From NCBI GenBank assembly GCA_011620345.1, contig WOZJ01000057.1:171925-235924 (forward strand): a DNA stretch of 64,000 nucleotides. The letters are read 5' to 3'. The notes under the pieces are model-generated. The model was given only the letters and a program-made list of their open reading frames with translations. It was not told where the DNA came from and searched no databases. This document shows, piece after piece, positions 1 to 64,000 of this stretch. Within the stretch, counting starts at the first letter, position 1, and every line of letters begins with the position of its first letter. Source of the stretch: Nitrospirota bacterium. GTDB taxonomy: Bacteria; UBA2233. The position numbers were made by a program, and so were the translations under genes.

Positions 1-79
1 GAGGCCGGGATCGAACCGGCATGGAGTTACCCCCGCGGGTTTTTGAGACCCGTGCGTCTGCCTATTCCGCCACTCCGGC
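1..79 (-). tRNA. tRNA-Leu (anticodon CAA), 3' end cut by window start
   Basis: Read on the minus strand, the cloverleaf starts with acceptor half GCCGGAG at position 79. It has a D-arm, an anticodon stem CGGGT/ACCCG around loop CTCAAAA (anticodon CAA, reading UUG), a long variable arm typical of tRNA-Leu, and a T-arm with TTCGATC. Only CTC of the 3' acceptor strand remains, so the last four paired bases and the tail lie outside the window. Confidence 0.93.
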
Positions 80-146
80 TAGCATGGTCTATGGGGTAGT
101 TAGGATACCATAACTTCTTAAGGCTTTGCTAATCCGCTATTGCACC

Positions 147-2003
147 TCATGCCCCATTAGGATTCGCAACGTGGAAGAGGGCTGTCTTTAAGGTTCCTCC
201 AAAGGCATGGCATTGGTTGCAGAGTGCGGGGGCGTTGTGCTCCTTCTTGTCCACATGGCAGGCTAGGCACGTGTCCCTCGAGGACAGCTTCCAGTTATGG
301 GGCTTGTGGCAATCGGTGCAAGCGGCGCTGGGATGGCCGCCAGCGGCATGGAGCCCTCCTAGGCCAGTATGACAACCTTTGCAGTCGTTCTGCGGTTGGC
401 GAGCTCCTGCGAGCTGATGGCAAGTCCCGCAATCGCCGGACATCATGGGCGCGCGCTTATTCAGCTTGTGGCATTCTGCACAGTCGATCGGCGGCCGGTA
501 GCCAGCAGCATGGCATTGGTTGCAGAGAATTTCTTTGTGACGACCTTCCAAGGGAATTGGGTGCCAGGACATGTCACTCTTGGGAAAGGTACCGGCCAAG
601 GGGGTAAAAGGCCCACGTTCAGGCATGGTATGGCAAGCGGTGCATTCATTGGTTACAACCTTTCCTTCTGAGGAGACGTGCTTGCCGTCGTGGCAACGGA
701 AGCATCCAGGCCAGTTCCTGTGGCCAATGTTCATGGCGTAGGTTTTCCAGTTGACGTTCATGGCTGGAAAGACAGAGCGGTCGTAAATCCCGGAAATGGC
801 CCGGACGGAAGCATTTAGATCCGCCTTGCGGTATTGGAAGACGGTTGGATAGTTTTCTTTGTAAAACCCCTCGATCGCTCGAGCCATGCGAGTGTGTGCA
901 TCGCTGCGGTCCTTGTAGGAAGCTACGAGCGTGTCCACCGCAAGCTTTTTCATCCACGGAAGGTCTTTGGGGATGATGCCGCCGACCAGTGCCTCGTCTA
1001 CAGCCTGGTCAGGGGCCAAGAAAATGTGCGTTGGGCGGTTGTGGCAATCCATGCAATCCATGGTGTGGCGTGGAACGGCCTCTAACTGCTCTTTGGAGAG
1101 TTTCGTGTTTTTATCGGTGTATGTCGTGATTCTCCCTGTTCTGTTGTCCTTTACGCGGACCCAAGGGATTTTCTGAAAGTGACGGTCTTCTGCGGCAAAG
1201 GTAACCTGGTTCTCGATAACCATGTGCCAATGAACCCCAGAGTTTATCCCGAGGTTTGGGCTTCCTCCGCCCGTTTTCACGAGCAGGCTGACCTGTTCGG
1301 CCGTATTCTTCTCGTCGTAGCGAAAATGTGGGATTTGGAGCATCCGTGCCCCGTAGAACTTTTGCGGCCAGTGGCATTCTTCGCATGTTTCGCGTGCCGG
1401 GCGCAGGTTGGCAACGGGAACGGGAATTGGTCGCTCGTAGCTGTTGGTTAATACGGCCCATACTTGTCGCATTCCCGAAAGCTTCGAGCGAACGTACCAG
1501 GAAGCGCCAGCTCCCACATGGCAATCCACGCAGCGAACACGGGCGTGGGGCGAATAAAGGTATGCGGTGTGTTCGGGTTCCATGACAGTATGGCATACCT
1601 TGCCGCAAAAGGTAACGGACTCCGTAAAAAGGAAGGCGTTGTAGCCTGCAAAGGCTAAAAGAAGGAAGAGGATAGAGCTTGCGGCCAACGCAAGTGCGAA
1701 TTTTCTCCTATGGCTAGGGTCATTCAAATCGAGCCTGGGGAATGGGGGCGCTTCTGTGATTCCAAGCCTACGCCTTCGGAGGCTTTCAAGGGCCATGCCA
1801 AACAGGAAAAGGGCTAGGCCAAGCGTAAGGATGCCTGGGAACACCATGTACGTAAAGATGCCTATGTACGGGCTGGAAGGCGCTAACCCTATCCCCCACA
1901 GGGCGCTTCCTAGGATGAACAAGGCGCTGATAGCGATAATGAAAGCGCCAAAGTAGCTCACGGTGTTCTTATACAACCCTACGCTACTGGAGCGTTCCCC
2001 CAC
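147..2003 (-). CDS. NapC/NirT-type membrane-anchored multihaem cytochrome c (13 haem motifs)
   Basis: A 618-residue inner-membrane cytochrome that should take electrons from the quinone pool and pass them into a periplasmic haem domain. Three hydrophobic helices are visible near residues 17-40, 46-70 and 101-123. The first haem motif follows at once and is CGKVCH (residues 133-138), a CX3CH motif followed by VMEPEHTAY. Twelve ordinary CXXCH motifs come after it, five of them packed into the last 110 residues. The N-terminal half matches the NapC/NirT pattern, and I recall CX3CH first haems in deltaproteobacterial relatives. The start is GTG at 2003 behind AAAGGGAGAAG. It lies downstream of the trihaem gene but is separated from it by a terminator. 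The electron acceptor is unknown; nitrite, metal or sulfur compounds are all possible. Confidence 0.85.
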   Translation of the reverse strand: MGERSSSVGLYKNTVSYFGAFIIAISALFILGSALWGIGLAPSSPYIGIFTYMVFPGILTLGLALFLFGMALESLRRRRLGITEAPPFPRLDLNDPSHRRKFALALAASSILFLLLAFAGYNAFLFTESVTFCGKVCHTVMEPEHTAYLYSPHARVRCVDCHVGAGASWYVRSKLSGMRQVWAVLTNSYERPIPVPVANLRPARETCEECHWPQKFYGARMLQIPHFRYDEKNTAEQVSLLVKTGGGSPNLGINSGVHWHMVIENQVTFAAEDRHFQKIPWVRVKDNRTGRITTYTDKNTKLSKEQLEAVPRHTMDCMDCHNRPTHIFLAPDQAVDEALVGGIIPKDLPWMKKLAVDTLVASYKDRSDAHTRMARAIEGFYKENYPTVFQYRKADLNASVRAISGIYDRSVFPAMNVNWKTYAMNIGHRNWPGCFRCHDGKHVSSEGKVVTNECTACHTMPERGPFTPLAGTFPKSDMSWHPIPLEGRHKEILCNQCHAAGYRPPIDCAECHKLNKRAPMMSGDCGTCHQLAGARQPQNDCKGCHTGLGGLHAAGGHPSAACTDCHKPHNWKLSSRDTCLACHVDKKEHNAPALCNQCHAFGGTLKTALFHVANPNGA

Positions 2004-2330
2004 TACTTCTCCCTTTAAGGGCTTTCAATGGTTTAACGTATACTGAACGGCTATTCTATTTTTTATTTCTGGATCCAAGCGGTACAGAAGGCCTAACATG
2101 CCGACCGCCTGGTGCATGGCATGCCCTTCTTTGTTTGTTTCTGGACAAATTCTTGCGCTGGTTCCATACCATAGCGCACGAATTGCCCAAAAGTCAAAGG
2201 TGTAATCTTTAATAGACTAAATAAAATACGGCAAAAAAATCCCTTGAAAAACCCCCGATGGCATCGGGGGTTTTTCAAGGGGCAGGTTCACCTTAAGGGC
2301 GATATTCCTGGAGGAAGGAGGGATACGAGG
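2004..2330. other. Intergenic stretch with terminator
   Basis: This 327-base gap between the 13-haem gene and the trihaem gene contains the strong hairpin at 2241-2281 and an AT-rich patch near 2050-2070. I see no convincing gene in it. The only open frame, 61 codons on the minus strand, runs straight through the hairpin. Confidence 0.6.
2241..2281 (-). terminator. Rho-independent terminator behind the trihaem gene
   Basis: A near-perfect inverted repeat with 19-base arms. It begins CCCTTGAAAAACCCCCGAT, has a GGC loop centre, and carries A5 and T5 tracts inside the arms. A further A-rich stretch at 2232-2239 supplies U residues on the minus-strand transcript, so it can end transcription of the gene that stops at 2331. 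The symmetry means it could also act on plus-strand transcripts. Confidence 0.8.
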
Positions 2331-2756
2331 CTAAGGCCTTGCAGCTGCCGCCTGTGAGATCCCCTTGACAGTCATCGTCCCATCCGGCTGGACGCTGTGG
2401 CAATCCTGGCAGCGGCCGCCGTAGAACATGACAAAGTGGTTGTTTTCTCCCAAAAGGTGTCCTTGATGGAGAACTTTATAGAACTCTGGTGCGGCCGACC
2501 CGTTGTGACAAGCTTGCATGCATTGGGTAGGGGTGTTGCCCATGTTGGAGTCTACCTGGGGGTGCCTACCTTCTCTTTGCATTAAAACCATCATTGCGGG
2601 CAAGGAAAAGAGCGATGTGACCCCTTGTGGGGTATGGCAAGTCAGGCAGACAACGTCCTGATCGGCGGCCTTGGCTTTTGAAAGGCCGAAGCCAGGTACC
2701 GCTACCATGCCTATTAGGCCAAGCCCAAGAAAGGAAAGCGCCGTTTTCTTTTTCAT
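2331..2756 (-). CDS. Secreted trihaem cytochrome c with one CX3CH motif
   Basis: A 141-residue protein with a clear Sec signal peptide (KKK start, hydrophobic core, cleavage near AKAAD). Three haem sites are visible: CLTCH, then CMQACH (CX3CH), then CQDCH. Several further histidines (HP, HQGH, NNHF) could act as axial ligands. It should be a soluble or outer-face periplasmic electron carrier. The start is ATG at 2756 behind AAGGAGGGG. It lies 47 bases downstream of the 66-residue hydrophobic protein, likely on the same transcript, and is followed by a strong terminator. I do not recognise a named family. The mixed haem spacing links it to the small proteins at 11,870-13,720. Confidence 0.8.
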   Translation of the reverse strand: MKKKTALSFLGLGLIGMVAVPGFGLSKAKAADQDVVCLTCHTPQGVTSLFSLPAMMVLMQREGRHPQVDSNMGNTPTQCMQACHNGSAAPEFYKVLHQGHLLGENNHFVMFYGGRCQDCHSVQPDGTMTVKGISQAAAARP

Positions 2757-2803
2757 TGTGTATTCCCCTCCTTTTTTATTTTATTTGTCGCAAGTTTGTA
2801 GCG

Positions 2804-3004
2804 TTAATGGATCAAGCTCGTGACTCCGGGCATGATGTCGAGGAAGATCGGCCCAAGGATTGGAATCTGAGCAATTGAGTTCACTATGGGGAAAATGACT
2901 CCCATGAGCGTTGCGGCGAGGTCGGCCGGAATCGTGATGGGTAGGTTGACAATTGGTTGAATTAGCGGGCCGACAACCGGCTTGATCGAGGCAGCCGTGT
3001 TCAT
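2804..3004 (-). CDS. Small hydrophobic proline-rich protein, unknown
   Basis: A 66-residue protein without cysteine, rich in Ile, Leu, Val and Pro, with repeated PI/PL steps (GPLIQPIVNLPITIP, then a second hydrophobic stretch). The start at 3004 has a strong ribosome site AGGGAGGG at good spacing. The gene is the first of a likely two-gene unit with the trihaem cytochrome, which is why I accept it as coding. It has no charged N-terminus typical of a Sec signal. It could be a membrane-inserted or self-associating peptide, or a structural partner of the cytochrome. Function unknown. Confidence 0.6.
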   Translation of the reverse strand: MNTAASIKPVVGPLIQPIVNLPITIPADLAATLMGVIFPIVNSIAQIPILGPIFLDIMPGVTSLIH

Positions 3005-3205
3005 GGAAAACCCTCCCTTTTTTGTTTAACTAGAACATTGGCGCAAAAGCAGAACATATGCATACATTCAGGAGGAATTTTAGTCTCGTAACTGATGCCT
3101 TGTCAAGCCCTCCATACCATATGGTCCGTTTGACCATTTTGTGCATAATGTGCTAGGTTACAACCCAATATTGAGATTGAAAACTGGGCATCATTGAGGA
3201 GAACG

Positions 3206-5254
3206 ATGAAATTCATATTAAAGTGTAGTTGGGGTAGGATGAGCAGAATGTTGATGCCTTTAGGAAGAATCGGGCTCCTCGCTTTTTTTTGTTTAGGTCT
3301 TTCCGGGCCAACGGCATACGCGCTTACCAACGAAGATTGCCTGATGTGCCATGCCAACATGGAGCCAAGACTCGATGCATCCGTATTTTCTCAAAGTGCC
3401 CATGGCGGGCTGAACTGCCAAGACTGCCACGAGAACATCCAAGACGTTCCCCATCAAACGCAGCTCAAATTGGTTCGCTGCGGGAATTGTCATACGCAGG
3501 AATTCGCGGAATATCAGCTGGGGGTCCATGGCAAAGCTTTGGCCAATGGAACGAAAGACGTCCCTTCCTGCGCTTCTTGCCATGGAACTCATGATATTTT
3601 CCCTAAAAGTGATGTTCGCTCCAAAGTAAACCCCCTGAACCTCCCCGGGGTTTGTTCGGGATGCCATGCCAGCCAAGAGATCACTCGCCGCCATCCTCTG
3701 CCATCTCCGGAATTTATCGAAAGTTACCAGAAGAGCGTCCATGGGCAAGGTGTGTTGAAGAGTGGCCTGGTGGTCGCGGCCGTATGCTCGGACTGTCACG
3801 GTGGCCATAGAATCCTGCCCGCCTCGGACCCCGCGTCCTTGGTCAATCCAAAAAACATCCCTAAGACCTGTTCTAAGTGCCATGCAGGGATTTTTAGGGA
3901 TTTTACCAGGAGTGCTCACGGAGAGGCCTGGAGGGCTGGCAAGAGTTACGGGCCTGTGTGTACCACTTGCCATACGGCGCACAGTATTTCCTCACCCCGT
4001 ACGGCGGCGTTTCATGGGGGGATTGCCGAAGAGTGCGGAGGGTGCCATGTCGACAGGACCCCTAGCTATAGAGATACCTTCCATGGTCAAGCCACTTCGC
4101 TCGGTCTTATTCGGGCGGCAACCTGCCCGGACTGTCATACCGCGCATTTGAACCTTCCAAAAGAAAACCCTCACTCCAGCATCAACCCCAAAAATCTCCC
4201 CGGGACTTGCGGCAGGTGCCATGGACAGGTGTCCAAAGGGTTTATTCAATACGACCCCCATCCTGATCCAAAGGACAAATCAAAGAACGCTGTCGTTTTC
4301 TACACGTACACGTTCATGAATTGGCTGCTTTTGGGGGTGTTTGCCTTTTTTGGCCTTCATTCCGCACTTTGGATCCAGCGGAGCCTCGTTGCTTCGGTGC
4401 GTGGGGAGTTCCCTAGGCTTGACAAAGAGGGGCCATGGGTCCGGCGCTTTAGCCAGACCAACCGGATGACCCACCTAGTCATCGTGATCAGCTTCTTGCT
4501 CCTTGCAGCTACGGGACTGCCCCTGAAGTTCCACTACACACCCTGGGCAAAGGTTGTAGAGGCCATATTTGGCGGGATCGAGGTGACTCGCTATCTCCAC
4601 AAGCTTTTTGCCGTCGTGACGTTTGGATATGCGATTACGCATGTCAGCTATCTTGTCTACCGCATTTACAAAAAAGGCGAGCTAAACCTTCTGTACGGCC
4701 CTTTCAGCCTGACTCCGCGCCCCAAGGATGCGCTTGACCTTCTTGCAAACCTTCGCTGGTTCCTCTACATGGGGCCGAGGCCCAAGCTCGGACGCTGGAC
4801 CTACTGGGAGAAGTTCGATTACTTCGCCGTGTTTTGGGGAATTCCGATCATCGGAGGATCCGGACTCATGCTTTGGTTCCCGGGTTTTTTCACAAAATTC
4901 CTCCCCGGCTGGGTTCTGAATGTGGCCATGATCGTCCACTCCGAAGAAGCGCTTATGGCTATCGGGTTTATCTTCCTGTTCCACTTCTTCCACACCCACT
5001 TAAGGCCGGAAAGTTTTCCTTTAGACACCGTCATCTTTACTGGAAGCATGCCCTTGGAGCGGCTCAAGGAAGAAAGGCCGGAGGAGTACGAGCTTTTGGT
5101 CAAGAAAGGCGAGCTTGAACGCCTGATTGTCCCGGCTCCATCGAATAGTTTGCTGCGTGCCTCTCGGATCTTTGGCTTTGTGGCGCTTACCGTGGGGCTT
5201 TGCCTGATTTGGGCGATCCTGATCACGGCGGTACTCCATATGTTGGCTTTATAA
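3206..5254 (+). CDS. Fused 11-haem cytochrome c / cytochrome b quinol oxidoreductase (CbcL-like)
   Basis: A 682-residue inner-membrane fusion. A signal or anchor segment (about residues 16-38) is followed by a periplasmic domain with eleven CXXCH motifs (first CLMCH near residue 45, last CGRCH). A C-terminal HydB/b561-type cytochrome b domain follows, with several membrane helices and paired histidines (MTHLVI, YLHKLF, AITH, and a late HFFHTH segment). The layout resembles Geobacter CbcL, an inner-membrane quinol oxidase feeding extracellular electron transfer; that comparison is from memory. I chose ATG 3206 because GAGGAG lies five bases upstream; an in-frame TTG at 3194 is possible. The b domain shares the string FPLDTVIFTG with the separate cytochrome b at 8616, so the two are paralogues. 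Confidence 0.85.
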   Translation: MKFILKCSWGRMSRMLMPLGRIGLLAFFCLGLSGPTAYALTNEDCLMCHANMEPRLDASVFSQSAHGGLNCQDCHENIQDVPHQTQLKLVRCGNCHTQEFAEYQLGVHGKALANGTKDVPSCASCHGTHDIFPKSDVRSKVNPLNLPGVCSGCHASQEITRRHPLPSPEFIESYQKSVHGQGVLKSGLVVAAVCSDCHGGHRILPASDPASLVNPKNIPKTCSKCHAGIFRDFTRSAHGEAWRAGKSYGPVCTTCHTAHSISSPRTAAFHGGIAEECGGCHVDRTPSYRDTFHGQATSLGLIRAATCPDCHTAHLNLPKENPHSSINPKNLPGTCGRCHGQVSKGFIQYDPHPDPKDKSKNAVVFYTYTFMNWLLLGVFAFFGLHSALWIQRSLVASVRGEFPRLDKEGPWVRRFSQTNRMTHLVIVISFLLLAATGLPLKFHYTPWAKVVEAIFGGIEVTRYLHKLFAVVTFGYAITHVSYLVYRIYKKGELNLLYGPFSLTPRPKDALDLLANLRWFLYMGPRPKLGRWTYWEKFDYFAVFWGIPIIGGSGLMLWFPGFFTKFLPGWVLNVAMIVHSEEALMAIGFIFLFHFFHTHLRPESFPLDTVIFTGSMPLERLKEERPEEYELLVKKGELERLIVPAPSNSLLRASRIFGFVALTVGLCLIWAILITAVLHMLAL

Positions 5255-5583
5255 GCATGGACTCTGGAGGCCTCAGCCCTAGGGCTGAGGCCTCCAGAGT
5301 GTCGCCTTGAGCGGGGGCCTTTCTAGGGTTCGTATTGAACGCTCCTGCCACCCTTGTTTGTCATCCTATTCGTTGCCGTAGGGTAAGTGCGTTTGCTTGC
5401 CTAAGCAATCCAATATCCTTGTTGTTTGTGTGTTTGGGCTAATTGTTCAGTAACGCCCGGAGCAGGGCCCGTTTTCAGCGTATACTTGCCATGCATTCAT
5501 TTATCTTGGGAATGGGCAGAAACAAGCAATACGGGTATACTTGTGTAGGTCAAGAGTTTATTCCGTGGTTTACATAAAAAAAC
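5255..5583. other. Intergenic stretch with hairpin and promoter-like sites
   Basis: This 329-base gap holds a perfect 40-base palindrome at its left end, then two GTATACT boxes (near 5479 and 5535) that could be -10 elements for the M56 peptidase gene. The second lies about 45 bases upstream of its start. No good -35 match is visible at standard spacing. I see no gene here. Confidence 0.5.
5261..5300 (+). terminator. Perfect 40-base palindrome, probable transcript-end hairpin
   Basis: Twenty-base arms (ACTCTGGAGGCCTCAGCCCT and its exact reverse complement) start seven bases after the CbcL-like stop codon. The hairpin is very stable but no T-run follows, so it may stabilise the 3' end or act as a non-canonical terminator. 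It could also be a protein-binding site. Confidence 0.55.
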
Positions 5584-6567
5584 ATGAATGTTCTTTTTGA
5601 GTCTTTCTTGCACGCGATCGTGGATGCCGTCCTTGTAGGGGTCGGGCTTCGGGTATGGGGGATTGCCAAGGCAGAGCCCAGACAACGCTTCATGTCCCTT
5701 ATTTTAATCCTTCCCGTCTCGACGCCAATTCTTTTTTATGGGTGGAGTACGGAGGGGAGCTTGCCTGGTTTTTATCGTGGAGCCCTCTTTAATGGTGAGA
5801 GATGGCTCCACGTAGAGCTATTAGGCATTCCTTTCTTTCGATGGGGGTTTTTCGTGTTAATGGGGGCTTGTGCGGCCGCCTTCTTGTTCCAAGAGCTTTT
5901 GCCTATCTACTGGCACTTCAGACAATCGAAACGCATGCGAAGGTTGCTTAAGGACCATTGGGAGAAAATAATCCCCCTGGAAACGCTAGGCATCCCCCCT
6001 ATAAAAGAGCTCGAGGGGTTGCGCATTCAAGTGTTGCCGGACCATTGGGGTGGCATTAGCTCTCTCTACGGAGGTTCGCCCAGAATTCTGATAGGGGAAG
6101 GGCTGCTTGAAGAGCTTGACCGAGAGGAGCTTCGTGCGGTTGTGGCGCACGAAATCGCCCATCTTGGCATAGGGCGCAGGCCTTTTATGCTCCTAATGTA
6201 TGTGTTTCGAGCGATTGCTTTCTTAAACCCAGTCGCGCTTGGTGCGTTTCGGTTCATCGCTAACGAAGAAGAGTGCGTGTGCGATGACAGGGCGGTGTGG
6301 CTGACTTCTGTCAGCCCACTAGCCTTGGCAAGCGCCCTTAAAAAACTCTACCAGCCCGATCAAGAGCCCGAGCTTGCGGACTGTAGTAAACAGGAGGTGC
6401 CAGGACTGTTCCGGAACCTATCTGCCGTGGGGCTAAGAGAGCAGCTTGACAAACGCATCGAAAGGCTTCGTTCCAGAACCTACTCCTCGGACGACACTGA
6501 GTATTGGTCAGAGCTGTTTATCGTGACGCTTGGGTGCCTGGCGTTTTCTTTTGCCGTTGTGGGCTAA
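5584..6567 (+). CDS. M56-family (BlaR1-like) membrane metallopeptidase
   Basis: A 327-residue integral membrane zinc peptidase. The catalytic HEIAH lies near residues 191-195, and the third zinc ligand is expected in the NEEECVCDD segment about 30 residues later. Hydrophobic helices are visible near residues 36-52, 83-105, 203-222 and at the C-terminus. Family members such as BlaR1/MecR1 cleave a repressor after sensing a signal. This one lacks the large C-terminal sensor domain, and no BlaI-type repressor is next to it. No clear ribosome site precedes ATG 5584. It sits between two cytochrome modules and is translationally close (3 bases) to the next gene, so the two probably work together. 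Confidence 0.78.
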   Translation: MNVLFESFLHAIVDAVLVGVGLRVWGIAKAEPRQRFMSLILILPVSTPILFYGWSTEGSLPGFYRGALFNGERWLHVELLGIPFFRWGFFVLMGACAAAFLFQELLPIYWHFRQSKRMRRLLKDHWEKIIPLETLGIPPIKELEGLRIQVLPDHWGGISSLYGGSPRILIGEGLLEELDREELRAVVAHEIAHLGIGRRPFMLLMYVFRAIAFLNPVALGAFRFIANEEECVCDDRAVWLTSVSPLALASALKKLYQPDQEPELADCSKQEVPGLFRNLSAVGLREQLDKRIERLRSRTYSSDDTEYWSELFIVTLGCLAFSFAVVG

Positions 6568-6570
6568 AAA

Positions 6571-7095
6571 ATGGGTCGATTGAAGGGTCTCCTTTGTTTT
6601 TGTATGTTCGGCGTCTTGTTTGCTGGAGCACTGTGGATCCTGAACGCTGTCCCTCTTTTGCTCAAGCAGGAAGGTTTCAGGTCCTTAAAAAACATTGGGG
6701 AAACGCAAGCCTACCTAGGCACAAGGCTTTCACTTCCCCGTTATTTTTCTCCCGGGCTTGTTTGGCCACCGTGTGCAATCCTAGCCCAACGAAAGCCGTT
6801 TCCCGCCTACGTTGTCCAATTTCAAAAAAGGGGGAGGGACGGGGTTTCGTTGGTCCTTTCGATGTCACCCGCTAGACACCCGCTATCCGGGGTCCACATC
6901 GAGCCCGCCATGGGCTTGCGTCGCATGCGTGTCAAGCTTACAGACCAAAGCGCGGAGTTGATGATAGGTCGCCTTCGCTCTGGGGAGCGTTGTTGCCTGC
7001 TTTCTTGGGTGCAGGCTGCCAAGAGATGGACGTTAAGCGGGGTGTTGCCCCCTTCCGAGATCCTGAAGATGGCCGAGAGTATGGACTTGCCTTAA
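6571..7095 (+). CDS. Membrane-anchored protein of unknown function
   Basis: A 174-residue protein with one hydrophobic N-terminal segment (about residues 6-30) and a mostly extracytoplasmic remainder. It has no haem motif and no family I recognise. ATG 6571 lies three bases after the stop of the M56 peptidase, so the pair is co-translated and this is a candidate partner, inhibitor or substrate. The C-terminal part contains a pair of adjacent cysteines (RCCLLSW). Confidence 0.6.
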   Translation: MGRLKGLLCFCMFGVLFAGALWILNAVPLLLKQEGFRSLKNIGETQAYLGTRLSLPRYFSPGLVWPPCAILAQRKPFPAYVVQFQKRGRDGVSLVLSMSPARHPLSGVHIEPAMGLRRMRVKLTDQSAELMIGRLRSGERCCLLSWVQAAKRWTLSGVLPPSEILKMAESMDLP

Positions 7096-7106
7096 AAAAT
7101 ACCTCA

Positions 7107-7136
7107 TTGCATTGAATTCAAAATACCCTGTATACT
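7107..7136 (+). promoter_or_regulatory. Putative sigma-70 promoter of the split cytochrome operon
   Basis: TTGCAT at 7107-7112 and TATACT at 7131-7136 are separated by 18 bases. The predicted transcript start, near 7143, falls inside the AGGAGGT at 7141-7147. That argues that translation begins at GTG 7171 using AAGGG at 7159-7163, rather than at an upstream codon. Confidence 0.5.
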
Positions 7137-7170
7137 CTCAAGGAGGTACAAACTGGAAAAGGGCGATACT

Positions 7171-8601
7171 GTGAGGCTAACGCAGGGGTTTGTAGGGTTA
7201 ATTTTTGTTGGTCTAGGTCTGGCTCCTACAATGGCTTTGGCTGAGACGACGACCCAGCAAGAGCTCGGTCAATGCATGTCTTGCCATGCCAAGCCAGGGC
7301 TCGTGAAACGCTTGGGAAAGAATGAGAAAGTCTCGCTAACCCTCGACCTTCAAGCCTACCGGGCCTCGGCCCACAGCTCGCTCGTTTGTCAGGATTGCCA
7401 CACGCGGTATTCCACGAAGGCTCATCCGGTAGGTTCGTATACGAGCCGGGAGGAGCTCGCCAGGGAGCACTCCGGGGCATGCACGAGTTGTCATTCGCTC
7501 GATCAGCTAAGCGCGTTGCCCGTCCATGAAGATGTCCTGAAGCCAGGGCATCCGGTTGCATGCTCGAGTTGTCATGGGGCTCACGAGATCCAGCGGGTCG
7601 TGGGCGGCGGGGCTATGGTGAAGGAGCGTGCCTACTGCCTTTCGTGTCACGAGCAGCACATTGAGATGACCTTCGAAAATGGGGAGACCAAGGATATTTA
7701 TGTCGAGCTTCGTTCGCTCCTTGCCTCTCCGCATGCGAGCCTTGCATGCTCGGACTGTCACGTGGGGTTTTCAAGAGATCACCACCCGGATCGCTCGTTT
7801 CAGGACGGGAGGTATTACACGCTTGTTTTATCCGAGAGCTGTAAGCGTTGCCATTTCGACAAGTATACCCGGACTCTAGACAGCATGCATTACCGAGTCC
7901 TCATGAAGGGAAATGCGAATGCGCCGGTATGTACCGACTGTCACGGCTCGCACGGTATCTTGCCTGTCGGCAAGGACCATTCCATAAGCGCGAAGCGCTG
8001 CATGCGATGTCATGAGACCATTTATACGACCTATACAAAGAGTGTGCATGGAAAGGCCTTGTTAGGTGAACACAACATGGATGTGCCCGTATGTGCCGAC
8101 TGCCACAAGGCACACGAGATTCAAGACCCAAGGACGCTAACCTTTCGTGACCGGATCCCGGAGATGTGCGGGAACTGCCATGCCAACAAAGAGCTCATGT
8201 CTCGCTATGGGCTTTCCCCAGCAGTAGTGAAAACATACCTCCAGGATTTTCACGGAGTTACGCTTTCGCTTTACAAAATGCAAAGGGAACTAGAGGGTAC
8301 AAGCTCGGCCAATCCTATTGCTGTATGTTCAGACTGCCACGGGATCCATGACATCCAGAAGCTCTCGGAACAAGAAACGGGCCTTGTACGCCAAAACCTG
8401 CTCAAGCGCTGCCAGGCATGCCATCCTGGGGCCACCCAGCGGTTTCCCGATGCTTGGCTCTACCACTATGAGCCAAGCCTTGAAAAGGCCCCCTTGGTCT
8501 ACGCAGTAAACCTTTTTTACAAAATTTTCATCCCGTTCATGGTCGTGGGATTGCTGTTGCAGGTTTTCTTACATGCCTGGCGCTACATCGTGAACCGTTA
8601 A
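7171..8601 (+). CDS. 13-haem membrane-attached cytochrome c (c subunit of split CbcL-like enzyme)
   Basis: A 476-residue protein with a Sec signal (cleavage near TMALAE), thirteen CXXCH motifs between about residues 35 and 430, and a C-terminal membrane helix (about residues 446-470) ending in basic residues. It should be periplasmic and anchored by its C-terminus. The next gene encodes the matching cytochrome b, so together they correspond to the fused protein at 3206 with its two parts separated. The start is GTG 7171 with AAGGG upstream. An in-frame CTG at 7153 sits closer to a stronger AGGAGGT, but the predicted transcript start makes it less likely. The gene begins an operon running through cytochrome b, kinase and response regulator. 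Confidence 0.85.
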   Translation: MRLTQGFVGLIFVGLGLAPTMALAETTTQQELGQCMSCHAKPGLVKRLGKNEKVSLTLDLQAYRASAHSSLVCQDCHTRYSTKAHPVGSYTSREELAREHSGACTSCHSLDQLSALPVHEDVLKPGHPVACSSCHGAHEIQRVVGGGAMVKERAYCLSCHEQHIEMTFENGETKDIYVELRSLLASPHASLACSDCHVGFSRDHHPDRSFQDGRYYTLVLSESCKRCHFDKYTRTLDSMHYRVLMKGNANAPVCTDCHGSHGILPVGKDHSISAKRCMRCHETIYTTYTKSVHGKALLGEHNMDVPVCADCHKAHEIQDPRTLTFRDRIPEMCGNCHANKELMSRYGLSPAVVKTYLQDFHGVTLSLYKMQRELEGTSSANPIAVCSDCHGIHDIQKLSEQETGLVRQNLLKRCQACHPGATQRFPDAWLYHYEPSLEKAPLVYAVNLFYKIFIPFMVVGLLLQVFLHAWRYIVNR

Positions 8602-8615
8602 AAAGGGTGGGAACC

Positions 8616-9371
8616 GTGACCGAACGAAAAATGGCCTTTGTGCAACGCTTGTCTTGGGTGCGAATCATCGAGCACTGGGTGAATGCTTCCGTGTTCATCC
8701 TTCTTGTCGTTACAGGGCTTTCCCAAAAGTTCTATACGTTCGAGCTGTCCCAGCGCTTGATCCTGTTTTTTGGCGGCATTGATTCGACGCGCTTGATTCA
8801 TCGTGCCTGCGGGGTGCTGTTTGCCGCCGTTTTGGTTCTCCACATGACCGTCGCGGTTGTAGGGGTCGTGCTGAAGCGTTGGCAGCCGACGATGCTCATC
8901 AACAAAAAAGACTTCTTTGACGCCATAGACAACCTAAGGTACTACTTTGGGCTTTCCGATCACCCGGCAGCTTGCGACCGTTATGATTACAAGCAGAAGT
9001 TCGAATACTGGGGAGTGGTCATGGGAGGTATTGTCATGGTGGCTACGGGGTTTGTCCTTTGGTTTCCGACGGTGGCGACGTATCTGCTACCCGGAGAGCT
9101 AGTGGCCGTATCGAAGGCCATCCACACGAACGAGGCTATGCTTGCCTTCCTGATCATCTCCATCTGGCATATCTACAACGCCGTCTTTTCCCCGGAGGTG
9201 TTTCCTTTAGATACGGTGATCTTTACGGGGAAGATTTCGAGGGAGCGCATGATGCACGAGCACCCTCTAGAGCTTGCAAGGCTCGAGGGAAAAAGCTTAG
9301 AAGAGCTCCTTCAAGAAAAAGAGGGCTTTTCTCATGCATCCAGCCCTTTAAAGCCCCCTCCGAACGACTAA
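8616..9371 (+). CDS. Cytochrome b subunit (HydB/b561-type) of the split quinol oxidoreductase
   Basis: A 251-residue integral membrane di-haem cytochrome b. Membrane helices carry histidines suited to haem b ligation (IIEHWV, LIHRACG, VLHMTV, AIHTNEA, IWHIYN). The segment FPLDTVIFTG near the end is shared with the b domain of the fused protein at 3206. It should oxidise quinol and pass electrons to the 13-haem protein encoded 14 bases upstream. I chose GTG 8616, eight bases after AAGGG; GTG 8607 is in frame but overlaps that site. The C-terminal tail of about 40 residues is polar and cytoplasmic. Confidence 0.83.
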   Translation: MTERKMAFVQRLSWVRIIEHWVNASVFILLVVTGLSQKFYTFELSQRLILFFGGIDSTRLIHRACGVLFAAVLVLHMTVAVVGVVLKRWQPTMLINKKDFFDAIDNLRYYFGLSDHPAACDRYDYKQKFEYWGVVMGGIVMVATGFVLWFPTVATYLLPGELVAVSKAIHTNEAMLAFLIISIWHIYNAVFSPEVFPLDTVIFTGKISRERMMHEHPLELARLEGKSLEELLQEKEGFSHASSPLKPPPND

Positions 9372-9387
9372 CCCAAACAGGCCACGC

Positions 9388-11175
9388 GTGCACCTCCCCC
9401 AATTAACTCGCCGCATCCTCCTGCTCGTTATCGCAAGCCTTCTGCCGCTCGTTCTGGGCTATGCCCTGATCCTTGCCGCTTCGGTCCGGTATGGCAATCA
9501 AGGTGCGCTACGATTTACGCAGACCAGGGCAAGGATTCTTTCCGAATCGGTTAAGCTCCATTTGGAGAAAAACCTCGTTTGGCTCTCGGACATCGCGCTC
9601 GGTCTTTCTTTTGGCGAGCCCGCCAAGGAGACCCTTAGACAGTCAAACCCCTACTCGTTGCTCCGTCATGGGTTGATCGTCACCGATCTAGAGGGGAACG
9701 TCAGGGCCTCATGGCCGGAAACAAGCATTCGCAAGCTTGCCCCGGAAGTGCTGGCTAGGTTGAAGGAGGAAGGTTCCCCGAGCAGACCTTTCGTATCCGG
9801 CCTCGTGGCCAAAGAGCCCTCGGGCCGAACCACAGGCTTTATGCTCGCGCCGGTACGCGAGAGCGCCGGCAAGATTAAGGGTTGGGTGGGAGGAGAGTTG
9901 GACTTCCAAGACCCTGTTTTCGTTCGGCTTCTTGAAGCAGGCAGAGAGCCTTCAGACAACTTCGTCGCAATTTTAGACGATGCCGGTCGGGCTTTTGCGT
10001 TTATAGGAGACTCTAGGGCCTTTCTCGTTAAAGGGCATGCTGGACTGATTAACCAGGCCCGCTACGATGAGAGCCCTCGGACTGTTCGCTGCAAAGGGTG
10101 TCACAAGAAAGGCGCTCGTGGGGGCGTGTTGGCCGTTGCTTCCGTTACGCTCGCCCCTTGGTGCGTCGCGATCTTAACCGTACCGAATGGTCCATCGGGT
10201 TCTCCGCTTGGCCTGTGGAAGGCCTTTGGGCTTTTGGGATTGGGATTGTCGCTGGGTGGACTTATTCTTGGCGTGGGGATGTCCCGCTCGATTCTTCAGC
10301 CTATACGCTCACTGATCGAAGGGGCAAAAAGGATCGGGGACGGTGATCTCTCCATCCCCGTCCCCATCCAAGGAAGCGACGAGATTACGGTTTTGGCGGA
10401 AGGATTGGAGCAAACCCGGCTTAGGCTCCTCGAGTCGTTTCTAACGATCCAACGGGTTAATGAAGAGCTCGAGGCCAAGGTTCAAGAGAGGACCATGCAG
10501 GTGCAGTCGCTCTTAAGGAAGGTCATCGGCTCCCAAGAGGAGGAGCGGAAGCGAATTGCACGCGAGTTACACGACGTAGTCTTGCAGGACATCGCCGCAT
10601 TTTTGATGAAGCTAGACGTGCTCGCGTTGAGCGAGCGCAAGGATCAAGGACGAATCGAGAAGATGCGCGGGCTTTTGACCAAAGCGATGGAGGATATTCG
10701 TGCCATCATTCAGGGCTTGCGTCCGAGTATTCTTGATGATTTGGGGTTGGATGAGGCCCTAAGGTGGGTTGTGGACCGAAGGTTTCAGGATCAGGAATGC
10801 GAGGTCTCGATTGAGGTCAAGGGCTATTCTAAGGGGCAGTTGGACTCAAACATAGAAACTGTTACGTTCCGGATTGCCCAAGAGGCCCTCACCAATGTCC
10901 TTAAGCATGCAAGAGCGAGCCGCGCTGTCCTCCGGCTGAGTTGTTCGAGTCGTAGGCTTACCCTTTTCGTTCATGATAACGGGGTAGGGTTCGCGGCCGC
11001 CGAGTACAAGAAAGAGGTCCGTACGACGGTCGGGTCGGGCATTGGGCTCCAGGGTATGGCAGAAAGGGCCTCGCTTGTCGGGGGGAGGCTCAAGATCCGG
11101 TCATCTCCGGGTAGAGGGTCCCATGTGCGGCTATTCATCCCTTTAGGGAGGTCAGTAGATGAAACAGCCGATTAG
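9388..11175 (+). CDS. NarL-family sensor histidine kinase with a c-type haem motif in its periplasmic domain
   Basis: A 595-residue membrane sensor. TM1 is near residues 9-32. A periplasmic domain (about 33-275, Cache-like in layout) follows and contains CKGCH at 235-239 close to its end. TM2 is near 277-299, then HAMP and a coiled-coil. A HisKA_3 dimerisation domain has phospho-acceptor His395 in RELHDVVLQ, and an HATPase domain has N-box TNVLKHA and G-box GSGIGLQGM. The haem motif suggests it senses redox state, oxygen or NO, or electron flow through the neighbouring cytochromes. It follows the cytochrome b gene by 16 bases and overlaps its response regulator by 17. The start is GTG 9388, with a weak ribosome site. 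Confidence 0.88.
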   Translation: MHLPQLTRRILLLVIASLLPLVLGYALILAASVRYGNQGALRFTQTRARILSESVKLHLEKNLVWLSDIALGLSFGEPAKETLRQSNPYSLLRHGLIVTDLEGNVRASWPETSIRKLAPEVLARLKEEGSPSRPFVSGLVAKEPSGRTTGFMLAPVRESAGKIKGWVGGELDFQDPVFVRLLEAGREPSDNFVAILDDAGRAFAFIGDSRAFLVKGHAGLINQARYDESPRTVRCKGCHKKGARGGVLAVASVTLAPWCVAILTVPNGPSGSPLGLWKAFGLLGLGLSLGGLILGVGMSRSILQPIRSLIEGAKRIGDGDLSIPVPIQGSDEITVLAEGLEQTRLRLLESFLTIQRVNEELEAKVQERTMQVQSLLRKVIGSQEEERKRIARELHDVVLQDIAAFLMKLDVLALSERKDQGRIEKMRGLLTKAMEDIRAIIQGLRPSILDDLGLDEALRWVVDRRFQDQECEVSIEVKGYSKGQLDSNIETVTFRIAQEALTNVLKHARASRAVLRLSCSSRRLTLFVHDNGVGFAAAEYKKEVRTTVGSGIGLQGMAERASLVGGRLKIRSSPGRGSHVRLFIPLGRSVDETAD

Positions 11176-11818
11176 GGTTTTAATCGTGGACGATCATGCA
11201 CTCTTACGTGAGGGCATTGCGGCCATCCTTCAGACGGCCGAGGACATCCGAGTTGTGGGCGAGGCGGCTGACGGGCTTGAAGCGATTAAAAAGGTTGAAG
11301 TGTTGCACCCCTCGATCGTTCTTATGGACATAGCCATGCCCGGGCTTGGCGGGCTCGAGGCGACGCTAGAGATTAAAAAACTGTTCCCGGGGGTTCGGGT
11401 GCTCGTGCTTACCCAGTACGACGACAAAGAGTACGTTGACAGGTTTCTCAAGGCAGGCGCTTCTGGTTTTATCCTTAAGCGTGCGCTGGGTAGGGAGCTC
11501 ATCGATGCGGTTCGGTCCGTCGATAAGGATGAGGTTTATCTCCATCCAGCAATCGTCAAGGACGTAGTCGAAGGATATTTAACGAAGGACAAGCCCGCTG
11601 CTTCTCCCTATGACAGGCTTACAGATAGGGAGAAACAAGTCCTCAAATTGCTTGCAGAGGGGCATACTCACAAAGAAGCGGCGAGCCTGCTGGGAATTGG
11701 CGTGAAAACCGTTATTACCCACCAGGCTCACCTCCAAGAAAAGCTTGGGCTCTCTAGCCGTTCCGAACTGATCCGGTTCGCCATCCAGCAAAAAATCATC
11801 CGAATCGACACTCCGTAA
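11159..11818 (+). CDS. NarL/LuxR-family response regulator
   Basis: A 219-residue two-component regulator. The receiver domain occupies about residues 1-120, with acidic pocket VDDH, phospho-acceptor Asp57 in LMDIAMPG and a conserved TQYDD and K segment. A LuxR-type helix-turn-helix follows (LTDREKQVLKLLAEG to the end). It is the cognate partner of the overlapping haem-kinase gene; ATG 11159 is preceded by AGGGAGGT inside the kinase 3' end. Its DNA targets are not visible. Adjacency suggests the small secreted proteins at 11,870-13,720 and the upstream cytochrome operon. Confidence 0.92.
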   Translation: MKQPIRVLIVDDHALLREGIAAILQTAEDIRVVGEAADGLEAIKKVEVLHPSIVLMDIAMPGLGGLEATLEIKKLFPGVRVLVLTQYDDKEYVDRFLKAGASGFILKRALGRELIDAVRSVDKDEVYLHPAIVKDVVEGYLTKDKPAASPYDRLTDREKQVLKLLAEGHTHKEAASLLGIGVKTVITHQAHLQEKLGLSSRSELIRFAIQQKIIRIDTP

Positions 11819-11871
11819 TTAGCCTTCCGGGCACGAGCCCAAAGCCCTCACGTCTCTCGATCGCTCCTTCC

Positions 11872-12060
11872 TTACTGAACCTTCGGCGCTGTGGGAGCTC
11901 CGCTCTTGGGCGGACACTTGGCAATTTTGTCATCACCATGGCATTTCATCCCGCACCCGGGCTTGGCATTCCCACACATGTTGGGCTTTGCCAGAAGGGG
12001 AGCGCTAAGAATGCAGAGCGCCACGAATGCCGAGGATAAACAAAGGGCTGCGCGCTTCAT
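11872..12060 (-). CDS. Small secreted four-cysteine CX3CH protein (paralogue A)
   Basis: A 62-residue precursor: a 24-residue Sec signal ending ..LLA, then a mature peptide of about 38 residues with the pattern MCxxAKPGCxxxCHGDDK and KCPPK. It has four cysteines and one CX3CH site (CGMKCH). ATG 12060 has a very strong AGGAGGT eight bases upstream. The last 24 residues (CHGDDK onward) are identical to paralogue E at 13,526-13,714. A longer frame from 12,153 is unlikely because it has no ribosome site. The site could covalently bind haem c, or the four cysteines could bind a metal or Fe-S cluster. No family recognised. Confidence 0.78.
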   Translation of the reverse strand: MKRAALCLSSAFVALCILSAPLLAKPNMCGNAKPGCGMKCHGDDKIAKCPPKSGAPTAPKVQ

Positions 12061-12133
12061 GCAATACCTCCTTTTTTGGTTGTGTTGTTGACCTCCAAGA
12101 ATAACTTCCACCGCCATTTCTCTTTTTTCAAGG

Positions 12134-12162
12134 AGTATACCAAGAATAGTCACAAAAGTGAA
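12134..12162 (-). promoter_or_regulatory. Putative promoter of paralogue A
   Basis: On the minus strand, TTCACT (12162-12157) and an extended -10 TTGGTATACT (TATACT at 12139-12134) are spaced by 17 bases. The leader to ATG 12060 is about 67 bases. The same TTGGTATACT box precedes paralogue E and the trehalose gene. Confidence 0.5.
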
Positions 12163-12264
12163 GGGCCTTTTATGCCATTAGGAAAGAAACCATGAAACTA
12201 TACCATAAGGATCTAATGAGGATATATTGTACATTCCATGCGAACAAATCATATTATTGCAGGG

Positions 12265-12293
12265 TTGCATTCTCGTTATTTTTGCTTTAAAAT
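12265..12293 (+). promoter_or_regulatory. Sigma-70 promoter of the small-cytochrome operon
   Basis: TTGCAT at 12265-12270 and TAAAAT at 12288-12293 are separated by exactly 17 bases, in an AT-rich stretch. The predicted start near 12,300 leaves a leader of about 34 bases before ATG 12334. Confidence 0.6.
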
Positions 12294-12333
12294 TCCATTG
12301 AGTTCAACATTCAACCCCAAAAGGAGGGAGCCT

Positions 12334-12567
12334 ATGAAAAAGCTCGCGTTTCTTACGGCTGCGGGGTATTTCGCCCTTGCATTTCTCTTTGCACCCGGTG
12401 TGTGGGCAAGGTCCAGCATGTGTGGGCAGGCAAAGCCCGGGTGTGGGGGGAGTTGCCACGGCGACGACAAGGTGCAGAAGTGCCCCAAAAAGAAATCTGG
12501 TGCTCTACAGCAATTCTTCGGCCTGGATGGCTTGGAGTCTGGCTTGAGTAAGAGCTTGCTTCAATAA
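12334..12567 (+). CDS. Small secreted CX3CH protein (paralogue B)
   Basis: A 77-residue precursor with a Sec signal ending GVWA, then MCGQAKPGCGGSCHGDDK and KCPKK. This is the same four-cysteine motif as paralogues A and E but with a longer tail (FFGLDGLESGL...). The CX3CH is CGGSCH. ATG 12334 is preceded by AGGAGGGAG; the frame is open further upstream but lacks a ribosome site there. It is the first gene of a four-gene run that ends at a strong terminator. Function unknown; candidate monohaem cytochrome or metal-binding peptide. Confidence 0.8.
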   Translation: MKKLAFLTAAGYFALAFLFAPGVWARSSMCGQAKPGCGGSCHGDDKVQKCPKKKSGALQQFFGLDGLESGLSKSLLQ

Positions 12568-12590
12568 CCCAACAAAAGAAGGAGGTTGCG

Positions 12591-12782
12591 ATGAAACGCC
12601 TTCAGATTGGAATCCTAAGCATTGCCGTACTCTGCGGCTTCGGGATGTTTTTGGGCTCGCAGGCCTTTGCTTCAGGCGGGCTGACGGTTACCGGGTGTCC
12701 TTGCCATGGGGCCATGAAAACTCAGGTTCAGCAGCCGAGCATGGATGGCCTGCTCAAGGCTCTCCTTGGAAACGCCAAGTAG
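12591..12782 (+). CDS. Small secreted CXCH protein (C)
   Basis: A 63-residue precursor with signal peptide (cleavage near QAFA-S) and a mature part of about 36 residues. Its only cysteines form GCPCHG, a C-X-CH arrangement shorter than a standard haem site. The tail is LLKALLGNAK, nearly the same as the tail of the next protein (LLKALLGQAQ). ATG 12591 follows GAAGGAGG, 23 bases after the previous stop. Unknown family. If haem is attached, the one-residue spacing would be exceptional; alternatively the histidine and thiols bind a metal. Confidence 0.75.
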   Translation: MKRLQIGILSIAVLCGFGMFLGSQAFASGGLTVTGCPCHGAMKTQVQQPSMDGLLKALLGNAK

Positions 12783-12813
12783 CGGGAAATAAACCATAAA
12801 GGGAGGAGACGGC

Positions 12814-13095
12814 ATGTCGAGCAAAAAGGCTATTGCAATAGGAGTAATGGCGGGCCTGATGGGGAGTGCGGCGTTAGCTAGCAACGCGTTTGCCATTGCG
12901 CAGACCGGGCTTCTGGGTACGCTCTCCGGTCCACTCATGCAACCTTTGGTTGCCTGGGGTTGTGCACACACTTGCCACGAGAGCGAGGTTTTCCCGGATG
13001 TCGTTGCCCATAACGCTGGCCTTTTGAAGGCCCCGGTCAGCGGCCAGGCCTCTCAAGAAGCTCTCCTAAAAGCGCTTCTTGGGCAAGCACAATAA
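12814..13095 (+). CDS. Small secreted CX3CH protein (D)
   Basis: A 93-residue precursor with signal peptide (cleavage near NAFA). A hydrophobic stretch follows (TGLLGTLSGPLMQPLVAW), then the only cysteines in CAHTCH (CX3CH), then a tail rich in Ala and Leu ending LLKALLGQAQ. The shared tail with protein C suggests a common docking or assembly helix. ATG 12814 follows GGGAGGAG, 31 bases after the previous stop. A single haem c with histidine and perhaps another histidine (VVAHNAG) or methionine as axial ligands is plausible. No family recognised. Confidence 0.75.
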   Translation: MSSKKAIAIGVMAGLMGSAALASNAFAIAQTGLLGTLSGPLMQPLVAWGCAHTCHESEVFPDVVAHNAGLLKAPVSGQASQEALLKALLGQAQ

Positions 13096-13120
13096 ATACA
13101 AACCAAGAAGGGGTAGGAGC

Positions 13121-13405
13121 ATGAAAAAGCTTGGACGTTTATCCATTGCCGGTATTTTAGGAGTAGGGCTAATGGCCACTCCTTTGTGGGCTTCGGGAAC
13201 GGTAAGGCCGTTGCAGTCCGTAGGTAACATCTGCGGGCTCTACATGTGTCATCCGATGATTGAATCCGTAACCTCATTGGGAGGAAACGTTTTGGGTTCT
13301 ATGGGACTTTTCTCCATGCTCGAAAACTGGGAAACAGTCGGCATGGGCTCGCCCTACTACAAGGCAGACGTCCAGCGAACGTTGCGCTATAGCCCAGAGC
13401 GTTAG
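13121..13405 (+). CDS. Small secreted CX4CH protein (F)
   Basis: A 94-residue precursor with signal peptide (cleavage near LWA-S) and the only two cysteines in CGLYMCH (CX4CH). The mature part is rich in Gly, Ser and Met (several Met residues could serve as axial ligand) and ends in a basic, polar tail. CX4CH haem sites are known in some cytochromes c3. ATG 13121 follows GGGGTAGGAG, 25 bases after protein D. It is the last gene of the small-protein operon, ahead of the terminator at 13441. No family recognised. Confidence 0.75.
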   Translation: MKKLGRLSIAGILGVGLMATPLWASGTVRPLQSVGNICGLYMCHPMIESVTSLGGNVLGSMGLFSMLENWETVGMGSPYYKADVQRTLRYSPER

Positions 13406-13440
13406 CCCTGTTTGAGCAAGGCGTTGTTTGCTCTAAGCCA

Positions 13441-13478
13441 ATCAAGCCCTGGCCTTTAAAGGCCAGGGCTTGATTTTT
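13441..13478 (+). terminator. Rho-independent terminator of the small-cytochrome operon
   Basis: A perfect inverted repeat with 17-base arms (ATCAAGCCCTGGCCTTT and its complement) is followed directly by TTTT. It lies 35 bases after the stop of protein F. Confidence 0.88.
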
Positions 13479-13525
13479 AAGGGGTAAAGCTCCGACAGGA
13501 TAAATTACTTACCCTGTCGTCCTTA

Positions 13526-13714
13526 CTACTGAACCTTCGGCGCTGTGGGAGCTCCACTCTTGGGCGGGCACTTGGCAATTTTGTCATCACCGTGGCATTT
13601 CCCGGCGCATCCAGGCTTGGCTTGCGGACACATGGCAGGGCGGGCCATCAAGGGGGCGGTGAAAATCCCTAGCGCAACGAGCGCCGCGGACACCCCAAAA
13701 ACTGTGCGCTTCAT
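13526..13714 (-). CDS. Small secreted four-cysteine CX3CH protein (paralogue E)
   Basis: A 62-residue near twin of paralogue A. The signal peptide differs at many positions, but the mature part is MCPQAKPGCAGKCHGDDK followed by exactly the same C-terminus. Over the last 73 coding bases the two genes differ at only three sites, all synonymous (AGC/AGT, TGT/TGC, CAT/CAC). ATG 13714 follows AAAGGAGGAGCTTT. It lies on the minus strand, facing the end of the plus-strand operon, so A and E flank the operon. Function as for A: possible haem c or metal binding. Confidence 0.78.
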   Translation of the reverse strand: MKRTVFGVSAALVALGIFTAPLMARPAMCPQAKPGCAGKCHGDDKIAKCPPKSGAPTAPKVQ

Positions 13715-14090
13715 AAAGCTCCTCCTTTTCGTTTGTGTTGCCGGCTTTCATTGAAGCCTTGCATGCTAAGCGCAACATGCGCTCCAAAGTATACCAAAAA
13801 AATTGAGAACATATACTCCATCAACGGCGCCCTTGCGTGTCTCGGGCTATGCATCCATCAGGAAGCCGTACTGCACCTGTCGGCAGGAGTCTTGGTATCG
13901 AGCATGCCAGGTATAGGCTTTGATCGTAGAGTCAGCCCTTAATGGATGGTATCGAAAGCGTTCATGGTGTGCTTTTACTCAGAAACTATGGCCACCGGAT
14001 GATCGTTTGCTGGGATTTTTTGGACGCTTCCCCTTCCCGTAGCCTTGGGATTGGACTATAGTAAAAGAAACAACTTGAGTGAGGCGTTTT
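13715..14090. other. Intergenic stretch with promoter of paralogue E
   Basis: This 376-base gap holds a minus-strand TTGGTATACT box (TATACT at 13793-13788) that fits the start of paralogue E. Its predicted leader contains short inverted repeats (AGCGCA/TGCGCT, GGCTT/AAGCC). Towards guaB there is TATAGT near 14057 with no good -35. I see no gene in it. Confidence 0.5.
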
Positions 14091-15572
14091 GTGGAGGGAA
14101 ACGAGAGGTATCCTGTAGCGCTTACCTTTGATGATATCTTGCTTCTGCCGGGAGAATCGGACTTTGTTCCTGCAGAAGCCGACGTGCGCACAAGGGTTTC
14201 CAGGGCTATTCCGCTCCATATCCCCGTCCTTTCGGCCGCGATGGATACCGTGACCGAGGCGGCAACGGCTATTGCGATGGCCAAGGAGGGTGGGCTTGGC
14301 ATTATCCACAGGAACATGCCGATCGATAGGCAGGCCAAGGAGGTGGAGCGGGTCAAAAAGTCCGAATCGTGGATGATCGTCGACCCGGTTACGCTCAAGC
14401 CTGAAGCAACACTCTTAGAGGCGATCGAGATCATGGACCGCCACAAGATCTCGGGTGTACCAGTGACCCGCTCCGGGAAGTTAGTGGGGATTCTTACCCA
14501 TAGAGACCTACGCTTTGTGCGCGACCTGGACCGTCCAGTCGATACAGCAATGACCAAGGATGTGGTTAGCGCCAACGAGGCTACCACGCTAGAGCAGGCG
14601 ATGGATATTCTACAGGCGCACAAAGTGGAAAAACTTCCCGTTGTAGACCCTCAGGGCAATTTAAAGGGCTTGATTACGGCCAAGGACATTCAAAAGGCGA
14701 AAGAGGCACCGTTTGCGCTAAAAGATGCATTCGGAAGGTTACGGGTGGGGGCGGCCGTAGGCGTGGGAGATATTGCCATCGAGAGGGCCCAGGCCGTGAT
14801 TAAGGCAGGTTGCGACATGGTTGCGATCGATACGGCGCATGGCCACTCCAAGGCCGTTCGCGATACCCTCATGCAAATCAAGCGCTCTTTCCCGAAAGTT
14901 CCAGTTCTTGCGGGTAACGTAGCGACGTCCGAAGGGGCGAGGTTTTTGATCGAGGCTGGCGCGGATGCGATCAAGGTGGGCGTAGGCCCTGGTTCGATTT
15001 GCACAACCCGTGTCATTGCGGGCGTTGGCGTCCCGCAGTTGAGCGCAGTGCTCGCGTGCGCGAAGGTAACGCGGGATGCAGGGGTGCCGCTGATCGCGGA
15101 CGGAGGGATCAAATACTCTGGCGATGTGATCAAGGCGTTGGCCGCGGGTGCAGACGCCGTAATGATTGGCAATTTGTTCGCCGGTACGGACGAAAGCCCC
15201 GGAGATTTAGTTCTTTATCGGGGAAGGGCCTACAAAGTCTACAGGGGAATGGGCTCGATCGAGGCCATGAAAGAAGGCTCGGCGGACAGGTATTTCCAGG
15301 CTTCAGGGCCATCCGATCAGGCCAAGTTTGTCCCAGAGGGGATTGAAGGGCGCGTTCCGCTTAGAGGGCCCCTCAAGTTTGTCCTTCAGCAGCTTGTGGG
15401 AGGGCTTAAATCTGGAATGGGCTACGTGGGGGCAAGGACGCTCGACGAGCTAAGGCGCAAAGCAAAAATGGTTCGTATTTCTCCCCAAGGGCTAAGGGAG
15501 AGCCACGTCCACGACGTGGTCGTCACGCGCGAGGCCCCGAACTACCCTCTTTCCGAATCAATGCTTGATTAG
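14091..15572 (+). CDS. guaB: Inosine-5'-monophosphate dehydrogenase
   Basis: Catalyses NAD-dependent oxidation of IMP to XMP, the first committed step to guanine nucleotides, in the cytoplasm. The start of the barrel ([11 protein letters not shown]) is followed by a tandem CBS pair at about residues 90-205. The catalytic loop is GPGSICTTR, with Cys304, and a flap segment follows. About 493 residues is the usual length. I prefer GTG 14091, six bases after TGAGG, over GTG 14079, which lacks a ribosome site. guaA follows after three bases, so the two are co-translated. Confidence 0.95.
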
Positions 15573-15575
15573 CCG

Positions 15576-17129
15576 ATGGAAAAAATTCTTATTGTAGACT
15601 TCGGGTCTCAGTATACCCAGTTGATCGCGCGTGCCGTTCGGGAAGTCGGAGTATTTTCCGAGATCATCCCCGTCTTGGCGCTTCAAGAATCAACTGTGGA
15701 GGCGCTCAAGAATCAAGGGGTCATCGGGGTGGTCCTCTCGGGAGGACCCTCGAGCGTGTACGAGAATAAGAACGAAGCGCTTGGCCGCCAGGTCACGCGC
15801 TTGGTCGGGGAAGTCCCCATCCTTGGCATCTGCTTTGGCTACCAGCTGCTCGTGAGTTTACTCGGTGGCGAGGTCAAACAGGGCTTGGTTCGTGAGTATG
15901 GACCTGCAAACGTGAAGGTGGATGCCCCGAAAGGGCCATTTCGCACCTTTTTGCCCGGAGAAACCCTGCGAGTTTGGATGAGCCACGGAGACGTCATCGC
16001 TTCATTGCCCGATGGCTTCCAGCCCTTCGCCCACTCGGAGTTTGTCCCGTTTGCCGCTTCGGGAAACCCCATGCTCCATGCCTACGGCGTTCAATTTCAC
16101 CCTGAGGTGTGGCACACCAAAGAGGGGTCAAAAATTCTCGAGAGTTTTCTTCTCGACATTTGCAATGCTTCGAGAGATTGGCAAACCGAACAAATCTTGG
16201 AGCTCCTTTCTAAAGACATTCAAGCCAGGACCAAAGGCCGAGAGATACTCCTTGCGCTTTCCGGCGGGGTGGATTCAAGCGTTATGGGGGTGCTCCTGAA
16301 GCGCATGGTCGGCGAACGCCTCCATAGTTTTCTCGTGGATACCGGGCTTTTGAGAGAGGGGGAGCCAGAAAGCACGCTCAAGCTGCTTGAACCGCTCGGG
16401 CTGAATGTCCATGTCGTGGATGCCAAGGACAAGTTTATGGAAGCGCTCGAGGGCATAAGCGACCCGGAGCTCAAGCGCAAGCGTATCGGAGGCCTATTCA
16501 TCGATCTTTTGAGAGAAGAAGCGCGTAACATAGGGTTCCCCGAGCTTCTTGCGCAAGGAACGCTCTACCCGGACGTGATCGAATCCATGCCCGTAGTTGG
16601 CCCTTCGGATACGATCAAATCCCACCATAACGTGGGCGGGTTGCCCAAAGACATGCCGTTCGAGCTCTTGGAGCCCTTCCGCATGCTCTTTAAAGACGAA
16701 GTTCGGCGAATCGGAGAGGCGCTAGGGATACCAGAAGAGGTCGTTTGGAAAGAGCCCTTCCCTGGTCCTGGGCTCGCTGTGCGTATCCTTGGACCGGTAG
16801 ACGAGGCTAGCGTAAAAACCGTCAGGAAGGCGGACGCGATCGTCATGGAAGAGGTATCGAGGTCCGGGATTGGCCGGAGCCTATGGCAGGCCTTTGCCGT
16901 TTTGTTGCCAGTGAAGTCGGTCGGCGTTAAGGGCGACAAGCGCTCGTACGAGAACACCGTTGTCCTTCGTGCCGTCGAGAGCCGCGACGGGATGACTGCC
17001 GGCGTGGCCAAGCTTCCTTACGAGTTGTTGGAGCGCATCGCCCACCGCATCGTGAACGAAGTGGAAGGTGTGAACAGGGTTGCTTACGACATTACCTCAA
17101 AGCCCCCTGCCACGATCGAGTGGGAGTAA
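15576..17129 (+). CDS. guaA: GMP synthase (glutamine-hydrolysing)
   Basis: Converts XMP to GMP using glutamine and ATP. The N-terminal class I glutamine amidotransferase domain has the nucleophile in LGICFGYQ (about residue 88) and the partner histidine in QFHPEV. The ATP-pyrophosphatase domain carries the P-loop SGGVDSSV near residue 230, and the C-terminal dimerisation domain ends TSKPPATIEWE, as expected. 517 residues is standard. It forms an operon with guaB. Confidence 0.97.
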   Translation: MEKILIVDFGSQYTQLIARAVREVGVFSEIIPVLALQESTVEALKNQGVIGVVLSGGPSSVYENKNEALGRQVTRLVGEVPILGICFGYQLLVSLLGGEVKQGLVREYGPANVKVDAPKGPFRTFLPGETLRVWMSHGDVIASLPDGFQPFAHSEFVPFAASGNPMLHAYGVQFHPEVWHTKEGSKILESFLLDICNASRDWQTEQILELLSKDIQARTKGREILLALSGGVDSSVMGVLLKRMVGERLHSFLVDTGLLREGEPESTLKLLEPLGLNVHVVDAKDKFMEALEGISDPELKRKRIGGLFIDLLREEARNIGFPELLAQGTLYPDVIESMPVVGPSDTIKSHHNVGGLPKDMPFELLEPFRMLFKDEVRRIGEALGIPEEVVWKEPFPGPGLAVRILGPVDEASVKTVRKADAIVMEEVSRSGIGRSLWQAFAVLLPVKSVGVKGDKRSYENTVVLRAVESRDGMTAGVAKLPYELLERIAHRIVNEVEGVNRVAYDITSKPPATIEWE

Positions 17130-17131
17130 GC

Positions 17132-17521
17132 ATGGAGCCCAATCAAGGCGGATGCCACTGTGCTGCCGTGCGGTTTGAGATGACGGCCGACATCGAGCCC
17201 ATTGTAATGTGCAACTGCAGCATTTGCACAAAAAAGGGCTATCTTCATCGTATTGTCCCTAAGAATGCGTTTGAGCTGCTTCGCGGGGAAGAATCGCTCG
17301 CTTGTTATACGTTTGGCACGAAGGTCGCAAGGCACATCTTCTGCAAGCACTGCGGCGTGGCGGCGTTCTACATTCCGCGTTCGCATCCGGACTGTATCGA
17401 CGTGAACGTTCGGTGCCTGGACCGTTTCGATCCGGCCGTTCATCTGCCGTCCGTTCACTTCGACGGCAAGCACTGGGAAGACGCCGTCCAGACATTCAAA
17501 GAAAAGCTCTATACGTCCTAA
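17132..17521 (+). CDS. GFA/CENP-V-family zinc-binding protein
   Basis: A 129-residue cytoplasmic protein of the glutathione-dependent formaldehyde-activating (GFA) superfamily. It has the zinc pattern GGCHCAAV, CNCSICTKKG and FCKHCGV, with seven cysteines in the usual spacing. Many members have no proven enzyme activity, so a formaldehyde role should not be assumed. ATG 17132 follows GTGGGAG, two bases after the guaA stop. It ends 12 bases before dnaE. Confidence 0.88.
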   Translation: MEPNQGGCHCAAVRFEMTADIEPIVMCNCSICTKKGYLHRIVPKNAFELLRGEESLACYTFGTKVARHIFCKHCGVAAFYIPRSHPDCIDVNVRCLDRFDPAVHLPSVHFDGKHWEDAVQTFKEKLYTS

Positions 17522-17533
17522 CGGAGGAAGCGC

Positions 17534-20500
17534 GTGAATTTAAGCCCCCAAAAGCCCATCGCCCATTTGCACGTGCACACCCAATACAGCCTTTTGGATG
17601 GCGCGAGCAAGTTCGACAGGCTGTTCAACACGCTCAAGGCAAAAGGGGCGTCTGCATGCGCCATTACAGACCACGGCAACCTTTTTGGAGCGGTAGAATT
17701 TTTCGAGGCTGCGAACAAGGCTGGTGTCCAGCCCATCATCGGCTGCGAAGCCTACCTGGCCCCCCTTACGCGTTTTGATAAGACAAAAAGCCTGCCTGGG
17801 TTCGAGAAGGACTACCACCTGATTCTTTTGGCCAAAGACGCAACGGGCTGGAAAAACCTTTGCAAAATGATTACCAAGGCTTATTTGGAAGGCTATTACG
17901 CCAAGCCGAGGATCGACAGAGAATTGCTTGGGCTCCACCACGAGGGGTTGGTGTGCCTTTCGGCTTGTATGCAAGGGGAGATCCCGTACCTCCTTCGAAA
18001 CGGACGGGAGAAGGAAGCCCACTCGGCCCTTGAATACTACGCCTCTCTTTTCAAAGAAGACTTTTTCGTCGAAATCCAGGCGAACGGCCTTCAGGAGCAG
18101 TACGCGCTCAACGAGCAACTCTACGGGCTTGCTAAGCGTTTTGGTGTAGGGCTTGTAGCCACGAACGACTGCCATTATGTCGCACCCGAGGATGCCAAGG
18201 CCCACGACGTCCTTCTGTGCATTCAGACAAACCGGAAAGTCTGGGAAGAAGATCGCTTTAAATTCCCGACAGAGGGGCTGTACGTCAAATCGGCGGACGA
18301 AGTGCTCGAAGAGGTTGGGTCGCAGTTTGAAGAAGGGATAACCAACACGCTAGAGGTTGCCTCGCGCTGTCATTTTGACTTCGATTTTACGAAAAAACGC
18401 TTCCCCGTTTATAGGCCCAAAGTAGGCGAAGAGGGAACGGATGCAAAGGCTTTGTTGAGGGTAAAGGCAAAGAAGGGGCTTGAAGAGAAGCTATCAAATC
18501 TTGAGCCCCAGAAAAGGTGTGAGTACGAAAAAAGGCTCGAGCAGGAGCTCGATATTCTTATTGACAAGGGATTTGCGGATTATTTCCTGATCGTCCAAGA
18601 CTTCACGAACCATGCAAGGTCCCAAGGGATCGTCGTTGGTCCGGGTAGGGGGTCGGCGGCAGGCTCGCTCGTGAGCTATGCCTTGGGAATCACAAAGATA
18701 GACCCAATCCAGCATGGGTTGCTGTTTGAAAGGTTCTTAAACCCGGAGCGTGTCTCGCTCCCCGATATTGACGTGGATTTTTGCTACGAGAATCGCGAAC
18801 GTGTCCTCGACTACGTCAAGGAACGCTACGGCAAGGAGAATGTCTCCCAGATCATTACCTTTGGGACGCTCAAGGCCAAAGCGGCCATCCGTGACGTGGG
18901 GAGGGTGCTAGGCCTTAGTTTTGCCGAGACGGACAAGATCGCCAAGCTGATCCCCGCGCCAAGGCAAGGAAGGGAGTGGCCCCTTGAAGAGGCGCTCAAA
19001 ATGGAGCCAAAGCTTTCTGAGCTCTCCGAAAAAGATCCGAGAATCAAGGAGCTTTTGAGTTATGCGCTCGTCTTGGAAGACCAGGTCAGGCATGCTTCGA
19101 CTCATGCCGCAGGCGTAGTGATCTCTGGCGAGCCTCTCGATGACTACGTCCCCTTGTTTAAGCTGCCAGACGGCAATATAACGACACAGTTCTCGATGAA
19201 GTACGTCGAAAAGCTGGGCTATATCAAGTTTGACTTTTTGGGGCTCAAGACGCTTACGCTGCTGGACACGGCGAAAGGGTTAATCCAGAAAGCTCGAGGC
19301 ATCACGCTCGATTTGGACCATCTCCCTTTTGATTGTCCGGAGGTGTACGCACTTCTTGCCAAGGGGGATACGACGGGCGTGTTCCAGCTCGAAAGCCAAG
19401 GGATGCGGGATTTGCTCGTTCGTTTAAAGCCCGGTGTCTTCGAAGATCTTGTTGCCGTGTTGGCACTGTTTCGTCCAGGACCTTTGGGCTCTGGCATGGT
19501 TGACGATTTTATCGAACGCAAGCATGGGCTTAAGCAAGTGAGCTACCCCCTCCCCGAGCTGGAGGGCATACTAAAAGAGACGTATGGCGTGATTCTTTAC
19601 CAAGAGCAGGTCATGCAGATCGCAAGCAGGCTTGCCGATTATAGCCTTGGCGAGGCAGATTTGCTCAGGCGGGCGATGGGGAAGAAAGACCCGAGGGAAA
19701 TGGCCCGGCAAAAAGAGCGTTTCTTGTCCGGGGCGGCAAAAAAAGGGGTGGATCATTCAAAGGCACAGGATATTTTTGCGCTTATGGAGAAGTTTGCGGA
19801 TTACGGGTTCAACAAATCTCATAGCGCGGCCTATGCCTACATCTCCTACCAGTGTGCCTATGTGAAGGCCAATTTTCCAAAGGAATGGATGGCGGCAATT
19901 CTCTCGATCGACATGGGAGATATGGATAAAATTCTCAAAGATATCTACGCCTGCAAGGAAATGGAAATCGCCGTTTTGCCGCCGCACGTGAACTCAAGCG
20001 ACACGTCGTTCACGGTCACGGAGGAAGGAATTCGTTTTGGCCTCCTGGCGATTAAGAACGTCGGCGAGAAGGCTGTGCAGCAAATTCTTCAAGAGCGCAA
20101 AGCAAACGGGCCCTTTAGGGACATTGCCGAGTTTGTCTCAAGGGTTACGAGTCCGTTGGTCAACAAGCGAGTGATCGAGAGCCTGATTAAGTCTGGTGCG
20201 CTCGATGGCCTGGGGCCCTTTAGGAAGGCAATGTTTGAGCGTCTTGACGTGCTCCTGAGCAAGGCGAACAAGCGCGCAACTAAGCGCCAGTCCAGAGACT
20301 TGTTTGGAGGCTTGGGCGTACCTGAACCGCACGCTTTTGATACAAATGTTGACGGAGACCCTTCTGAATGGCCGGACGAAGAAAGGCTTGCTTTCGAGAG
20401 GGAAACCACCGGGTTTTACTTGAGCGGCCATCCGCTCAAGCCCTATTGGGGAAAGCTTCTTAGGCTCTACGGGGGGAAAGTCGTTCAGATCGAAGCGATG

Positions 20501-21016
20501 GACGCCTCTGCCGAACCATGGGTTGGCGGAGTTGTAACCGCTTTGAGCGTCAAGACGACGAAAAAAGGGGAAAAGTACGCCAATCTAGTTTTGGAAGACT
20601 TGCTTACGACATACGCCGTGCTCGTGTGGCCCGACACATTCCGCCGCTACGACGGTCTTATCCAAAAAGGGGGAAAGCTGATTTTGCGAGGCCATCTCGA
20701 CGCCCAAGGAGAGGGCTCAAGGAAGCTCGTGGCCAAGGAAGTTTATGACCTTGAAGTGCACCTAGAAGAGCTTGTTTCACGCTATGGCGTGACGTTGGTC
20801 CGGTTGAATGCCGAGCGTATCACCAAAGGGGAGCTGTTGCGCTTAAGGGAGTTGTTTTTATCGACGCCCGGAAGCTCACCTGTTCTCTTGTTCTTTGAAA
20901 ATGGAGAACTCAAAAGGACGCTCAAGCCTGAAGGCAGACTTCGTGTAGACCCTAGGGCTCTAAAAGCAAAGCTCTCGGACAGATTCGGGAGAACGATCCG
21001 GGTGTCGGAGGAGTAG
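17534..21016 (+). CDS. dnaE: DNA polymerase III alpha subunit
   Basis: The replicative polymerase catalytic subunit, 1160 residues, of normal DnaE length. An N-terminal PHP domain starts with HLHVHTQYSLLDG. The palm has catalytic aspartates in PDIDVDF (near residues 411-415). Finger and thumb regions follow, then a helix-hairpin-helix and a C-terminal OB fold (WVGGVVTALSVKTTKKGEKY). The start is GTG 17534, five bases after GGAGG. It lies in a head-to-tail run from guaB to the phosphatidyltransferase gene. Confidence 0.97.
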   Translation: MNLSPQKPIAHLHVHTQYSLLDGASKFDRLFNTLKAKGASACAITDHGNLFGAVEFFEAANKAGVQPIIGCEAYLAPLTRFDKTKSLPGFEKDYHLILLAKDATGWKNLCKMITKAYLEGYYAKPRIDRELLGLHHEGLVCLSACMQGEIPYLLRNGREKEAHSALEYYASLFKEDFFVEIQANGLQEQYALNEQLYGLAKRFGVGLVATNDCHYVAPEDAKAHDVLLCIQTNRKVWEEDRFKFPTEGLYVKSADEVLEEVGSQFEEGITNTLEVASRCHFDFDFTKKRFPVYRPKVGEEGTDAKALLRVKAKKGLEEKLSNLEPQKRCEYEKRLEQELDILIDKGFADYFLIVQDFTNHARSQGIVVGPGRGSAAGSLVSYALGITKIDPIQHGLLFERFLNPERVSLPDIDVDFCYENRERVLDYVKERYGKENVSQIITFGTLKAKAAIRDVGRVLGLSFAETDKIAKLIPAPRQGREWPLEEALKMEPKLSELSEKDPRIKELLSYALVLEDQVRHASTHAAGVVISGEPLDDYVPLFKLPDGNITTQFSMKYVEKLGYIKFDFLGLKTLTLLDTAKGLIQKARGITLDLDHLPFDCPEVYALLAKGDTTGVFQLESQGMRDLLVRLKPGVFEDLVAVLALFRPGPLGSGMVDDFIERKHGLKQVSYPLPELEGILKETYGVILYQEQVMQIASRLADYSLGEADLLRRAMGKKDPREMARQKERFLSGAAKKGVDHSKAQDIFALMEKFADYGFNKSHSAAYAYISYQCAYVKANFPKEWMAAILSIDMGDMDKILKDIYACKEMEIAVLPPHVNSSDTSFTVTEEGIRFGLLAIKNVGEKAVQQILQERKANGPFRDIAEFVSRVTSPLVNKRVIESLIKSGALDGLGPFRKAMFERLDVLLSKANKRATKRQSRDLFGGLGVPEPHAFDTNVDGDPSEWPDEERLAFERETTGFYLSGHPLKPYWGKLLRLYGGKVVQIEAMDASAEPWVGGVVTALSVKTTKKGEKYANLVLEDLLTTYAVLVWPDTFRRYDGLIQKGGKLILRGHLDAQGEGSRKLVAKEVYDLEVHLEELVSRYGVTLVRLNAERITKGELLRLRELFLSTPGSSPVLLFFENGELKRTLKPEGRLRVDPRALKAKLSDRFGRTIRVSEE

Positions 21017-21022
21017 GGCGAG

Positions 21023-22159
21023 GTGCATAAAGATTTAGATACGCCCGAAAAGGCTATCCTGGTATACCCAGTAGTGGGGAAGGCTTCCTTTGGCGACTGG
21101 CAAGCAGATTTTGACGAACTTAAGGAATTGGTACGCAGCGCCGATTTGGACCTTGTGGACGAAGAGGTGGTTTTTTTAAAAGAGGTCAACTCGAAGACAT
21201 TGATCGGCAAAGGAAAGCTCGAAGAGCTTCGGGGAAGGGCTGATGCCTTGGGGGTAGACCTCGCCGTTTTGGGGGTGAACGCCAGCCCTAGCAAAGAGCG
21301 CAACCTTGAAGAAGCCCTTGGGGTGCCCGTCGTCGACCGGACTCAGCTGATTTTAGGGATTTTCGCCAAAAGGGCGCGTTCCAAAGAAGGAAAGGTTCAG
21401 GTTGAATTGGCGCAGCTACGCGACCTCTTGCCAAGGCTTTCAGGCAAGGGAGGACAGCTATCGAGGCTTGGCGGTGGCATTGGTACCCGTGGCCCCGGCG
21501 AGAAGAAGCTCGAGGTGGATAGGCGCAGAATAGGCACTCGTATCCACGTCCTCAAGCAAGACTTAAAGCAGGTCGAACGCCACCGGAGGCTGCAGCGTGG
21601 GTCTGGCAGGAGAGAGTCCTTTCCGATGCTTGCGCTCATCGGTTATACCAACGCGGGAAAATCCAGCCTATTCAACATGCTGACCCACGCGCATGTTGTG
21701 GCCGAAGACAAGCTCTTTGCCACTCTCGACCCTACTGTACGTCGGGTGCGGCTGCCCTCTGCACAAGAGGCACTGCTTGTGGATACAGTAGGCATTATCC
21801 GAGACATGCCCGAAAATTTGCTTCAGGCGTTTAGGGCAACATTTGAGGATTTTGAACAGGCCGACGCTTACATCCATGTCGTTGATGGAAGCCAGCCCAA
21901 CTACAGAGCTAAGATTGAGGAAGTAAACGACGTCCTTAGGAAACTCGAGCTTTTGGGGAAGCCGGTTTTGTACGCCTTAAACAAGTCGGATCTCATTCAA
22001 CCCGAGAAGCTTTGTCTGGAGGAGGACCTAAGGAAGCAGGCCGTTGTCATAAGCACAAAAACAAGCGATGGTATTCCCAAACTTGTTGAGTCCATTGAAG
22101 GACTCCTTGAAGCGCTAGCCAAACTGCCCGCCCCTAAGGGCGGTGCGGTTGGTTCGTAG
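21023..22159 (+). CDS. hflX: Ribosome-associated GTPase HflX
   Basis: A 378-residue GTPase that splits or rescues stalled 70S ribosomes. The N-terminal HflX domain includes LIGKGKLEEL and the VVDRTQLIL segment, then a glycine-rich linker (GGIGTRGPGEKKLE). The GTPase domain has G1 GYTNAGKSS, G3 DTVG and G4 NKSD. The start is GTG 21023, directly behind GGCGAG and six bases after the dnaE stop. Confidence 0.95.
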   Translation: MHKDLDTPEKAILVYPVVGKASFGDWQADFDELKELVRSADLDLVDEEVVFLKEVNSKTLIGKGKLEELRGRADALGVDLAVLGVNASPSKERNLEEALGVPVVDRTQLILGIFAKRARSKEGKVQVELAQLRDLLPRLSGKGGQLSRLGGGIGTRGPGEKKLEVDRRRIGTRIHVLKQDLKQVERHRRLQRGSGRRESFPMLALIGYTNAGKSSLFNMLTHAHVVAEDKLFATLDPTVRRVRLPSAQEALLVDTVGIIRDMPENLLQAFRATFEDFEQADAYIHVVDGSQPNYRAKIEEVNDVLRKLELLGKPVLYALNKSDLIQPEKLCLEEDLRKQAVVISTKTSDGIPKLVESIEGLLEALAKLPAPKGGAVGS

Positions 22160-22169
22160 GGGGGTTCGG

Positions 22170-22550
22170 GTGTCCTGGCCCGTTAGGCTGATGGGGGGGC
22201 TTTTTGTGGGATTTTTTTTGATTGGCAACGCCCGCGCCTATCCAGCCGTGGGGAGCAACCCATTGAATCCGCCAATGGTGAACGATGCCTCGTCTCTAGA
22301 GCTCGTTTTTTACGGGGTTGATTACGATACGGTCCAGACGGTCTTGAGTGAGGCGTTGGGAGCGAACGCCACGCCAGAGACATATTTTGATCGTGCCTTC
22401 CATGCTGCGCTCGTCCTCAAAGTCCATTCTAGAGCCGATCTTGGCGCCATCAAGGCAAAGATCGAGCAGCTTTTTAGGCGAAGAGGAATATCGGGTGGGG
22501 TGTTCTTGTTCAACAGCCGCGGAGTTGTCGTTTATGGCGCTCATCCTTAG
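22170..22550 (+). CDS. Small secreted protein of unknown function
   Basis: About 126 residues with an N-terminal signal segment (MGGLFVGFFLIGNARA) and a mature alpha/beta-like domain with no cysteines. I do not recognise the family. GTG 22170 has AGGGGGG upstream; GTG 22143 (overlapping hflX) and ATG 22191 are in-frame alternatives. Its end overlaps the next gene by 17 bases, indicating translational coupling with a phospholipid enzyme. Confidence 0.65.
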   Translation: MSWPVRLMGGLFVGFFLIGNARAYPAVGSNPLNPPMVNDASSLELVFYGVDYDTVQTVLSEALGANATPETYFDRAFHAALVLKVHSRADLGAIKAKIEQLFRRRGISGGVFLFNSRGVVVYGAHP

Positions 22551-23112
22551 AGGCGTGGCGACCTATCCGAACCTCGTGACCGGAGTAAGGCTTCTCCTTG
22601 TTCCGTTGTTTGGGCTGTTCCTAAAGCATGAACGCTGGGCTTTGGGCCTCTGGCTTTGTCTTCTACTGGTAGCCACAGACGCCCTGGACGGCTTTTTGGC
22701 CCGTAGGCTTGGCCAAAGAAGCGAGCTCGGTTCCTACCTGGACCCTTTGGCAGACAAGCTTTTGGTCTTGATGGGCTTTTCTATGTTGAGTACGAAAGGG
22801 TATGTTCCCGCATGGCTGCTCGCCCTTGTTCTTTCTAGGGATGGGCTGATTCTAATCGGCGTAGGGGTCTATTTGTTGGTCAAAGGGAAGCCGATGGAGG
22901 CAAGCCCGACAAGGCTCGGAAAGGCTACAGCCGTAACGCAGTTCTTTTTTATTCTGTACTGCCTATGGGTTCTCGAAGCGGATCTTTCTAGGAATGCCAT
23001 GGATCCTCTTAGGTGGGTTGTTGCAGCCTTTACTGTTGGCTCGTTTGTGCAGTACGGCTGGATTTTTCTTCGTTTATTTTATGAGCGGCCCGAACCGGAT
23101 GCGGTGCCGTAA
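22534..23112 (+). CDS. CDP-alcohol phosphatidyltransferase (PgsA-like)
   Basis: A 192-residue membrane enzyme that transfers a phosphatidyl group from CDP-diacylglycerol to an alcohol, probably glycerol-3-phosphate. The diagnostic motif DALDGFLARR...GSYLDPLADK is complete (DG..AR.....G...D...D). Four to six hydrophobic helices are visible. I chose ATG 22534, which overlaps the preceding gene; the frame is open further upstream only through that gene's coding region. PgsA is the likeliest assignment, but other members (cardiolipin or phosphatidylserine type) cannot be excluded. Confidence 0.85.
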   Translation: MALILRGVATYPNLVTGVRLLLVPLFGLFLKHERWALGLWLCLLLVATDALDGFLARRLGQRSELGSYLDPLADKLLVLMGFSMLSTKGYVPAWLLALVLSRDGLILIGVGVYLLVKGKPMEASPTRLGKATAVTQFFFILYCLWVLEADLSRNAMDPLRWVVAAFTVGSFVQYGWIFLRLFYERPEPDAVP

Positions 23113-23180
23113 AGGGCCTTCATGGTGCTTTTCCTTCCAAAGGGATTGTGCTAAACTCCCCTGATGAAGGAATTCTTTTT

Positions 23181-23255
23181 AGGCGCGTAGCTCAGGGGTA
23201 GAGCGCTGCTCTGACGCAGCAGAGGTCGGCGGTTCGAAGCCGCCCGCGCCTACCA
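23181..23255 (+). tRNA. tRNA-Val (anticodon GAC)
   Basis: Full cloverleaf: acceptor AGGCGCG pairs with CGCGCCT, the D-arm holds GCTCAGGGGTAGAGC, the anticodon stem CTGCT/AGCAG encloses loop CTGACGC (anticodon GAC), the T-arm is GGCGG/CCGCC around TTCGAAG, and CCA is encoded. Confidence 0.96.
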
Positions 23256-23369
23256 AAGCTGTTAAAGGCATGCTCAAGCATCTATTGCTTATTCTATCCG
23301 CTATCGTTCGAAGCTTCAGGGGTAGAAAAGGCGAGGGCTAGGCTTGAAGCAGAGCTGTTTGGAAGGATC

Positions 23370-25304
23370 ATGGTTAGTATCGTATACAACGGTAAGTCCT
23401 ACGAAATCCCGGCGGGACGGCGTTTTCAAGATGTCGTACGGGATGATTTCGAAGAAAACCTCGAGGACGTGATCGCCGTGAGTCTCGATGGTATTCTTTT
23501 GGACCTTACCTCTTCCGTAGAGCACGGCGGGGAAGCGAAGATCGTCTGGAAGGACGATCCGGAAGCCGTTGGCATTGTTCGGCATTCGTCGGCCCACTTG
23601 ATGGCCCAGGCCATCAAGCGGCTGTTCAAGGGGGTAAGGCTTGCGATTGGTCCGGCGACGGACACCGGTTTTTACTACGATGTCGACCTTGATGTTTCTT
23701 TAGGGCAAGAAGACCTTGCCAGGATCGAAGAAGAGATGGCCCATATTAGGGAGGAGAACCTGCCGATCGAGCGGATAGAGATGCCGAGAGAGGAGGCGAT
23801 CAAGCTGTTCGATGGGATGGGCGAGCGCTACAAGGTCGAGCTCTTAAAAGAGATCAAAGACGACACGGTCAGCCTCTACAGGCAAGGAGAATTCATTGAC
23901 CTCTGCAGGGGGCCTCATGTTTCCTCGACCGGAATGTTGCGCGCATTTAAGCTCGAAAGCCTGGCCGGGGCGTACTGGAGGGGGAATGAGCATAACCCTA
24001 TGCTTCAGCGAATCTATGGGCTTGCCTTTCCAAAAGAAGAGCAATTGCAAGAACAGCTTGCTTTCTTGGAGGAGGTCAAGCGTAGGGATCACAGAAGACT
24101 TGGGGCTCAGCTTGAGCTGTTTGCCGTTTCCGATAAGGTAGGGGGCGGCCTGATCCTCTGGTTGCCTAACGGAGCCATCCTGCGAGAGCTGATCGAATCA
24201 GACCTCAAAGCCCGCCAAAAACGTGCCGGTTACCAGTTTGTCAATACGCCCCACGTTGCGCTCTCCGAGCTTTGGCGTACGAGTGGCCACCTGGACTTCT
24301 ACGAACAAAGCATGTTTCCGGCGATGGAGCTCGAGGGGTCAAGCTACCGTGTGAAGCCCATGAATTGCCCGTTTCATACCCAGATTTACGAACAAAAGGT
24401 TCGAAGCTACCGCGACCTTCCGCTTCGCCTGGCAGAGTTTGGGACGGTCTACAGGTTCGAAAGGTCCGGAACGTTGCATGGGCTGCTCCGTGTGCGGGGT
24501 TTCACGCAGGACGATGCTCACGTCTTTTGCAAACCATCGGACTTAAGCGCGGAAATTGAGGCGATTCTCGGCCTTATGGACGAGATCTACAGACAGTACC
24601 ACTTCGATCGTTACGAAGTGTTTTTAAGCACGCGCCCCGAGAGGTACGTAGGCGATGAAAAAAGCTGGGATATGGCTACTCAAGCGCTCGAATCGGCGCT
24701 CAAGGCCAAAGGAATTGCCTACGAAATAGACCCAGGAGAGGGCGTTTTCTACGGACCGAAGATCGACGTCAAGGTGCTAGATAGCATCGGAAGGCTTTGG
24801 CAGTGTACGACCATCCAAGTAGACTTCAACCTGCCAGAGCGTTTTGGCTTGTCCTATACGGACGGGGACGGAGTGAGAAAGCCCCCAATCATGGTGCATA
24901 GGGCTCTGTTGGGTTCGTTGGAACGTTTTGTCGGTATCCTAACCGAGCACTACGCGGGGTATTTCCCGTTTTGGTTGGCGCCCGTTCAAGCGTTGATCGT
25001 GCCTGTTTCTCAATCGCAGCTATCTTACGCCAGGGAACTCGCGTCTTTCTTTGCCGAGAAGGACCTGCGCATTCAGGTGGACGAAACAGACGAACGTCTA
25101 GGGTTAAAAATTAGGCGTTCAGAGCTCAAGAAAATACCCGCCATTTTGGTGGTTGGCAAAAAAGAAGAGGCATCAGGGACGATAAGCCTTCGTTTGACCG
25201 GTTCAGGCCAAACGCAAACGATGAGCCGAGAACAACTCTTGACTATCCTTTGGACCGCCGTTGCGAGCAGGACGAAGGAGCTGTCCGCGCTGAGTGTTGG
25301 ATAA
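23370..25304 (+). CDS. thrS: Threonyl-tRNA synthetase
   Basis: Charges tRNA-Thr. It has 644 residues, the standard length: an N-terminal TGS domain (about 1-62), an editing domain with the HSSAH zinc motif near residue 73, a class II catalytic core (motif 2 FGTVYRFERSG, zinc ligand Cys333 in NCPFH, His in MVHRALLGS) and an anticodon-binding domain from about 540. ATG 23370 follows GGAAGGA. No T-box leader fits in the 114 bases after tRNA-Val. It heads the thrS-infC-rpmI-rplT-pheS-pheT cluster. Confidence 0.97.
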   Translation: MVSIVYNGKSYEIPAGRRFQDVVRDDFEENLEDVIAVSLDGILLDLTSSVEHGGEAKIVWKDDPEAVGIVRHSSAHLMAQAIKRLFKGVRLAIGPATDTGFYYDVDLDVSLGQEDLARIEEEMAHIREENLPIERIEMPREEAIKLFDGMGERYKVELLKEIKDDTVSLYRQGEFIDLCRGPHVSSTGMLRAFKLESLAGAYWRGNEHNPMLQRIYGLAFPKEEQLQEQLAFLEEVKRRDHRRLGAQLELFAVSDKVGGGLILWLPNGAILRELIESDLKARQKRAGYQFVNTPHVALSELWRTSGHLDFYEQSMFPAMELEGSSYRVKPMNCPFHTQIYEQKVRSYRDLPLRLAEFGTVYRFERSGTLHGLLRVRGFTQDDAHVFCKPSDLSAEIEAILGLMDEIYRQYHFDRYEVFLSTRPERYVGDEKSWDMATQALESALKAKGIAYEIDPGEGVFYGPKIDVKVLDSIGRLWQCTTIQVDFNLPERFGLSYTDGDGVRKPPIMVHRALLGSLERFVGILTEHYAGYFPFWLAPVQALIVPVSQSQLSYARELASFFAEKDLRIQVDETDERLGLKIRRSELKKIPAILVVGKKEEASGTISLRLTGSGQTQTMSREQLLTILWTAVASRTKELSALSVG

Positions 25305-25320
25305 AAAAAGGGGGGGAAAG

Positions 25321-25860
25321 ATTACACAGCGAGACGTTACCCAGGAACCTCGAACAGGACCGGAAGAGCCGCTTCCCGATGTGCTTCGCCTCGTTGACGA
25401 GGAAGGGGGGCAGTTGGGGGTTCTTTCTTCAAAAGACGCACTCGTGATCGCCCAGGAAAGAGGGCTGGATCTTGTGGTTGTTTCTCCTAAGGCCGATCCA
25501 CCCGTGTATCGGCTGATGGATTACGGCAAGTATAAGTATCTCCAGCGCAAGAAGCAGCAAGAAAGCAAGCGCAAGCAAGTCTCCATAGAAATGAAGGAGA
25601 TTAAGCTGAGCCCAAGGACGGATACCCATGACATCGAAGTCAAAGTAAAGCATATCCTTAGGTTCCTAGAAGAGGGCAATAAGGCCAAGGTAAACGTTGT
25701 CTTTAAAGGAAGAGAACTTGCAAGGCCGGCCTTAGGGCTTGAAATCTTCGAACAGATCAAGCAAAGGCTGGAGGACGGCGCCCTTATTGAATCTGAGCCC
25801 AAGATGGAGGGGAAGGTCATGAGCATGGTCCTTGCCCCAAAGGCCAAGAAAAAAACGTAG
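25321..25860 (+). CDS. infC: Translation initiation factor IF-3 (probable ATT start)
   Basis: Binds the 30S subunit and checks start-codon pairing. The N-domain (DVLRLVDEEGGQLGV, DYGKYKY) and C-domain (EIKLSPRTDTHDIEVK, LARPALGLEIF) are both present. ATT at 25321 lies four bases after a run of seven G residues (25310-25316), an excellent ribosome site. The only other in-frame options are GTG 25294 or TTG 25297 inside thrS, which would bury that site. infC is known for its AUU start in E. coli and other bacteria, where IF-3 represses its own translation, so the same control is likely here. About 179 residues. Confidence 0.93.
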   Translation: MTQRDVTQEPRTGPEEPLPDVLRLVDEEGGQLGVLSSKDALVIAQERGLDLVVVSPKADPPVYRLMDYGKYKYLQRKKQQESKRKQVSIEMKEIKLSPRTDTHDIEVKVKHILRFLEEGNKAKVNVVFKGRELARPALGLEIFEQIKQRLEDGALIESEPKMEGKVMSMVLAPKAKKKT

Positions 25861-25870
25861 AGGAGCAACC

Positions 25871-26074
25871 ATGGCAAAAAACAAGATCAAAACCTGCCGG
25901 TCTCTTGCAAAGAGGCTGAAGATAACGGGTGGGGGGAAGATCAAAAGGATGAAGTCGGGCAAGAGTCACCTCCTTACCTGCAAGTCAAGAAAGCGCAAGA
26001 GGGGCCTTCGGCATGCCGCGCTGGTCGATACAACGCTGGTATGGGCGGTCAACCGTATGGCGCCATACCTTTAA
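25871..26074 (+). CDS. rpmI: Ribosomal protein bL35
   Basis: A 67-residue, very basic 50S protein with the family pattern MAKNKIKTCRSLAKR, GKIKRMKSGKSHLL and KRKRGLRHA. ATG 25871 follows GAGGAG. It lies ten bases after infC and 18 bases before rplT, the usual order. Confidence 0.96.
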   Translation: MAKNKIKTCRSLAKRLKITGGGKIKRMKSGKSHLLTCKSRKRKRGLRHAALVDTTLVWAVNRMAPYL

Positions 26075-26092
26075 GGAAAAGGAGACGGATCG

Positions 26093-26452
26093 ATGGCACG
26101 CGCAAAAGGTGGCCCGACTCGGGCAAGGCGTAGGAAGCGCATTCTCAATAGGGCGGAAGGATACTACGGGGCAAGGAGTAGGCTACATCGAATTGCCTCT
26201 CAGTCTGTAGACAAAGCGCTCCAATATGCCTACGCAGACAGAAAGAAAAGAAAACGCGAGTTTCGCAAGCTTTGGATCGTTCGGATCAACGCAATGGTCA
26301 GGGAGCTTGGGCTTACCTACAGCGCGTTCATGGGCATGCTCGCAAAGCGAGGGGTAGCCCTGAATAGAAAAATGCTCGCTAAAATGGCCTACGAAGACGC
26401 CGCTTGGTTCAAGGCGCTCGTTGAGGAGCTGCGCTCGGCGAATGCAGCCTGA
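26093..26452 (+). CDS. rplT: Ribosomal protein bL20
   Basis: A 119-residue 50S assembly protein with the typical start MARAKGG, the basic helix (RRKRILNRAEGYYG) and the conserved RLWIVRIN-like segment (KLWIVRINAMVRELGLTYS). ATG 26093 follows AAGGAGAC. In many bacteria L20 represses this operon; no leader structure was identified here. Confidence 0.97.
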   Translation: MARAKGGPTRARRRKRILNRAEGYYGARSRLHRIASQSVDKALQYAYADRKKRKREFRKLWIVRINAMVRELGLTYSAFMGMLAKRGVALNRKMLAKMAYEDAAWFKALVEELRSANAA

Positions 26453-27473
26453 AGCACCAGAACGCCTCGAAGAGCTCGTAGCACGCGCGCTCGAGGATTT
26501 AGAAAGCGTCAAGACGATTGAAGCGCTTGATTCGCTCAAGACCAGGCTCTTGGGTAGGAAGGGCCTTCTTGCCGACGCGTTCGCGGGCATGCGAATGCTT
26601 CCAGAGGATCGGCGTGGCCGCTTTGGCAAGCAGCTAAATGAAGCCAAAGCATCCATGCTGGAGAGGTTTGAGGCAAAAAAGCGCCAGCTCGAGACAGGGC
26701 AAAAGGCTAACCCCTCCTCTTCTGTGCTGGATGTCTCCTTGCCAGGGCCTTTGCCGCAAGTAGGAAAGCTCCACCCCATAAGCCAGGTGCAAGACGAGAT
26801 CCTTGCCATCTTCATGCAAATGGGCTACAGCGTCGCCAAAGGGCCGGAGTTGGAAGACGACTACCATAATTTTGAAGCGCTCAATATCCCCAAGCACCAT
26901 CCGGCGAGGGATATGCAAGACACCTTCTTCGTCCAGGATACGGGTGGTTTTTTGCTGCGGACTCATACCTCTCCGGTCCAGATCCGGGTAATGGAGCGTC
27001 TAGGCGTTCCCGCTCAGGTCGTGGCTCCTGGAAGAGTTTACAGAAGAGACCTCGACCCTACCCACTCTCCTATGTTTCACCAGGTTGAGGGGCTGATGAT
27101 CGACAAGGACGTCTCGTTTGCAGACCTAATCGGTACGCTTGATTTCTTCTCCAAGCGATTCTTCGGCCCGGACGCCGCCGTTCGTTTTAGGCCTAGCTAC
27201 TTCCCCTTTACAGAGCCCAGCGCCGAGGTTGACGTACGCTGTATTTTTTGCAAAGGGGAAGGCTGCCGGGTATGCAAGAATTCCGGCTACCTCGAGGTCT
27301 TGGGTTGCGGGATGGTTCATCCTGCCGTCCTTGAAGCCTGCAGGGTCGACCCGGATGCGTGGCAAGGCTTTGCTTTTGGCCTGGGAGTCGAGCGGTTGGC
27401 CATGCTCAAGCTTGGCATCGACGACATTCGGCTGTTCTACGAAAACCACCCGAGCTTTCTTGCGCAGTTCTAG
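26442..27473 (+). CDS. pheS: Phenylalanyl-tRNA synthetase alpha subunit
   Basis: A 343-residue class II synthetase subunit forming an alpha2beta2 enzyme with PheT. The N-terminal coiled-coil (to about residue 85) is followed by the catalytic core with HPISQVQDEI, motif 2 GRVYRRDLDPTHSPMFHQVEG and C-terminal motif 3 GFAFGLGVERLAML. ATG 26442 overlaps the last 11 bases of rplT. Two cysteine pairs (CIFCKGEGCRVC) lie in the core insertion, as in many bacterial PheS. Confidence 0.96.
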   Translation: MQPEAPERLEELVARALEDLESVKTIEALDSLKTRLLGRKGLLADAFAGMRMLPEDRRGRFGKQLNEAKASMLERFEAKKRQLETGQKANPSSSVLDVSLPGPLPQVGKLHPISQVQDEILAIFMQMGYSVAKGPELEDDYHNFEALNIPKHHPARDMQDTFFVQDTGGFLLRTHTSPVQIRVMERLGVPAQVVAPGRVYRRDLDPTHSPMFHQVEGLMIDKDVSFADLIGTLDFFSKRFFGPDAAVRFRPSYFPFTEPSAEVDVRCIFCKGEGCRVCKNSGYLEVLGCGMVHPAVLEACRVDPDAWQGFAFGLGVERLAMLKLGIDDIRLFYENHPSFLAQF

Positions 27474-27475
27474 GT

Positions 27476-29878
27476 ATGCTGGCTTCAAAGGGATTGCTGG
27501 AAAGGCTTGCAGGTTTTTCTATTCCGCTCGATAGGCTCGAGGCAACGCTCATGCAGGCCGGGTTTGAGCTCGAGAATATCCAGAACTTCGTACCCGAGTT
27601 TCAAGGCGTTGTCACGGCCTCGATCGAGGAAATTCGCAAACACCCCAATGCCGACCGGCTGAGCCTTTGTCGGCTTCGCTCGAATGGGCGAACATTCGAC
27701 GTCGTCTGCGGGGCGACGAACATCCACGAGGGGGTTGTCGTCCCTTTAGCCTTAGAAGGCGCTACGCTTCAAGGGAGGACGATTTCTGCCGCCAAGATCC
27801 GTGGGATCGCCTCGGAGGGAATGCTTTGCTCCCAAAAAGAGCTCGGCGTCTCCCAGGAGCACGAGGGAATCTGGCTGCTTCCTAAAGGAACACCCGTTGG
27901 CGTGCCCCTGGAGGAAGCCTTAGGGCTTCCTGACGTGGTTTTCGATGTCAGCATTCCTCCAAATCGGGGAGATGCCCTGTCCCATTTCGGCCTCCTTCGA
28001 GAGCTTCTTATGATTTTGGGCGAGCCTTCACCGCGGCTTCCCGTGCAGGAATCACTCCCGTTTGTTGGAGAAACGCCGGTTGAAATAGATCTGGCCGAGG
28101 ATTGCGGCTGCACAGGATATGTCGGAACCTTGCTCGAGAACTTAGAGGAAATTCAAACCCCCCTTTGGCTATCTAGGCTTCTTTTGAGGCTTGGCAAGCG
28201 TTCCGTAGACTTTTGGGTCGATCTTGCCAATTACGTGCTTCTGGAGGTTGGCCAGCCCTTGCATACATTCGATGCCGATCTCCTGAAGGGCGCGAAAATT
28301 CACGTGCGCTCGGACATAGGGGAAAGAGAGTTCCGTGCGCTCGATTCCAGGGCCTACAAAATACCGAAAGGGGCCGTTTGGATCCTCGATGAAGAAGGGC
28401 CGGTTGCCCTGGCAGGCATCATCGGCGGTGCCGACTCGATGGTAACGTCATCTACCCGGCGGGTCCTTCTTGAAGCCGCCCGTTTCGACCCTATACGCAT
28501 ACGAAAGACCGCGAGAGAGCTGCGACTCACTACGGATGCGTCTTTCCGGTTTGAGCGCGGTGTAGAAAAAGAACTTGCCCCGTTGGCAACCATGCGCTTC
28601 CTTGGACTGACGCTGGAGGAGTGTCCCGGAGTTCAGCTTTACCGCCCCAGCGTTGCTGGGGATTTTCAAAGCCCTCGGACGACAGTGCATATCGTTCTCC
28701 CCAAGGTTGAAAAGCTTCTAGGCTTTCCCCTGTCCAATGAAAAGGCGTTTGATATGCTTGGGCGTTTGGGTGAAATCATCGAAGGCCCCGAAAGCGGGTT
28801 TGACCTGCGGGTTGCTTCTTATCGGCAAGACATCCAAAGGCCGTGCGATGTTGCCGAGGAAATCGCAAGGTTCGTGGGCTATGGATCGTTCCTGCAAACC
28901 ATGCCAAAGCCGGTATATTCGGTAGCGATGGAAGCCACGCTTGCCGAGCTTCCCGTGGTGGTTGAGACAAAGGCCTATCTTAGGGCTTATGGGTTCTGCG
29001 AGGTGGTGACTTACCCGTTTTCGAGCCGGAATATGCTCGAGGCGCTAGAGGGCTTTGACCCGTTTGACATGGGGAGCTCTTTAATGCTTGAAAACCCCCT
29101 CCAGGCAACAGACCCCTACCTCAGAAACACCCTTGCCTTAAGCTTGATGAAGGTATTAAGGACGCATACGGGCGCCGCAAAGGATGTCGTACGGTGCTTT
29201 GAGGTTGCACGTATTTTTGGACGTTCAAAGGAAGGCAAGCCATCCGAGCGAGAGACGCTTGGAATCCTTCTCAAGGGCGGCCTCGCCAGGGCAGTTTGGG
29301 AAAGAGCTGTCCCTTTAAGCCCTTTGCAGGCCTTAAAGGGTATTGCCGAGAATGTCTTGAGTTTTTTGTGCCTTTCTCGTAGCGTCGTTCGGCCGGAAAG
29401 CGGCCTTTTCTGGGAGGCCAACAGGGGTTTTCGTATCGAGGAGGCGGCCTCGGGCTCTCCTGTCGCCGTGTTCGGAGAGGTATCCCAAAAGGCGCTCCGA
29501 GCGTTCGATGTGAAGACGAAAGGGGTTTATTTTTTGGAAGTTCTTTTTCCTCAGGTCCAAAAGGCCAGGACAACGGCTTACCGGCCTTTTGGGCGCTTTC
29601 CGGCTGTATTGCGGGATATCTCGTTTGTCGCTCCCGAACAGTTGGCCTACCAAGAGCTTGAGGATGCCATCGAACGTTGCCGCCCTGAACTCTTGGCAGC
29701 TTACGAACTTTTCGACGTGTACCAAGGAGGGGCTATCCCTCCCGGGTTTAAAGTGTATAATGTGAGGTGTACGTACCAGAGTATGGAGCGAACGCTTACC
29801 GATGAAGAGGCGAATGGCGTACACTTTGGGTTCATCGAACAGCTCACCCAAAAGCTTCCCATCAAATTACGGACCTAA
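27476..29878 (+). CDS. pheT: Phenylalanyl-tRNA synthetase beta subunit
   Basis: An 800-residue partner of PheS. It has an EMAP/OB-type tRNA-binding domain (about 45-150), B3/B4 editing domains, a B5 domain and a C-terminal ferredoxin-fold anticodon-binding domain ([27 protein letters not shown]). The N-terminus ([14 protein letters not shown]) is slightly shorter than the usual MKxSLxWL start. ATG 27476 lies two bases after the pheS stop; the frame is open upstream only inside pheS. tRNA-Pro follows directly. Confidence 0.96.
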
Positions 29879-29884
29879 GAAAGG

Positions 29885-29962
<78 letters not shown>

Positions 29963-30004
29963 TCTTCCTCCTAATACCTACGAACCAATCAGACGGGTAG
30001 GATC

Positions 30005-30814
30005 ATGCAGGAAACGCGGCCTCTCGTTCTCGTGACGAACGATGACGGCGTCGATTCTGACGGCATTGAGGCGCTGGCCGCTGCCGCTGGCGCATTTGGT
30101 GAAGTATGGGTTGTTGCCCCCAGTTCCGAACAGAGCGGAGTAGGGCATGGTATCACGCTTCACCGGCCATTAAAAGTTGAGCAGTGCTCCGAAAGAACGT
30201 ACTGCGTCAACGGAACCCCATCCGATTGCGTATGGCTTGCGATTCGAAGCCTATTGCCAAGAAAACCGAGACTTGTCCTTTCTGGGATCAACAGGGGTGC
30301 AAATCTTGGTGAAGACGTGACCTATTCAGGCACGGTGGCGGGCGCAATGGAAGGCGCGCTGCGTGGAGTACCTTCTATTGCCTTTTCGCTTGTCGGCAGG
30401 GATGTGTTCGATTTTTCTTGGACAAAAGATTGGGTGTACAAGGTCATCGAAGGGATGGAGGCGCTGCAAGACGAAGGGGATCTCTTGCTGTCCGTCAACC
30501 TTCCTCCTTTTGGAAACGGGTGGATACGCGGGATTCAGGTCACGCGAATGGCCAGGGGGCTTTGCAGGGTTGACGGCCATGTGGTTGCGACCACCGACCC
30601 GGAGGGCAACAAGATATACAGCTTTGCCAAAAAAGACATTCTTAGCGACCTTGAGCCGGGTACGGATGTGTACGCCGTCTTGAACGGATATGTATCTGTT
30701 ACGCCTCTTGTTCTTGACTGGACAAGATACAGCATGTCTGGGGCGCTAGAGCAAGCTTACGCCTTAAAGGCGCAGAACCCGAAACAGAGCACGGTGGCAA
30801 GGGAGGTCCTTTAA
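30005..30814 (+). CDS. surE: 5'/3'-nucleotidase SurE
   Basis: A metal-dependent phosphatase acting on nucleoside monophosphates and short polyphosphate. The N-terminus has the metal-binding LVTNDDGVDSDGI, then APSSEQSGVGHGIT, the NGTPSDCV loop and SGINRGANLGEDVTYSGTV, all diagnostic. 269 residues is slightly long for the family because of a C-terminal extension. ATG 30005 follows GGTAGGA. Confidence 0.95.
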   Translation: MQETRPLVLVTNDDGVDSDGIEALAAAAGAFGEVWVVAPSSEQSGVGHGITLHRPLKVEQCSERTYCVNGTPSDCVWLAIRSLLPRKPRLVLSGINRGANLGEDVTYSGTVAGAMEGALRGVPSIAFSLVGRDVFDFSWTKDWVYKVIEGMEALQDEGDLLLSVNLPPFGNGWIRGIQVTRMARGLCRVDGHVVATTDPEGNKIYSFAKKDILSDLEPGTDVYAVLNGYVSVTPLVLDWTRYSMSGALEQAYALKAQNPKQSTVAREVL

Positions 30815-30838
30815 ATTTTTTGGTTCGATCGACGCGTT

Positions 30839-31663
30839 GTGCAGGTTTGCCTGTGGATTTTTCTACTCTTGCCTTCAGCAGAAGGGCGTGCGCATGGGCT
30901 TTGGGTCCAGGAGGAGAAGGCATGGGTGAGCTACCTGTGGTTTACAAGGGTCGATGGCGAGCGCCCCTACCTTAAAATCCTTGGGCAAGCTTTGAACGAA
31001 CAAGAACTTGAGCTCATCGAGAGAATTGCCCTGAAAGAAGTAGAGATGCTTAACGAGATATCCAAAATGAGGAACTCGAACCGTCAGAAGCCTGTCAAGA
31101 TGTTCAAAGAGCTCCACGCGATCCTCCCAGAACGAATCGCAGAATTATTAGGGGTTGCCGTGGAGCAGGCCAGGGAGGATTGGCTGAGGATGAGGGATCG
31201 GGCAAGAATTACCTTTCCCCAAAACATAGCGCTCGTGTACGCTACGCAGTATCACGGAGATACCGCTCTCGAGGCGGCGTTGCCGGATAAGTTTGTCAAG
31301 TTTGCCAACAGAGGGTGGAGGGTTCAGCCCGGTTACGAAAGCCCCCCCTTCTTTGCGTTTCTTCGCCTTCAAGCGGGAAGCGGCCAATTCATCGGATTTC
31401 CTGTCTGGGACGTTGGACCCTGGAACGAGGATGACGACTACTGGCACGATGGGGGCCGAAGGCGCATGTTTGGAGACCTTCCAAGAGGCCTTCCCGAGGC
31501 CGAGGCCGCTTTTTTTGACGGCTACAACGGGGGGAAGGACCAGTTTGGTAGACCCATCCTAAACCCGGCCGGTGTAGACCTGACTACAGAGGCTGCGGCA
31601 CGTTTGGGCCTTGATCCGCTTGAAAATGCCTGGGTCGAACTCGATATGGGGGAACTTTCGTGA
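30839..31663 (+). CDS. Secreted protein with probable double-psi beta-barrel C-terminus
   Basis: A 274-residue protein with a signal peptide (about residues 1-20, ending EGRAHG). The middle is helical and charged. The C-terminal segment VWDVGPWNEDDDYW, then NGGKDQFGRPILNPAGVDL and a final WVELDMG, resembles secreted double-psi beta-barrel domains that act on or bind peptidoglycan; this is pattern recall, not a search. The start is GTG 30839, with a poor ribosome site. The next gene, a lipoprotein, starts in a 4-base overlap, so both products probably act together in the envelope. Confidence 0.6.
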   Translation: MQVCLWIFLLLPSAEGRAHGLWVQEEKAWVSYLWFTRVDGERPYLKILGQALNEQELELIERIALKEVEMLNEISKMRNSNRQKPVKMFKELHAILPERIAELLGVAVEQAREDWLRMRDRARITFPQNIALVYATQYHGDTALEAALPDKFVKFANRGWRVQPGYESPPFFAFLRLQAGSGQFIGFPVWDVGPWNEDDDYWHDGGRRRMFGDLPRGLPEAEAAFFDGYNGGKDQFGRPILNPAGVDLTTEAAARLGLDPLENAWVELDMGELS

Positions 31664-32085
31664 AGATCAAATGGCAGGTTGGGTTGACCCTATGTTTCTC
31701 GCTGCTCCTTGGCTGCGGCAACAAGGAGGCATACTACAAAAGCGTTGCGCACGACTTAAACGCCACCATCCGGCTTCAAGAAGAGGTTGATTCGGGGCAT
31801 AATACGGGCAACCTAGACCCTAAAGATACGGCCATGCGCTTTCTGAATGAATCCTTAAACGACCCCGGTCCGTTCGAAGATGTTCGCGTCGGGAAGGAAA
31901 AAAAGGGGCGCGTTCGGGTATGGGTGCGTTCTTTACGGTCCGGCTATGAGCTTGAGCTATTTCGGCCAATCCGCCCTGACTCCAGCGGAATTTTTGTGGT
32001 GAGCGGCTACCGGACGCTTTCCCCAGAAGAGGTAGCCAAAAGCTTCCCTAAGGAAAAACCCAAGGATCCTTCGGAAACGAACTAA
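31660..32085 (+). CDS. Small lipoprotein of unknown function
   Basis: A 141-residue precursor with lipobox LLLGC (cysteine near residue 19), then a charged domain with a central beta-rich portion (GRVRVWVRSLRSGYELELF) and a Pro/Lys-rich end. The GTGA overlap with the preceding gene indicates coupling. The last 38 bases overlap the 3' end of the opposing M24 peptidase gene. Outer-membrane or inner-membrane lipoprotein; family unknown. Confidence 0.7.
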   Translation: MKIKWQVGLTLCFSLLLGCGNKEAYYKSVAHDLNATIRLQEEVDSGHNTGNLDPKDTAMRFLNESLNDPGPFEDVRVGKEKKGRVRVWVRSLRSGYELELFRPIRPDSSGIFVVSGYRTLSPEEVAKSFPKEKPKDPSETN

Positions 32086-33184
32086 GCACTTCGAGCCCGT
32101 CTTTTGTGAGGACGACGTCGTCTTCGATCCGCACCCCGCCTAGATCAGGGTAGTAAAGGCCCGGCTCAACCGTTACTACCGCGCCTTCGGGCAAGGGGAT
32201 ATCCTCGTTTCCTATTCTTGGGGGCTCGTGGATATCCAGCCCAAGGCCGTGGCCCGTGGTATGGATGAACCCGAAGGGCAACTCGGCCGTCATGTCCGTT
32301 GAAAAACCGCTGGCCTCGAAGTGTGCTACAACAGCCCGGTGGACGCTCGAGGCGTTCACTCCGGCCCTTAAGCGCTCAATGGCGATTCCTTGTGCCTTAA
32401 GCACGGCACGGTACATCCGCTCGAGCCTTTCGGGCGGCCTGCCTTTGACGAACGTACGCGTGATGTCGGCAAAGTATCTTGTCTGTAGGCTCCTTGGGAA
32501 CACATCGACCACGATGGGAGTGTGGGCCAGGATGGGGCCGTGTCCCTCTTCGTGAGGCAGCGCAGAGAGCGGGCCTGAGGCCACGATCGTGTGTTGCGCA
32601 AGCAGCCCGTTCTCAAACAGGGTGCGCTCCAACGCGTTGCGAAGCCGCTCGCTTGTAAGCGGCTCTCCTTCAAGGACCACGCGACCCTCTTTCACTCTTG
32701 CCCGCTTTAGGATGTCCACGACAACCTGAAGGGCATGTTCGGTTGCCTCAATCGCAACCTTGATCCACCCCACCTCCTGAGGGGATTTTTGCAGCCGTTC
32801 TGGAAAGAAGGGCAGCTCTTGCTGGACATCAACTATAAGGCCCATCTCAGAAAGGCCGACATAGAACCGTGCCGGGAAATCGGGCGGGACGAGGAGCGAT
32901 TCGATTTGATTCGTTAGAAGGAAGCGGCCGAGAAGCTCTGGAAGCTTTAGCGTTTCGCCTGGGCTTTGTAGCGCCCTCCGGAGGCTCTCCAAAGAAAGCA
33001 CCTCCGTAACTCTTGCCGTCGCCTGCGCCCTGGCAAACTCGAGAGGGCTGACAAGAAGGGATGTTTTGGCGTCTTGCTCCAAGAACACGACGGGATCCGG
33101 GGCAAGAAAGCCCGTCTTGTAGAAAAGGTCGGAGGAATGCTCCGGGCTGGCAACAATCAGCCGTGCAGGAGGATGGCTACCCAT
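32048..33184 (-). CDS. M24-family Xaa-Pro aminopeptidase
   Basis: A 378-residue cytoplasmic metallopeptidase. The C-terminal pita-bread domain contains the five metal ligands: Asp in VVDVFPR, Asp in FADITRTF, His in HTTGHGLGLDIHEPP, Glu in TVEPGLYYP and Glu in GVRIEDDVV. The N-terminal creatinase-like domain occupies about residues 1-150. ATG 33184 lies inside the 3' end of lutC (28-base overlap), making it the last gene of the ilvD-lutABC run. It should release N-terminal residues preceding proline; it might be tuned to proline dipeptides. Confidence 0.88.
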   Translation of the reverse strand: MGSHPPARLIVASPEHSSDLFYKTGFLAPDPVVFLEQDAKTSLLVSPLEFARAQATARVTEVLSLESLRRALQSPGETLKLPELLGRFLLTNQIESLLVPPDFPARFYVGLSEMGLIVDVQQELPFFPERLQKSPQEVGWIKVAIEATEHALQVVVDILKRARVKEGRVVLEGEPLTSERLRNALERTLFENGLLAQHTIVASGPLSALPHEEGHGPILAHTPIVVDVFPRSLQTRYFADITRTFVKGRPPERLERMYRAVLKAQGIAIERLRAGVNASSVHRAVVAHFEASGFSTDMTAELPFGFIHTTGHGLGLDIHEPPRIGNEDIPLPEGAVVTVEPGLYYPDLGGVRIEDDVVLTKDGLEVLSSFPKDPWVFP

Positions 33185-33693
33185 TTTGGCCCGTGTACTC
33201 CCTTGATTAATTTTTTTTCGATGTCAGAGGTCTGGCTTGGCCCCGTGACAAGGCTAAGAATGGCAGGGAGAGGGGAGGTAAGCTCTAAAAAGAGTTCTTT
33301 GTAGGCTGGGAGAATTTTTTTTGCATCGAGCACCACAAGAAGCCCTGCCGGCACGAGCGTTACAAGCGGGTTGGTCTTGATGAAGGCTAACGACCCGGAA
33401 TAGGCAAGCCCAAAATCTGCCCTTGCCACGCCGAGCGCCACGTTGGGGGAGGAGTCAATCTCCCGGGGCTCCAACGGAAAAGCGCTTTGAAACCCGGACT
33501 CGGATAGGGCTTCTTCGAGGAAGGGGGGAGAGTTTTCCATGGCTGGGTCCACCCAGGCCTCTTGAAAGCCGGTAGCCGTTCGGATTTTGTCGAGCCATTC
33601 CTTTAGTGCCGGGGTTGGGCCGTGTGGAAAGACGGCAACGTCGAGTCTTTCGGCCTGCTTCAGGAATTGCTCAAGCAGCGTCTGTGTGGTCAC
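33157..33693 (-). CDS. lutC: LUD-domain protein LutC
   Basis: A 178-residue subunit of the LutABC L-lactate oxidation complex. The LUD domain has the family features GVARADFGLAYSGSLAF, LVTLVPAG and the terminal TGPSQTSDIEKKLIKGVHGP with ..VAILLHG. GTG 33693 overlaps the lutB stop in a GGTGACC context behind AGGAAAGG. A longer frame to 33,822 would run back inside lutB. Confidence 0.88.
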   Translation of the reverse strand: MTTQTLLEQFLKQAERLDVAVFPHGPTPALKEWLDKIRTATGFQEAWVDPAMENSPPFLEEALSESGFQSAFPLEPREIDSSPNVALGVARADFGLAYSGSLAFIKTNPLVTLVPAGLLVVLDAKKILPAYKELFLELTSPLPAILSLVTGPSQTSDIEKKLIKGVHGPKWVAILLHG

Positions 33694-35059
33694 CCCAAAA
33701 CCTTTCCTGAAAGGAGCGGGATGCCGGAACCGGCAGGTCTCTAGCTTTTCCCCAGCCAAGGACATGTTCGATGTAGGGAATGGCAAGCATCGGTCGTACG
33801 AGGCGCCTTGCCAAAGAAACAACCCTTGGATGCCTGCCGATATGGGATGCCAACAAGAAGGCCAGGTAGCGAACCCCCTTGGCTGGTGAGCGCGCGGCGT
33901 GGTGGAAGAACTGTTCTCTTACGGCTAGAAGCTGGCCAGGAATGTCGATCCCTACAGGACATATTTCCCTACAGGCGCCGCAGAGCGTCGAGAAAAACCC
34001 GAGCCGTTCCGTTCCTTTAGGATGAATACCGGGCATAAGAATGGCTCCTATAGGCCCCATGTAGGGTGCTTGGTAGGCGTGCCCCCCTATGTGGCGGTAC
34101 ACGACGCAAGCGTTCAGACAGGCACCGCACCGGATACAAGCGAGCGTCTCACGCCTTTTGGGGTCAGAAAGGAGCCCGGATCGTCCGTTGTCGACGAGGA
34201 TCAAATAGAAGAAACGGTCTTGTTCGGGTGCCTTGCGCCCAAACTCTGGCGGCGATAGGAGCGTTGTATAAGCGCCTGCGCGCTGGCCTGTGCCCGCAAG
34301 CGTCAGCACGGTCAGAAGCGTACCTAGGCTTTCCATGTCTGGAGCGATCCGTTCTATCCCCATGAGGGCCACGTGAACCCTAGGGAGGAGAGCGCAGTAC
34401 CTTAGGTTCCCCTCGTTTTCGACAAATGCCAACGTACCCGTCTCGGCTACCCCAAAGTTGACTCCGGTGATCCCCATGTCGGCCGAGAAAAACTTCTCCC
34501 GCAAGAACACGCGGGCGAGCTCGGCGATGGCCGATTCTTCGTCCGGAACGTCTCTTTGGAAGACCCGGCTAAAAAGCTCTGCAATCTCGCGCTGGCTTTT
34601 GTGGATACAAGGCGTAAGGATATGCGAAGGCTTTTCTTTGGCCAGCTGGACAATAAGCTCGCCCAAGTCGGTCTCGACGACCTCGATCCCTGATTCCTCG
34701 AGGAACTCGTTGAGGCAAACCTCTTCCGAAAGCATCGATTTGGACTTGACCGCCCGCTTAACATCGTGACGCTTGGCAATGTCAAAGACAGCCCTGCGGG
34801 CCTCCTCGGCCGATTTAGCCTCGATTACACGAACCCCAGCGCCTTCGAGTACGCCGCGAAAGCGCTTGAGGTGCGAAGGAAGGCCGTTCAAGGTGTCCAG
34901 GCGGATCTTTCTTGCGCGCTGGACCAAATCTTGATACTCGGGAATTTCGGCCAGTGTAAGCGCGCGTTTCTGAAAGTAGTGCGCGATGGCGTTATCTAGG
35001 TTGGCTTCTAGCTGGAGGTTGGGCGAGGGAGTGTCGAGTAGCGAAAAGCGCGTCCTCAT
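33671..35059 (-). CDS. lutB: Iron-sulfur LUD protein LutB
   Basis: A 462-residue protein that combines a LUD domain (about 60-290, with GVNFGVAETGTLAF) and a ferredoxin-type domain with two 4Fe-4S motifs, CIRCGACLNAC and CGACREICP. It works with LutA and LutC to oxidise lactate to pyruvate and pass electrons to the respiratory chain. The gene overlaps lutA by 4 bases at its start and lutC at its end. The C-terminus has two basic, weakly hydrophobic stretches. Confidence 0.92.
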   Translation of the reverse strand: MRTRFSLLDTPSPNLQLEANLDNAIAHYFQKRALTLAEIPEYQDLVQRARKIRLDTLNGLPSHLKRFRGVLEGAGVRVIEAKSAEEARRAVFDIAKRHDVKRAVKSKSMLSEEVCLNEFLEESGIEVVETDLGELIVQLAKEKPSHILTPCIHKSQREIAELFSRVFQRDVPDEESAIAELARVFLREKFFSADMGITGVNFGVAETGTLAFVENEGNLRYCALLPRVHVALMGIERIAPDMESLGTLLTVLTLAGTGQRAGAYTTLLSPPEFGRKAPEQDRFFYLILVDNGRSGLLSDPKRRETLACIRCGACLNACVVYRHIGGHAYQAPYMGPIGAILMPGIHPKGTERLGFFSTLCGACREICPVGIDIPGQLLAVREQFFHHAARSPAKGVRYLAFLLASHIGRHPRVVSLARRLVRPMLAIPYIEHVLGWGKARDLPVPASRSFQERFWGDHTDAA

Positions 35060-35799
35060 GGCTTAGGGAGTGCCTCATAAAGGAAACTTGCCAAATGGAC
35101 GAAGCGAACGTTGCTTGGACGCTTCTTGGCGATGCTCGATAGGTGCATCAGACAGCCGGAATCTGCGCTGATTACCACTTCCGCCCCGGTTTTGGCGATC
35201 TCTTCGAGCTTGCGCTCGCCTATTCTGTACGAGAGGAACGGAAGAAGCGTACTGAACGCACCCCCGAACCCGCAGCATGGCAAAGGCAGGGGGATTTCTT
35301 CCCTTTTGACTCCCCCCGTTTGATCAATCAGCGCAAGCGGGGGCTCTAGAACCCCGAGCTCTCGGCTCATATGGCAGGAGTTATGGTAGAACACTCTTGT
35401 TGGCCTCGGCATTGCCAAGGGGACGTCCTTGAGTTTACCGTAGGCAAGGTCGCTGAACTCTCTGATTTTGGCCGAGAGTTCTTTTATCTTTTTGTAAAGC
35501 CCGGGTTTTCTTTTGGCCGTTTCCGGTGCGTGTTTTGCAAGAAAGCTTGCACAAGACCCGGAAGGGACGACGACCGCATCCAGCTCTAGCCCGCCAAAAC
35601 GGTCTACGAACCTCTCGATATACGGCAGCGCAAGCTTGGGAAGGCCTACGTTGAACCAGGGTTGACCACAACAGGTCTGGTTTTTTGGGACAACCACCAC
35701 AAACCCGGCGAATTTCAAGACTTCGATGGCGTGGATTGCGACGTCGGGCTCGAAATGGTCGATCAAGCAAGGGACAAAAAACCCAATCCGTTCAGCCAT
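35056..35799 (-). CDS. lutA: Cysteine-rich (Fe-S) protein LutA
   Basis: About 247 residues with two CCG-type domains typical of heterodisulfide reductase/GlpC-like proteins: NQTCCGQPWF and later YHNSCHMSR plus LPCCGFGG. ATG 35799 overlaps the ilvD stop (ATGGCTGA). The frame extends 42 codons further upstream but lies inside ilvD, and the family begins at ..ERIGFFVPCLIDHF, which fits ATG 35799. It is part of the lactate oxidation complex; a glycolate oxidase subunit is a less likely alternative because LutB and LutC follow. Confidence 0.9.
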   Translation of the reverse strand: MAERIGFFVPCLIDHFEPDVAIHAIEVLKFAGFVVVVPKNQTCCGQPWFNVGLPKLALPYIERFVDRFGGLELDAVVVPSGSCASFLAKHAPETAKRKPGLYKKIKELSAKIREFSDLAYGKLKDVPLAMPRPTRVFYHNSCHMSRELGVLEPPLALIDQTGGVKREEIPLPLPCCGFGGAFSTLLPFLSYRIGERKLEEIAKTGAEVVISADSGCLMHLSSIAKKRPSNVRFVHLASFLYEALPKP

Positions 35800-37456
35800 C
35801 CAAGAGGGCCCCTTCGGAAGCGTCCCCCACCAAGGACGCATACCGGGAAAGGTAGCCTTTAAGAGGCTTTTGTCGTATTGGAGTTCTTTCTTTCCTTGTC
35901 TCGAGCTCGGTTTGGTCGATTTCAAGCCGGACTTCTTTAGATGCCAGGTCGATTACGATGGGATCGCCGTCTTCGATGTAGGCGATGGGCCCTCCCTTTG
36001 CCGCTTCGGGGCATACGTGGCCCACGCAGATTCCACGGGTGCCTCCAGAGAACCGGCCGTCGGTGATGAGCGCGACTTCTTTGTCCATGCCTCTTCCCAT
36101 CAACGCAGAGGTCGGGGAGAGCATTTCTGGCATGCCTGGCCCGCCTTTCGGGCCTTCGTAGCGAATCACGACGACGCTGCCTGGCTGGATTTGCCCGTTC
36201 AAAATGGCCGTCATCGCCTCTTTCTCTTCGTTGAACACCCGTGCTCGTCCACGGAACGTCTTTAGCCCGGGGTCGATTCCCCCTGTTTTAATCACGCAGC
36301 CTTTTGGAGCAAGGTTGCCGAAAAGAACGCTCAGTCCGCCGTCCTGCCTGAAAGGCGCCTCAAGCGGACGAATGACATCCCCGTCAGGCTCCGGCGCTTG
36401 ATCGATAAAGTCCCCAATAGGGTTCCCAAACAACGTCCGCGCCTCGGAGGCGATGAGCCCTGGTTTTTTTTGTAGCGCCTTCAAAACGGCCATAACCCCT
36501 CCCACACGCTGGAGGTCTTCCATGTGAACCCTCGATGCGGGAGCAATTTTTACGATCTGGGGCACATCTTTGGCAAGCGCTCCGATCGTTTCCAGCGATA
36601 TCGGCACCTGGGCCGTTTTGGCCAGCGCAAGGCCATGGAGAATGGTGTTGGTCGAACCGCCGATGGCCGTATCTAAGACGAAGGCGTTGCGGAAGCTCTT
36701 TGCGGACAGGACCGTAGAAGGCCTCCTGTCGTTCAAGACGGCCTCCACGATTCGCCTGCCCGTCTCAAAGGCCAGGTTCCTGCGGAGCTCGGAAACGGCA
36801 AGCGCCGTACCGTTCCCAGGAAGGCTTAAGCCCATGGCTTCGAGCAGGCAACCCATCGAGTTGGCAGTGAAAAGGCCCGAACAAGAGCCGCAGGTTGGGC
36901 ACGCGGCCTGTTCAATGGCCTTTAGCTTGGCATCGTCGATCTTTCCCGCGCTCCTGGCGCCCACGGCCTCAAACACGCTGATCAGATCAAGGGGCTTGCC
37001 TTCTCCATCAAACCCCTTGGCCATCGGGCCTCCGCTTAAAAAAATTGCAGGGATGTCTACCCTCAGGGCTCCGATAGCCATACCGGGAACGATCTTATCG
37101 CAGCTTGCCAGGCATACGACACCGTCAAAGGCGTGAGCCATGAGTGCGACCTCTAGGCTGTCCGCAATGAGGTCCCTCGATGGTAGTGAATAGCGCATGC
37201 CTTCGTGCCCCATGGCTATGCCGTCGTCTACGCCGATCGTGTTGAACTCAAACGCGACCCCACCGGCCTTTCGTATGCCCCGCTTGACCCAGCCGGCAAG
37301 CTCTCTTAGGTGCGTATGCCCGGGGATAATCTCGTTGTAGGCGTTGGCAACGGCGATGAACGGCTTGGAGAAGTCTTCTTCTTTGAGGCCGCAGGCATAA
37401 AGCAGCGCCCTGTGGCCAGCCCGCTCGATCCCGCGCTTGATCATGTCGCTGCGCAT
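35792..37456 (-). CDS. ilvD: Dihydroxy-acid dehydratase
   Basis: A 554-residue Fe-S enzyme of branched-chain amino acid synthesis that dehydrates dihydroxy acids to 2-oxo acids. Cluster cysteines are seen in CLASCDKIVPGM and in PTCGSCSGLFTANSM, with further family strings GGSTNTILH and SDGRFSGGT-like TDGRFSGGT. ATG 37456 follows AAGGG; the upstream extension to 37,552 has no family match. It is the first gene of the minus-strand run with lutABC, an arrangement with no obvious metabolic link beyond pyruvate. Confidence 0.95.
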   Translation of the reverse strand: MRSDMIKRGIERAGHRALLYACGLKEEDFSKPFIAVANAYNEIIPGHTHLRELAGWVKRGIRKAGGVAFEFNTIGVDDGIAMGHEGMRYSLPSRDLIADSLEVALMAHAFDGVVCLASCDKIVPGMAIGALRVDIPAIFLSGGPMAKGFDGEGKPLDLISVFEAVGARSAGKIDDAKLKAIEQAACPTCGSCSGLFTANSMGCLLEAMGLSLPGNGTALAVSELRRNLAFETGRRIVEAVLNDRRPSTVLSAKSFRNAFVLDTAIGGSTNTILHGLALAKTAQVPISLETIGALAKDVPQIVKIAPASRVHMEDLQRVGGVMAVLKALQKKPGLIASEARTLFGNPIGDFIDQAPEPDGDVIRPLEAPFRQDGGLSVLFGNLAPKGCVIKTGGIDPGLKTFRGRARVFNEEKEAMTAILNGQIQPGSVVVIRYEGPKGGPGMPEMLSPTSALMGRGMDKEVALITDGRFSGGTRGICVGHVCPEAAKGGPIAYIEDGDPIVIDLASKEVRLEIDQTELETRKERTPIRQKPLKGYLSRYASLVGDASEGALLDG

Positions 37457-37702
37457 AGTTTTTTCCCTTCTTTCTGTAGTACCTTCATTCAATGTAGCAC
37501 CTTCTTGAGAACGATTGAAGGAAGGAGGCTTCCTAAAAGGTTTATGTGCCAAGCCGATCTCCCAGGCTTTGATGCCCTATCTGGTAGTTTTTTTAGGGGG
37601 CGCTGCGTGTCGGTTGTCCATCGGAATCGCTTTTGTTTAGAATAGCGTAAGTGGAAACAAGCCGTGCTAATTCCATAAAATTGGGAAGAACGAAGAACAA
37701 GG

Positions 37703-38317
37703 ATGAGTGTAAAAACCTTCAAGGAACTGGCCCAGGGTTACGATGAGGACCCTAGCCGTCAGCAAAGAGCCGAAGCGATTTTCCAGGCAATTCTTCGATT
37801 GGTCCCCCTGTCCAAGGAGATGGAGGTTCTTGAGTGCGGGGCGGGCACCGGGCTACTTACCGTTCTCCTTGCCCCGAAGGTAAAGCACATCCTTGCTACC
37901 GATGCTTCGGAGGGGATGCTCTTAGTTCTACGGGAAAAACGCTCCCGCCTTGGGTTGTGCAACGTGGATACAGACCTTTATGATCCCACGGGCCAGTCAA
38001 TGGAATCCTCGTTTGGCCTGCTCGTGGCCTCCATGCTCTTACACCATATTCCCGACACGGAAGGGGTGCTTCGGCGTTTTTATGGCACGCTCACCCTAAA
38101 TGGATGGGTGGCGATCGCCGATCTCGAAGAAGAAGACGGCAGTTTTCACTCCCCCGAGATGCCAAAGCCAGCTCATTACGGGTTTAACCGGTCCAATGTT
38201 GTCAAGAGTTTAGAAGCGGCAGGCTTCTGCAATGTTTACATCGAAACCGTCCATGTGGTCGTAAAAAACGAGCGGCAATACCCGATTTTTCTTGCGGTGG
38301 CCAAGAGGGGGCAATGA
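37703..38317 (+). CDS. SAM-dependent methyltransferase (class I)
   Basis: A 204-residue cytoplasmic methyltransferase with SAM motif I VLECGAGTGLLT (about residues 40-51), acidic motif II ATDASEGML and motif post-I/IV region SFGLLVASMLLHHIPD. The order matches UbiE/Methyltransf_11 types; the substrate is unknown. ATG 37703 follows AACAAGG. It diverges from ilvD across 246 bases. Confidence 0.85.
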   Translation: MSVKTFKELAQGYDEDPSRQQRAEAIFQAILRLVPLSKEMEVLECGAGTGLLTVLLAPKVKHILATDASEGMLLVLREKRSRLGLCNVDTDLYDPTGQSMESSFGLLVASMLLHHIPDTEGVLRRFYGTLTLNGWVAIADLEEEDGSFHSPEMPKPAHYGFNRSNVVKSLEAAGFCNVYIETVHVVVKNERQYPIFLAVAKRGQ

Positions 38318-38432
38318 CAGGAAAAAGCCTTTAGGATCCCAGGCGTACAAGGTCGTTCGTTCTCTTTAAGCAGCTCGCAAGCTGTGATAGAATACATCCT
38401 TTAAAAACAAGGGCGCCTGGGAGGTTATCTGG

Positions 38433-38705
38433 ATGGGTAAGAAGGACAAAGAAGAGTTTTCGATCGACACGACAGCATCGCTCAGTCAGGTAATCGAAAT
38501 GCTCGAGGGTCTCGTCGAAGGGTTTAAGAATGGACGGATTTTTCTAAGCTCCGGGCCGTCTAGCATCGTACTCAACCCGGCAGAGATTATCAAGCTCGAG
38601 ATCGAAGCGAAGAAAAAAGAGAACGAAGCCAAGATTGAGATCGAGCTCAAATGGAAGTCGTTTCCGCCTGAACCTAAGGGCCTTGTCGTAGGCTCTAGCC
38701 TTTAG
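38433..38705 (+). CDS. Amphi-Trp domain protein
   Basis: A 90-residue protein that matches the amphi-Trp domain layout: an N-terminal helix (SLSQVIEMLEGLVEGFKNG), a short hairpin (IFLSSGPSSIVLNP), then a lysine/glutamate-rich amphipathic strand ending IEIELKWKSF with the characteristic tryptophan. Function unknown in the family. ATG 38433 follows GGGAGG. A plausible -10 TAGAAT lies near 38387. Confidence 0.75.
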   Translation: MGKKDKEEFSIDTTASLSQVIEMLEGLVEGFKNGRIFLSSGPSSIVLNPAEIIKLEIEAKKKENEAKIEIELKWKSFPPEPKGLVVGSSL

Positions 38706-38724
38706 ACGCGCGTCCGGAGGTCAA

Positions 38725-40143
38725 GTGGATAACTATAGCTTTTATACGAAGCATCCCCGCAGGCGGGTAAAGTGGCTGATTGCCCTCGGGGTGTTTTGCG
38801 GTGGAGTTCTATTGCTTGGGAGGTGGGGCTTGGAGATTTATCGCTCGGGTACTCAAGGCGAGGGCGTGTACGCTATCGAGGGGGAAAAGGTCACGTTCTC
38901 CTCGCTGAAAAATGGCCTCGGTGTGGTTATTCGAGAAGATCACCGGCTTCCTGTGGCTAGCGTCCAGGTTTGGTATAAAGTAGGATCCGTTGACGAGACG
39001 GATCAGATTGCCGGCATATCGCATTTGCTCGAGCACATGATGTTCAAGGGAACGCGAAAGGTTGGCCCTGAGGAGTACCCTAAGATCGTTCAACGAATGG
39101 GCGGCCAGGTCAACGCTGGCACTTCGAAGGATTTTACGTTCTACTATGCCGACGTGCCGAAGCAGGGAATCGAAAGGGTACTCGAGCTCGAAGCCGATAG
39201 AATGAAAAACCTTGTCATCACGGAGCAAACGCTTGCTCCCGAGCGGGAGGTCGTGAAAGAGGAGCGCCGATTGCGGGTCGAGAACGACGTGGACGGGCTG
39301 TTGATCGAAAACCTTTACAAAGAGGCGTTTTTGTCGAGCCCTTACCGTATAGATACGACAGGAACGATGGAGGCGCTCGATCAAATTACGCCGGAGAAGC
39401 TTCTTGATTACTACCGGCGGTTTTACTCTCCAAGCAACGCCCTTGTCGTAATTGCGGGAGATGTGGAATCTAAGCAGGCCATTATGCTCGTGGAGCGCCA
39501 CTTTGGAGCCTTAGAGCCTTCCGCCCCTTCGAGGGGTTCGATTCCAGAAGAGCCTGCCCAAGAAAAGGAGCGCGTCAAAGAGGTTGTTCGGAGCGATGTG
39601 CAGTATCGTTCCACGGTTGGGGGGTTTAAGGTGCCCTCTTTCAAGCATGAGGATGCCCTGGCCCTTATGGCGCTCGAGAAGATTCTGGGGAACTCAAGCC
39701 TGAAAAGCTCGAGGCTTTATCGGGACCTTGTTGTGAACAAGCCCGTAGCGACAGAGGTACAAGCGATCGATTCAAGGGGTCGCTATCCAGGGCTGTTCAT
39801 CGTGTACCTACAGCTCAGGGAGGGCGTGGATGCCCCGAAGGCCAGAGAAGAGCTGTTTGCAACGCTCGGGCAGATTTCCTTAAATGGCCCCACCCAAGAA
39901 GAGCTCGAAATGGCAAAGAGCCAGCTCACCCTTGAAAGGGGCAAGGCGCTCGAGATGGTGAACGGGCTTGCGTTTGAGGTCGGGCTTTCTTATGTCAATG
40001 CGGACGATCCGTCCTATTTGTCTTCTTTGTACGAAAAGCTATCCCAGCTTGGGTCTAAGGATATTCAACGGGTGGTTGATACCTACTTTAAGCCGGAGCA
40101 CGCGACGTTTGTTGACCTCGTCTCCAAGGCGGAAGGTTCCTAG
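38725..40143 (+). CDS. M16-family zinc peptidase (active subunit)
   Basis: A 472-residue processing-peptidase-like protein. A membrane anchor or signal segment occupies about residues 16-36. The inverted zinc motif is HLLEH (about 99-103), with the downstream glutamate in EREVVKEER. The second M16 half carries a normal C-terminal domain. GTG 38725 follows GGAGG. It should form a heterodimer with the next gene product, which lacks the zinc motif. Extracytoplasmic location is likely. Confidence 0.9.
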   Translation: MDNYSFYTKHPRRRVKWLIALGVFCGGVLLLGRWGLEIYRSGTQGEGVYAIEGEKVTFSSLKNGLGVVIREDHRLPVASVQVWYKVGSVDETDQIAGISHLLEHMMFKGTRKVGPEEYPKIVQRMGGQVNAGTSKDFTFYYADVPKQGIERVLELEADRMKNLVITEQTLAPEREVVKEERRLRVENDVDGLLIENLYKEAFLSSPYRIDTTGTMEALDQITPEKLLDYYRRFYSPSNALVVIAGDVESKQAIMLVERHFGALEPSAPSRGSIPEEPAQEKERVKEVVRSDVQYRSTVGGFKVPSFKHEDALALMALEKILGNSSLKSSRLYRDLVVNKPVATEVQAIDSRGRYPGLFIVYLQLREGVDAPKAREELFATLGQISLNGPTQEELEMAKSQLTLERGKALEMVNGLAFEVGLSYVNADDPSYLSSLYEKLSQLGSKDIQRVVDTYFKPEHATFVDLVSKAEGS

Positions 40144-40147
40144 GCTT

Positions 40148-41527
40148 ATGAAGGCCAAATGTGTCCTAGCTTGCTTGACCGTCTTTACCGCATTCGTTTT
40201 TGGATTGGCAACGGCCGAGGAGGGGAGTGTGCAGTTCAAAAAAGTTTCTTTCCCGGAGCATCGAGTGGGCAGCCTGGAAAACGGCGTACAGACCTTTGTC
40301 ATGCGTTGGGGTAGCGGGAATTTAGCCTCTCTCGAGCTCGTATTCCCGGCTGGAAGTGCGAGAGACCCCAAAGGTAGGGAAGGGCTCGCATACTTTGCAT
40401 CCAAGCTGCTTTCGGGAAATTTGGAGCTTGCAAAAGAACTCGAAACGCTCGGAGCCACCTTCGATGCGAGCGTTACCCGGGATGGCCTCTATATCGAGCT
40501 GACCTGCATCGCCCCTTCTTTGCAAAAAGCGCTCGGCCTGATCGGGGGCTTGTTGAACCGTCCGACGTTTTCTACGGAAGATTTTCAGCGGCAAAAGCAG
40601 CTCCAGCTTGGCGAGCTCGCATACAACCGAGCCAACCCCTCATGGGTAGCCCAGGCGAGCTTCTACGAAGCCTATTTTCGCGACCACCCCTACGCCCATC
40701 CTCCCTTGGGTACTCAGGAAGGAGTTGCGGCCATCGCGCCGGAGGATGTCCGTTCTTATTATACGGAAGGGCTAAAGGCTTTTAGGGGAACTGTTGTCGC
40801 GTTGGTTTCGCCGCTTCCCTTGTCGGATCAAGAGAAGCTTCTGCAAAACACTCTGGCGGCGCTTCAAAGAGCCGACGAGGAGAAACCCTTTGCCAACCCG
40901 GCTCAAGCCCCCAAGGCCGGCGTGTTTATCGTGCCATTTCCAGAGGCCAACCAGGCGCAAATTGTCATGGGGCACGAAGGCGTTGCAGCAGGGAACCCGG
41001 ATCGTTTCCGTGTCTTGCTGATGAACTCCATCTTGGGAGGGAACGCCTTCTCGTCCCGCTTGTTTGAGAAGGCTCGGGTTCAAGGAGGGCTGACGTACTC
41101 AATCAGGTCGAGTTTTGACTCGTACAAGAATTCTGGGTTATTCCTCGTCCGGACGTTTACCAGAACCTCCGAAGCGGCACAAATGCTGTCCTTGGTTGGA
41201 AGTATTGCCGGACAAATGAAGGCAGAACCCCCCTCTAATGAGGAGCTTTCGGATGCTAAATCTAGCCTTGTGCTCGGGTATCCTCTAAAGTTTCAAACTG
41301 CAAGCAGCGTAGTAGACCGGTTTGCAGGCTCCCTTTTTTACGGGCTTCCGCTTAACGATATCCTTGATTACCAAGACTATTTAAATGCGGTAACCAAAGA
41401 AGACGTTCTTCAGGCTGCCAATGCGTATTTATTTCCGGAGGAGCTGCTGAGTGTCGTTGTCGGACAGCCCGAGCCGCTACAGCAAGCGCTGGAGCAGTAT
41501 AAGCCTACCTTGCTGCCCTCCAAATGA
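40148..41527 (+). CDS. M16-family peptidase-like protein, catalytically inactive partner
   Basis: A 459-residue M16-fold protein with a signal peptide (about residues 1-22, ending GLATAEE). At the place where HXXEH should be it reads GLAYFASKLLSG, so it cannot bind zinc. The C-terminal half keeps the substrate-binding RVQGGLTYSIRS segment. This is the usual non-catalytic half of paired bacterial M16 enzymes. ATG 40148 lies four bases after the upstream stop. Confidence 0.87.
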   Translation: MKAKCVLACLTVFTAFVFGLATAEEGSVQFKKVSFPEHRVGSLENGVQTFVMRWGSGNLASLELVFPAGSARDPKGREGLAYFASKLLSGNLELAKELETLGATFDASVTRDGLYIELTCIAPSLQKALGLIGGLLNRPTFSTEDFQRQKQLQLGELAYNRANPSWVAQASFYEAYFRDHPYAHPPLGTQEGVAAIAPEDVRSYYTEGLKAFRGTVVALVSPLPLSDQEKLLQNTLAALQRADEEKPFANPAQAPKAGVFIVPFPEANQAQIVMGHEGVAAGNPDRFRVLLMNSILGGNAFSSRLFEKARVQGGLTYSIRSSFDSYKNSGLFLVRTFTRTSEAAQMLSLVGSIAGQMKAEPPSNEELSDAKSSLVLGYPLKFQTASSVVDRFAGSLFYGLPLNDILDYQDYLNAVTKEDVLQAANAYLFPEELLSVVVGQPEPLQQALEQYKPTLLPSK

Positions 41528-41561
41528 TTACATCCGTAACGGGCAAGAAGGAGACGCGTTG

Positions 41562-42284
41562 ATGGCAAGACAAGGACGGGCAGCAGACAAATTTCGAGAA
41601 ATAACCATTTCCACAAATGTACTCAAATACGCCGAAGGCTCCGCGCTTATCCGGATGGGGGATACGCATGTCTTGTGCGCCGCGAGCGTCGAGGAAAAAG
41701 TCCCGCCGTTTTTGAAGGGTACGGGGCAGGGGTGGGTTACGGCGGAGTACGCCATGTTGCCCCGTTCGAGCGCAGTAAGAAAGCCCAGAGAAATCTCCTC
41801 ACTCAGAAAAGACAGCCGTGCGGTAGAGATTCAGCGTCAGATTGGAAGAGCCTTAAGGAGCATTGTAGACCTAGGAAGGCTGGGTGGAGAGCGGACGCTA
41901 TGGATCGATTGCGATGTCATTCAGGCGGATGGCGGAACGCGGACTGCGAGCATCACAGGAGGGTTCGTGGCCATGTTCCTAGCGCTTAAACGGATGCAGG
42001 AGATAGGGCTCGTTCAGACGATCCCTCTCGGCGATTTCCTCGCTGCCGTAAGCGTAGGGCTCGTAGACGGAGAGATCCTTCTAGACCTAGACTATCCGGA
42101 GGATTCAAGGGCCGATGTCGACATGAACGTCGTGATGACTTCAAAAGGAGAAATCGTAGAGATCCTATCTACGTCCGAGCGCAAACCCCTTCCGGAGGCC
42201 ATGCTCCATGAGATGCTTGGAATGGCAAAGAAGGCCATCTTCGAGCTGATCGAAGTCCAAAAGAATGCGCTAAGCCTGCTGTGA
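41562..42284 (+). CDS. rph: Ribonuclease PH
   Basis: A phosphate-dependent 3' exoribonuclease that trims tRNA 3' ends. 240 residues is normal. Motifs include GSALIRMGDTHVLCAASVEE, the RSSAVRKPREISS loop, DCDVIQADGGTRTASITG and the DLDYPEDSRADVDMNVV active-site aspartates. ATG 41562 follows AAGGAG. Confidence 0.96.
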   Translation: MARQGRAADKFREITISTNVLKYAEGSALIRMGDTHVLCAASVEEKVPPFLKGTGQGWVTAEYAMLPRSSAVRKPREISSLRKDSRAVEIQRQIGRALRSIVDLGRLGGERTLWIDCDVIQADGGTRTASITGGFVAMFLALKRMQEIGLVQTIPLGDFLAAVSVGLVDGEILLDLDYPEDSRADVDMNVVMTSKGEIVEILSTSERKPLPEAMLHEMLGMAKKAIFELIEVQKNALSLL

Positions 42285-42904
42285 CTTCGTCTTGTAAGGT
42301 CCAAACGAGCCAAATTGTACTAGCCACAAAAAATTTAGGTAAATTGGCCGAGTTTACGGCTCTATTCCGAGATCATGGCCTGGATATAAAAATAGAAGGT
42401 ACTCCACGGGGGCTTGAGCTTCCCAACGAAACAGGGATGAGTTACCGCGAGAACGCGAGCCTGAAGGCGGAGTGGGTAGGGCAAAGGCTACAAGCAACCA
42501 GCCTTGCAGACGATTCCGGCTTAGAAGTACAAGCACTCTCCGGCGCTCCAGGGCTGCATTCGGCCAGGTTTGGGGGGCCAAAGCTCTCGGATCCTGAAAG
42601 GGTTCAGCTACTCCTTGAGGCATTAAGGGGGGTTCATGCCGAACGGCGGAGGGCGAGGTTTGTTTGCTGTCTGGCACTATTCCTCCCCTCTACTGGAAGC
42701 ACGATCACATCCGAAGGGTTTATCGAGGGGCGGATTCTTGAAGAGTCGAGGGGGCAGGGGGGTTTCGGTTACGACCCTGTTTTTTTTGTTCCTTTGTTGG
42801 GCAAAACGCTCGCCGAAATCTGCCCTGAAGAAAAAAACAAGTTTTCTCACCGTGCCAAAGCCTTAGAGCGCCTGCTTGCAGGCCTAAAGGGGCCGGGTGA
42901 ATGA
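42281..42904 (+). CDS. rdgB: Non-canonical purine NTP pyrophosphatase (RdgB/HAM1)
   Basis: A 207-residue hydrolase of ITP and XTP that keeps damaged purines out of DNA. The motif order is LATKNLGKLAEF, TGMSYRENASLKA, ADDSGLEVQALSGAPGLHSARF, and GFGYDPVF near the end. GTG 42281 overlaps the rph stop by 4 bases; the rph-rdgB pairing is common. Confidence 0.95.
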   Translation: MTSSCKVQTSQIVLATKNLGKLAEFTALFRDHGLDIKIEGTPRGLELPNETGMSYRENASLKAEWVGQRLQATSLADDSGLEVQALSGAPGLHSARFGGPKLSDPERVQLLLEALRGVHAERRRARFVCCLALFLPSTGSTITSEGFIEGRILEESRGQGGFGYDPVFFVPLLGKTLAEICPEEKNKFSHRAKALERLLAGLKGPGE

Positions 42905-42915
42905 GCGTCTAATCG

Positions 42916-42992
42916 CGGGGCGTAGCGCAGCCTGGTAGCGCACCTGCCTTGGGAGCAGGAGGCCGGAGGTTCGAATCCTCTCGCCCCGACCA
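42916..42992 (+). tRNA. tRNA-Pro (anticodon TGG)
   Basis: 77 bases: acceptor CGGGGCG/CGCCCCG, anticodon stem CCTGC/GCAGG with loop CTTGGGA (anticodon TGG), T-loop TTCGAAT, CCA encoded. It lies 11 bases after rdgB. Confidence 0.95.
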
Positions 42993-43065
42993 GTTCTTCT
43001 GAATATGCATTGCATATAATCAAACAGCATCCATTCTCATTTTACCTTCCGCCTTGTAGTCGATC

Positions 43066-43075
43066 TTGGTATACT
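43066..43075 (+). promoter_or_regulatory. Extended -10 promoter of the trehalose gene
   Basis: TTGGTATACT, an extended -10 element (TGG plus TATACT at 43070-43075). The best -35 at 17 bases is weak (TTCCGC). The transcript would begin near 43,082 and carry the hairpin at 43098-43119. Confidence 0.42.
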
Positions 43076-43097
43076 TAACATCTGGGCTACGAAAGAG

Positions 43098-43119
43098 GCC
43101 GCATCCTTAAGGATGCGGC
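43098..43119 (+). other. Leader hairpin upstream of otsA-otsB fusion
   Basis: A perfect 22-base palindrome, 11-base arms GCCGCATCCTT, in the predicted 5' leader and 62 bases before the start codon. No T-run follows, so it is not a standard terminator. It could stabilise the mRNA or bind a regulator. Confidence 0.45.
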
Positions 43120-43181
43120 GATTTACGGGCGATTTCTCAACGCGAACCCAAGAGACTGACCCCTACCGAGGAGGAAGCGCT

Positions 43182-45419
43182 ATGCGACTTTTGGTTGCCT
43201 CCAACAGGCTGCCCGTAACCGTAGAACGTACCAGAGACGCCTTTCATTTTAAGGAAAGCATGGGTGGGCTCGTATCGGGCCTAAGTGCTTACCTCGACTC
43301 GCTCAAGGGCAGGTTAAAGGATGGGGAGGCGGCCGATTACACGTGGGTGGGTTGGCCTGGGACGAGCATTCCAGAGGCGCTCGAGAGCGACGTCAAATCG
43401 AAGCTGCTTCAGAATTGCCGCGCATGGCCCGTCTTTTTGCCGGAAGACCTCATGGATTCGTTCTACCACGGGTTTTGCAACAAGACAATTTGGCCTCTTT
43501 TCCATTATTTTACGCAGCATGTCTCCCTGGAGGAAGCCTGCTGGAACTCCTATCTCGAGGTCAATCGAAGGTTTTTAAGGGCCATCCTTGAGGTATATCA
43601 AGAAGGGGACATGATTTGGGTGCAGGATTACCACCTCATGCTTCTTCCGAAGCTTCTGCGCGAACAGCTAAAAACCGCGCAGATCGGCTTTTTTCTCCAC
43701 ATTCCCTTCCCTTCGTTTGAAACCTTTCGTATTTTGCCGAGGAAGTGGTCGGCCCGTATTCTTGAAGGACTTTTAGGTGCCGACTTGATCGGTTTTCATA
43801 CCTATAGCTACAGCCGTTATTTCTTACGGTGTGTCCTGCGCATCTTAGGCCATGAGCATCATATGGGACGCTTCATTCTCGATGACCACATCGCGGAAGT
43901 CAGGGCCTTTCCGATGGGGATCGACTTTCGCAAATACCACGAGGCCTCCAAAAGCCCTCTTGTCGTGGAAGAAGCAACGCGCATTAAGGAAGCGATCGGA
44001 GATTACCGTATTATTCTTTCGATCGACAGGCTTGATTACACGAAAGGCATTGCGAACCGGCTTCAAGCCTTCGAGATGTTCCTTGAGCGACACCCAAAAT
44101 GGCAAAAACGGGTCGTGCTTGCAATCGTTGTGGTTCCCTCGAGGGTTGCGGTGGAACAATATTCGGACATGAAATGTAAAATCGACGAGCTCGTCGGCCG
44201 GATAAACGGCCGGTTCGGGTCGATTGGTTGGACGCCAGTGATCTACCAGTACCGCTTCCTCCCTTTTTGCCCGCTGGTTGCGCTCTACAGTGCCTCCGAC
44301 GTGGCGCTCATTACGCCCTTAAGGGATGGGATGAACCTGATTGCCAAGGAGTATGTCGCTTCAAGGTCGGACAAAGAAGGCGTTTTGATCTTATCTGAAA
44401 TGGCTGGAGCCTACAAAGAGCTGGCGGAGGCCTTAATTGTCAACCCAAACTCCAAGGAAGAGATCGTGGAGGCCCTACGCGAGGCCCTGGAGATGCCAAA
44501 GGCGGAGCAGCGGCGCAGAAGCGCGTTAATGCAGAATCGACTCATGCGCTACGACGTCGTCCGCTGGGCCAAAGAGTTCATCGAGAAAATCCAATCGGTC
44601 AAAGTGCTCGAGAGAAGGTTTAACTCGAGGCTTCTTTCCCCGCAGATTCAAGAAGAGCTTTTCTGCAGATACCACCAAGCAGGGAAGCGCGTGATATTTT
44701 TGGATTATGACGGCACGTTGGTTCCGTTTGCTCCGACACCCGAGGCGGCGAGGCCTACCGATGAGCTGCTTCAGCTCCTTTACCGGCTTGGGATGAACAC
44801 AAAGAATGATGTTGTGATCATTTCAGGAAGAGACAAACAAACGCTTCTTTCATGGTTTGGAAGCCTTCCTATCGGACTTGTGGCCGAGCACGGCGTATGG
44901 ATTCGGGAGAAGGAGGGAGAGTTTCGTTTGATAAAGCCTCTAAACAACGCATGGAAAGCAGAAATACGCGACATTCTTGAAAAATTTGCCGATAGCTTGC
45001 CTGGTTCGTTCATCGAAGAAAAGGAATATTCTTTGGTTTGGCATTACAGGCAGGTTACAGACCTCGAGGCTGTATCCATGCTGGTTTCGGAGTTTCGAGA
45101 TACGATACAAGGGTTTGCGGCAAACATGGACCTTCAGGTTTTGCCTGGAAACAAGGTGACGGAGATTCGGAATGCTGGGGTGGACAAGGGGGCTGCCGGG
45201 CTTGCGTGGATGGCCAACCATCCCTACGATTTTACCCTTGCCATGGGAGACGACTGGACAGACGAAGACCTCTTCTCTGTGCTGCCCTCAACCGCCTTCT
45301 CGATCAAGGTAGGACTCTCCAGGGCTTACGGCTCTAGGGCGCTCTACTGCACCCAAAGCTACAAAGAGGCGCTTGAGCTTTTGCGTGGGTTGACCGAGTC
45401 CGAACTCGAAGCCCGCTGA
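43182..45419 (+). CDS. Bifunctional trehalose-6-phosphate synthase/phosphatase
   Basis: A 745-residue fusion that makes trehalose from UDP-glucose (or another NDP-glucose) and glucose-6-phosphate and then removes the phosphate. The GT20 OtsA domain runs over about residues 1-475 (LLVASNRLPV, ESMGGLVSGL, WVQDYHLMLLP, SIDRLDYTKGI, PLRDGMNLIAKEYVASR). The HAD-type OtsB domain follows (FLDYDGTLVPF, ISGRDKQTL, GDDWTDEDLF). ATG 43182 follows GAGGAGG. A longer frame begins at 43113 inside the leader palindrome and is rejected. Trehalose suggests osmotic or desiccation protection. Confidence 0.94.
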   Translation: MRLLVASNRLPVTVERTRDAFHFKESMGGLVSGLSAYLDSLKGRLKDGEAADYTWVGWPGTSIPEALESDVKSKLLQNCRAWPVFLPEDLMDSFYHGFCNKTIWPLFHYFTQHVSLEEACWNSYLEVNRRFLRAILEVYQEGDMIWVQDYHLMLLPKLLREQLKTAQIGFFLHIPFPSFETFRILPRKWSARILEGLLGADLIGFHTYSYSRYFLRCVLRILGHEHHMGRFILDDHIAEVRAFPMGIDFRKYHEASKSPLVVEEATRIKEAIGDYRIILSIDRLDYTKGIANRLQAFEMFLERHPKWQKRVVLAIVVVPSRVAVEQYSDMKCKIDELVGRINGRFGSIGWTPVIYQYRFLPFCPLVALYSASDVALITPLRDGMNLIAKEYVASRSDKEGVLILSEMAGAYKELAEALIVNPNSKEEIVEALREALEMPKAEQRRRSALMQNRLMRYDVVRWAKEFIEKIQSVKVLERRFNSRLLSPQIQEELFCRYHQAGKRVIFLDYDGTLVPFAPTPEAARPTDELLQLLYRLGMNTKNDVVIISGRDKQTLLSWFGSLPIGLVAEHGVWIREKEGEFRLIKPLNNAWKAEIRDILEKFADSLPGSFIEEKEYSLVWHYRQVTDLEAVSMLVSEFRDTIQGFAANMDLQVLPGNKVTEIRNAGVDKGAAGLAWMANHPYDFTLAMGDDWTDEDLFSVLPSTAFSIKVGLSRAYGSRALYCTQSYKEALELLRGLTESELEAR

Positions 45420-45472
45420 CTTGTTTCCCCTCCTTCCGTTAAGTAAGCGCCTTTGTGTTTTTGAAAAAATAC

Positions 45473-45501
45473 TTGACTCATGAGTAATGATTTGATAATC
45501 T
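45473..45501 (+). promoter_or_regulatory. SUF operon promoter with overlapping palindromic operator
   Basis: TTGACT (45473-45478) and TAATCT (45496-45501) are separated by exactly 17 bases. The perfect palindrome ACTCATGAGT at 45476-45485 overlaps the -35 box, a natural place for repression by the Rrf2-type regulator encoded first in the operon. Autoregulation is inferred. Confidence 0.65.
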
Positions 45502-45537
45502 TAAATTCAAGGGTTTTTAAGGAACAAGAGGCGTACG

Positions 45538-46029
45538 ATGAAAATTGCTCCGACATGGGAGTACGGATTGCGATGCCTTCTCCAGATTGCCAGGGCGCAA
45601 GAGGAAAAGTCCCTTAGTATTCCGCAGGTTGCTAGGGAGGAAGGCCTTAGCGTCGCTTACGTGGGCAAGTTGTTGAACAGGTTGGGCAAGGCAGGGATCA
45701 TTCAAGGCCGTCGCGGAAGACGAGGAGGGTATGTGCTGGCCAAGGATGCCGCGGCCATTTCTTTGTACGAAGTCTTCCAAGCGTTGGCGGACCCGTTATC
45801 GCGCTTTGAAGACTGCCAAAGCTACCCTGGAGCCCTACAAGAATGCATCCATATGGTTCAGAATACTTGTTCCATCCTTCCTGTCTGGAGGCGCTTGGAT
45901 TTGCTTGTAAAAAGAACGCTTTCGTCCGTCACCCTCCAAGAAGTGCTCAAGGAAGGTACTGCATACGAACAAAATAGAGAATGGGTTAACGGGCAGAACT
46001 CTGCCGCCTTGTTGGTTAAGCAAGCTTAA
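45538..46029 (+). CDS. Rrf2-family Fe-S sensing regulator (SufR/IscR-type)
   Basis: A 163-residue winged-helix regulator: a DNA-binding domain at about 1-70 (EYGLRCLLQIA, GLSVAYVGKLLNRL, GRRGGYVLA) and three cysteines at about 98-115 (CQSYPGALQEC then NTC) suitable to hold a 2Fe-2S cluster. It heads the SUF operon and very likely controls it according to Fe-S status. The C-terminal tail of 30 residues is longer than in IscR. Confidence 0.88.
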   Translation: MKIAPTWEYGLRCLLQIARAQEEKSLSIPQVAREEGLSVAYVGKLLNRLGKAGIIQGRRGRRGGYVLAKDAAAISLYEVFQALADPLSRFEDCQSYPGALQECIHMVQNTCSILPVWRRLDLLVKRTLSSVTLQEVLKEGTAYEQNREWVNGQNSAALLVKQA

Positions 46030-46040
46030 AGGAGCTGAGA

Positions 46041-46802
46041 ATGGAAAATAAAAATATTAGTCCCCTGCTTGAAGTGCGCGACCTGCACGTAGAGGTGGAG
46101 GGAAAAGAAGTAATCAAGGGGATAGATCTTGCCCTTTACGGGGGAGCAAAACTTGCCCTAATGGGACCGAATGGTTCAGGAAAAAGTTCACTCTCGATGG
46201 CGCTGATGGGTCATCCGGGCTACAAAGTTAAGAGTGGATCCATCATTTTGGACGGGAATGACATTACGGGACTTTCTCCTGACAAGCGCGCCAAGGTCGG
46301 GCTATTTTTGGCGATGCAGAATCCTGTCTCAGTCCCAGGGGTTAGCGTTGCTAACTTCTTACGGGCGATAATGAAAGCGAAACGCGGGGAAGAAGTCCCC
46401 ATTCGTGAGTTTCGGGAGATGCTTGTTAAGGCTATGGGTCTTCTGGAAATGGAGCGCTCGTTCGCTAATCGCTACGTGAATGACGGGTTTTCCGGAGGGG
46501 AGAAGAAAAAATTAGAGCTGCTGCAGATGGTTCTGCTTAATCCCAAGGTAGCCGTTGTTGATGAGATAGACTCAGGCCTGGACGTTGACGCGCTAAAGAT
46601 AGTGGCAGACGGGGTTAACCGGATTACAGGCGAAAATAACGCGTTCCTTCTTATCACCCATTACCGGCGAATATTGGACTACATCCGCCCGGATGGGGTG
46701 GTAGTGCTCATGGAGGGCCGCATCGTTGCAAGCGGTGGTCCAGAGCTTATCAACCAGATCGATCGGCAGGGATACGACTGGCTATCGGCAAAAACCGCCT
46801 AA
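46041..46802 (+). CDS. sufC: Fe-S assembly ATPase SufC
   Basis: A 253-residue ABC-type ATPase of the SufBCD scaffold. Walker A GPNGSGKSS, Q-loop AMQNPVSVPGVSV, signature FSGGEKKK and Walker B VAVVDEIDSGLD are all present, the last with the SufC-typical DSGLD. ATG 46041... is placed just after the regulator's AAAGGAG site. It acts in the cytoplasm with SufB and SufD. Confidence 0.96.
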   Translation: MENKNISPLLEVRDLHVEVEGKEVIKGIDLALYGGAKLALMGPNGSGKSSLSMALMGHPGYKVKSGSIILDGNDITGLSPDKRAKVGLFLAMQNPVSVPGVSVANFLRAIMKAKRGEEVPIREFREMLVKAMGLLEMERSFANRYVNDGFSGGEKKKLELLQMVLLNPKVAVVDEIDSGLDVDALKIVADGVNRITGENNAFLLITHYRRILDYIRPDGVVVLMEGRIVASGGPELINQIDRQGYDWLSAKTA

Positions 46803-46826
46803 CGAACGAAAACCAAGGAGCTTGCC

Positions 46827-48248
46827 ATGAGGCAGCCTGTTAAAGATATTATGGTTGGCGATGATTACGCGTCGAAATTCGGGTTTTCTTCGCCCGAAGA
46901 GTATTATTTTAGGGCCCCGAAAAAGGGCTTAAGTCACGAGCTCGTCGAGATGATGAGCAAAATGAAAAAAGAGCCGGACTGGATGCGGGAGTTCCGTCAT
47001 AAGGCGTTGGATACGTTTTGGGCAAAGCCCATGCCTACCTGGGGCAATCAGGAGGCTTTAGGCAGGATCGACTTTGACGACATTTATTACTACATCAAGC
47101 CTATCGAGCAAATGGGGCAGACCTGGGATGATGTACCCGAAGACATCAAGCACACGTTCGAACGGCTCGGGATTCCGGAAGCGGAGCGCAAGTTTTTGTC
47201 CGGAGTATCTGCTCAGTACGAGAGCGAGACGGTGTACCACTCGATTCGCGACGAAATTTCTAAACTGGGCGTCATCTTTCTCGGAATGGATTCCGGCCTC
47301 ATGGAGCACGAAGACATCGTCAGAAGATTCTTTGGTACGCTAATTCCGCCGACGGACAACAAGTTTGCCGCCCTAAATAGCGCGGTATGGTCAGGGGGGT
47401 CGTTCATCTACGTGCCGCCCGGTGTGCACGTAGATATCCCTCTCCAGGCCTACTTCCGGATCAACGCTAAAAATATGGGCCAGTTCGAACGTACGTTGAT
47501 CATCGCCGACAAGGGAGCACGCGTCCATTATATCGAAGGCTGTACCGCTCCCGTATACAGCTCGAGCTCGCTGCACTCCGCCGTGGTCGAACTGATTGCG
47601 CTCGAAGACGCCTACATTCGGTACACGACGATCCAGAACTGGTCCAACAACATCTACAACTTGGTGACAAAAAGGGCTATTGCTTACAAGAACGCCACGG
47701 TCGAGTGGGTGGACGGAAATATAGGCAGCATGCTCACGATGAAATATCCTTGCGTGGTCTTGGCCGGTGAGAATGCGAGGGGAGAAATCCTTTCGGTGGC
47801 GTTCGGCGGAACCGGCCAACATCAAGACGCTGGTGCCAAGGTCTTCCACATGGCCCCAAGGACGAGCTCGACCATTACGAGTAAGTCTATTTCGAAAGGA
47901 GGGGGGCGAACGACGTACCGTGGCTGGGTTAAAACGACGGCGAATGCCGAAGACGTCCGCGTTTCTGTCAAGTGCGATGCTTTGATTCTCGACCCGACGT
48001 CCCGCTCTGATACATACCCTACGATGGAGATCGGCAACCCAAAGGTTCGAATTGAGCATGAAGCCTCTGTTAGCAAGCTAAGCGACGACCAGTTATTCTA
48101 CTTGATGAGCCGTGGGCTTTCGGAAAACGAGTCGCGTGTTCTGATCGTGAACGGGTTTATTGAGCAGTTTGTAAAGGAGTTGCCGATGGAGTATGCCGTC
48201 GAGTTGAACCGCTTGATCGAGCTGGAGATGGAAGGGTCGGTTGGATGA
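46827..48248 (+). CDS. sufB: Fe-S scaffold protein SufB
   Basis: A 473-residue scaffold on which clusters are built. The family strings [41 protein letters not shown], the basket of beta-helix repeats, and the [15 protein letters not shown] and [17 protein letters not shown] segments are present, including the conserved cysteine in the latter. ATG 46827 follows AAGGAG. The end overlaps sufD by 4 bases. Confidence 0.97.
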
Positions 48249-49447
48249 ACGTTTCAATATCGCCCTTTGAGGTTGCTCAAGAGCCCGAAGGGCTAAAAAA
48301 CCTTCGCTCCAAGGCCTGGAATGTTTATACGCAGGCCCAGTTCCCAGATAGGGCAAGTACTCTTTGGCGCTTTAGCAACCCTGAGGCATTCTGGGTCATT
48401 CCCGAGAATATAAGCTCTATACTCGAAAAGGGAAAGATTGCATACAGGCTGGAAGCTCCGAATGAGTTGCGGTTATCGGACCTCCAGGAGGCCGTCTCTA
48501 ACGAATCCGTACCGGTTGGGGCGCTGGTTGGGCCTGAGTTCGGCAAGTTTGAGGCGCTCAATCTGGCCCTTTGGAAAAAAGGGGCGTACCTTCGGGTTCC
48601 AGAGGGTGTAAGGCTAGACCAGCCCGTTGTTTTAAGGAAGCACATATCAGGCGAAGGGTTGATACTGGACAGGTCTTTGATTCATGTATCCAAGGGGGCT
48701 TCTTTGACCATCGTCGAAGTTCTCGAAGGAGAGCTTGCAGGGAATGGGAATGGCTACCTGAATGCCGTGGAAGAGGTGCTTATCGAAGAAGGCGCGGCCC
48801 TTACTCTCGTTGGGATTGACCTTACTCAGGGGAAGACACGCGCATTCGTGACCGTTCGGCATTCAATAGGATCAAACGCCGAACTAAAATGGGTGCTGGC
48901 CCGCTTTGGCGAGGGGTCCAGCAAGGCAAACCTCGGGGCTCGCCTTGCTGGACGAGGGGCAAAGAGCGGAATTTACGGCGCTGTGTTTGGGTTCGGTCAG
49001 GGTAAGAGCGACATCCATACGTTTCACGATCATGCCGTGAAGCGTACGTTTAGCAACATCGACCTACGGGTGGTCTTGCAAGATCAAGCGCACAGCGCCT
49101 ACACCGGCCTTATCCGTATCGATACGGACGCTGGTTGTTCCGAAGCGTTCCAGGAAAATCGGAACTTGCTGCTCTCTGGAGGTGTGCGTGCCGAATCGAT
49201 CCCGGAGCTCGAAATCTTGACCGACGAAGTGCAATGCAAACACGGTGTAACGGTTGGGCCCGTAGAAGAAGAGCCTCTGTTTTATTTGATGAGCCGCGGA
49301 GTTCCGAGGGAGGATGCTGTTCGGCTTCTTGTTGTAGGGTTCCTTGAGCCAGTCTTAGGGCACATCCCAGGTGACTTCCGAAAGCCGCTCGATGGACTCG
49401 TAGCGAACCTCATTAATCCAGCTAGCGAGATTGAAAGCCCATTATGA
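48245..49447 (+). CDS. sufD: Fe-S scaffold protein SufD
   Basis: A 400-residue SufB-like beta-helix protein, the third part of the SufBC2D complex. It has a C-terminal core with [28 protein letters not shown], a conserved His in this segment and the [20 protein letters not shown] string. Its relationship to SufB is clear at the C-terminus. ATG 48245 overlaps the sufB stop and the end overlaps sufS by 4 bases. Confidence 0.94.
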
Positions 49448-50676
49448 CGACTGCCATACAAACCCTTGGGGCTTCCCTTAGGAAAGATTTTCCTATCTTT
49501 TCGAGAAAGGTGCACGGTAAGAGGGTCGTATATCTTGATAACGCGGCGACAACTCAAAAGCCTTTGTCCGTAATCGAGGCTCTTAGCCGCTACTACAGCA
49601 CGATGAACGCCAACGTGCACCGTGGGATCCATACGCTCGCCGAGGAGGCAACGGGAGCCTATGAGGGGGCCAGGAAAGCTGTAGCCCGCTTTCTTGGGGC
49701 AAGACCAGAAGAAGTGGTGTTTACGAAGAACGCAACGGAAGCGATCAATTTTGTTGCGCTTGGTTGGGCAAGGCATCGCCTCAAGAGAGGAGATGCCATT
49801 GTCCTCACAGAAATGGAGCACCACGCCAACCTGGTTCCTTGGATTCTTCTTGCCAGGGAAATAGGGCTTGAGTTGCGCTATATCCCGATTGATGCCGAGG
49901 GAAAACTTAGGTTAGAAACGCTTGCCAAGCTCATCGATCACAAAGTACGGCTGGTCGCCCTTGTCCACGCGTCCAACGTTCTCGGTACTATCAACCCGGT
50001 TGAGGCCGTTATCGAGGAGGCAAAAAAGGTCGGGGCGAAAGTTTTGGTCGATGCGGCCCAGTCGCTTCCGCATTTACGGGTGAATGTCCGGGCGTTGGAT
50101 TGTGATTTTCTCGCCTTTTCGGCCCACAAGATGCTAGGGCCCACGGGCGTGGGTGTTCTATACGGCAAGATGGATGCCCTAGAGGAGACGGTGCCCGTCC
50201 TTGGTGGGGGGGAAATGATCGAACGGGTAACGTACGATTCTGTAACCTTCAACCAGATTCCGTGGAGGTTTGAAGCGGGAACTCCCAATATCGCGGATGT
50301 CATCGCCTTCTTGCCCGCGCTCGCCTACCTCGAATCGCTCGATTCAAAGACGTCGATACAGCACGAACAGAACCTTTCCCAAGCAGCGATCGAGGCGCTC
50401 GAGCGGATGGGGTTTCGGGTATTGGGTCCGAAAGCGCCAAACGAGCGGGTAGGGGTGGTATCATGGACTTCGGAGTTTGCGCATCCGCATGATACGGCAA
50501 CCATCCTCGATCAATTCGGCGTAGCCGTTCGTGCCGGACACCATTGCGCACAGCCGCTGATGCACAAGCTTGGCCTTGCGGCGACCACGCGGGCAAGCTT
50601 TTATATATATAACGATATGGACGACGTGGAAATGTTGATCGAAGCCCTAAAGGAGGTAAGGAGCTATTTTGGATAA
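49444..50676 (+). CDS. sufS: Cysteine desulfurase SufS
   Basis: A 410-residue PLP enzyme that supplies sulfur. The cofactor lysine lies in FSAHKMLGPTG and the active-site cysteine in VRAGHHCAQPLM near residue 363. N-terminal YLDNAATTQKP and NVHRGIHTLA are diagnostic for the SufS/group II class. ATG 49444 overlaps sufD, and sufU starts eight bases before its stop codon ends. Confidence 0.97.
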   Translation: MTTAIQTLGASLRKDFPIFSRKVHGKRVVYLDNAATTQKPLSVIEALSRYYSTMNANVHRGIHTLAEEATGAYEGARKAVARFLGARPEEVVFTKNATEAINFVALGWARHRLKRGDAIVLTEMEHHANLVPWILLAREIGLELRYIPIDAEGKLRLETLAKLIDHKVRLVALVHASNVLGTINPVEAVIEEAKKVGAKVLVDAAQSLPHLRVNVRALDCDFLAFSAHKMLGPTGVGVLYGKMDALEETVPVLGGGEMIERVTYDSVTFNQIPWRFEAGTPNIADVIAFLPALAYLESLDSKTSIQHEQNLSQAAIEALERMGFRVLGPKAPNERVGVVSWTSEFAHPHDTATILDQFGVAVRAGHHCAQPLMHKLGLAATTRASFYIYNDMDDVEMLIEALKEVRSYFG

Positions 50677-51217
50677 CAAGAGCATGGCCGAGCTGAATTC
50701 CCTTTACAGGGAGGTTATCCTGGACCACTTTAAATGTCCTCGCGGCAAAAAGATGATCGAGTGTCCTGACGTAACGTTCGAAGGGTACAACCCCGTCTGC
50801 GGAGACGAGGTGAAGATCGCGATCAAGATTCAAGATGGCTTCATTCAAGACGTTGCAGTCAACTCGATAGGGTGCGCCATTTCCGTTGCGGCTGGATCCA
50901 TGCTGGCAGAACTTTTGCCCGGGAAAAGCCTTGCGGAAGCGGAGGAGCTAGGGAAAGCCTTCGAGGGTCTCCTCAAAGGAGAGATCGAGGGACTTCCGGA
51001 AGATATTGGCGATCTGGAGTCTTTAGAGGGGGTTAGCCGCTTTCCCGTTCGTGTCAAGTGTGCGATGTTGGCCTGGAAAACGATCCAGCATGCCGTTGGG
51101 CTCTTAAAAGAAGGCACACCATCCAAAGAGCGCATATCGACCGAAGACGCAACGACGGAAGCTTCGCGCAGCGAAGCCGGGGCGGAGAAACACAACGGAG
51201 CAAACCACGTATGCTAA
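50669..51217 (+). CDS. sufU: Sulfur-transfer protein SufU (TTG start)
   Basis: A 182-residue SufU/IscU-like protein that accepts persulfide sulfur from SufS. Its three zinc or cluster cysteines lie in DHFKCPRG, SIGCAISVAAGS and RVKCAMLAWKT, with the aspartate in VCGDEVKI. TTG 50669 lies five bases after AAGGAGGTAAGGAG and overlaps the sufS stop; ATG 50684 is too far from that site. The C-terminal 35 residues, rich in Glu, Ser and Thr and ending in cysteine, exceed the usual length. Confidence 0.93.
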   Translation: MDNKSMAELNSLYREVILDHFKCPRGKKMIECPDVTFEGYNPVCGDEVKIAIKIQDGFIQDVAVNSIGCAISVAAGSMLAELLPGKSLAEAEELGKAFEGLLKGEIEGLPEDIGDLESLEGVSRFPVRVKCAMLAWKTIQHAVGLLKEGTPSKERISTEDATTEASRSEAGAEKHNGANHVC

Positions 51218-51540
51218 CTCCTGATGCCGTCAAGGAGGCTTTGAGGCCGGTTGTTGACCCTGAAATTGGGTTCTCGATCGTTGATTTGGGCCTGGTTTAC
51301 GGTGTTAACGTGAGCGATGACGGGCTCGTGAGCGTCGATTTGACCCTCACGAGCCCGATGTGTCCGCTCGGTCCTCAACTGATGCAAGCGGTTGAAGCGG
51401 TCGTTTCGAGCCTAGAAGGGGTAAAAGAGGCGCAGGTCCGGCTTGTTTGGAATCCCCCGTGGGATCCTAAGAAGCATGCGAGTGAGGACGTGAAGGCTAT
51501 GCTGGGCATCTGGGATCTCGATGAAGAGGACGGCTTTTAG
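51211..51540 (+). CDS. SufT-like DUF59 (MIP18) Fe-S maturation protein
   Basis: A 109-residue DUF59-family protein with the pattern MLTPDAVKEALRPVVDPEIG, IVDLGLVYGV, the conserved cysteine in LTSPMCPLGPQ, and VRLVWNPPWDP. It assists Fe-S cluster insertion. ATG 51211 overlaps the sufU stop by 7 bases. It is the last gene of the SUF operon and ends five bases before the opposing cyclase gene. Confidence 0.92.
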   Translation: MLTPDAVKEALRPVVDPEIGFSIVDLGLVYGVNVSDDGLVSVDLTLTSPMCPLGPQLMQAVEAVVSSLEGVKEAQVRLVWNPPWDPKKHASEDVKAMLGIWDLDEEDGF

Positions 51541-51545
51541 GTTTC

Positions 51546-53858
51546 TTACTTCGCCTTCTGGATGAGCTCTTGGAGTTTTGGAAGAATGCTCTCCTGAACA
51601 AACTGGCGGTTTTGCGCCTTGTCCTTGTACATCCGCTCATCGGCTATACGAAGAGCCTCTTTGAGCGTGCTTTCCGGCTTTTTTGCAACCGCGTATCCCG
51701 TTGCGATGCTAAGTGGCAAGGAAGGCTGCCCGGCGTTATAATCCTGGATGGCCTTTCTTAAGCGAGCCACGGCCTGTTTCGTCGTCTCCTCCGTTGCATT
51801 AGACAGGAGAATGATGAACTCGTCCCCCCCAACCCTGGCTAAGATGTCCTCTGCCCGGAAAGAGCTTCGGATAAGTGAGGCTGCTTCTACAATTAGCAAG
51901 TCCCCAGCTTCGTGGCCTAGGTTGTCGTTTACAAACTTAAGCGAGTCGAGATCGCACACGATAATGCCCGTTAGTTTTGGGAGCCTCGTAAGCTCGAGCC
52001 TTCTTAGCTCTTCTTCGAAGAAGGTGCGGTTGTAAAGACCCGTAAGCGCATCGTGCATACTCAGGTAGCTAAGGCGTTCTTCCATCTGTTTGCGCTCCGT
52101 GATCTCTTGGCCGATCGAGAATACTACCTGCCTCCCTTGGATTTTAATGGGGACAATGTTCATAAGAAGTGTGCGCTCGGCGTTATTTGCCTTGTCTGGC
52201 CCGTTGCTCTTGTAGGCGGATTCCACGCTGAAGGGGGAAAAGTCTTTTTTGCGGAGAACCTCTAAAATTTGGCTATCCCAGAGTGCCCGCTTGAGAAGTT
52301 CCTCTCGATTTATTCCCAAAAACTGGATTGCGGCCTGGTTTGCATCGATGTAACTCCCATGCTCGTCGATCAAAAAAATAGGGTTGATTGTATTTTCAAA
52401 AAGGGCTCTGTAGCGTTGTTCGCTTTCTTTAAGCGCCTCTTCGGCTTTTTTGCGGTCCGTGATGTCGAGCAAAAACCCATGGATTTGCTTCAGCTTCGCT
52501 TCCGCCGACTCGATGTGCCGAACATCTTCTCCCTCGTCGAACACTCCTAGCAGGTTTGCGAGGATGCTGAGCCTTTCACCTTGAATATTCTTGAAAGAAA
52601 GCTCAAGAAACTGGACTTTCCTTTCGTCCTTTATCCTCTTGAGGAGTTGGTCGTATGCACTCGGGTTCTCAAGGAGCTCGGGCAAGGACGTTTGGATGGC
52701 CTCAGGGGCTGAGGAGAACCCGAATAAAGCGGCGAACTGATGGTTGCAAAGTATGAGTGATCCATCGGGGTTTGCCAGGAAGTTGGCTGTAAGGGCATTA
52801 AAAAAGAGTTGTCGGAACCGCTCTTCGCTTTCTTGGATTTGCTTTGCATGCTCGAGCCCGGAGAGCATCATGTTGACCGCGGAGGCAAGCCTGGCAATTT
52901 CACCGCTCCCCTCCACGGGCAACCGTTTGGTTAAATCCTGGCTAAACCCGATCGTCACCACGTTGGCCGCAAGCTGCTCAACCTCGTCCACGAGCTGCGT
53001 CTTGAGCAGCCAAAACAGAAGCACGAGGAATGCCAGACCGGAAACCACGAGCCCAATGCCGAAGTAGCGCATGCTCAAGAGACCCTGCTTAAAGACTGCA
53101 CGATCTTGACTCGTCTGGATCACAAAGGCGGGTTTTCCGTGGATGTCCCGGACAAGTCCGAACCCTGCGATCTGGTCTGCAGAAATCGCCTCTACCCAGG
53201 TATCGGCACCGCCTGACCGCGCTTCCTCGAAGGGCCTGACAAACAAGGGTAGACGAACTATGGCGGAGAGCCGTTTGATCTCTTTACGGTCGAGGTACCG
53301 CCCCATGATCAGCGTGCCCGTGATGCGGGGCGGGCTGGCCGAAGGGTCGAAAATCGGCCTTGAGGTGACAAGAACGGGGTTATTCTGAACCATGAGAACG
53401 CCGGACGGGCTGCTTTGAACGCTCTTGTGGTTTTGGAGGGCCTGATCGTGGACGATGGCGTTCCAAACGAGATCCGGAAAGGGAGTTCTTATTGCACGGT
53501 CCAAATCAAAATGGTCTGCCCGGACAACACTTCCGGAAGCATTCAGGAACACCATAAAATGAACCCGCATCTCGAGAAACGGCGTGATTACGAGGTTCTT
53601 CCGGACAAAGTCTGGATTCTGCCCAGCCACAAATCGGTCAGCCTCCTCCCAGCCGGCCCAGTCACCCGCTTTCGCGCTTAGGGAGGTGTACTCTTGTTCT
53701 AACGCACCGAGGACACGCCGGACGTTTTGCCTGACGTTTTGGGATTCAATTTTTCGAAACCCTTCGAGCAGGGTAAGGTGAGATGTGGCGTACATCGCCA
53801 AAAACAAGACGCCTAGCGCAGCAAAGGCAATTATGAAGGCTTTTCTTCGAAGCGACAT
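51546..53858 (-). CDS. Membrane diguanylate cyclase with CHASE4, HAMP and two PAS domains
   Basis: A 770-residue c-di-GMP synthase. TM1 is near residues 8-27, then a periplasmic CHASE4 domain (DWAGWEEADRFV), TM2 near 255-285, HAMP, PAS domains around 345-455 and 485-600, and GGDEF near 610-770. The catalytic motif is VGGDEF, and the inhibitory I-site RAED lies exactly five residues upstream, so feedback inhibition is expected. No EAL domain. The start is ATG 53858, with a weak ribosome site. It may link an envelope signal to biofilm or attachment. Confidence 0.93.
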   Translation of the reverse strand: MSLRRKAFIIAFAALGVLFLAMYATSHLTLLEGFRKIESQNVRQNVRRVLGALEQEYTSLSAKAGDWAGWEEADRFVAGQNPDFVRKNLVITPFLEMRVHFMVFLNASGSVVRADHFDLDRAIRTPFPDLVWNAIVHDQALQNHKSVQSSPSGVLMVQNNPVLVTSRPIFDPSASPPRITGTLIMGRYLDRKEIKRLSAIVRLPLFVRPFEEARSGGADTWVEAISADQIAGFGLVRDIHGKPAFVIQTSQDRAVFKQGLLSMRYFGIGLVVSGLAFLVLLFWLLKTQLVDEVEQLAANVVTIGFSQDLTKRLPVEGSGEIARLASAVNMMLSGLEHAKQIQESEERFRQLFFNALTANFLANPDGSLILCNHQFAALFGFSSAPEAIQTSLPELLENPSAYDQLLKRIKDERKVQFLELSFKNIQGERLSILANLLGVFDEGEDVRHIESAEAKLKQIHGFLLDITDRKKAEEALKESEQRYRALFENTINPIFLIDEHGSYIDANQAAIQFLGINREELLKRALWDSQILEVLRKKDFSPFSVESAYKSNGPDKANNAERTLLMNIVPIKIQGRQVVFSIGQEITERKQMEERLSYLSMHDALTGLYNRTFFEEELRRLELTRLPKLTGIIVCDLDSLKFVNDNLGHEAGDLLIVEAASLIRSSFRAEDILARVGGDEFIILLSNATEETTKQAVARLRKAIQDYNAGQPSLPLSIATGYAVAKKPESTLKEALRIADERMYKDKAQNRQFVQESILPKLQELIQKAK

Positions 53859-54000
53859 TCGGAGTGCTCTTTATTAATTACAGAGACGTATTGTAGCATA
53901 GCTTTAAGGCCAAAGGGGGCCTATTGACATCAAGGGACATCCTATCCCGCCACATCCTTGTTATTTTGTGAGGTTTTACGGACATTGCGAAGGAAAGCTC

Positions 54001-54759
54001 ATGGGTGATAATTTTGCAAAAGAGTTTCAGCATGAAATGGTCTTTATCCACGGGCTCTACGGCCAAAATGGTCAATACCGAGGGTTGATCAAGGCATTGG
54101 AAAAAAAAGGTGTACGCCTCCATACCCCTTCCTTGCGAGGCTATTCTGCCGAACGATTATTTGTTCGGTTCTCGGCATCCGAGGTGTTAGGGGCAGCCAG
54201 GAAGGCCGTCGTTCAGGTTTATAAAGACACGCAAAAAAAACCCTGGCTGTTCGGCTCATCGCTAGGAAGTATCTTTGCCGTAAGGTATGCCATAGAACAC
54301 CCGGAGACGATCAAAGGGCTTATCTTGCACACGATTGTAGACCCAGCCGTCCTACCGCTTACAAACGGGACTCAGCGGGCTTTCCATAGACTTGGGAGTT
54401 GGCTGCTTTGGGCTTCTCCGATTCTCGGCCTCATTCCTTTCCCCTTCCCATGGTTTGCGGGAACGTACCCAAAGAAGCGCATTTTTTATTCCGTCAATGG
54501 CCTTATGGAGCTCTTTTATGATCAAAGGTTTCGCTTGGGACTAGAGCAGATCTCCTTGCCTTCGTTTTTGATCGTCGGGAGTAAAGACCGCCTCCTTCCT
54601 CCTGATTATTGCCTTTCGGTTTTTAGGCGTCTCGGGGATGCTAGAGGGGATTGTCAGATAGAGAATGCGGGCCATGGGGTTTTGATGACCCATCCCTACA
54701 GAGTGGGACAACAAATCGCGGCCTGGCTGGCTGCAGAGCAACAGGCCTGCTTGACCTAA
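54001..54759 (+). CDS. Alpha/beta hydrolase
   Basis: A 252-residue serine hydrolase-fold protein. An early oxyanion strand (MVFIHGLYGQ) is followed by the nucleophile elbow FGSSLGS (about residue 88-94), a late acid strand (FLIVGSKDRLLP) and a catalytic histidine in NAGHGVLM. There is no signal peptide. ATG 54001 follows GAAGGAAAG. Substrate unknown; it precedes an aminotransferase by 11 bases. Confidence 0.85.
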   Translation: MGDNFAKEFQHEMVFIHGLYGQNGQYRGLIKALEKKGVRLHTPSLRGYSAERLFVRFSASEVLGAARKAVVQVYKDTQKKPWLFGSSLGSIFAVRYAIEHPETIKGLILHTIVDPAVLPLTNGTQRAFHRLGSWLLWASPILGLIPFPFPWFAGTYPKKRIFYSVNGLMELFYDQRFRLGLEQISLPSFLIVGSKDRLLPPDYCLSVFRRLGDARGDCQIENAGHGVLMTHPYRVGQQIAAWLAAEQQACLT

Positions 54760-54770
54760 GGAGGCGAGGA

Positions 54771-55961
54771 ATGCGATTGGCCAATTTTCTTGGGGGGTTC
54801 CAAGAGGACGCCTCTTGGATCCGGGCGATGTTCGAAAAAGGCAGGGACCTGAAGGCGTCCCTTGGCGCAGAACACGTTGCCGATTTAAGCCTTGGAAACC
54901 CCCTGCAGGCACCAGACCAAAGGGTATTGAACGAACTTGTCCGCGTGGTTGCAGACCCCACCGCCCATGGTTACACCTCCAACCTTGGGCTTGACGAGAC
55001 AAGGGATGCGATTTCGGCTTACCTAAAAGGAAAGTCGGGCATCCCCTTCCAGAGGGCGCACGTGGCCGTTGTGGCCGGGGCCGCCGGAGGCCTTGTCGTA
55101 GCCCTTCGTGCGCTTGCAGACCAAGGCGAAACAGTGGGGGTATTTTCTCCGTACTTCACGGAGTACCCTTTCTATGCCAAAGCGCTTGGGTTGCATTTCG
55201 AATCCCAAGCGCTCGCTCCCCCCTTCATCCCGACGCTTGAAGATGCCCGTCGGCTGATGAAAAAAAAGCCCAGGGTCGTGTTGATTAACTCCCCGAATAA
55301 CCCTACTGGCCAGGTATGGGGAAATGAGGCCTACGCGGCAATCCGACAAGCGATAGACGAACTTGGGCCTAAGGATAGGCCTGACGTGGTCTTTGACGAC
55401 CCCTATGCAGAGATTGTGTACGACGGACTTACGCCCCCGTTCCCCCTTTCGGAAATCCCACAGGCCCTGTATATATCTTCTTTTTCCAAGACATGGGCGA
55501 TCCCTGGCGCAAGGGTTGGGTTTTTGGCCGTTCATCCCGACAATCCGCTTGCCGTGCAGGCGATGGACGCCGTCGCTTTTTTGATGCGTGCACTCGGCTT
55601 CGTGAGTGCGAACGCCTCCGCTCAAAGGATGCTCGCACGGGTCGGAGTGGGCAACGTACACCCTGAGCTTGCGCTCTACGAAAAACACCGCGATATGCTC
55701 GTCCATGGCCTCCTGTCTCTAGGGTTCCGCTTCGTTGTCCCTCGTGGAGGGTTTTACGTTTTTCCGGATGTACCCGAGGCCTTTCAAGATGACATTTGTT
55801 TTGTTTCTCGTGCACTCGCAGACGGGCTGATCGTTGTCCCAGGGAGAGGGTTCGGGGATGCCTCCAGGTTCCGAGTGGTCTTTTCCGTGAGTCAAGAGAC
55901 GATCTGCAGAGCCATTGAAAAGCTTCAGAACGTCTTGCACAACCCGGGTCCAAAAAGATGA
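54771..55961 (+). CDS. Class I/II PLP-dependent aminotransferase
   Basis: A 396-residue fold-type I aminotransferase. It has NSPNNPTGQVW, the aspartate and tyrosine of FDDPYAEIVYDG, the cofactor lysine in SSFSKTWAIPGARVGFL and the C-terminal arginine in DASRFRVVFS. It resembles aspartate/aromatic aminotransferases; the exact substrate cannot be set. ATG 54771 follows GGCGAGGA. The end overlaps the HisC-like gene by 4 bases. Confidence 0.9.
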   Translation: MRLANFLGGFQEDASWIRAMFEKGRDLKASLGAEHVADLSLGNPLQAPDQRVLNELVRVVADPTAHGYTSNLGLDETRDAISAYLKGKSGIPFQRAHVAVVAGAAGGLVVALRALADQGETVGVFSPYFTEYPFYAKALGLHFESQALAPPFIPTLEDARRLMKKKPRVVLINSPNNPTGQVWGNEAYAAIRQAIDELGPKDRPDVVFDDPYAEIVYDGLTPPFPLSEIPQALYISSFSKTWAIPGARVGFLAVHPDNPLAVQAMDAVAFLMRALGFVSANASAQRMLARVGVGNVHPELALYEKHRDMLVHGLLSLGFRFVVPRGGFYVFPDVPEAFQDDICFVSRALADGLIVVPGRGFGDASRFRVVFSVSQETICRAIEKLQNVLHNPGPKR

Positions 55962-57013
55962 ACGAATACTCCGAGTTGGTCCGCCCCGTTCTTCGTAAGG
56001 TGCAAGGTTACGAGCCAGGCGAACAACCCAAGGAAGGCCCTATTCTTAAGTTGAACACCAACGAAAACCCTTATGGGCCATCCCCAAAGGTGGGGGCGGC
56101 AATTCGCAGGGCGATACCAAGGCTCAAGCGCTACCCGGACCCTGATTGCAGCAGGTTGCGCGCCAAGATCGCCGAAGTATACGGTATCCCAGAGTCTTGC
56201 ACGCTAGTAACGAACGGGTCTGACGAGGCCATACGCCTGGTCTTCGAGGGATTACTGGATCCGGGCGAGCGCTTGATCCTTCCCGTTCCGACGTACACCC
56301 TATACGATGTACTGGCGACGTTTCGCTCTGCCGAGGTTGTGCGGGCCCAATTTGGAGACGATTTTGAGCTACCCCCCCTGCCGACTGCAGGGAAGCTCTT
56401 GGTCCTTCCCAATCCGCACGTCCCTTCTGGAGTGGCGTTTGCTGTAGAACGGCTTGCAGCACTGGCCCGAGATTTCCAAGGGCTTTTGCTCCTCGATGAA
56501 GCTTACGTCGATTTTGGGGCAGAGAGCGCAATCGGTCTTGTGGGGCAATTAGAAAACGTGGCCGTCCTTAGGACGTTTTCGAAGTCTTTTTCGCTAGCTG
56601 GGCTAAGGGTTGGTTTTTTGGCTGGGCCTCCTTGGCTTATCGAGACGCTTTTTAAGCTGAAAGATTCCTACAACGTAAGCCATGTGGCTCAGGCTGGCGC
56701 GTTGGCTGCCCTCGAAGACATCGGCTGGATGGAGCTCAATGCCAAAAGAATCATGGAGGCGCGGGATTTTACCCGCTACCATTTGTTAAGCCTTGGGTTT
56801 TCCGTCCCCATCTCGAGCGCAAATTTTTTACTGGCCCAAAAGCCTGGCGTGGACTTGTACCCTTTGTACCTCGAGTTGAAGCGAAGGAACCTTCTCGTGC
56901 GGTACTTTGCCACGCCAGGCCTTTTTGACCGGATTCGCATCTCGATTGGCAAGGCATCCGAGATGGAGTTCTTTCTGGAAACCCTCCAAAAGGCCCTCGT
57001 GTCGCTAGCCTAA
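55958..57013 (+). CDS. hisC: Histidinol-phosphate aminotransferase
   Basis: A 351-residue fold-type I aminotransferase with strings typical of HisC: LNTNENPYGPSPKV near the N-terminus, VTNGSDEAIRL, LLDEAYVDF and the cofactor lysine in RTFSKSFSLAGLRVGF. It converts imidazole-acetol phosphate to histidinol phosphate, or a related aromatic reaction. No other his gene is nearby. Its stop overlaps the stop of the opposing aconitase gene by 4 bases. Confidence 0.85.
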   Translation: MNEYSELVRPVLRKVQGYEPGEQPKEGPILKLNTNENPYGPSPKVGAAIRRAIPRLKRYPDPDCSRLRAKIAEVYGIPESCTLVTNGSDEAIRLVFEGLLDPGERLILPVPTYTLYDVLATFRSAEVVRAQFGDDFELPPLPTAGKLLVLPNPHVPSGVAFAVERLAALARDFQGLLLLDEAYVDFGAESAIGLVGQLENVAVLRTFSKSFSLAGLRVGFLAGPPWLIETLFKLKDSYNVSHVAQAGALAALEDIGWMELNAKRIMEARDFTRYHLLSLGFSVPISSANFLLAQKPGVDLYPLYLELKRRNLLVRYFATPGLFDRIRISIGKASEMEFFLETLQKALVSLA

Positions 57014-59700
57014 GCCTGTCTAGGTTTATTATGGGCGTCAAGGAGCTTTCTTAGGACGAAAGGAAGAATTCCGCCGTGTCGTAGGTATTCTACGTCGATA
57101 GCATTGTCCACCCTTGCAATCGCTTCAAACGTCGTAGTTTCACCCCCAGGCCGTGTGGCACGCACCGTGAGATGTTTGTGAGGGACCAAGTCTGTAATTC
57201 CCTCTATGTCGTAGGTTTCATGGCCCGTAAGCCCGATTGTCGACCGGTTCTCGCCGGGTAAAAACTCCATCGGCAGGACACCCATGCCCACAAGGTTGCT
57301 TCGGTGAATCCGCTCGAAGCTCTCCGCCAGGACAGCCTGAACGCCAAGCAGCTTAGGCCCCTTTGCGGCCCAGTCGCGTGAACTGCCAGAGCCGTATTCT
57401 TTGCCCGCTATCACGAGCAACGGTACGTTTTCTTGCTGGTAACGCATGGACGCATCGAAGATGCTCATTCGCTCTCCGGAGGGCAAATAGAGAGTATCTC
57501 CTCCCTCGACGCCTTCAAGCATGAGGTTTTTCAAACGGACATTGGCAAATGTTCCTCGCACCATAACCTCATGGTTTCCCCGACGGGCCCCGTAGCTGTT
57601 GAACTCTTCGGGTGGAATGCCTAACTGGATAAGATAGCGGCCCGCAGGGCTGTCTTTGGGGATGCTGCCCGCCGGGGAGATATGGTCGGTTGTGATGCTA
57701 TCGCCGAGCACAGCCAAAACCCTCGCCTGTTGGATGTCGGCGAAAGGGGGAGGCTGGAGCACGAAATTTTGGAAGAATGGAGCTTCTTTGATGTACGTCG
57801 ATTTCGGGTCAAACGCAAACAGTCGGTCTTTGGGGGCCTCGAGCGCTTGCCACTCCTCACTACCGGAAAGCGTAGCCTCGTAGCGAGTGGTGTACATCTT
57901 AGGGTTGAGCGCGCTACGGAGTGTTTCTTTGATCGTGGCCGCGTCTGGCCAGATCTCTCGTAGGTAGACGGGTTCCCCGCCTGGAGTAAAGCCGATAGGC
58001 TCGTTGGTCAAATCGACGTTTACCGAACCCATCAATGCGAACGCCACGACGAGCATCGGTGAGGCCAGGTAATTTGCTCGAATGAGTGGGTGAATCCTCG
58101 CCTCAAAGTTTCGGTTGCCCGAAAGGACGGCTGCCGCGTTTAAACTGAACGCCTTAATAGCCTCCTCGACGTTTTTTGGCAAGGGGCCGGAGTTTCCGAT
58201 GCAGGTCGTGCAGCCAAACCCGACAACGTGAAACCCGAGAGCTTCGAGGTAGGGAAGAAGGCCGGCTTTTTCAAGGTAATCGACGGCGACGCGAGACCCG
58301 GGGGCCAGGCTTGTTTTGACGTAAGGCTTGACTCTCAACCCTCGCTTGACCGCATTCTTTGCCAGAATTCCCGCCCCTACCATGAGGTCCGGGTTGGAGG
58401 TATTCGTGCAACTTGTGATGGCGGCGATGGCTAAAGAACCATGTCCGAACGCGTACCTATCTTTGTCGAGCTCTACAGCGGTGATTTCAGCGACCTCTGT
58501 GTCCTTGAAATCATCAGAAAAGGCCTTTGCCATGTCCTTGAGGAAGACTTTGTCGTGCGGACGCTTTGGCCCGGCAAGCGTCGGTTCGACCGCGTCTAGG
58601 TCTAGTTCGAGCGTATCCTTATACTTGGGGGTAGTAGCCTCCTCGCAAAACAAGAATTGCGCTTTGGCATACGCCTCGACAAGCGCGACGCGCTCTGACG
58701 ACCTCCCTGTAAATGTTAGATAATCCAGCGTTTCTTGGTCGATGGGGAAGAATGCCGCTGTCGCCCCGTACTCCGGAGACATGTTGGAGATCGTCGCCCG
58801 ATCGGGCAAAGCAAGCTGCCTGAGCCCTTCACCGAAGAACTCGACAAACTTTCCTACAACGCCTTTCTTGCGCAAGATCCACGTGATCGTAAGAACAAGG
58901 TCTGTTGCCGTTACGCCCGGCTTTAGCTTTCCGAAGAGTCGGAACCCTAGCACGTCCGGGATGGGCATGTAGTAGGGCTGCCCTAGCATGACCGCTTCGG
59001 CCTCGATGCCTCCTACGCCAAAGCCCAGGACACCGAGCCCGTCGATCATGGTTGTGTGCGAATCAGTCCCGACGAGCGTGTCAAAAAAGGCACATTTTTT
59101 GCCGTTTTCGCTCCGAAAATCCACAACTCTTGCCAAGTATTCGAGGTTGACCTGATGGACGATGCCAACCCCGGGAGGGACGATCAGAAAGTTGTCGAAG
59201 GCCTGCTTTGCCCACTTTAAAAGACGGTAGCGCTCCGAGTTCCTCCCAAACTCAAGCTGCACGTTCCGCTTGAGAGAGTCCTCAGTGCCAAAAAAGTCAA
59301 CTTGGACGCTGTGATCGATGACGAGTTCCGAGGGTACGAGTGGGTTGATAACGGACGGATCCTTGCCAAACTCGCGCGCCTTTCCCCGAAGAGCCGCCAG
59401 GTCGACGACGGCAGGGACTCCGGTAAAGTCTTGGAGGACGACTCTTGAGGGCATGAAGGGAATTGCGTGTCGGCTGTTCATGCTGTTTGGCCAGTCGAGC
59501 AGTGCCCGGACATGGTCCGGCGTTGCAATGCCGTCCTCTTGGTGCCGAAGAAGGTTTTCAAGAAAGATACGGATCACGTAAGGCAGGGGTTGAACTTTGC
59601 CAAAGCCCTTTTCTTCAAGGGTTCTTAAACTGAAGTATTCGTACTCTTTTGAACCGGCTTGAAGAGTTTGCTTTGCAAATGCAAGATCCTGATTCGCCAC
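57010..59700 (-). CDS. acnA: Aconitate hydratase A
   Basis: An 896-residue TCA-cycle enzyme that converts citrate to isocitrate through a 4Fe-4S cluster. Cluster cysteines are in AITSCTNTSNPD and GCTTCIGNSGPLP. The swivel domain has the final YGSGSSRDWAAKGP and NLVGMGVLPMEF. GTG 59700 follows AGGGAGGTG. The length matches the AcnA/IRP type rather than AcnB. Confidence 0.97.
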   Translation of the reverse strand: MANQDLAFAKQTLQAGSKEYEYFSLRTLEEKGFGKVQPLPYVIRIFLENLLRHQEDGIATPDHVRALLDWPNSMNSRHAIPFMPSRVVLQDFTGVPAVVDLAALRGKAREFGKDPSVINPLVPSELVIDHSVQVDFFGTEDSLKRNVQLEFGRNSERYRLLKWAKQAFDNFLIVPPGVGIVHQVNLEYLARVVDFRSENGKKCAFFDTLVGTDSHTTMIDGLGVLGFGVGGIEAEAVMLGQPYYMPIPDVLGFRLFGKLKPGVTATDLVLTITWILRKKGVVGKFVEFFGEGLRQLALPDRATISNMSPEYGATAAFFPIDQETLDYLTFTGRSSERVALVEAYAKAQFLFCEEATTPKYKDTLELDLDAVEPTLAGPKRPHDKVFLKDMAKAFSDDFKDTEVAEITAVELDKDRYAFGHGSLAIAAITSCTNTSNPDLMVGAGILAKNAVKRGLRVKPYVKTSLAPGSRVAVDYLEKAGLLPYLEALGFHVVGFGCTTCIGNSGPLPKNVEEAIKAFSLNAAAVLSGNRNFEARIHPLIRANYLASPMLVVAFALMGSVNVDLTNEPIGFTPGGEPVYLREIWPDAATIKETLRSALNPKMYTTRYEATLSGSEEWQALEAPKDRLFAFDPKSTYIKEAPFFQNFVLQPPPFADIQQARVLAVLGDSITTDHISPAGSIPKDSPAGRYLIQLGIPPEEFNSYGARRGNHEVMVRGTFANVRLKNLMLEGVEGGDTLYLPSGERMSIFDASMRYQQENVPLLVIAGKEYGSGSSRDWAAKGPKLLGVQAVLAESFERIHRSNLVGMGVLPMEFLPGENRSTIGLTGHETYDIEGITDLVPHKHLTVRATRPGGETTTFEAIARVDNAIDVEYLRHGGILPFVLRKLLDAHNKPRQA

Positions 59701-59793
59701 TTGTTTGCACCTCCCTTATGTGAGCCGTTCGCCTCGGCCCGTTGGGTTAAACCGACGAGTTTTTGATAAGATAACAAAAAGGCCGCTTGAACG

Positions 59794-59799
59794 TATACT
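59794..59799 (+). promoter_or_regulatory. TATACT -10 box of the P1 peptidase gene
   Basis: TATACT lies 20 bases before GTG 59819, and the predicted transcript start near 59,806 leaves a very short leader that still holds the AAAGGA ribosome site. No good -35 match is seen. Confidence 0.35.
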
Positions 59800-59818
59800 T
59801 TACCACGGAAAGGAAACG

Positions 59819-60802
59819 GTGGGGAAGCCATTATCGTGGGTTGAAGGAGCGTGGATTGGTCACGCCCAAGACGTTGAGGGAAAGACAGGAGTAACCGCCC
59901 TTCTTTTTCCAGGTGGTGCGGTAGGGGGGTGCTATGTTGGCGGGTTTGCCACGGGAACCCGAGATCTGGACGCCCTAAGGCCCGAGCATCCTGTTCCCGT
60001 AGCCCACGGCGTCATGCTCGCTGGAGGGTCGGCCTACGGGCTTGAAGCTGCACGCGGCGTGATGGACTTCTTGGAGGCCCAAAGTGCTGGCCTTCCCGTT
60101 GGTGGTGCGCTCGTTCCGATCGTACCCGCCGCGATCATCTTTGACCTCGCCTTTGGCAATCCTAGCGCAAGACCAGACCGGAATATGGGCTACGAAGCCG
60201 CAAGCAATGCGCTCCAGGCTCTTCCAGGCCAGGGTTCTGTAGGGGCAGGAACGGGGGCTACGGTAGGAAAGGCCTTTGGCATGGAACGAGCGATGAAAGG
60301 GGGGATCGGGGCGGCATGTGTACCGCTCGAGAATGGAGGGAGCATCGCCGCCATCGCCTGCGTGAATGCCTTTGGGGACATACTAGACCCAAAGAGCGGG
60401 AAAACGCTTGCCGGCCTTAGAGAAGCTTCCGGTTCCTTGAGCCTTCTGGATACAGCCTCGATTCTGGAGGACGCACTGCAGGTACGCCCGTGGGACCCGT
60501 CCGCCACGACTTTGGGCGTCGTGCTCACAGACATTCCATTAAGCAAAGTACAGGCCAACCGGATCGCCAAGCAGGTGTTTGGAGCGATTCATTCCACTCA
60601 TCGGCCGGCGATCACCAGCTTCGACGGGGATGTCGTGTTCGTGTTCTCTACCAAGCGTGATATCCCTTTGATCCCTCCCGACCTTTTGGCTTTTTATGCG
60701 AAAGAGCAGCTCGTACGGGCGATTATAAACGCGATTGTCCAGGCAAATGGGTTTGGGCTCGTTCCCGCCTATCGAGATCTTAGCAGCACTGAAGCCTTTT
60801 AA
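59819..60802 (+). CDS. P1-family (DmpA/NylC-like) peptidase
   Basis: A 327-residue N-terminal nucleophile-type hydrolase. The substrate-pocket segment is GGSAYGLEAARGVMDFLE and the middle is GSVGAGTGATVGK. The self-cleavage site is expected at the threonines of SATTLGVVLTD near residue 232, giving two chains. Activity would be aminopeptidase or amide hydrolase. GTG 59819 follows AAAGGA; a 38-codon upstream extension from TTG 59705 has no family match. It diverges from aconitase. Confidence 0.87.
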   Translation: MGKPLSWVEGAWIGHAQDVEGKTGVTALLFPGGAVGGCYVGGFATGTRDLDALRPEHPVPVAHGVMLAGGSAYGLEAARGVMDFLEAQSAGLPVGGALVPIVPAAIIFDLAFGNPSARPDRNMGYEAASNALQALPGQGSVGAGTGATVGKAFGMERAMKGGIGAACVPLENGGSIAAIACVNAFGDILDPKSGKTLAGLREASGSLSLLDTASILEDALQVRPWDPSATTLGVVLTDIPLSKVQANRIAKQVFGAIHSTHRPAITSFDGDVVFVFSTKRDIPLIPPDLLAFYAKEQLVRAIINAIVQANGFGLVPAYRDLSSTEAF

Positions 60803-60822
60803 ACCGTAAAAAGGGAGACAAC

Positions 60823-62145
60823 ATGCCTGATGTTCGAGCCTTTCGAGGGTTGCTGTATTCGTCCGAAAGCCGTGATGTAACGCCTTTGGTTGCCCCTCCC
60901 TACGACGTTTTGGACGAGTCAAGGAGGGACGCATACCTACAAAAAAGCCCTTTCAACGTCGTTCATGCCGATCTTCCGCCCAAAAGGCCCGAGGATCAAA
61001 GCGAGCGGGATCGCTACGAGCGAGCCAAGCAAACCTACGAAGGTTGGCTAAAAGACAGAGCACTCGCCCCTTCGCCTAAAGAGGCGCTCTATCTTGCGGT
61101 GCAGACCTACAGCCTAGGAGGTGCGGCGTTGACCAGGGTCGGGGTTGTAGGCCTTGTCGACGCCCTTTCCCTACAGCAAGGCGGAATTCTACCGCACGAG
61201 CGGACGTTCGAAGGTCCAAAAAAAGATAGGCTTGAGCTTCTGCGTTCCCTCGAGGCACATCTGAGTCAAATATTTTTGCTATACCGAGGCGAGGGGGACC
61301 CAACCCTTGAACTATGGGAATCAATCGGGAAGGATGCCTACATCCGCGAAGCCCTCGATGCCGATGGAACGCTCCACCGCCTCTATCCGATCGAAAACCC
61401 TGAGGCGATCGGGCGTATTCGGGCGTTTCTTTCCAAAAAACGGATGTACGTTGCAGACGGGCATCATAGGCTCGAAACGGCGCTAACCTACGCAAAGGAA
61501 AGGATTGAAGCGGGGGCTCCCTTGGAAGGCGCTCATCGCTATACCCTTGCCTTCCTTTGCAATATGGATCAGCCGGGCTTGAAAATTCTTGGCTACCATA
61601 GGCTTTTAAAGCCTTCTTGTGGAGAAGGTATCGAAGAGAGGCTTACAAAAGCGGGATTCGCGCTCACCGAGGTGGATGAGGCGGTCACGCCCGAAGCTAT
61701 CGAAACGGCCCTTTTGGATTCCAAGCTCCGCTATGGGTTTTCATTCGGTCTGATCGAGAAGGACGCAAGCCGCTTGACGCTAAAGCTGGCAACGCTTCCC
61801 CATGAGCGCCATCGTGTCTTTAAAGAAGGTTTGACTCGAGAAGGGTTGGATGAAAGCGTGGCAAGCCTTGATGTTGCTCTCGTTGACCGGTACGTACTAG
61901 GGGAGATACTGAGGCTTGATGACACAACAAAGAAGGAGCACATCGTCTACGAGCCCGACCTTCGAAAGGTGATAGGCTTGATCGAGGATCAAACTCTCAA
62001 CGCCGGCATTTTGTTGAATCCACTCTCCCCTGAAGAAGTGATCCGCGTAAGTGAGGCTTCTCAAAAAATGCCCCAAAAATCAACATATTTCTACCCGAAA
62101 CTCTTGACCGGCCTCGTTGTTTACGACTTAAACAGAAGCTTTTAG
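60823..62145 (+). CDS. DUF1015-family protein
   Basis: A 440-residue cytoplasmic protein of the DUF1015 family. It opens with RAFRGLLYSSES and VTPLVAPPYDVLDE, then the conserved SPFNVVHADLP and the ADGHHRLETAL motif (about residue 210). The DGHHR signature recalls ParB/SerK-type kinases that phosphorylate serine; that role is only a suggestion. ATG 60823 follows GGGAG. Confidence 0.85.
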   Translation: MPDVRAFRGLLYSSESRDVTPLVAPPYDVLDESRRDAYLQKSPFNVVHADLPPKRPEDQSERDRYERAKQTYEGWLKDRALAPSPKEALYLAVQTYSLGGAALTRVGVVGLVDALSLQQGGILPHERTFEGPKKDRLELLRSLEAHLSQIFLLYRGEGDPTLELWESIGKDAYIREALDADGTLHRLYPIENPEAIGRIRAFLSKKRMYVADGHHRLETALTYAKERIEAGAPLEGAHRYTLAFLCNMDQPGLKILGYHRLLKPSCGEGIEERLTKAGFALTEVDEAVTPEAIETALLDSKLRYGFSFGLIEKDASRLTLKLATLPHERHRVFKEGLTREGLDESVASLDVALVDRYVLGEILRLDDTTKKEHIVYEPDLRKVIGLIEDQTLNAGILLNPLSPEEVIRVSEASQKMPQKSTYFYPKLLTGLVVYDLNRSF

Positions 62146-62273
62146 ACCAAAGCCTTCCTGGCTCCGAGCGCGAGCGAATATCAGGGTAGGGTTTGTGGAT
62201 AAAATTGGGGTATCGAGGGATTTTGGGGTAGGGTATAATGTAAGGGAAGGTTGGAGGTGCTAAAGGAGAGGCC

Positions 62274-62570
62274 ATGCTGGGCTCAAGCGGGCTTTACTCG
62301 AAGTTTCTAGCGGTGGTTGGAAAGCTTAAGGCTGCGCTATTGAAGTGCCTGCTTACCCCGTGGTTCTGGATATCTCAAAAGAAGAAGGTTCGATCTAGGA
62401 TGGGCTGGCATCCGTCACCGATTCAACTCAATGTTTTCCTGATTGAATCGAAGGAGCGGCGCCGGGGACTACGGCCGCTGGAGAGGGACGAATGGATCAA
62501 CGGGCTCGTGTCCGAAATAGAGGCTTATTTTACGAAGCGAAGCGAGGATGCACGAAAAGGGGAGGAATGA
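62274..62570 (+). CDS. Small basic protein of unknown function
   Basis: A 98-residue protein with a weakly hydrophobic N-terminal half (about residues 8-36, with two Trp-rich turns) and a charged C-terminal half (EWINGLVSEIEAYF). ATG 62274 follows AAAGGAGAGG, and TATAAT lies at 62234-62239. Its end overlaps the nitrilase-family gene by 23 bases. No family recognised. Confidence 0.6.
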   Translation: MLGSSGLYSKFLAVVGKLKAALLKCLLTPWFWISQKKKVRSRMGWHPSPIQLNVFLIESKERRRGLRPLERDEWINGLVSEIEAYFTKRSEDARKGEE

Positions 62571-63408
62571 GCTGAATCGCTCGCGGCTTCGTGTCGGGCT
62601 TGTCCAGATGACGGCTGGACCGGACAAAGCGGAAAACTTTCGCAAAATCCGGCTGCTTGCCCAAAGGGCGAAAGAGGAAGGCGTTGAGCTTTTGGTTTTG
62701 CCCGAGGTATGCACATACCGGACATTTCCCAAAGAAGAGCTGCTTGGTGCGGAACCCTTTGAAGGTGAAACGAATGGGTTTTTCAGGCGGTTGGCAAGTC
62801 AGCTTGGGCTGGCCGTCCTTTCGGGCTCTTTTCTAGAACAGCCTGCCGATGATGCAGATCCCAGGGCGTACAACACGAGCGTTCTGCTCGATGACCACGG
62901 GGAAGTGGTGGGGTGCTACCGGAAAATTCACTTGTTTGACGTTCGCCTCCCAAATGGCCGGGAAATGTTCGAATCCAAGACGCGAAGACCAGGAGATAGG
63001 CCTGTGGTCCTCGAATGGGCAGGGATTAAGTTTGGCCTGAGCGTCTGTTACGATTTACGGTTCCCAGAGCTTTACAGGGCGCTCGTGTTGCAGGGTGCTC
63101 AAGTTATTTTTGCGCCTTCTTGCTTTACCATGCTTACGGGCAAGGACCATTGGGAGGTCCTTCTGAGGGCAAGGGCCGTGGAGAACCAGGTATTTGTGCT
63201 TGCCCCAAACCAGATAGGCGCTTTCGATGGGGTGGTTCCAGCTTACGGCAGAAGCCTCGTAGCCGACCCTTGGGGGAATGTCCTGGCTAAGGCACCGGAT
63301 CGCGAGACGCTAGTAACTGCCGCCTTAGAGCTCGACCTATTGGATGAGATCCGCTCGAAGATGCCTGTTTTGGGGCACATCCGGCTTGGGCCGACTCCTG
63401 GGCACTAG
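62548..63408 (+). CDS. Carbon-nitrogen hydrolase (nitrilase superfamily, Nit-type)
   Basis: A 286-residue amidase with the Glu-Lys-Cys triad: Glu in VLPEVCTY (about residue 53), Lys in CYRKIHLFDV and Cys in SVCYDLRFPELY. The sequence style fits the Nit1/Nit2-like deaminated-glutathione or omega-amidase branch. ATG 62548 overlaps the preceding gene; a CTG at 62572 sits at better distance from GGAGG but is less likely. The last four bases overlap the opposing UspA gene. Confidence 0.9.
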   Translation: MHEKGRNELNRSRLRVGLVQMTAGPDKAENFRKIRLLAQRAKEEGVELLVLPEVCTYRTFPKEELLGAEPFEGETNGFFRRLASQLGLAVLSGSFLEQPADDADPRAYNTSVLLDDHGEVVGCYRKIHLFDVRLPNGREMFESKTRRPGDRPVVLEWAGIKFGLSVCYDLRFPELYRALVLQGAQVIFAPSCFTMLTGKDHWEVLLRARAVENQVFVLAPNQIGAFDGVVPAYGRSLVADPWGNVLAKAPDRETLVTAALELDLLDEIRSKMPVLGHIRLGPTPGH

Positions 63409-63845
63409 TGAACGACCCAGACGCTGCAGTTTGCGTGGTGGACAACCCTGTCGGACACCGAGCCAAGGAGGTGGCTCCTTAGCCGCCTTCGCCCTCTAGA
63501 CCCGATGAAGATCATCTCGATGCCGTTCTCTTTGGCGAATGCAACGATTTCGTCCCCAGGGTTTCCAGAAAGCATACGCGTGTCAATTTCGGCAGGAAGC
63601 CCTGAGAGCAAAGCTTTTGCCTTCTTGAGCTGCTCTTGAATTCTTGCTCCTAGCACCTCGAAGTATTCTTTGCCAATCCCCACTTCTTGCGTAAAACCCA
63701 AAGGAAAGGTGCCCCCTGCTATGGGGAGAACGCTTACAAGCGTGACCTTTGGCGTCCGTGCCCTCGCTACGTAGTCCATGGCCGTCTTCAAGGCCTTTCT
63801 TGAATCTTCCGAACCGTCCAGGGCGACAAGAACATGTTGAATCAT
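63405..63845 (-). CDS. Universal stress protein (UspA family)
   Basis: A 146-residue cytoplasmic protein. It has the N-terminal LVALDGSEDSRKALKTA and the C-terminal ATP-binding pattern IGSRGRRRLRSHLLGSVSD followed by VVHHANCSVWVV, close to the G2xG9G(S/T) motif. ATP-binding type is likely. ATG 63845; the ribosome site is weak (GGCGGGG). Confidence 0.9.
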   Translation of the reverse strand: MIQHVLVALDGSEDSRKALKTAMDYVARARTPKVTLVSVLPIAGGTFPLGFTQEVGIGKEYFEVLGARIQEQLKKAKALLSGLPAEIDTRMLSGNPGDEIVAFAKENGIEMIFIGSRGRRRLRSHLLGSVSDRVVHHANCSVWVVH

Positions 63846-63863
63846 AACCCCGCCTTTTTTTGG

Positions 63864-64000
63864 TTAATGGGCCAAGAGCCCTGGTTTTTGTTCTGCCGTT
63901 CCCTTCTTGAGCAATGCCAGAAGGGGAAGCAGGCACAAAAATTCTACCGTAATCATCCAAAAGCAGTCGTTGAACGCCAGCATCGAAGACTGCTCAAGTA
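63864..64000 (-). CDS. MFS transporter, DHA2 (EmrB/QacA-like) family, C-terminal fragment
   Basis: The minus strand encodes 44 residues to the stop at 63864: a segment SSMLAFNDCFWMITVEF, then a leucine-rich helix (LCLLPLLALL) and a short charged tail. This is the typical last helix of 14-helix DHA2 exporters. The rest lies beyond the window. It stops 19 bases before the UspA start, on the same strand. Confidence 0.65.
   Translation of the reverse strand, partial: LEQSSMLAFNDCFWMITVEFLCLLPLLALLKKGTAEQKPGLLAH

Follow-up and report, generated by a model that had tools for sequence, protein, structure and literature searches.

Gene Layout of the Operon and Its Flanks

Four very small genes were located on the forward strand of the window, the 64,000-nucleotide stretch of DNA analyzed here. 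Gene 1 (12334..12567, +) encodes 77 aa, comprising a signal peptide, a four-cysteine head (MCGQAKPGCGGSCHGDDKVQKCP) with the site CGGSCH, and a Leu-rich tail. Gene 2 (12591..12782, +; 63 aa) has a signal peptide, the segment GCPCHG with its CPCH site, and the tail SMDGLLKALLGNAK, while gene 3 (12814..13095, +; 93 aa) has a signal peptide, the segment GCAHTCHESE with its CAHTCH site, and the tail SQEALLKALLGQAQ. Gene 4 (13121..13405, +; 94 aa) likewise encodes a signal peptide, followed by CGLYMCH. Each gene carries a single C-Xn-C-H site, with n = 3, 1, 3, and 4, respectively, and a motif scan of all four identified no CXXCH. An earlier note on this DNA had described four tiny genes with one such site each, and the coordinates, lengths, and motifs were all confirmed. 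The N-termini show a basic start and then a hydrophobic stretch of the Sec-signal type, as judged by eye. Predicted cleavage leaves mature parts of ~36–70 residues, all with an even number of cysteines (four in the gene-1 type and two in genes 2–4).

The operon is flanked by two genes on the reverse strand that the earlier note overlooked. Paralog A (11872..12060, −; MCGNAKPGCGMKCHGDDKIAKCP) and paralog B (13526..13714, −; MCPQAKPGCAGKCHGDDKIAKCP) each encode 62 aa, are 73% identical to one another, and are relatives of gene 1. An element of the extended −10 type (TTGGTATACT) was found in identical form at 12133–12143, 13787–13797, and 43066–43076, preceding paralogs A and B and an ORF at 43113. 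Three matches, with one mismatch allowed, were reached by 2 of 100 shuffles.

Purine-rich ribosome sites precede the starts of genes 1–4 (AAAAGGAGGGAG, AGAAGGAGG, AAAGGGAGGAG, and AAGGGGTAGGAG, respectively). The genes are likely one transcription unit, given intergenic gaps of 23, 31, and 25 nt and a single strong terminator. This intrinsic terminator (13440..13475, +) is an uninterrupted 16-bp RNA hairpin followed by a T run. Its folding energy was −30.5 kcal/mol (z −5.9), and none of 200 shuffles was equally good, in agreement with the perfect terminator described earlier. The hairpin is symmetric and may also be usable by the convergent paralog B. The putative promoter TTGCAT-17-TAAAAT, read directly at 12265..12293 (+), is present, but the description of it as clean did not hold: it agrees with the consensus at 8 of 12 positions, a candidate scoring 9/12 is found immediately upstream (12228–12257), and the shuffled region yields 1.5 such sites on average. 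A stricter promoter scan did not report it.

Relatives and Conservation of the Cys-His Core

The mature heads of paralogs A and B can be aligned with that of gene 1, following the pattern [MYF]-C-x2-AKPG-C-x3-C-H-x-D-x4-K-C-P, and between A and B the mature parts are better conserved than the signals. A fourth gene-1-type copy lies on another contig of the genome (C34), directly 3' of a gene for an outer-membrane efflux protein (TolC-like, PF02321). The sister genome, UBA2233, encodes an ortholog of this copy in the same position behind its own TolC-like gene. The order of TolC-like gene and small four-cysteine exported protein can be seen in both genomes (L009, 4408–6392; L008, 17–1829). The dN/dS of this ortholog pair was ~0.34; therefore, these proteins appear to be real and under purifying selection. 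The gene-1 family comprises four genes in the source genome and one in the sister species. The earlier account of four stand-alone proteins was accurate as to the four genes themselves, but gene 1 has further family members in the genome.

Across the five aligned family members, four cysteines and one histidine are invariant (C-x6-C-x3-C-H-x7-C), a conservation that rests on few, closely related sequences. The family also has a Lys-rich, basic head. No second invariant His or Met was found in the mature part of the five-member alignment. Loss of the CH residues in homologs had been named as an outcome that would refute the earlier interpretation; the CH pair was kept in every relative found, these being few and close sequences.

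Kinship among the operon genes was investigated by local alignment of the mature parts against shuffles. The p values were ~0.008 for genes 1 and 2, 0.004 for genes 1 and 3, and 0.002 for genes 2 and 3; they are uncorrected for the pairs tried, 0.002 is the floor of the test, and CXnCH itself supplies part of the signal. Genes 2 and 3 have an LLKALLGxA tail in common, and the tail of the TolC-linked members (SSKLLEGFTGLESL) aligns also with LQQFFGLDGL of gene 1. The tail pattern, which was written post hoc, had just four matches among 1,393 ORFs in 124 kb: genes 2 and 3 and both TolC-linked members. The outer cysteines are absent from genes 2 and 3, but CXnCH and the Leu-rich tail are kept. 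We infer from these similarities that genes 1–3 have a common ancestor, with genes 2 and 3 probably retaining Cys-Xn-Cys-His while lacking the outer cysteines. The amphipathicity of the Leu-rich tails was no higher than in shuffles. AlphaFold2 produced no confident fold (mean pLDDT 53 and 46), a result of little weight since the alignments were thin.

Gene 4 showed no convincing relative in the mature-part alignments, in the source genome and UBA2233, or in the PDB. Weak, partial PDB matches to aminotransferases were set aside as chance. Gene 4 keeps the CH adjacency without detectable kinship to the other members. Shuffled mature peptides of genes 1–4 contained C-X(1–4)-C-H in only 1.5, 0.6, 0.5, and 0.14% of cases, respectively, which argues that the recurrent motif is not due to chance; genes 1–3 look related and are not independent draws in this test, whereas gene 4 seems independent. 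The sole mature histidine stands directly behind the second cysteine in the TolC-linked relatives and in all but one of the six peptides of the operon and its flanks. The exception is gene 3, which has further histidine.

Searches of Pfam, NCBIfam, PHROGs, PADLOC, and the PDB returned no meaningful match for the peptides, and a pattern-based scan of 84,980 species recovered the gene-1 family outside the source genome only in UBA2233. The sequence family is new to the libraries searched, and the earlier statement that no described family has this layout stands. A profile search of 386 genomes found no gene-1-family match outside the genus, and neither a plasmid search nor a scan of viral contigs found anything outside it. 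Genes 2, 3, and 4 were searched in the source genome and UBA2233, and gene 3 additionally in 59 genomes. Two candidates were rejected. In NCBIfam, paralog B weakly matched BRANT over residues 8–32 only (mostly signal peptide), which was taken as chance, and an apparent further family match (L005) was spurious, sitting inside a MiaB-like gene. The genus relative is 'Nitrospirae bacterium UBA2233'. Two genomes of 1.8–1.89 Mb, one from oil-contaminated soil and the other from a tailings pond, are on record for the phylum UBA2233, 'Candidatus Cutipiota' (PMC11382960). The locus itself falls in an assembly gap of the sister genome: contigs C18 and C59 of UBA2233 end on either side of it, with ~19 kb unassembled, guaB included, and the only match of window positions 1–16055 to the sister genome was a tRNA.

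Cytochrome Neighbors and Candidate Functions

The surroundings of the operon are rich in heme proteins. The protein at 150–2003 (−) is ImcH/NapC-like and membrane-associated, with 12 CXXCH sites and one CX3CH (CGKVCH). Homologs of ImcH standardly carry an atypical CX3CH beside a membrane segment, together with 5–9 CX2CH sites, fewer than the 12 found here (PMC6295460). A small triheme protein at 2334–2756 (−) contains CMQACH and two CXXCH sites and matched no family above the curated cut-off. CX3CH occurs in both of these multiheme neighbors and is normal in ImcH homologs, so non-standard sites in this genome extend beyond the small proteins. Two multiheme/b561 sets follow to the left of the operon (3194–5254 and 7171–9371). 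Next to them, a histidine kinase (9388..11175, +; HAMP, HisKA_3, HATPase) has a single CXXCH, CKGCH, within the sensor part and is paired with a LuxR-type response regulator (11159..11818, +). The kinase is possibly a heme-based redox sensor and, judged from position alone, a possible regulator of the operon. It had no match above 1e-20 in the sister genome, where there is an assembly gap. Heme maturation machinery is encoded in the genome, with matches to CcmF_C, Cytochrom_C_asm, and CcmE; CcmE, CcmF, and an ABC ATPase in the CcmA position lie ~16–20 kb upstream (left) of the window. Two tandem hydrophobic ORFs of ~95 aa that look alike (METINAFAQ..., MEGITAFSQ...) were observed at L018 9629–10228.

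A histidine adjoining the second of two cysteines is the hallmark of c-heme attachment. Given this Cys-His adjacency and the cytochrome context, heme attachment is the most economical interpretation, which we put forward tentatively and at somewhat under even probability. The proteins would be phylum-restricted, Sec-exported peptides whose core consists of two cysteines with a histidine directly behind the second. The Ccm system would attach one heme at C-Xn-C-H, yielding a very small c-type heme peptide, and a disulfide would join the two outer cysteines in peptides of the gene-1 type. The periplasmic role of such peptides could be that of minor electron carriers or heme-based redox peptides, and the adjacent kinase/regulator pair may control their expression. 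We favor this scheme of tiny exported carriers with the same reserve. Consistent with it, Cys-Xn-Cys-His is the core retained in genes 2 and 3 even though the outer cysteines are absent. System I recognizes little beyond the motif and modifies 12-residue CXXCH peptides, so small size is no barrier to heme attachment (PMC3601427).

Several observations weigh against heme. A literature search found no cytochrome study for the CXCH spacing of gene 2, and a single spacer residue may leave the two cysteines unable to reach both heme vinyls. Four cysteines are invariant in the gene-1 family, more than heme requires, and a conserved second axial ligand is absent. A distal heme ligand could come from a partner protein. 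The cytochrome c profiles of Pfam and NCBIfam gave no match for the peptides, and one relative has an outer-membrane efflux protein, not cytochromes, as its genomic neighbor. The earlier proposal of small monoheme carriers retains its C-Xn-C-H sites, export signals, and Ccm system, but lacks CXXCH, a cytochrome profile match, and a conserved distal ligand. It is doubtful that these mini-peptides, down to ~36 residues, carry one covalent heme each, CXCH included, and are the smallest dedicated c-heme proteins. The proposal that they are building blocks of an extracellular electron conduit was not borne out. Nothing indicates a surface location, and an MtrB/PioB porin was found in neither of the two genomes, a weak negative given that the control matched in one genome and below the cut-off.

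The same four invariant cysteines, single histidine, and Lys-rich basic head of the gene-1 family would also suit heme-free thiol-imidazole peptides of the periplasm that act as a sponge or shuttle by binding a soft metal such as Cu(I), Zn, or Hg, one of them beside a TolC-type channel. We consider such thiol-metal binding nearly as likely as heme attachment, and likewise short of probable. Metal sites can tolerate the variable cysteine spacing (1, 3, 4), the TolC link is present in both genomes, and a tailings pond and oil-contaminated soil are the sources of the phylum's two genomes (PMC11382960). Yet we noticed no metal transporter, ATPase, or metalloregulator next to either of the loci, and genes 2 and 4 have few ligands to offer, namely two cysteines and one histidine. 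The strict CH adjacency is unnecessary for a metal site, and the surroundings are cytochromes.

That adjacency, across members of little similarity, also argues against small disulfide-bonded exported peptides with a structural, signaling, or antagonistic role, in which the histidine would be incidental. The even cysteine number in all mature parts and the several lineage-restricted paralogs with changing tails are in keeping with such peptides. The CXC of gene 2 would make a strained disulfide, however, and no immunity, processing, or dedicated export gene was noticed nearby; we regard this explanation as unlikely. Far less probable still are bufferin-like RiPPs, Sec-exported cysteine peptides in which an MNIO enzyme forms thiooxazoles that bind copper. 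Bufferins are typically tiny cysteine peptides with a Sec signal (PMC12452194), but the peptides here matched neither DUF2282 nor any Pfam model. MNIO (PF05114) was absent from both genomes as assembled (a few percent being unassembled), while control genomes were positive, and this explanation was rejected.

Significance and Comparison with Known Systems

These peptides form a tight family in a phylum for which only two genomes are listed, each from an environmental sample. If heme is attached, the known natural substrates of Ccm would be extended by a set of mini-proteins that have CXCH, CX3CH, and CX4CH between them. The peptides would then be among the smallest natural c-heme proteins, modified 12-residue CXXCH peptides being already known (PMC3601427). 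If it is not, they would constitute a new family of exported thiol-imidazole peptides.

Compared with known systems, the peptides have Sec export, C-Xn-C-H, and a Ccm system in the genome in common with ImcH/CymA homologs and with the CX3CH/CX4CH sets of Gallionellaceae. Those proteins are larger and their sites are mostly CXXCH, whereas the peptides here are tiny and single-site. In contrast to ImcH/CymA-type cytochromes, one peptide has CXCH, some have two extra invariant cysteines, and the heme is putative. Bufferins (Buf1/DUF2282, Buf2, EGKCG/oxazolin) are alike in being tiny, Sec-exported cysteine peptides, but here the genome has no MNIO enzyme and the peptides have no profile match. Periplasmic metal chaperones can be linked to efflux, CusF being an example. 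One relative resembles CusF-type chaperones as a small exported protein beside an outer-membrane efflux gene, although the two have no common motif or profile, and no RND pump or ATPase was seen beside the relative. From their sequences, the peptides appear most like a c-heme peptide or a periplasmic thiol chelator, and would at present be filed under neither.
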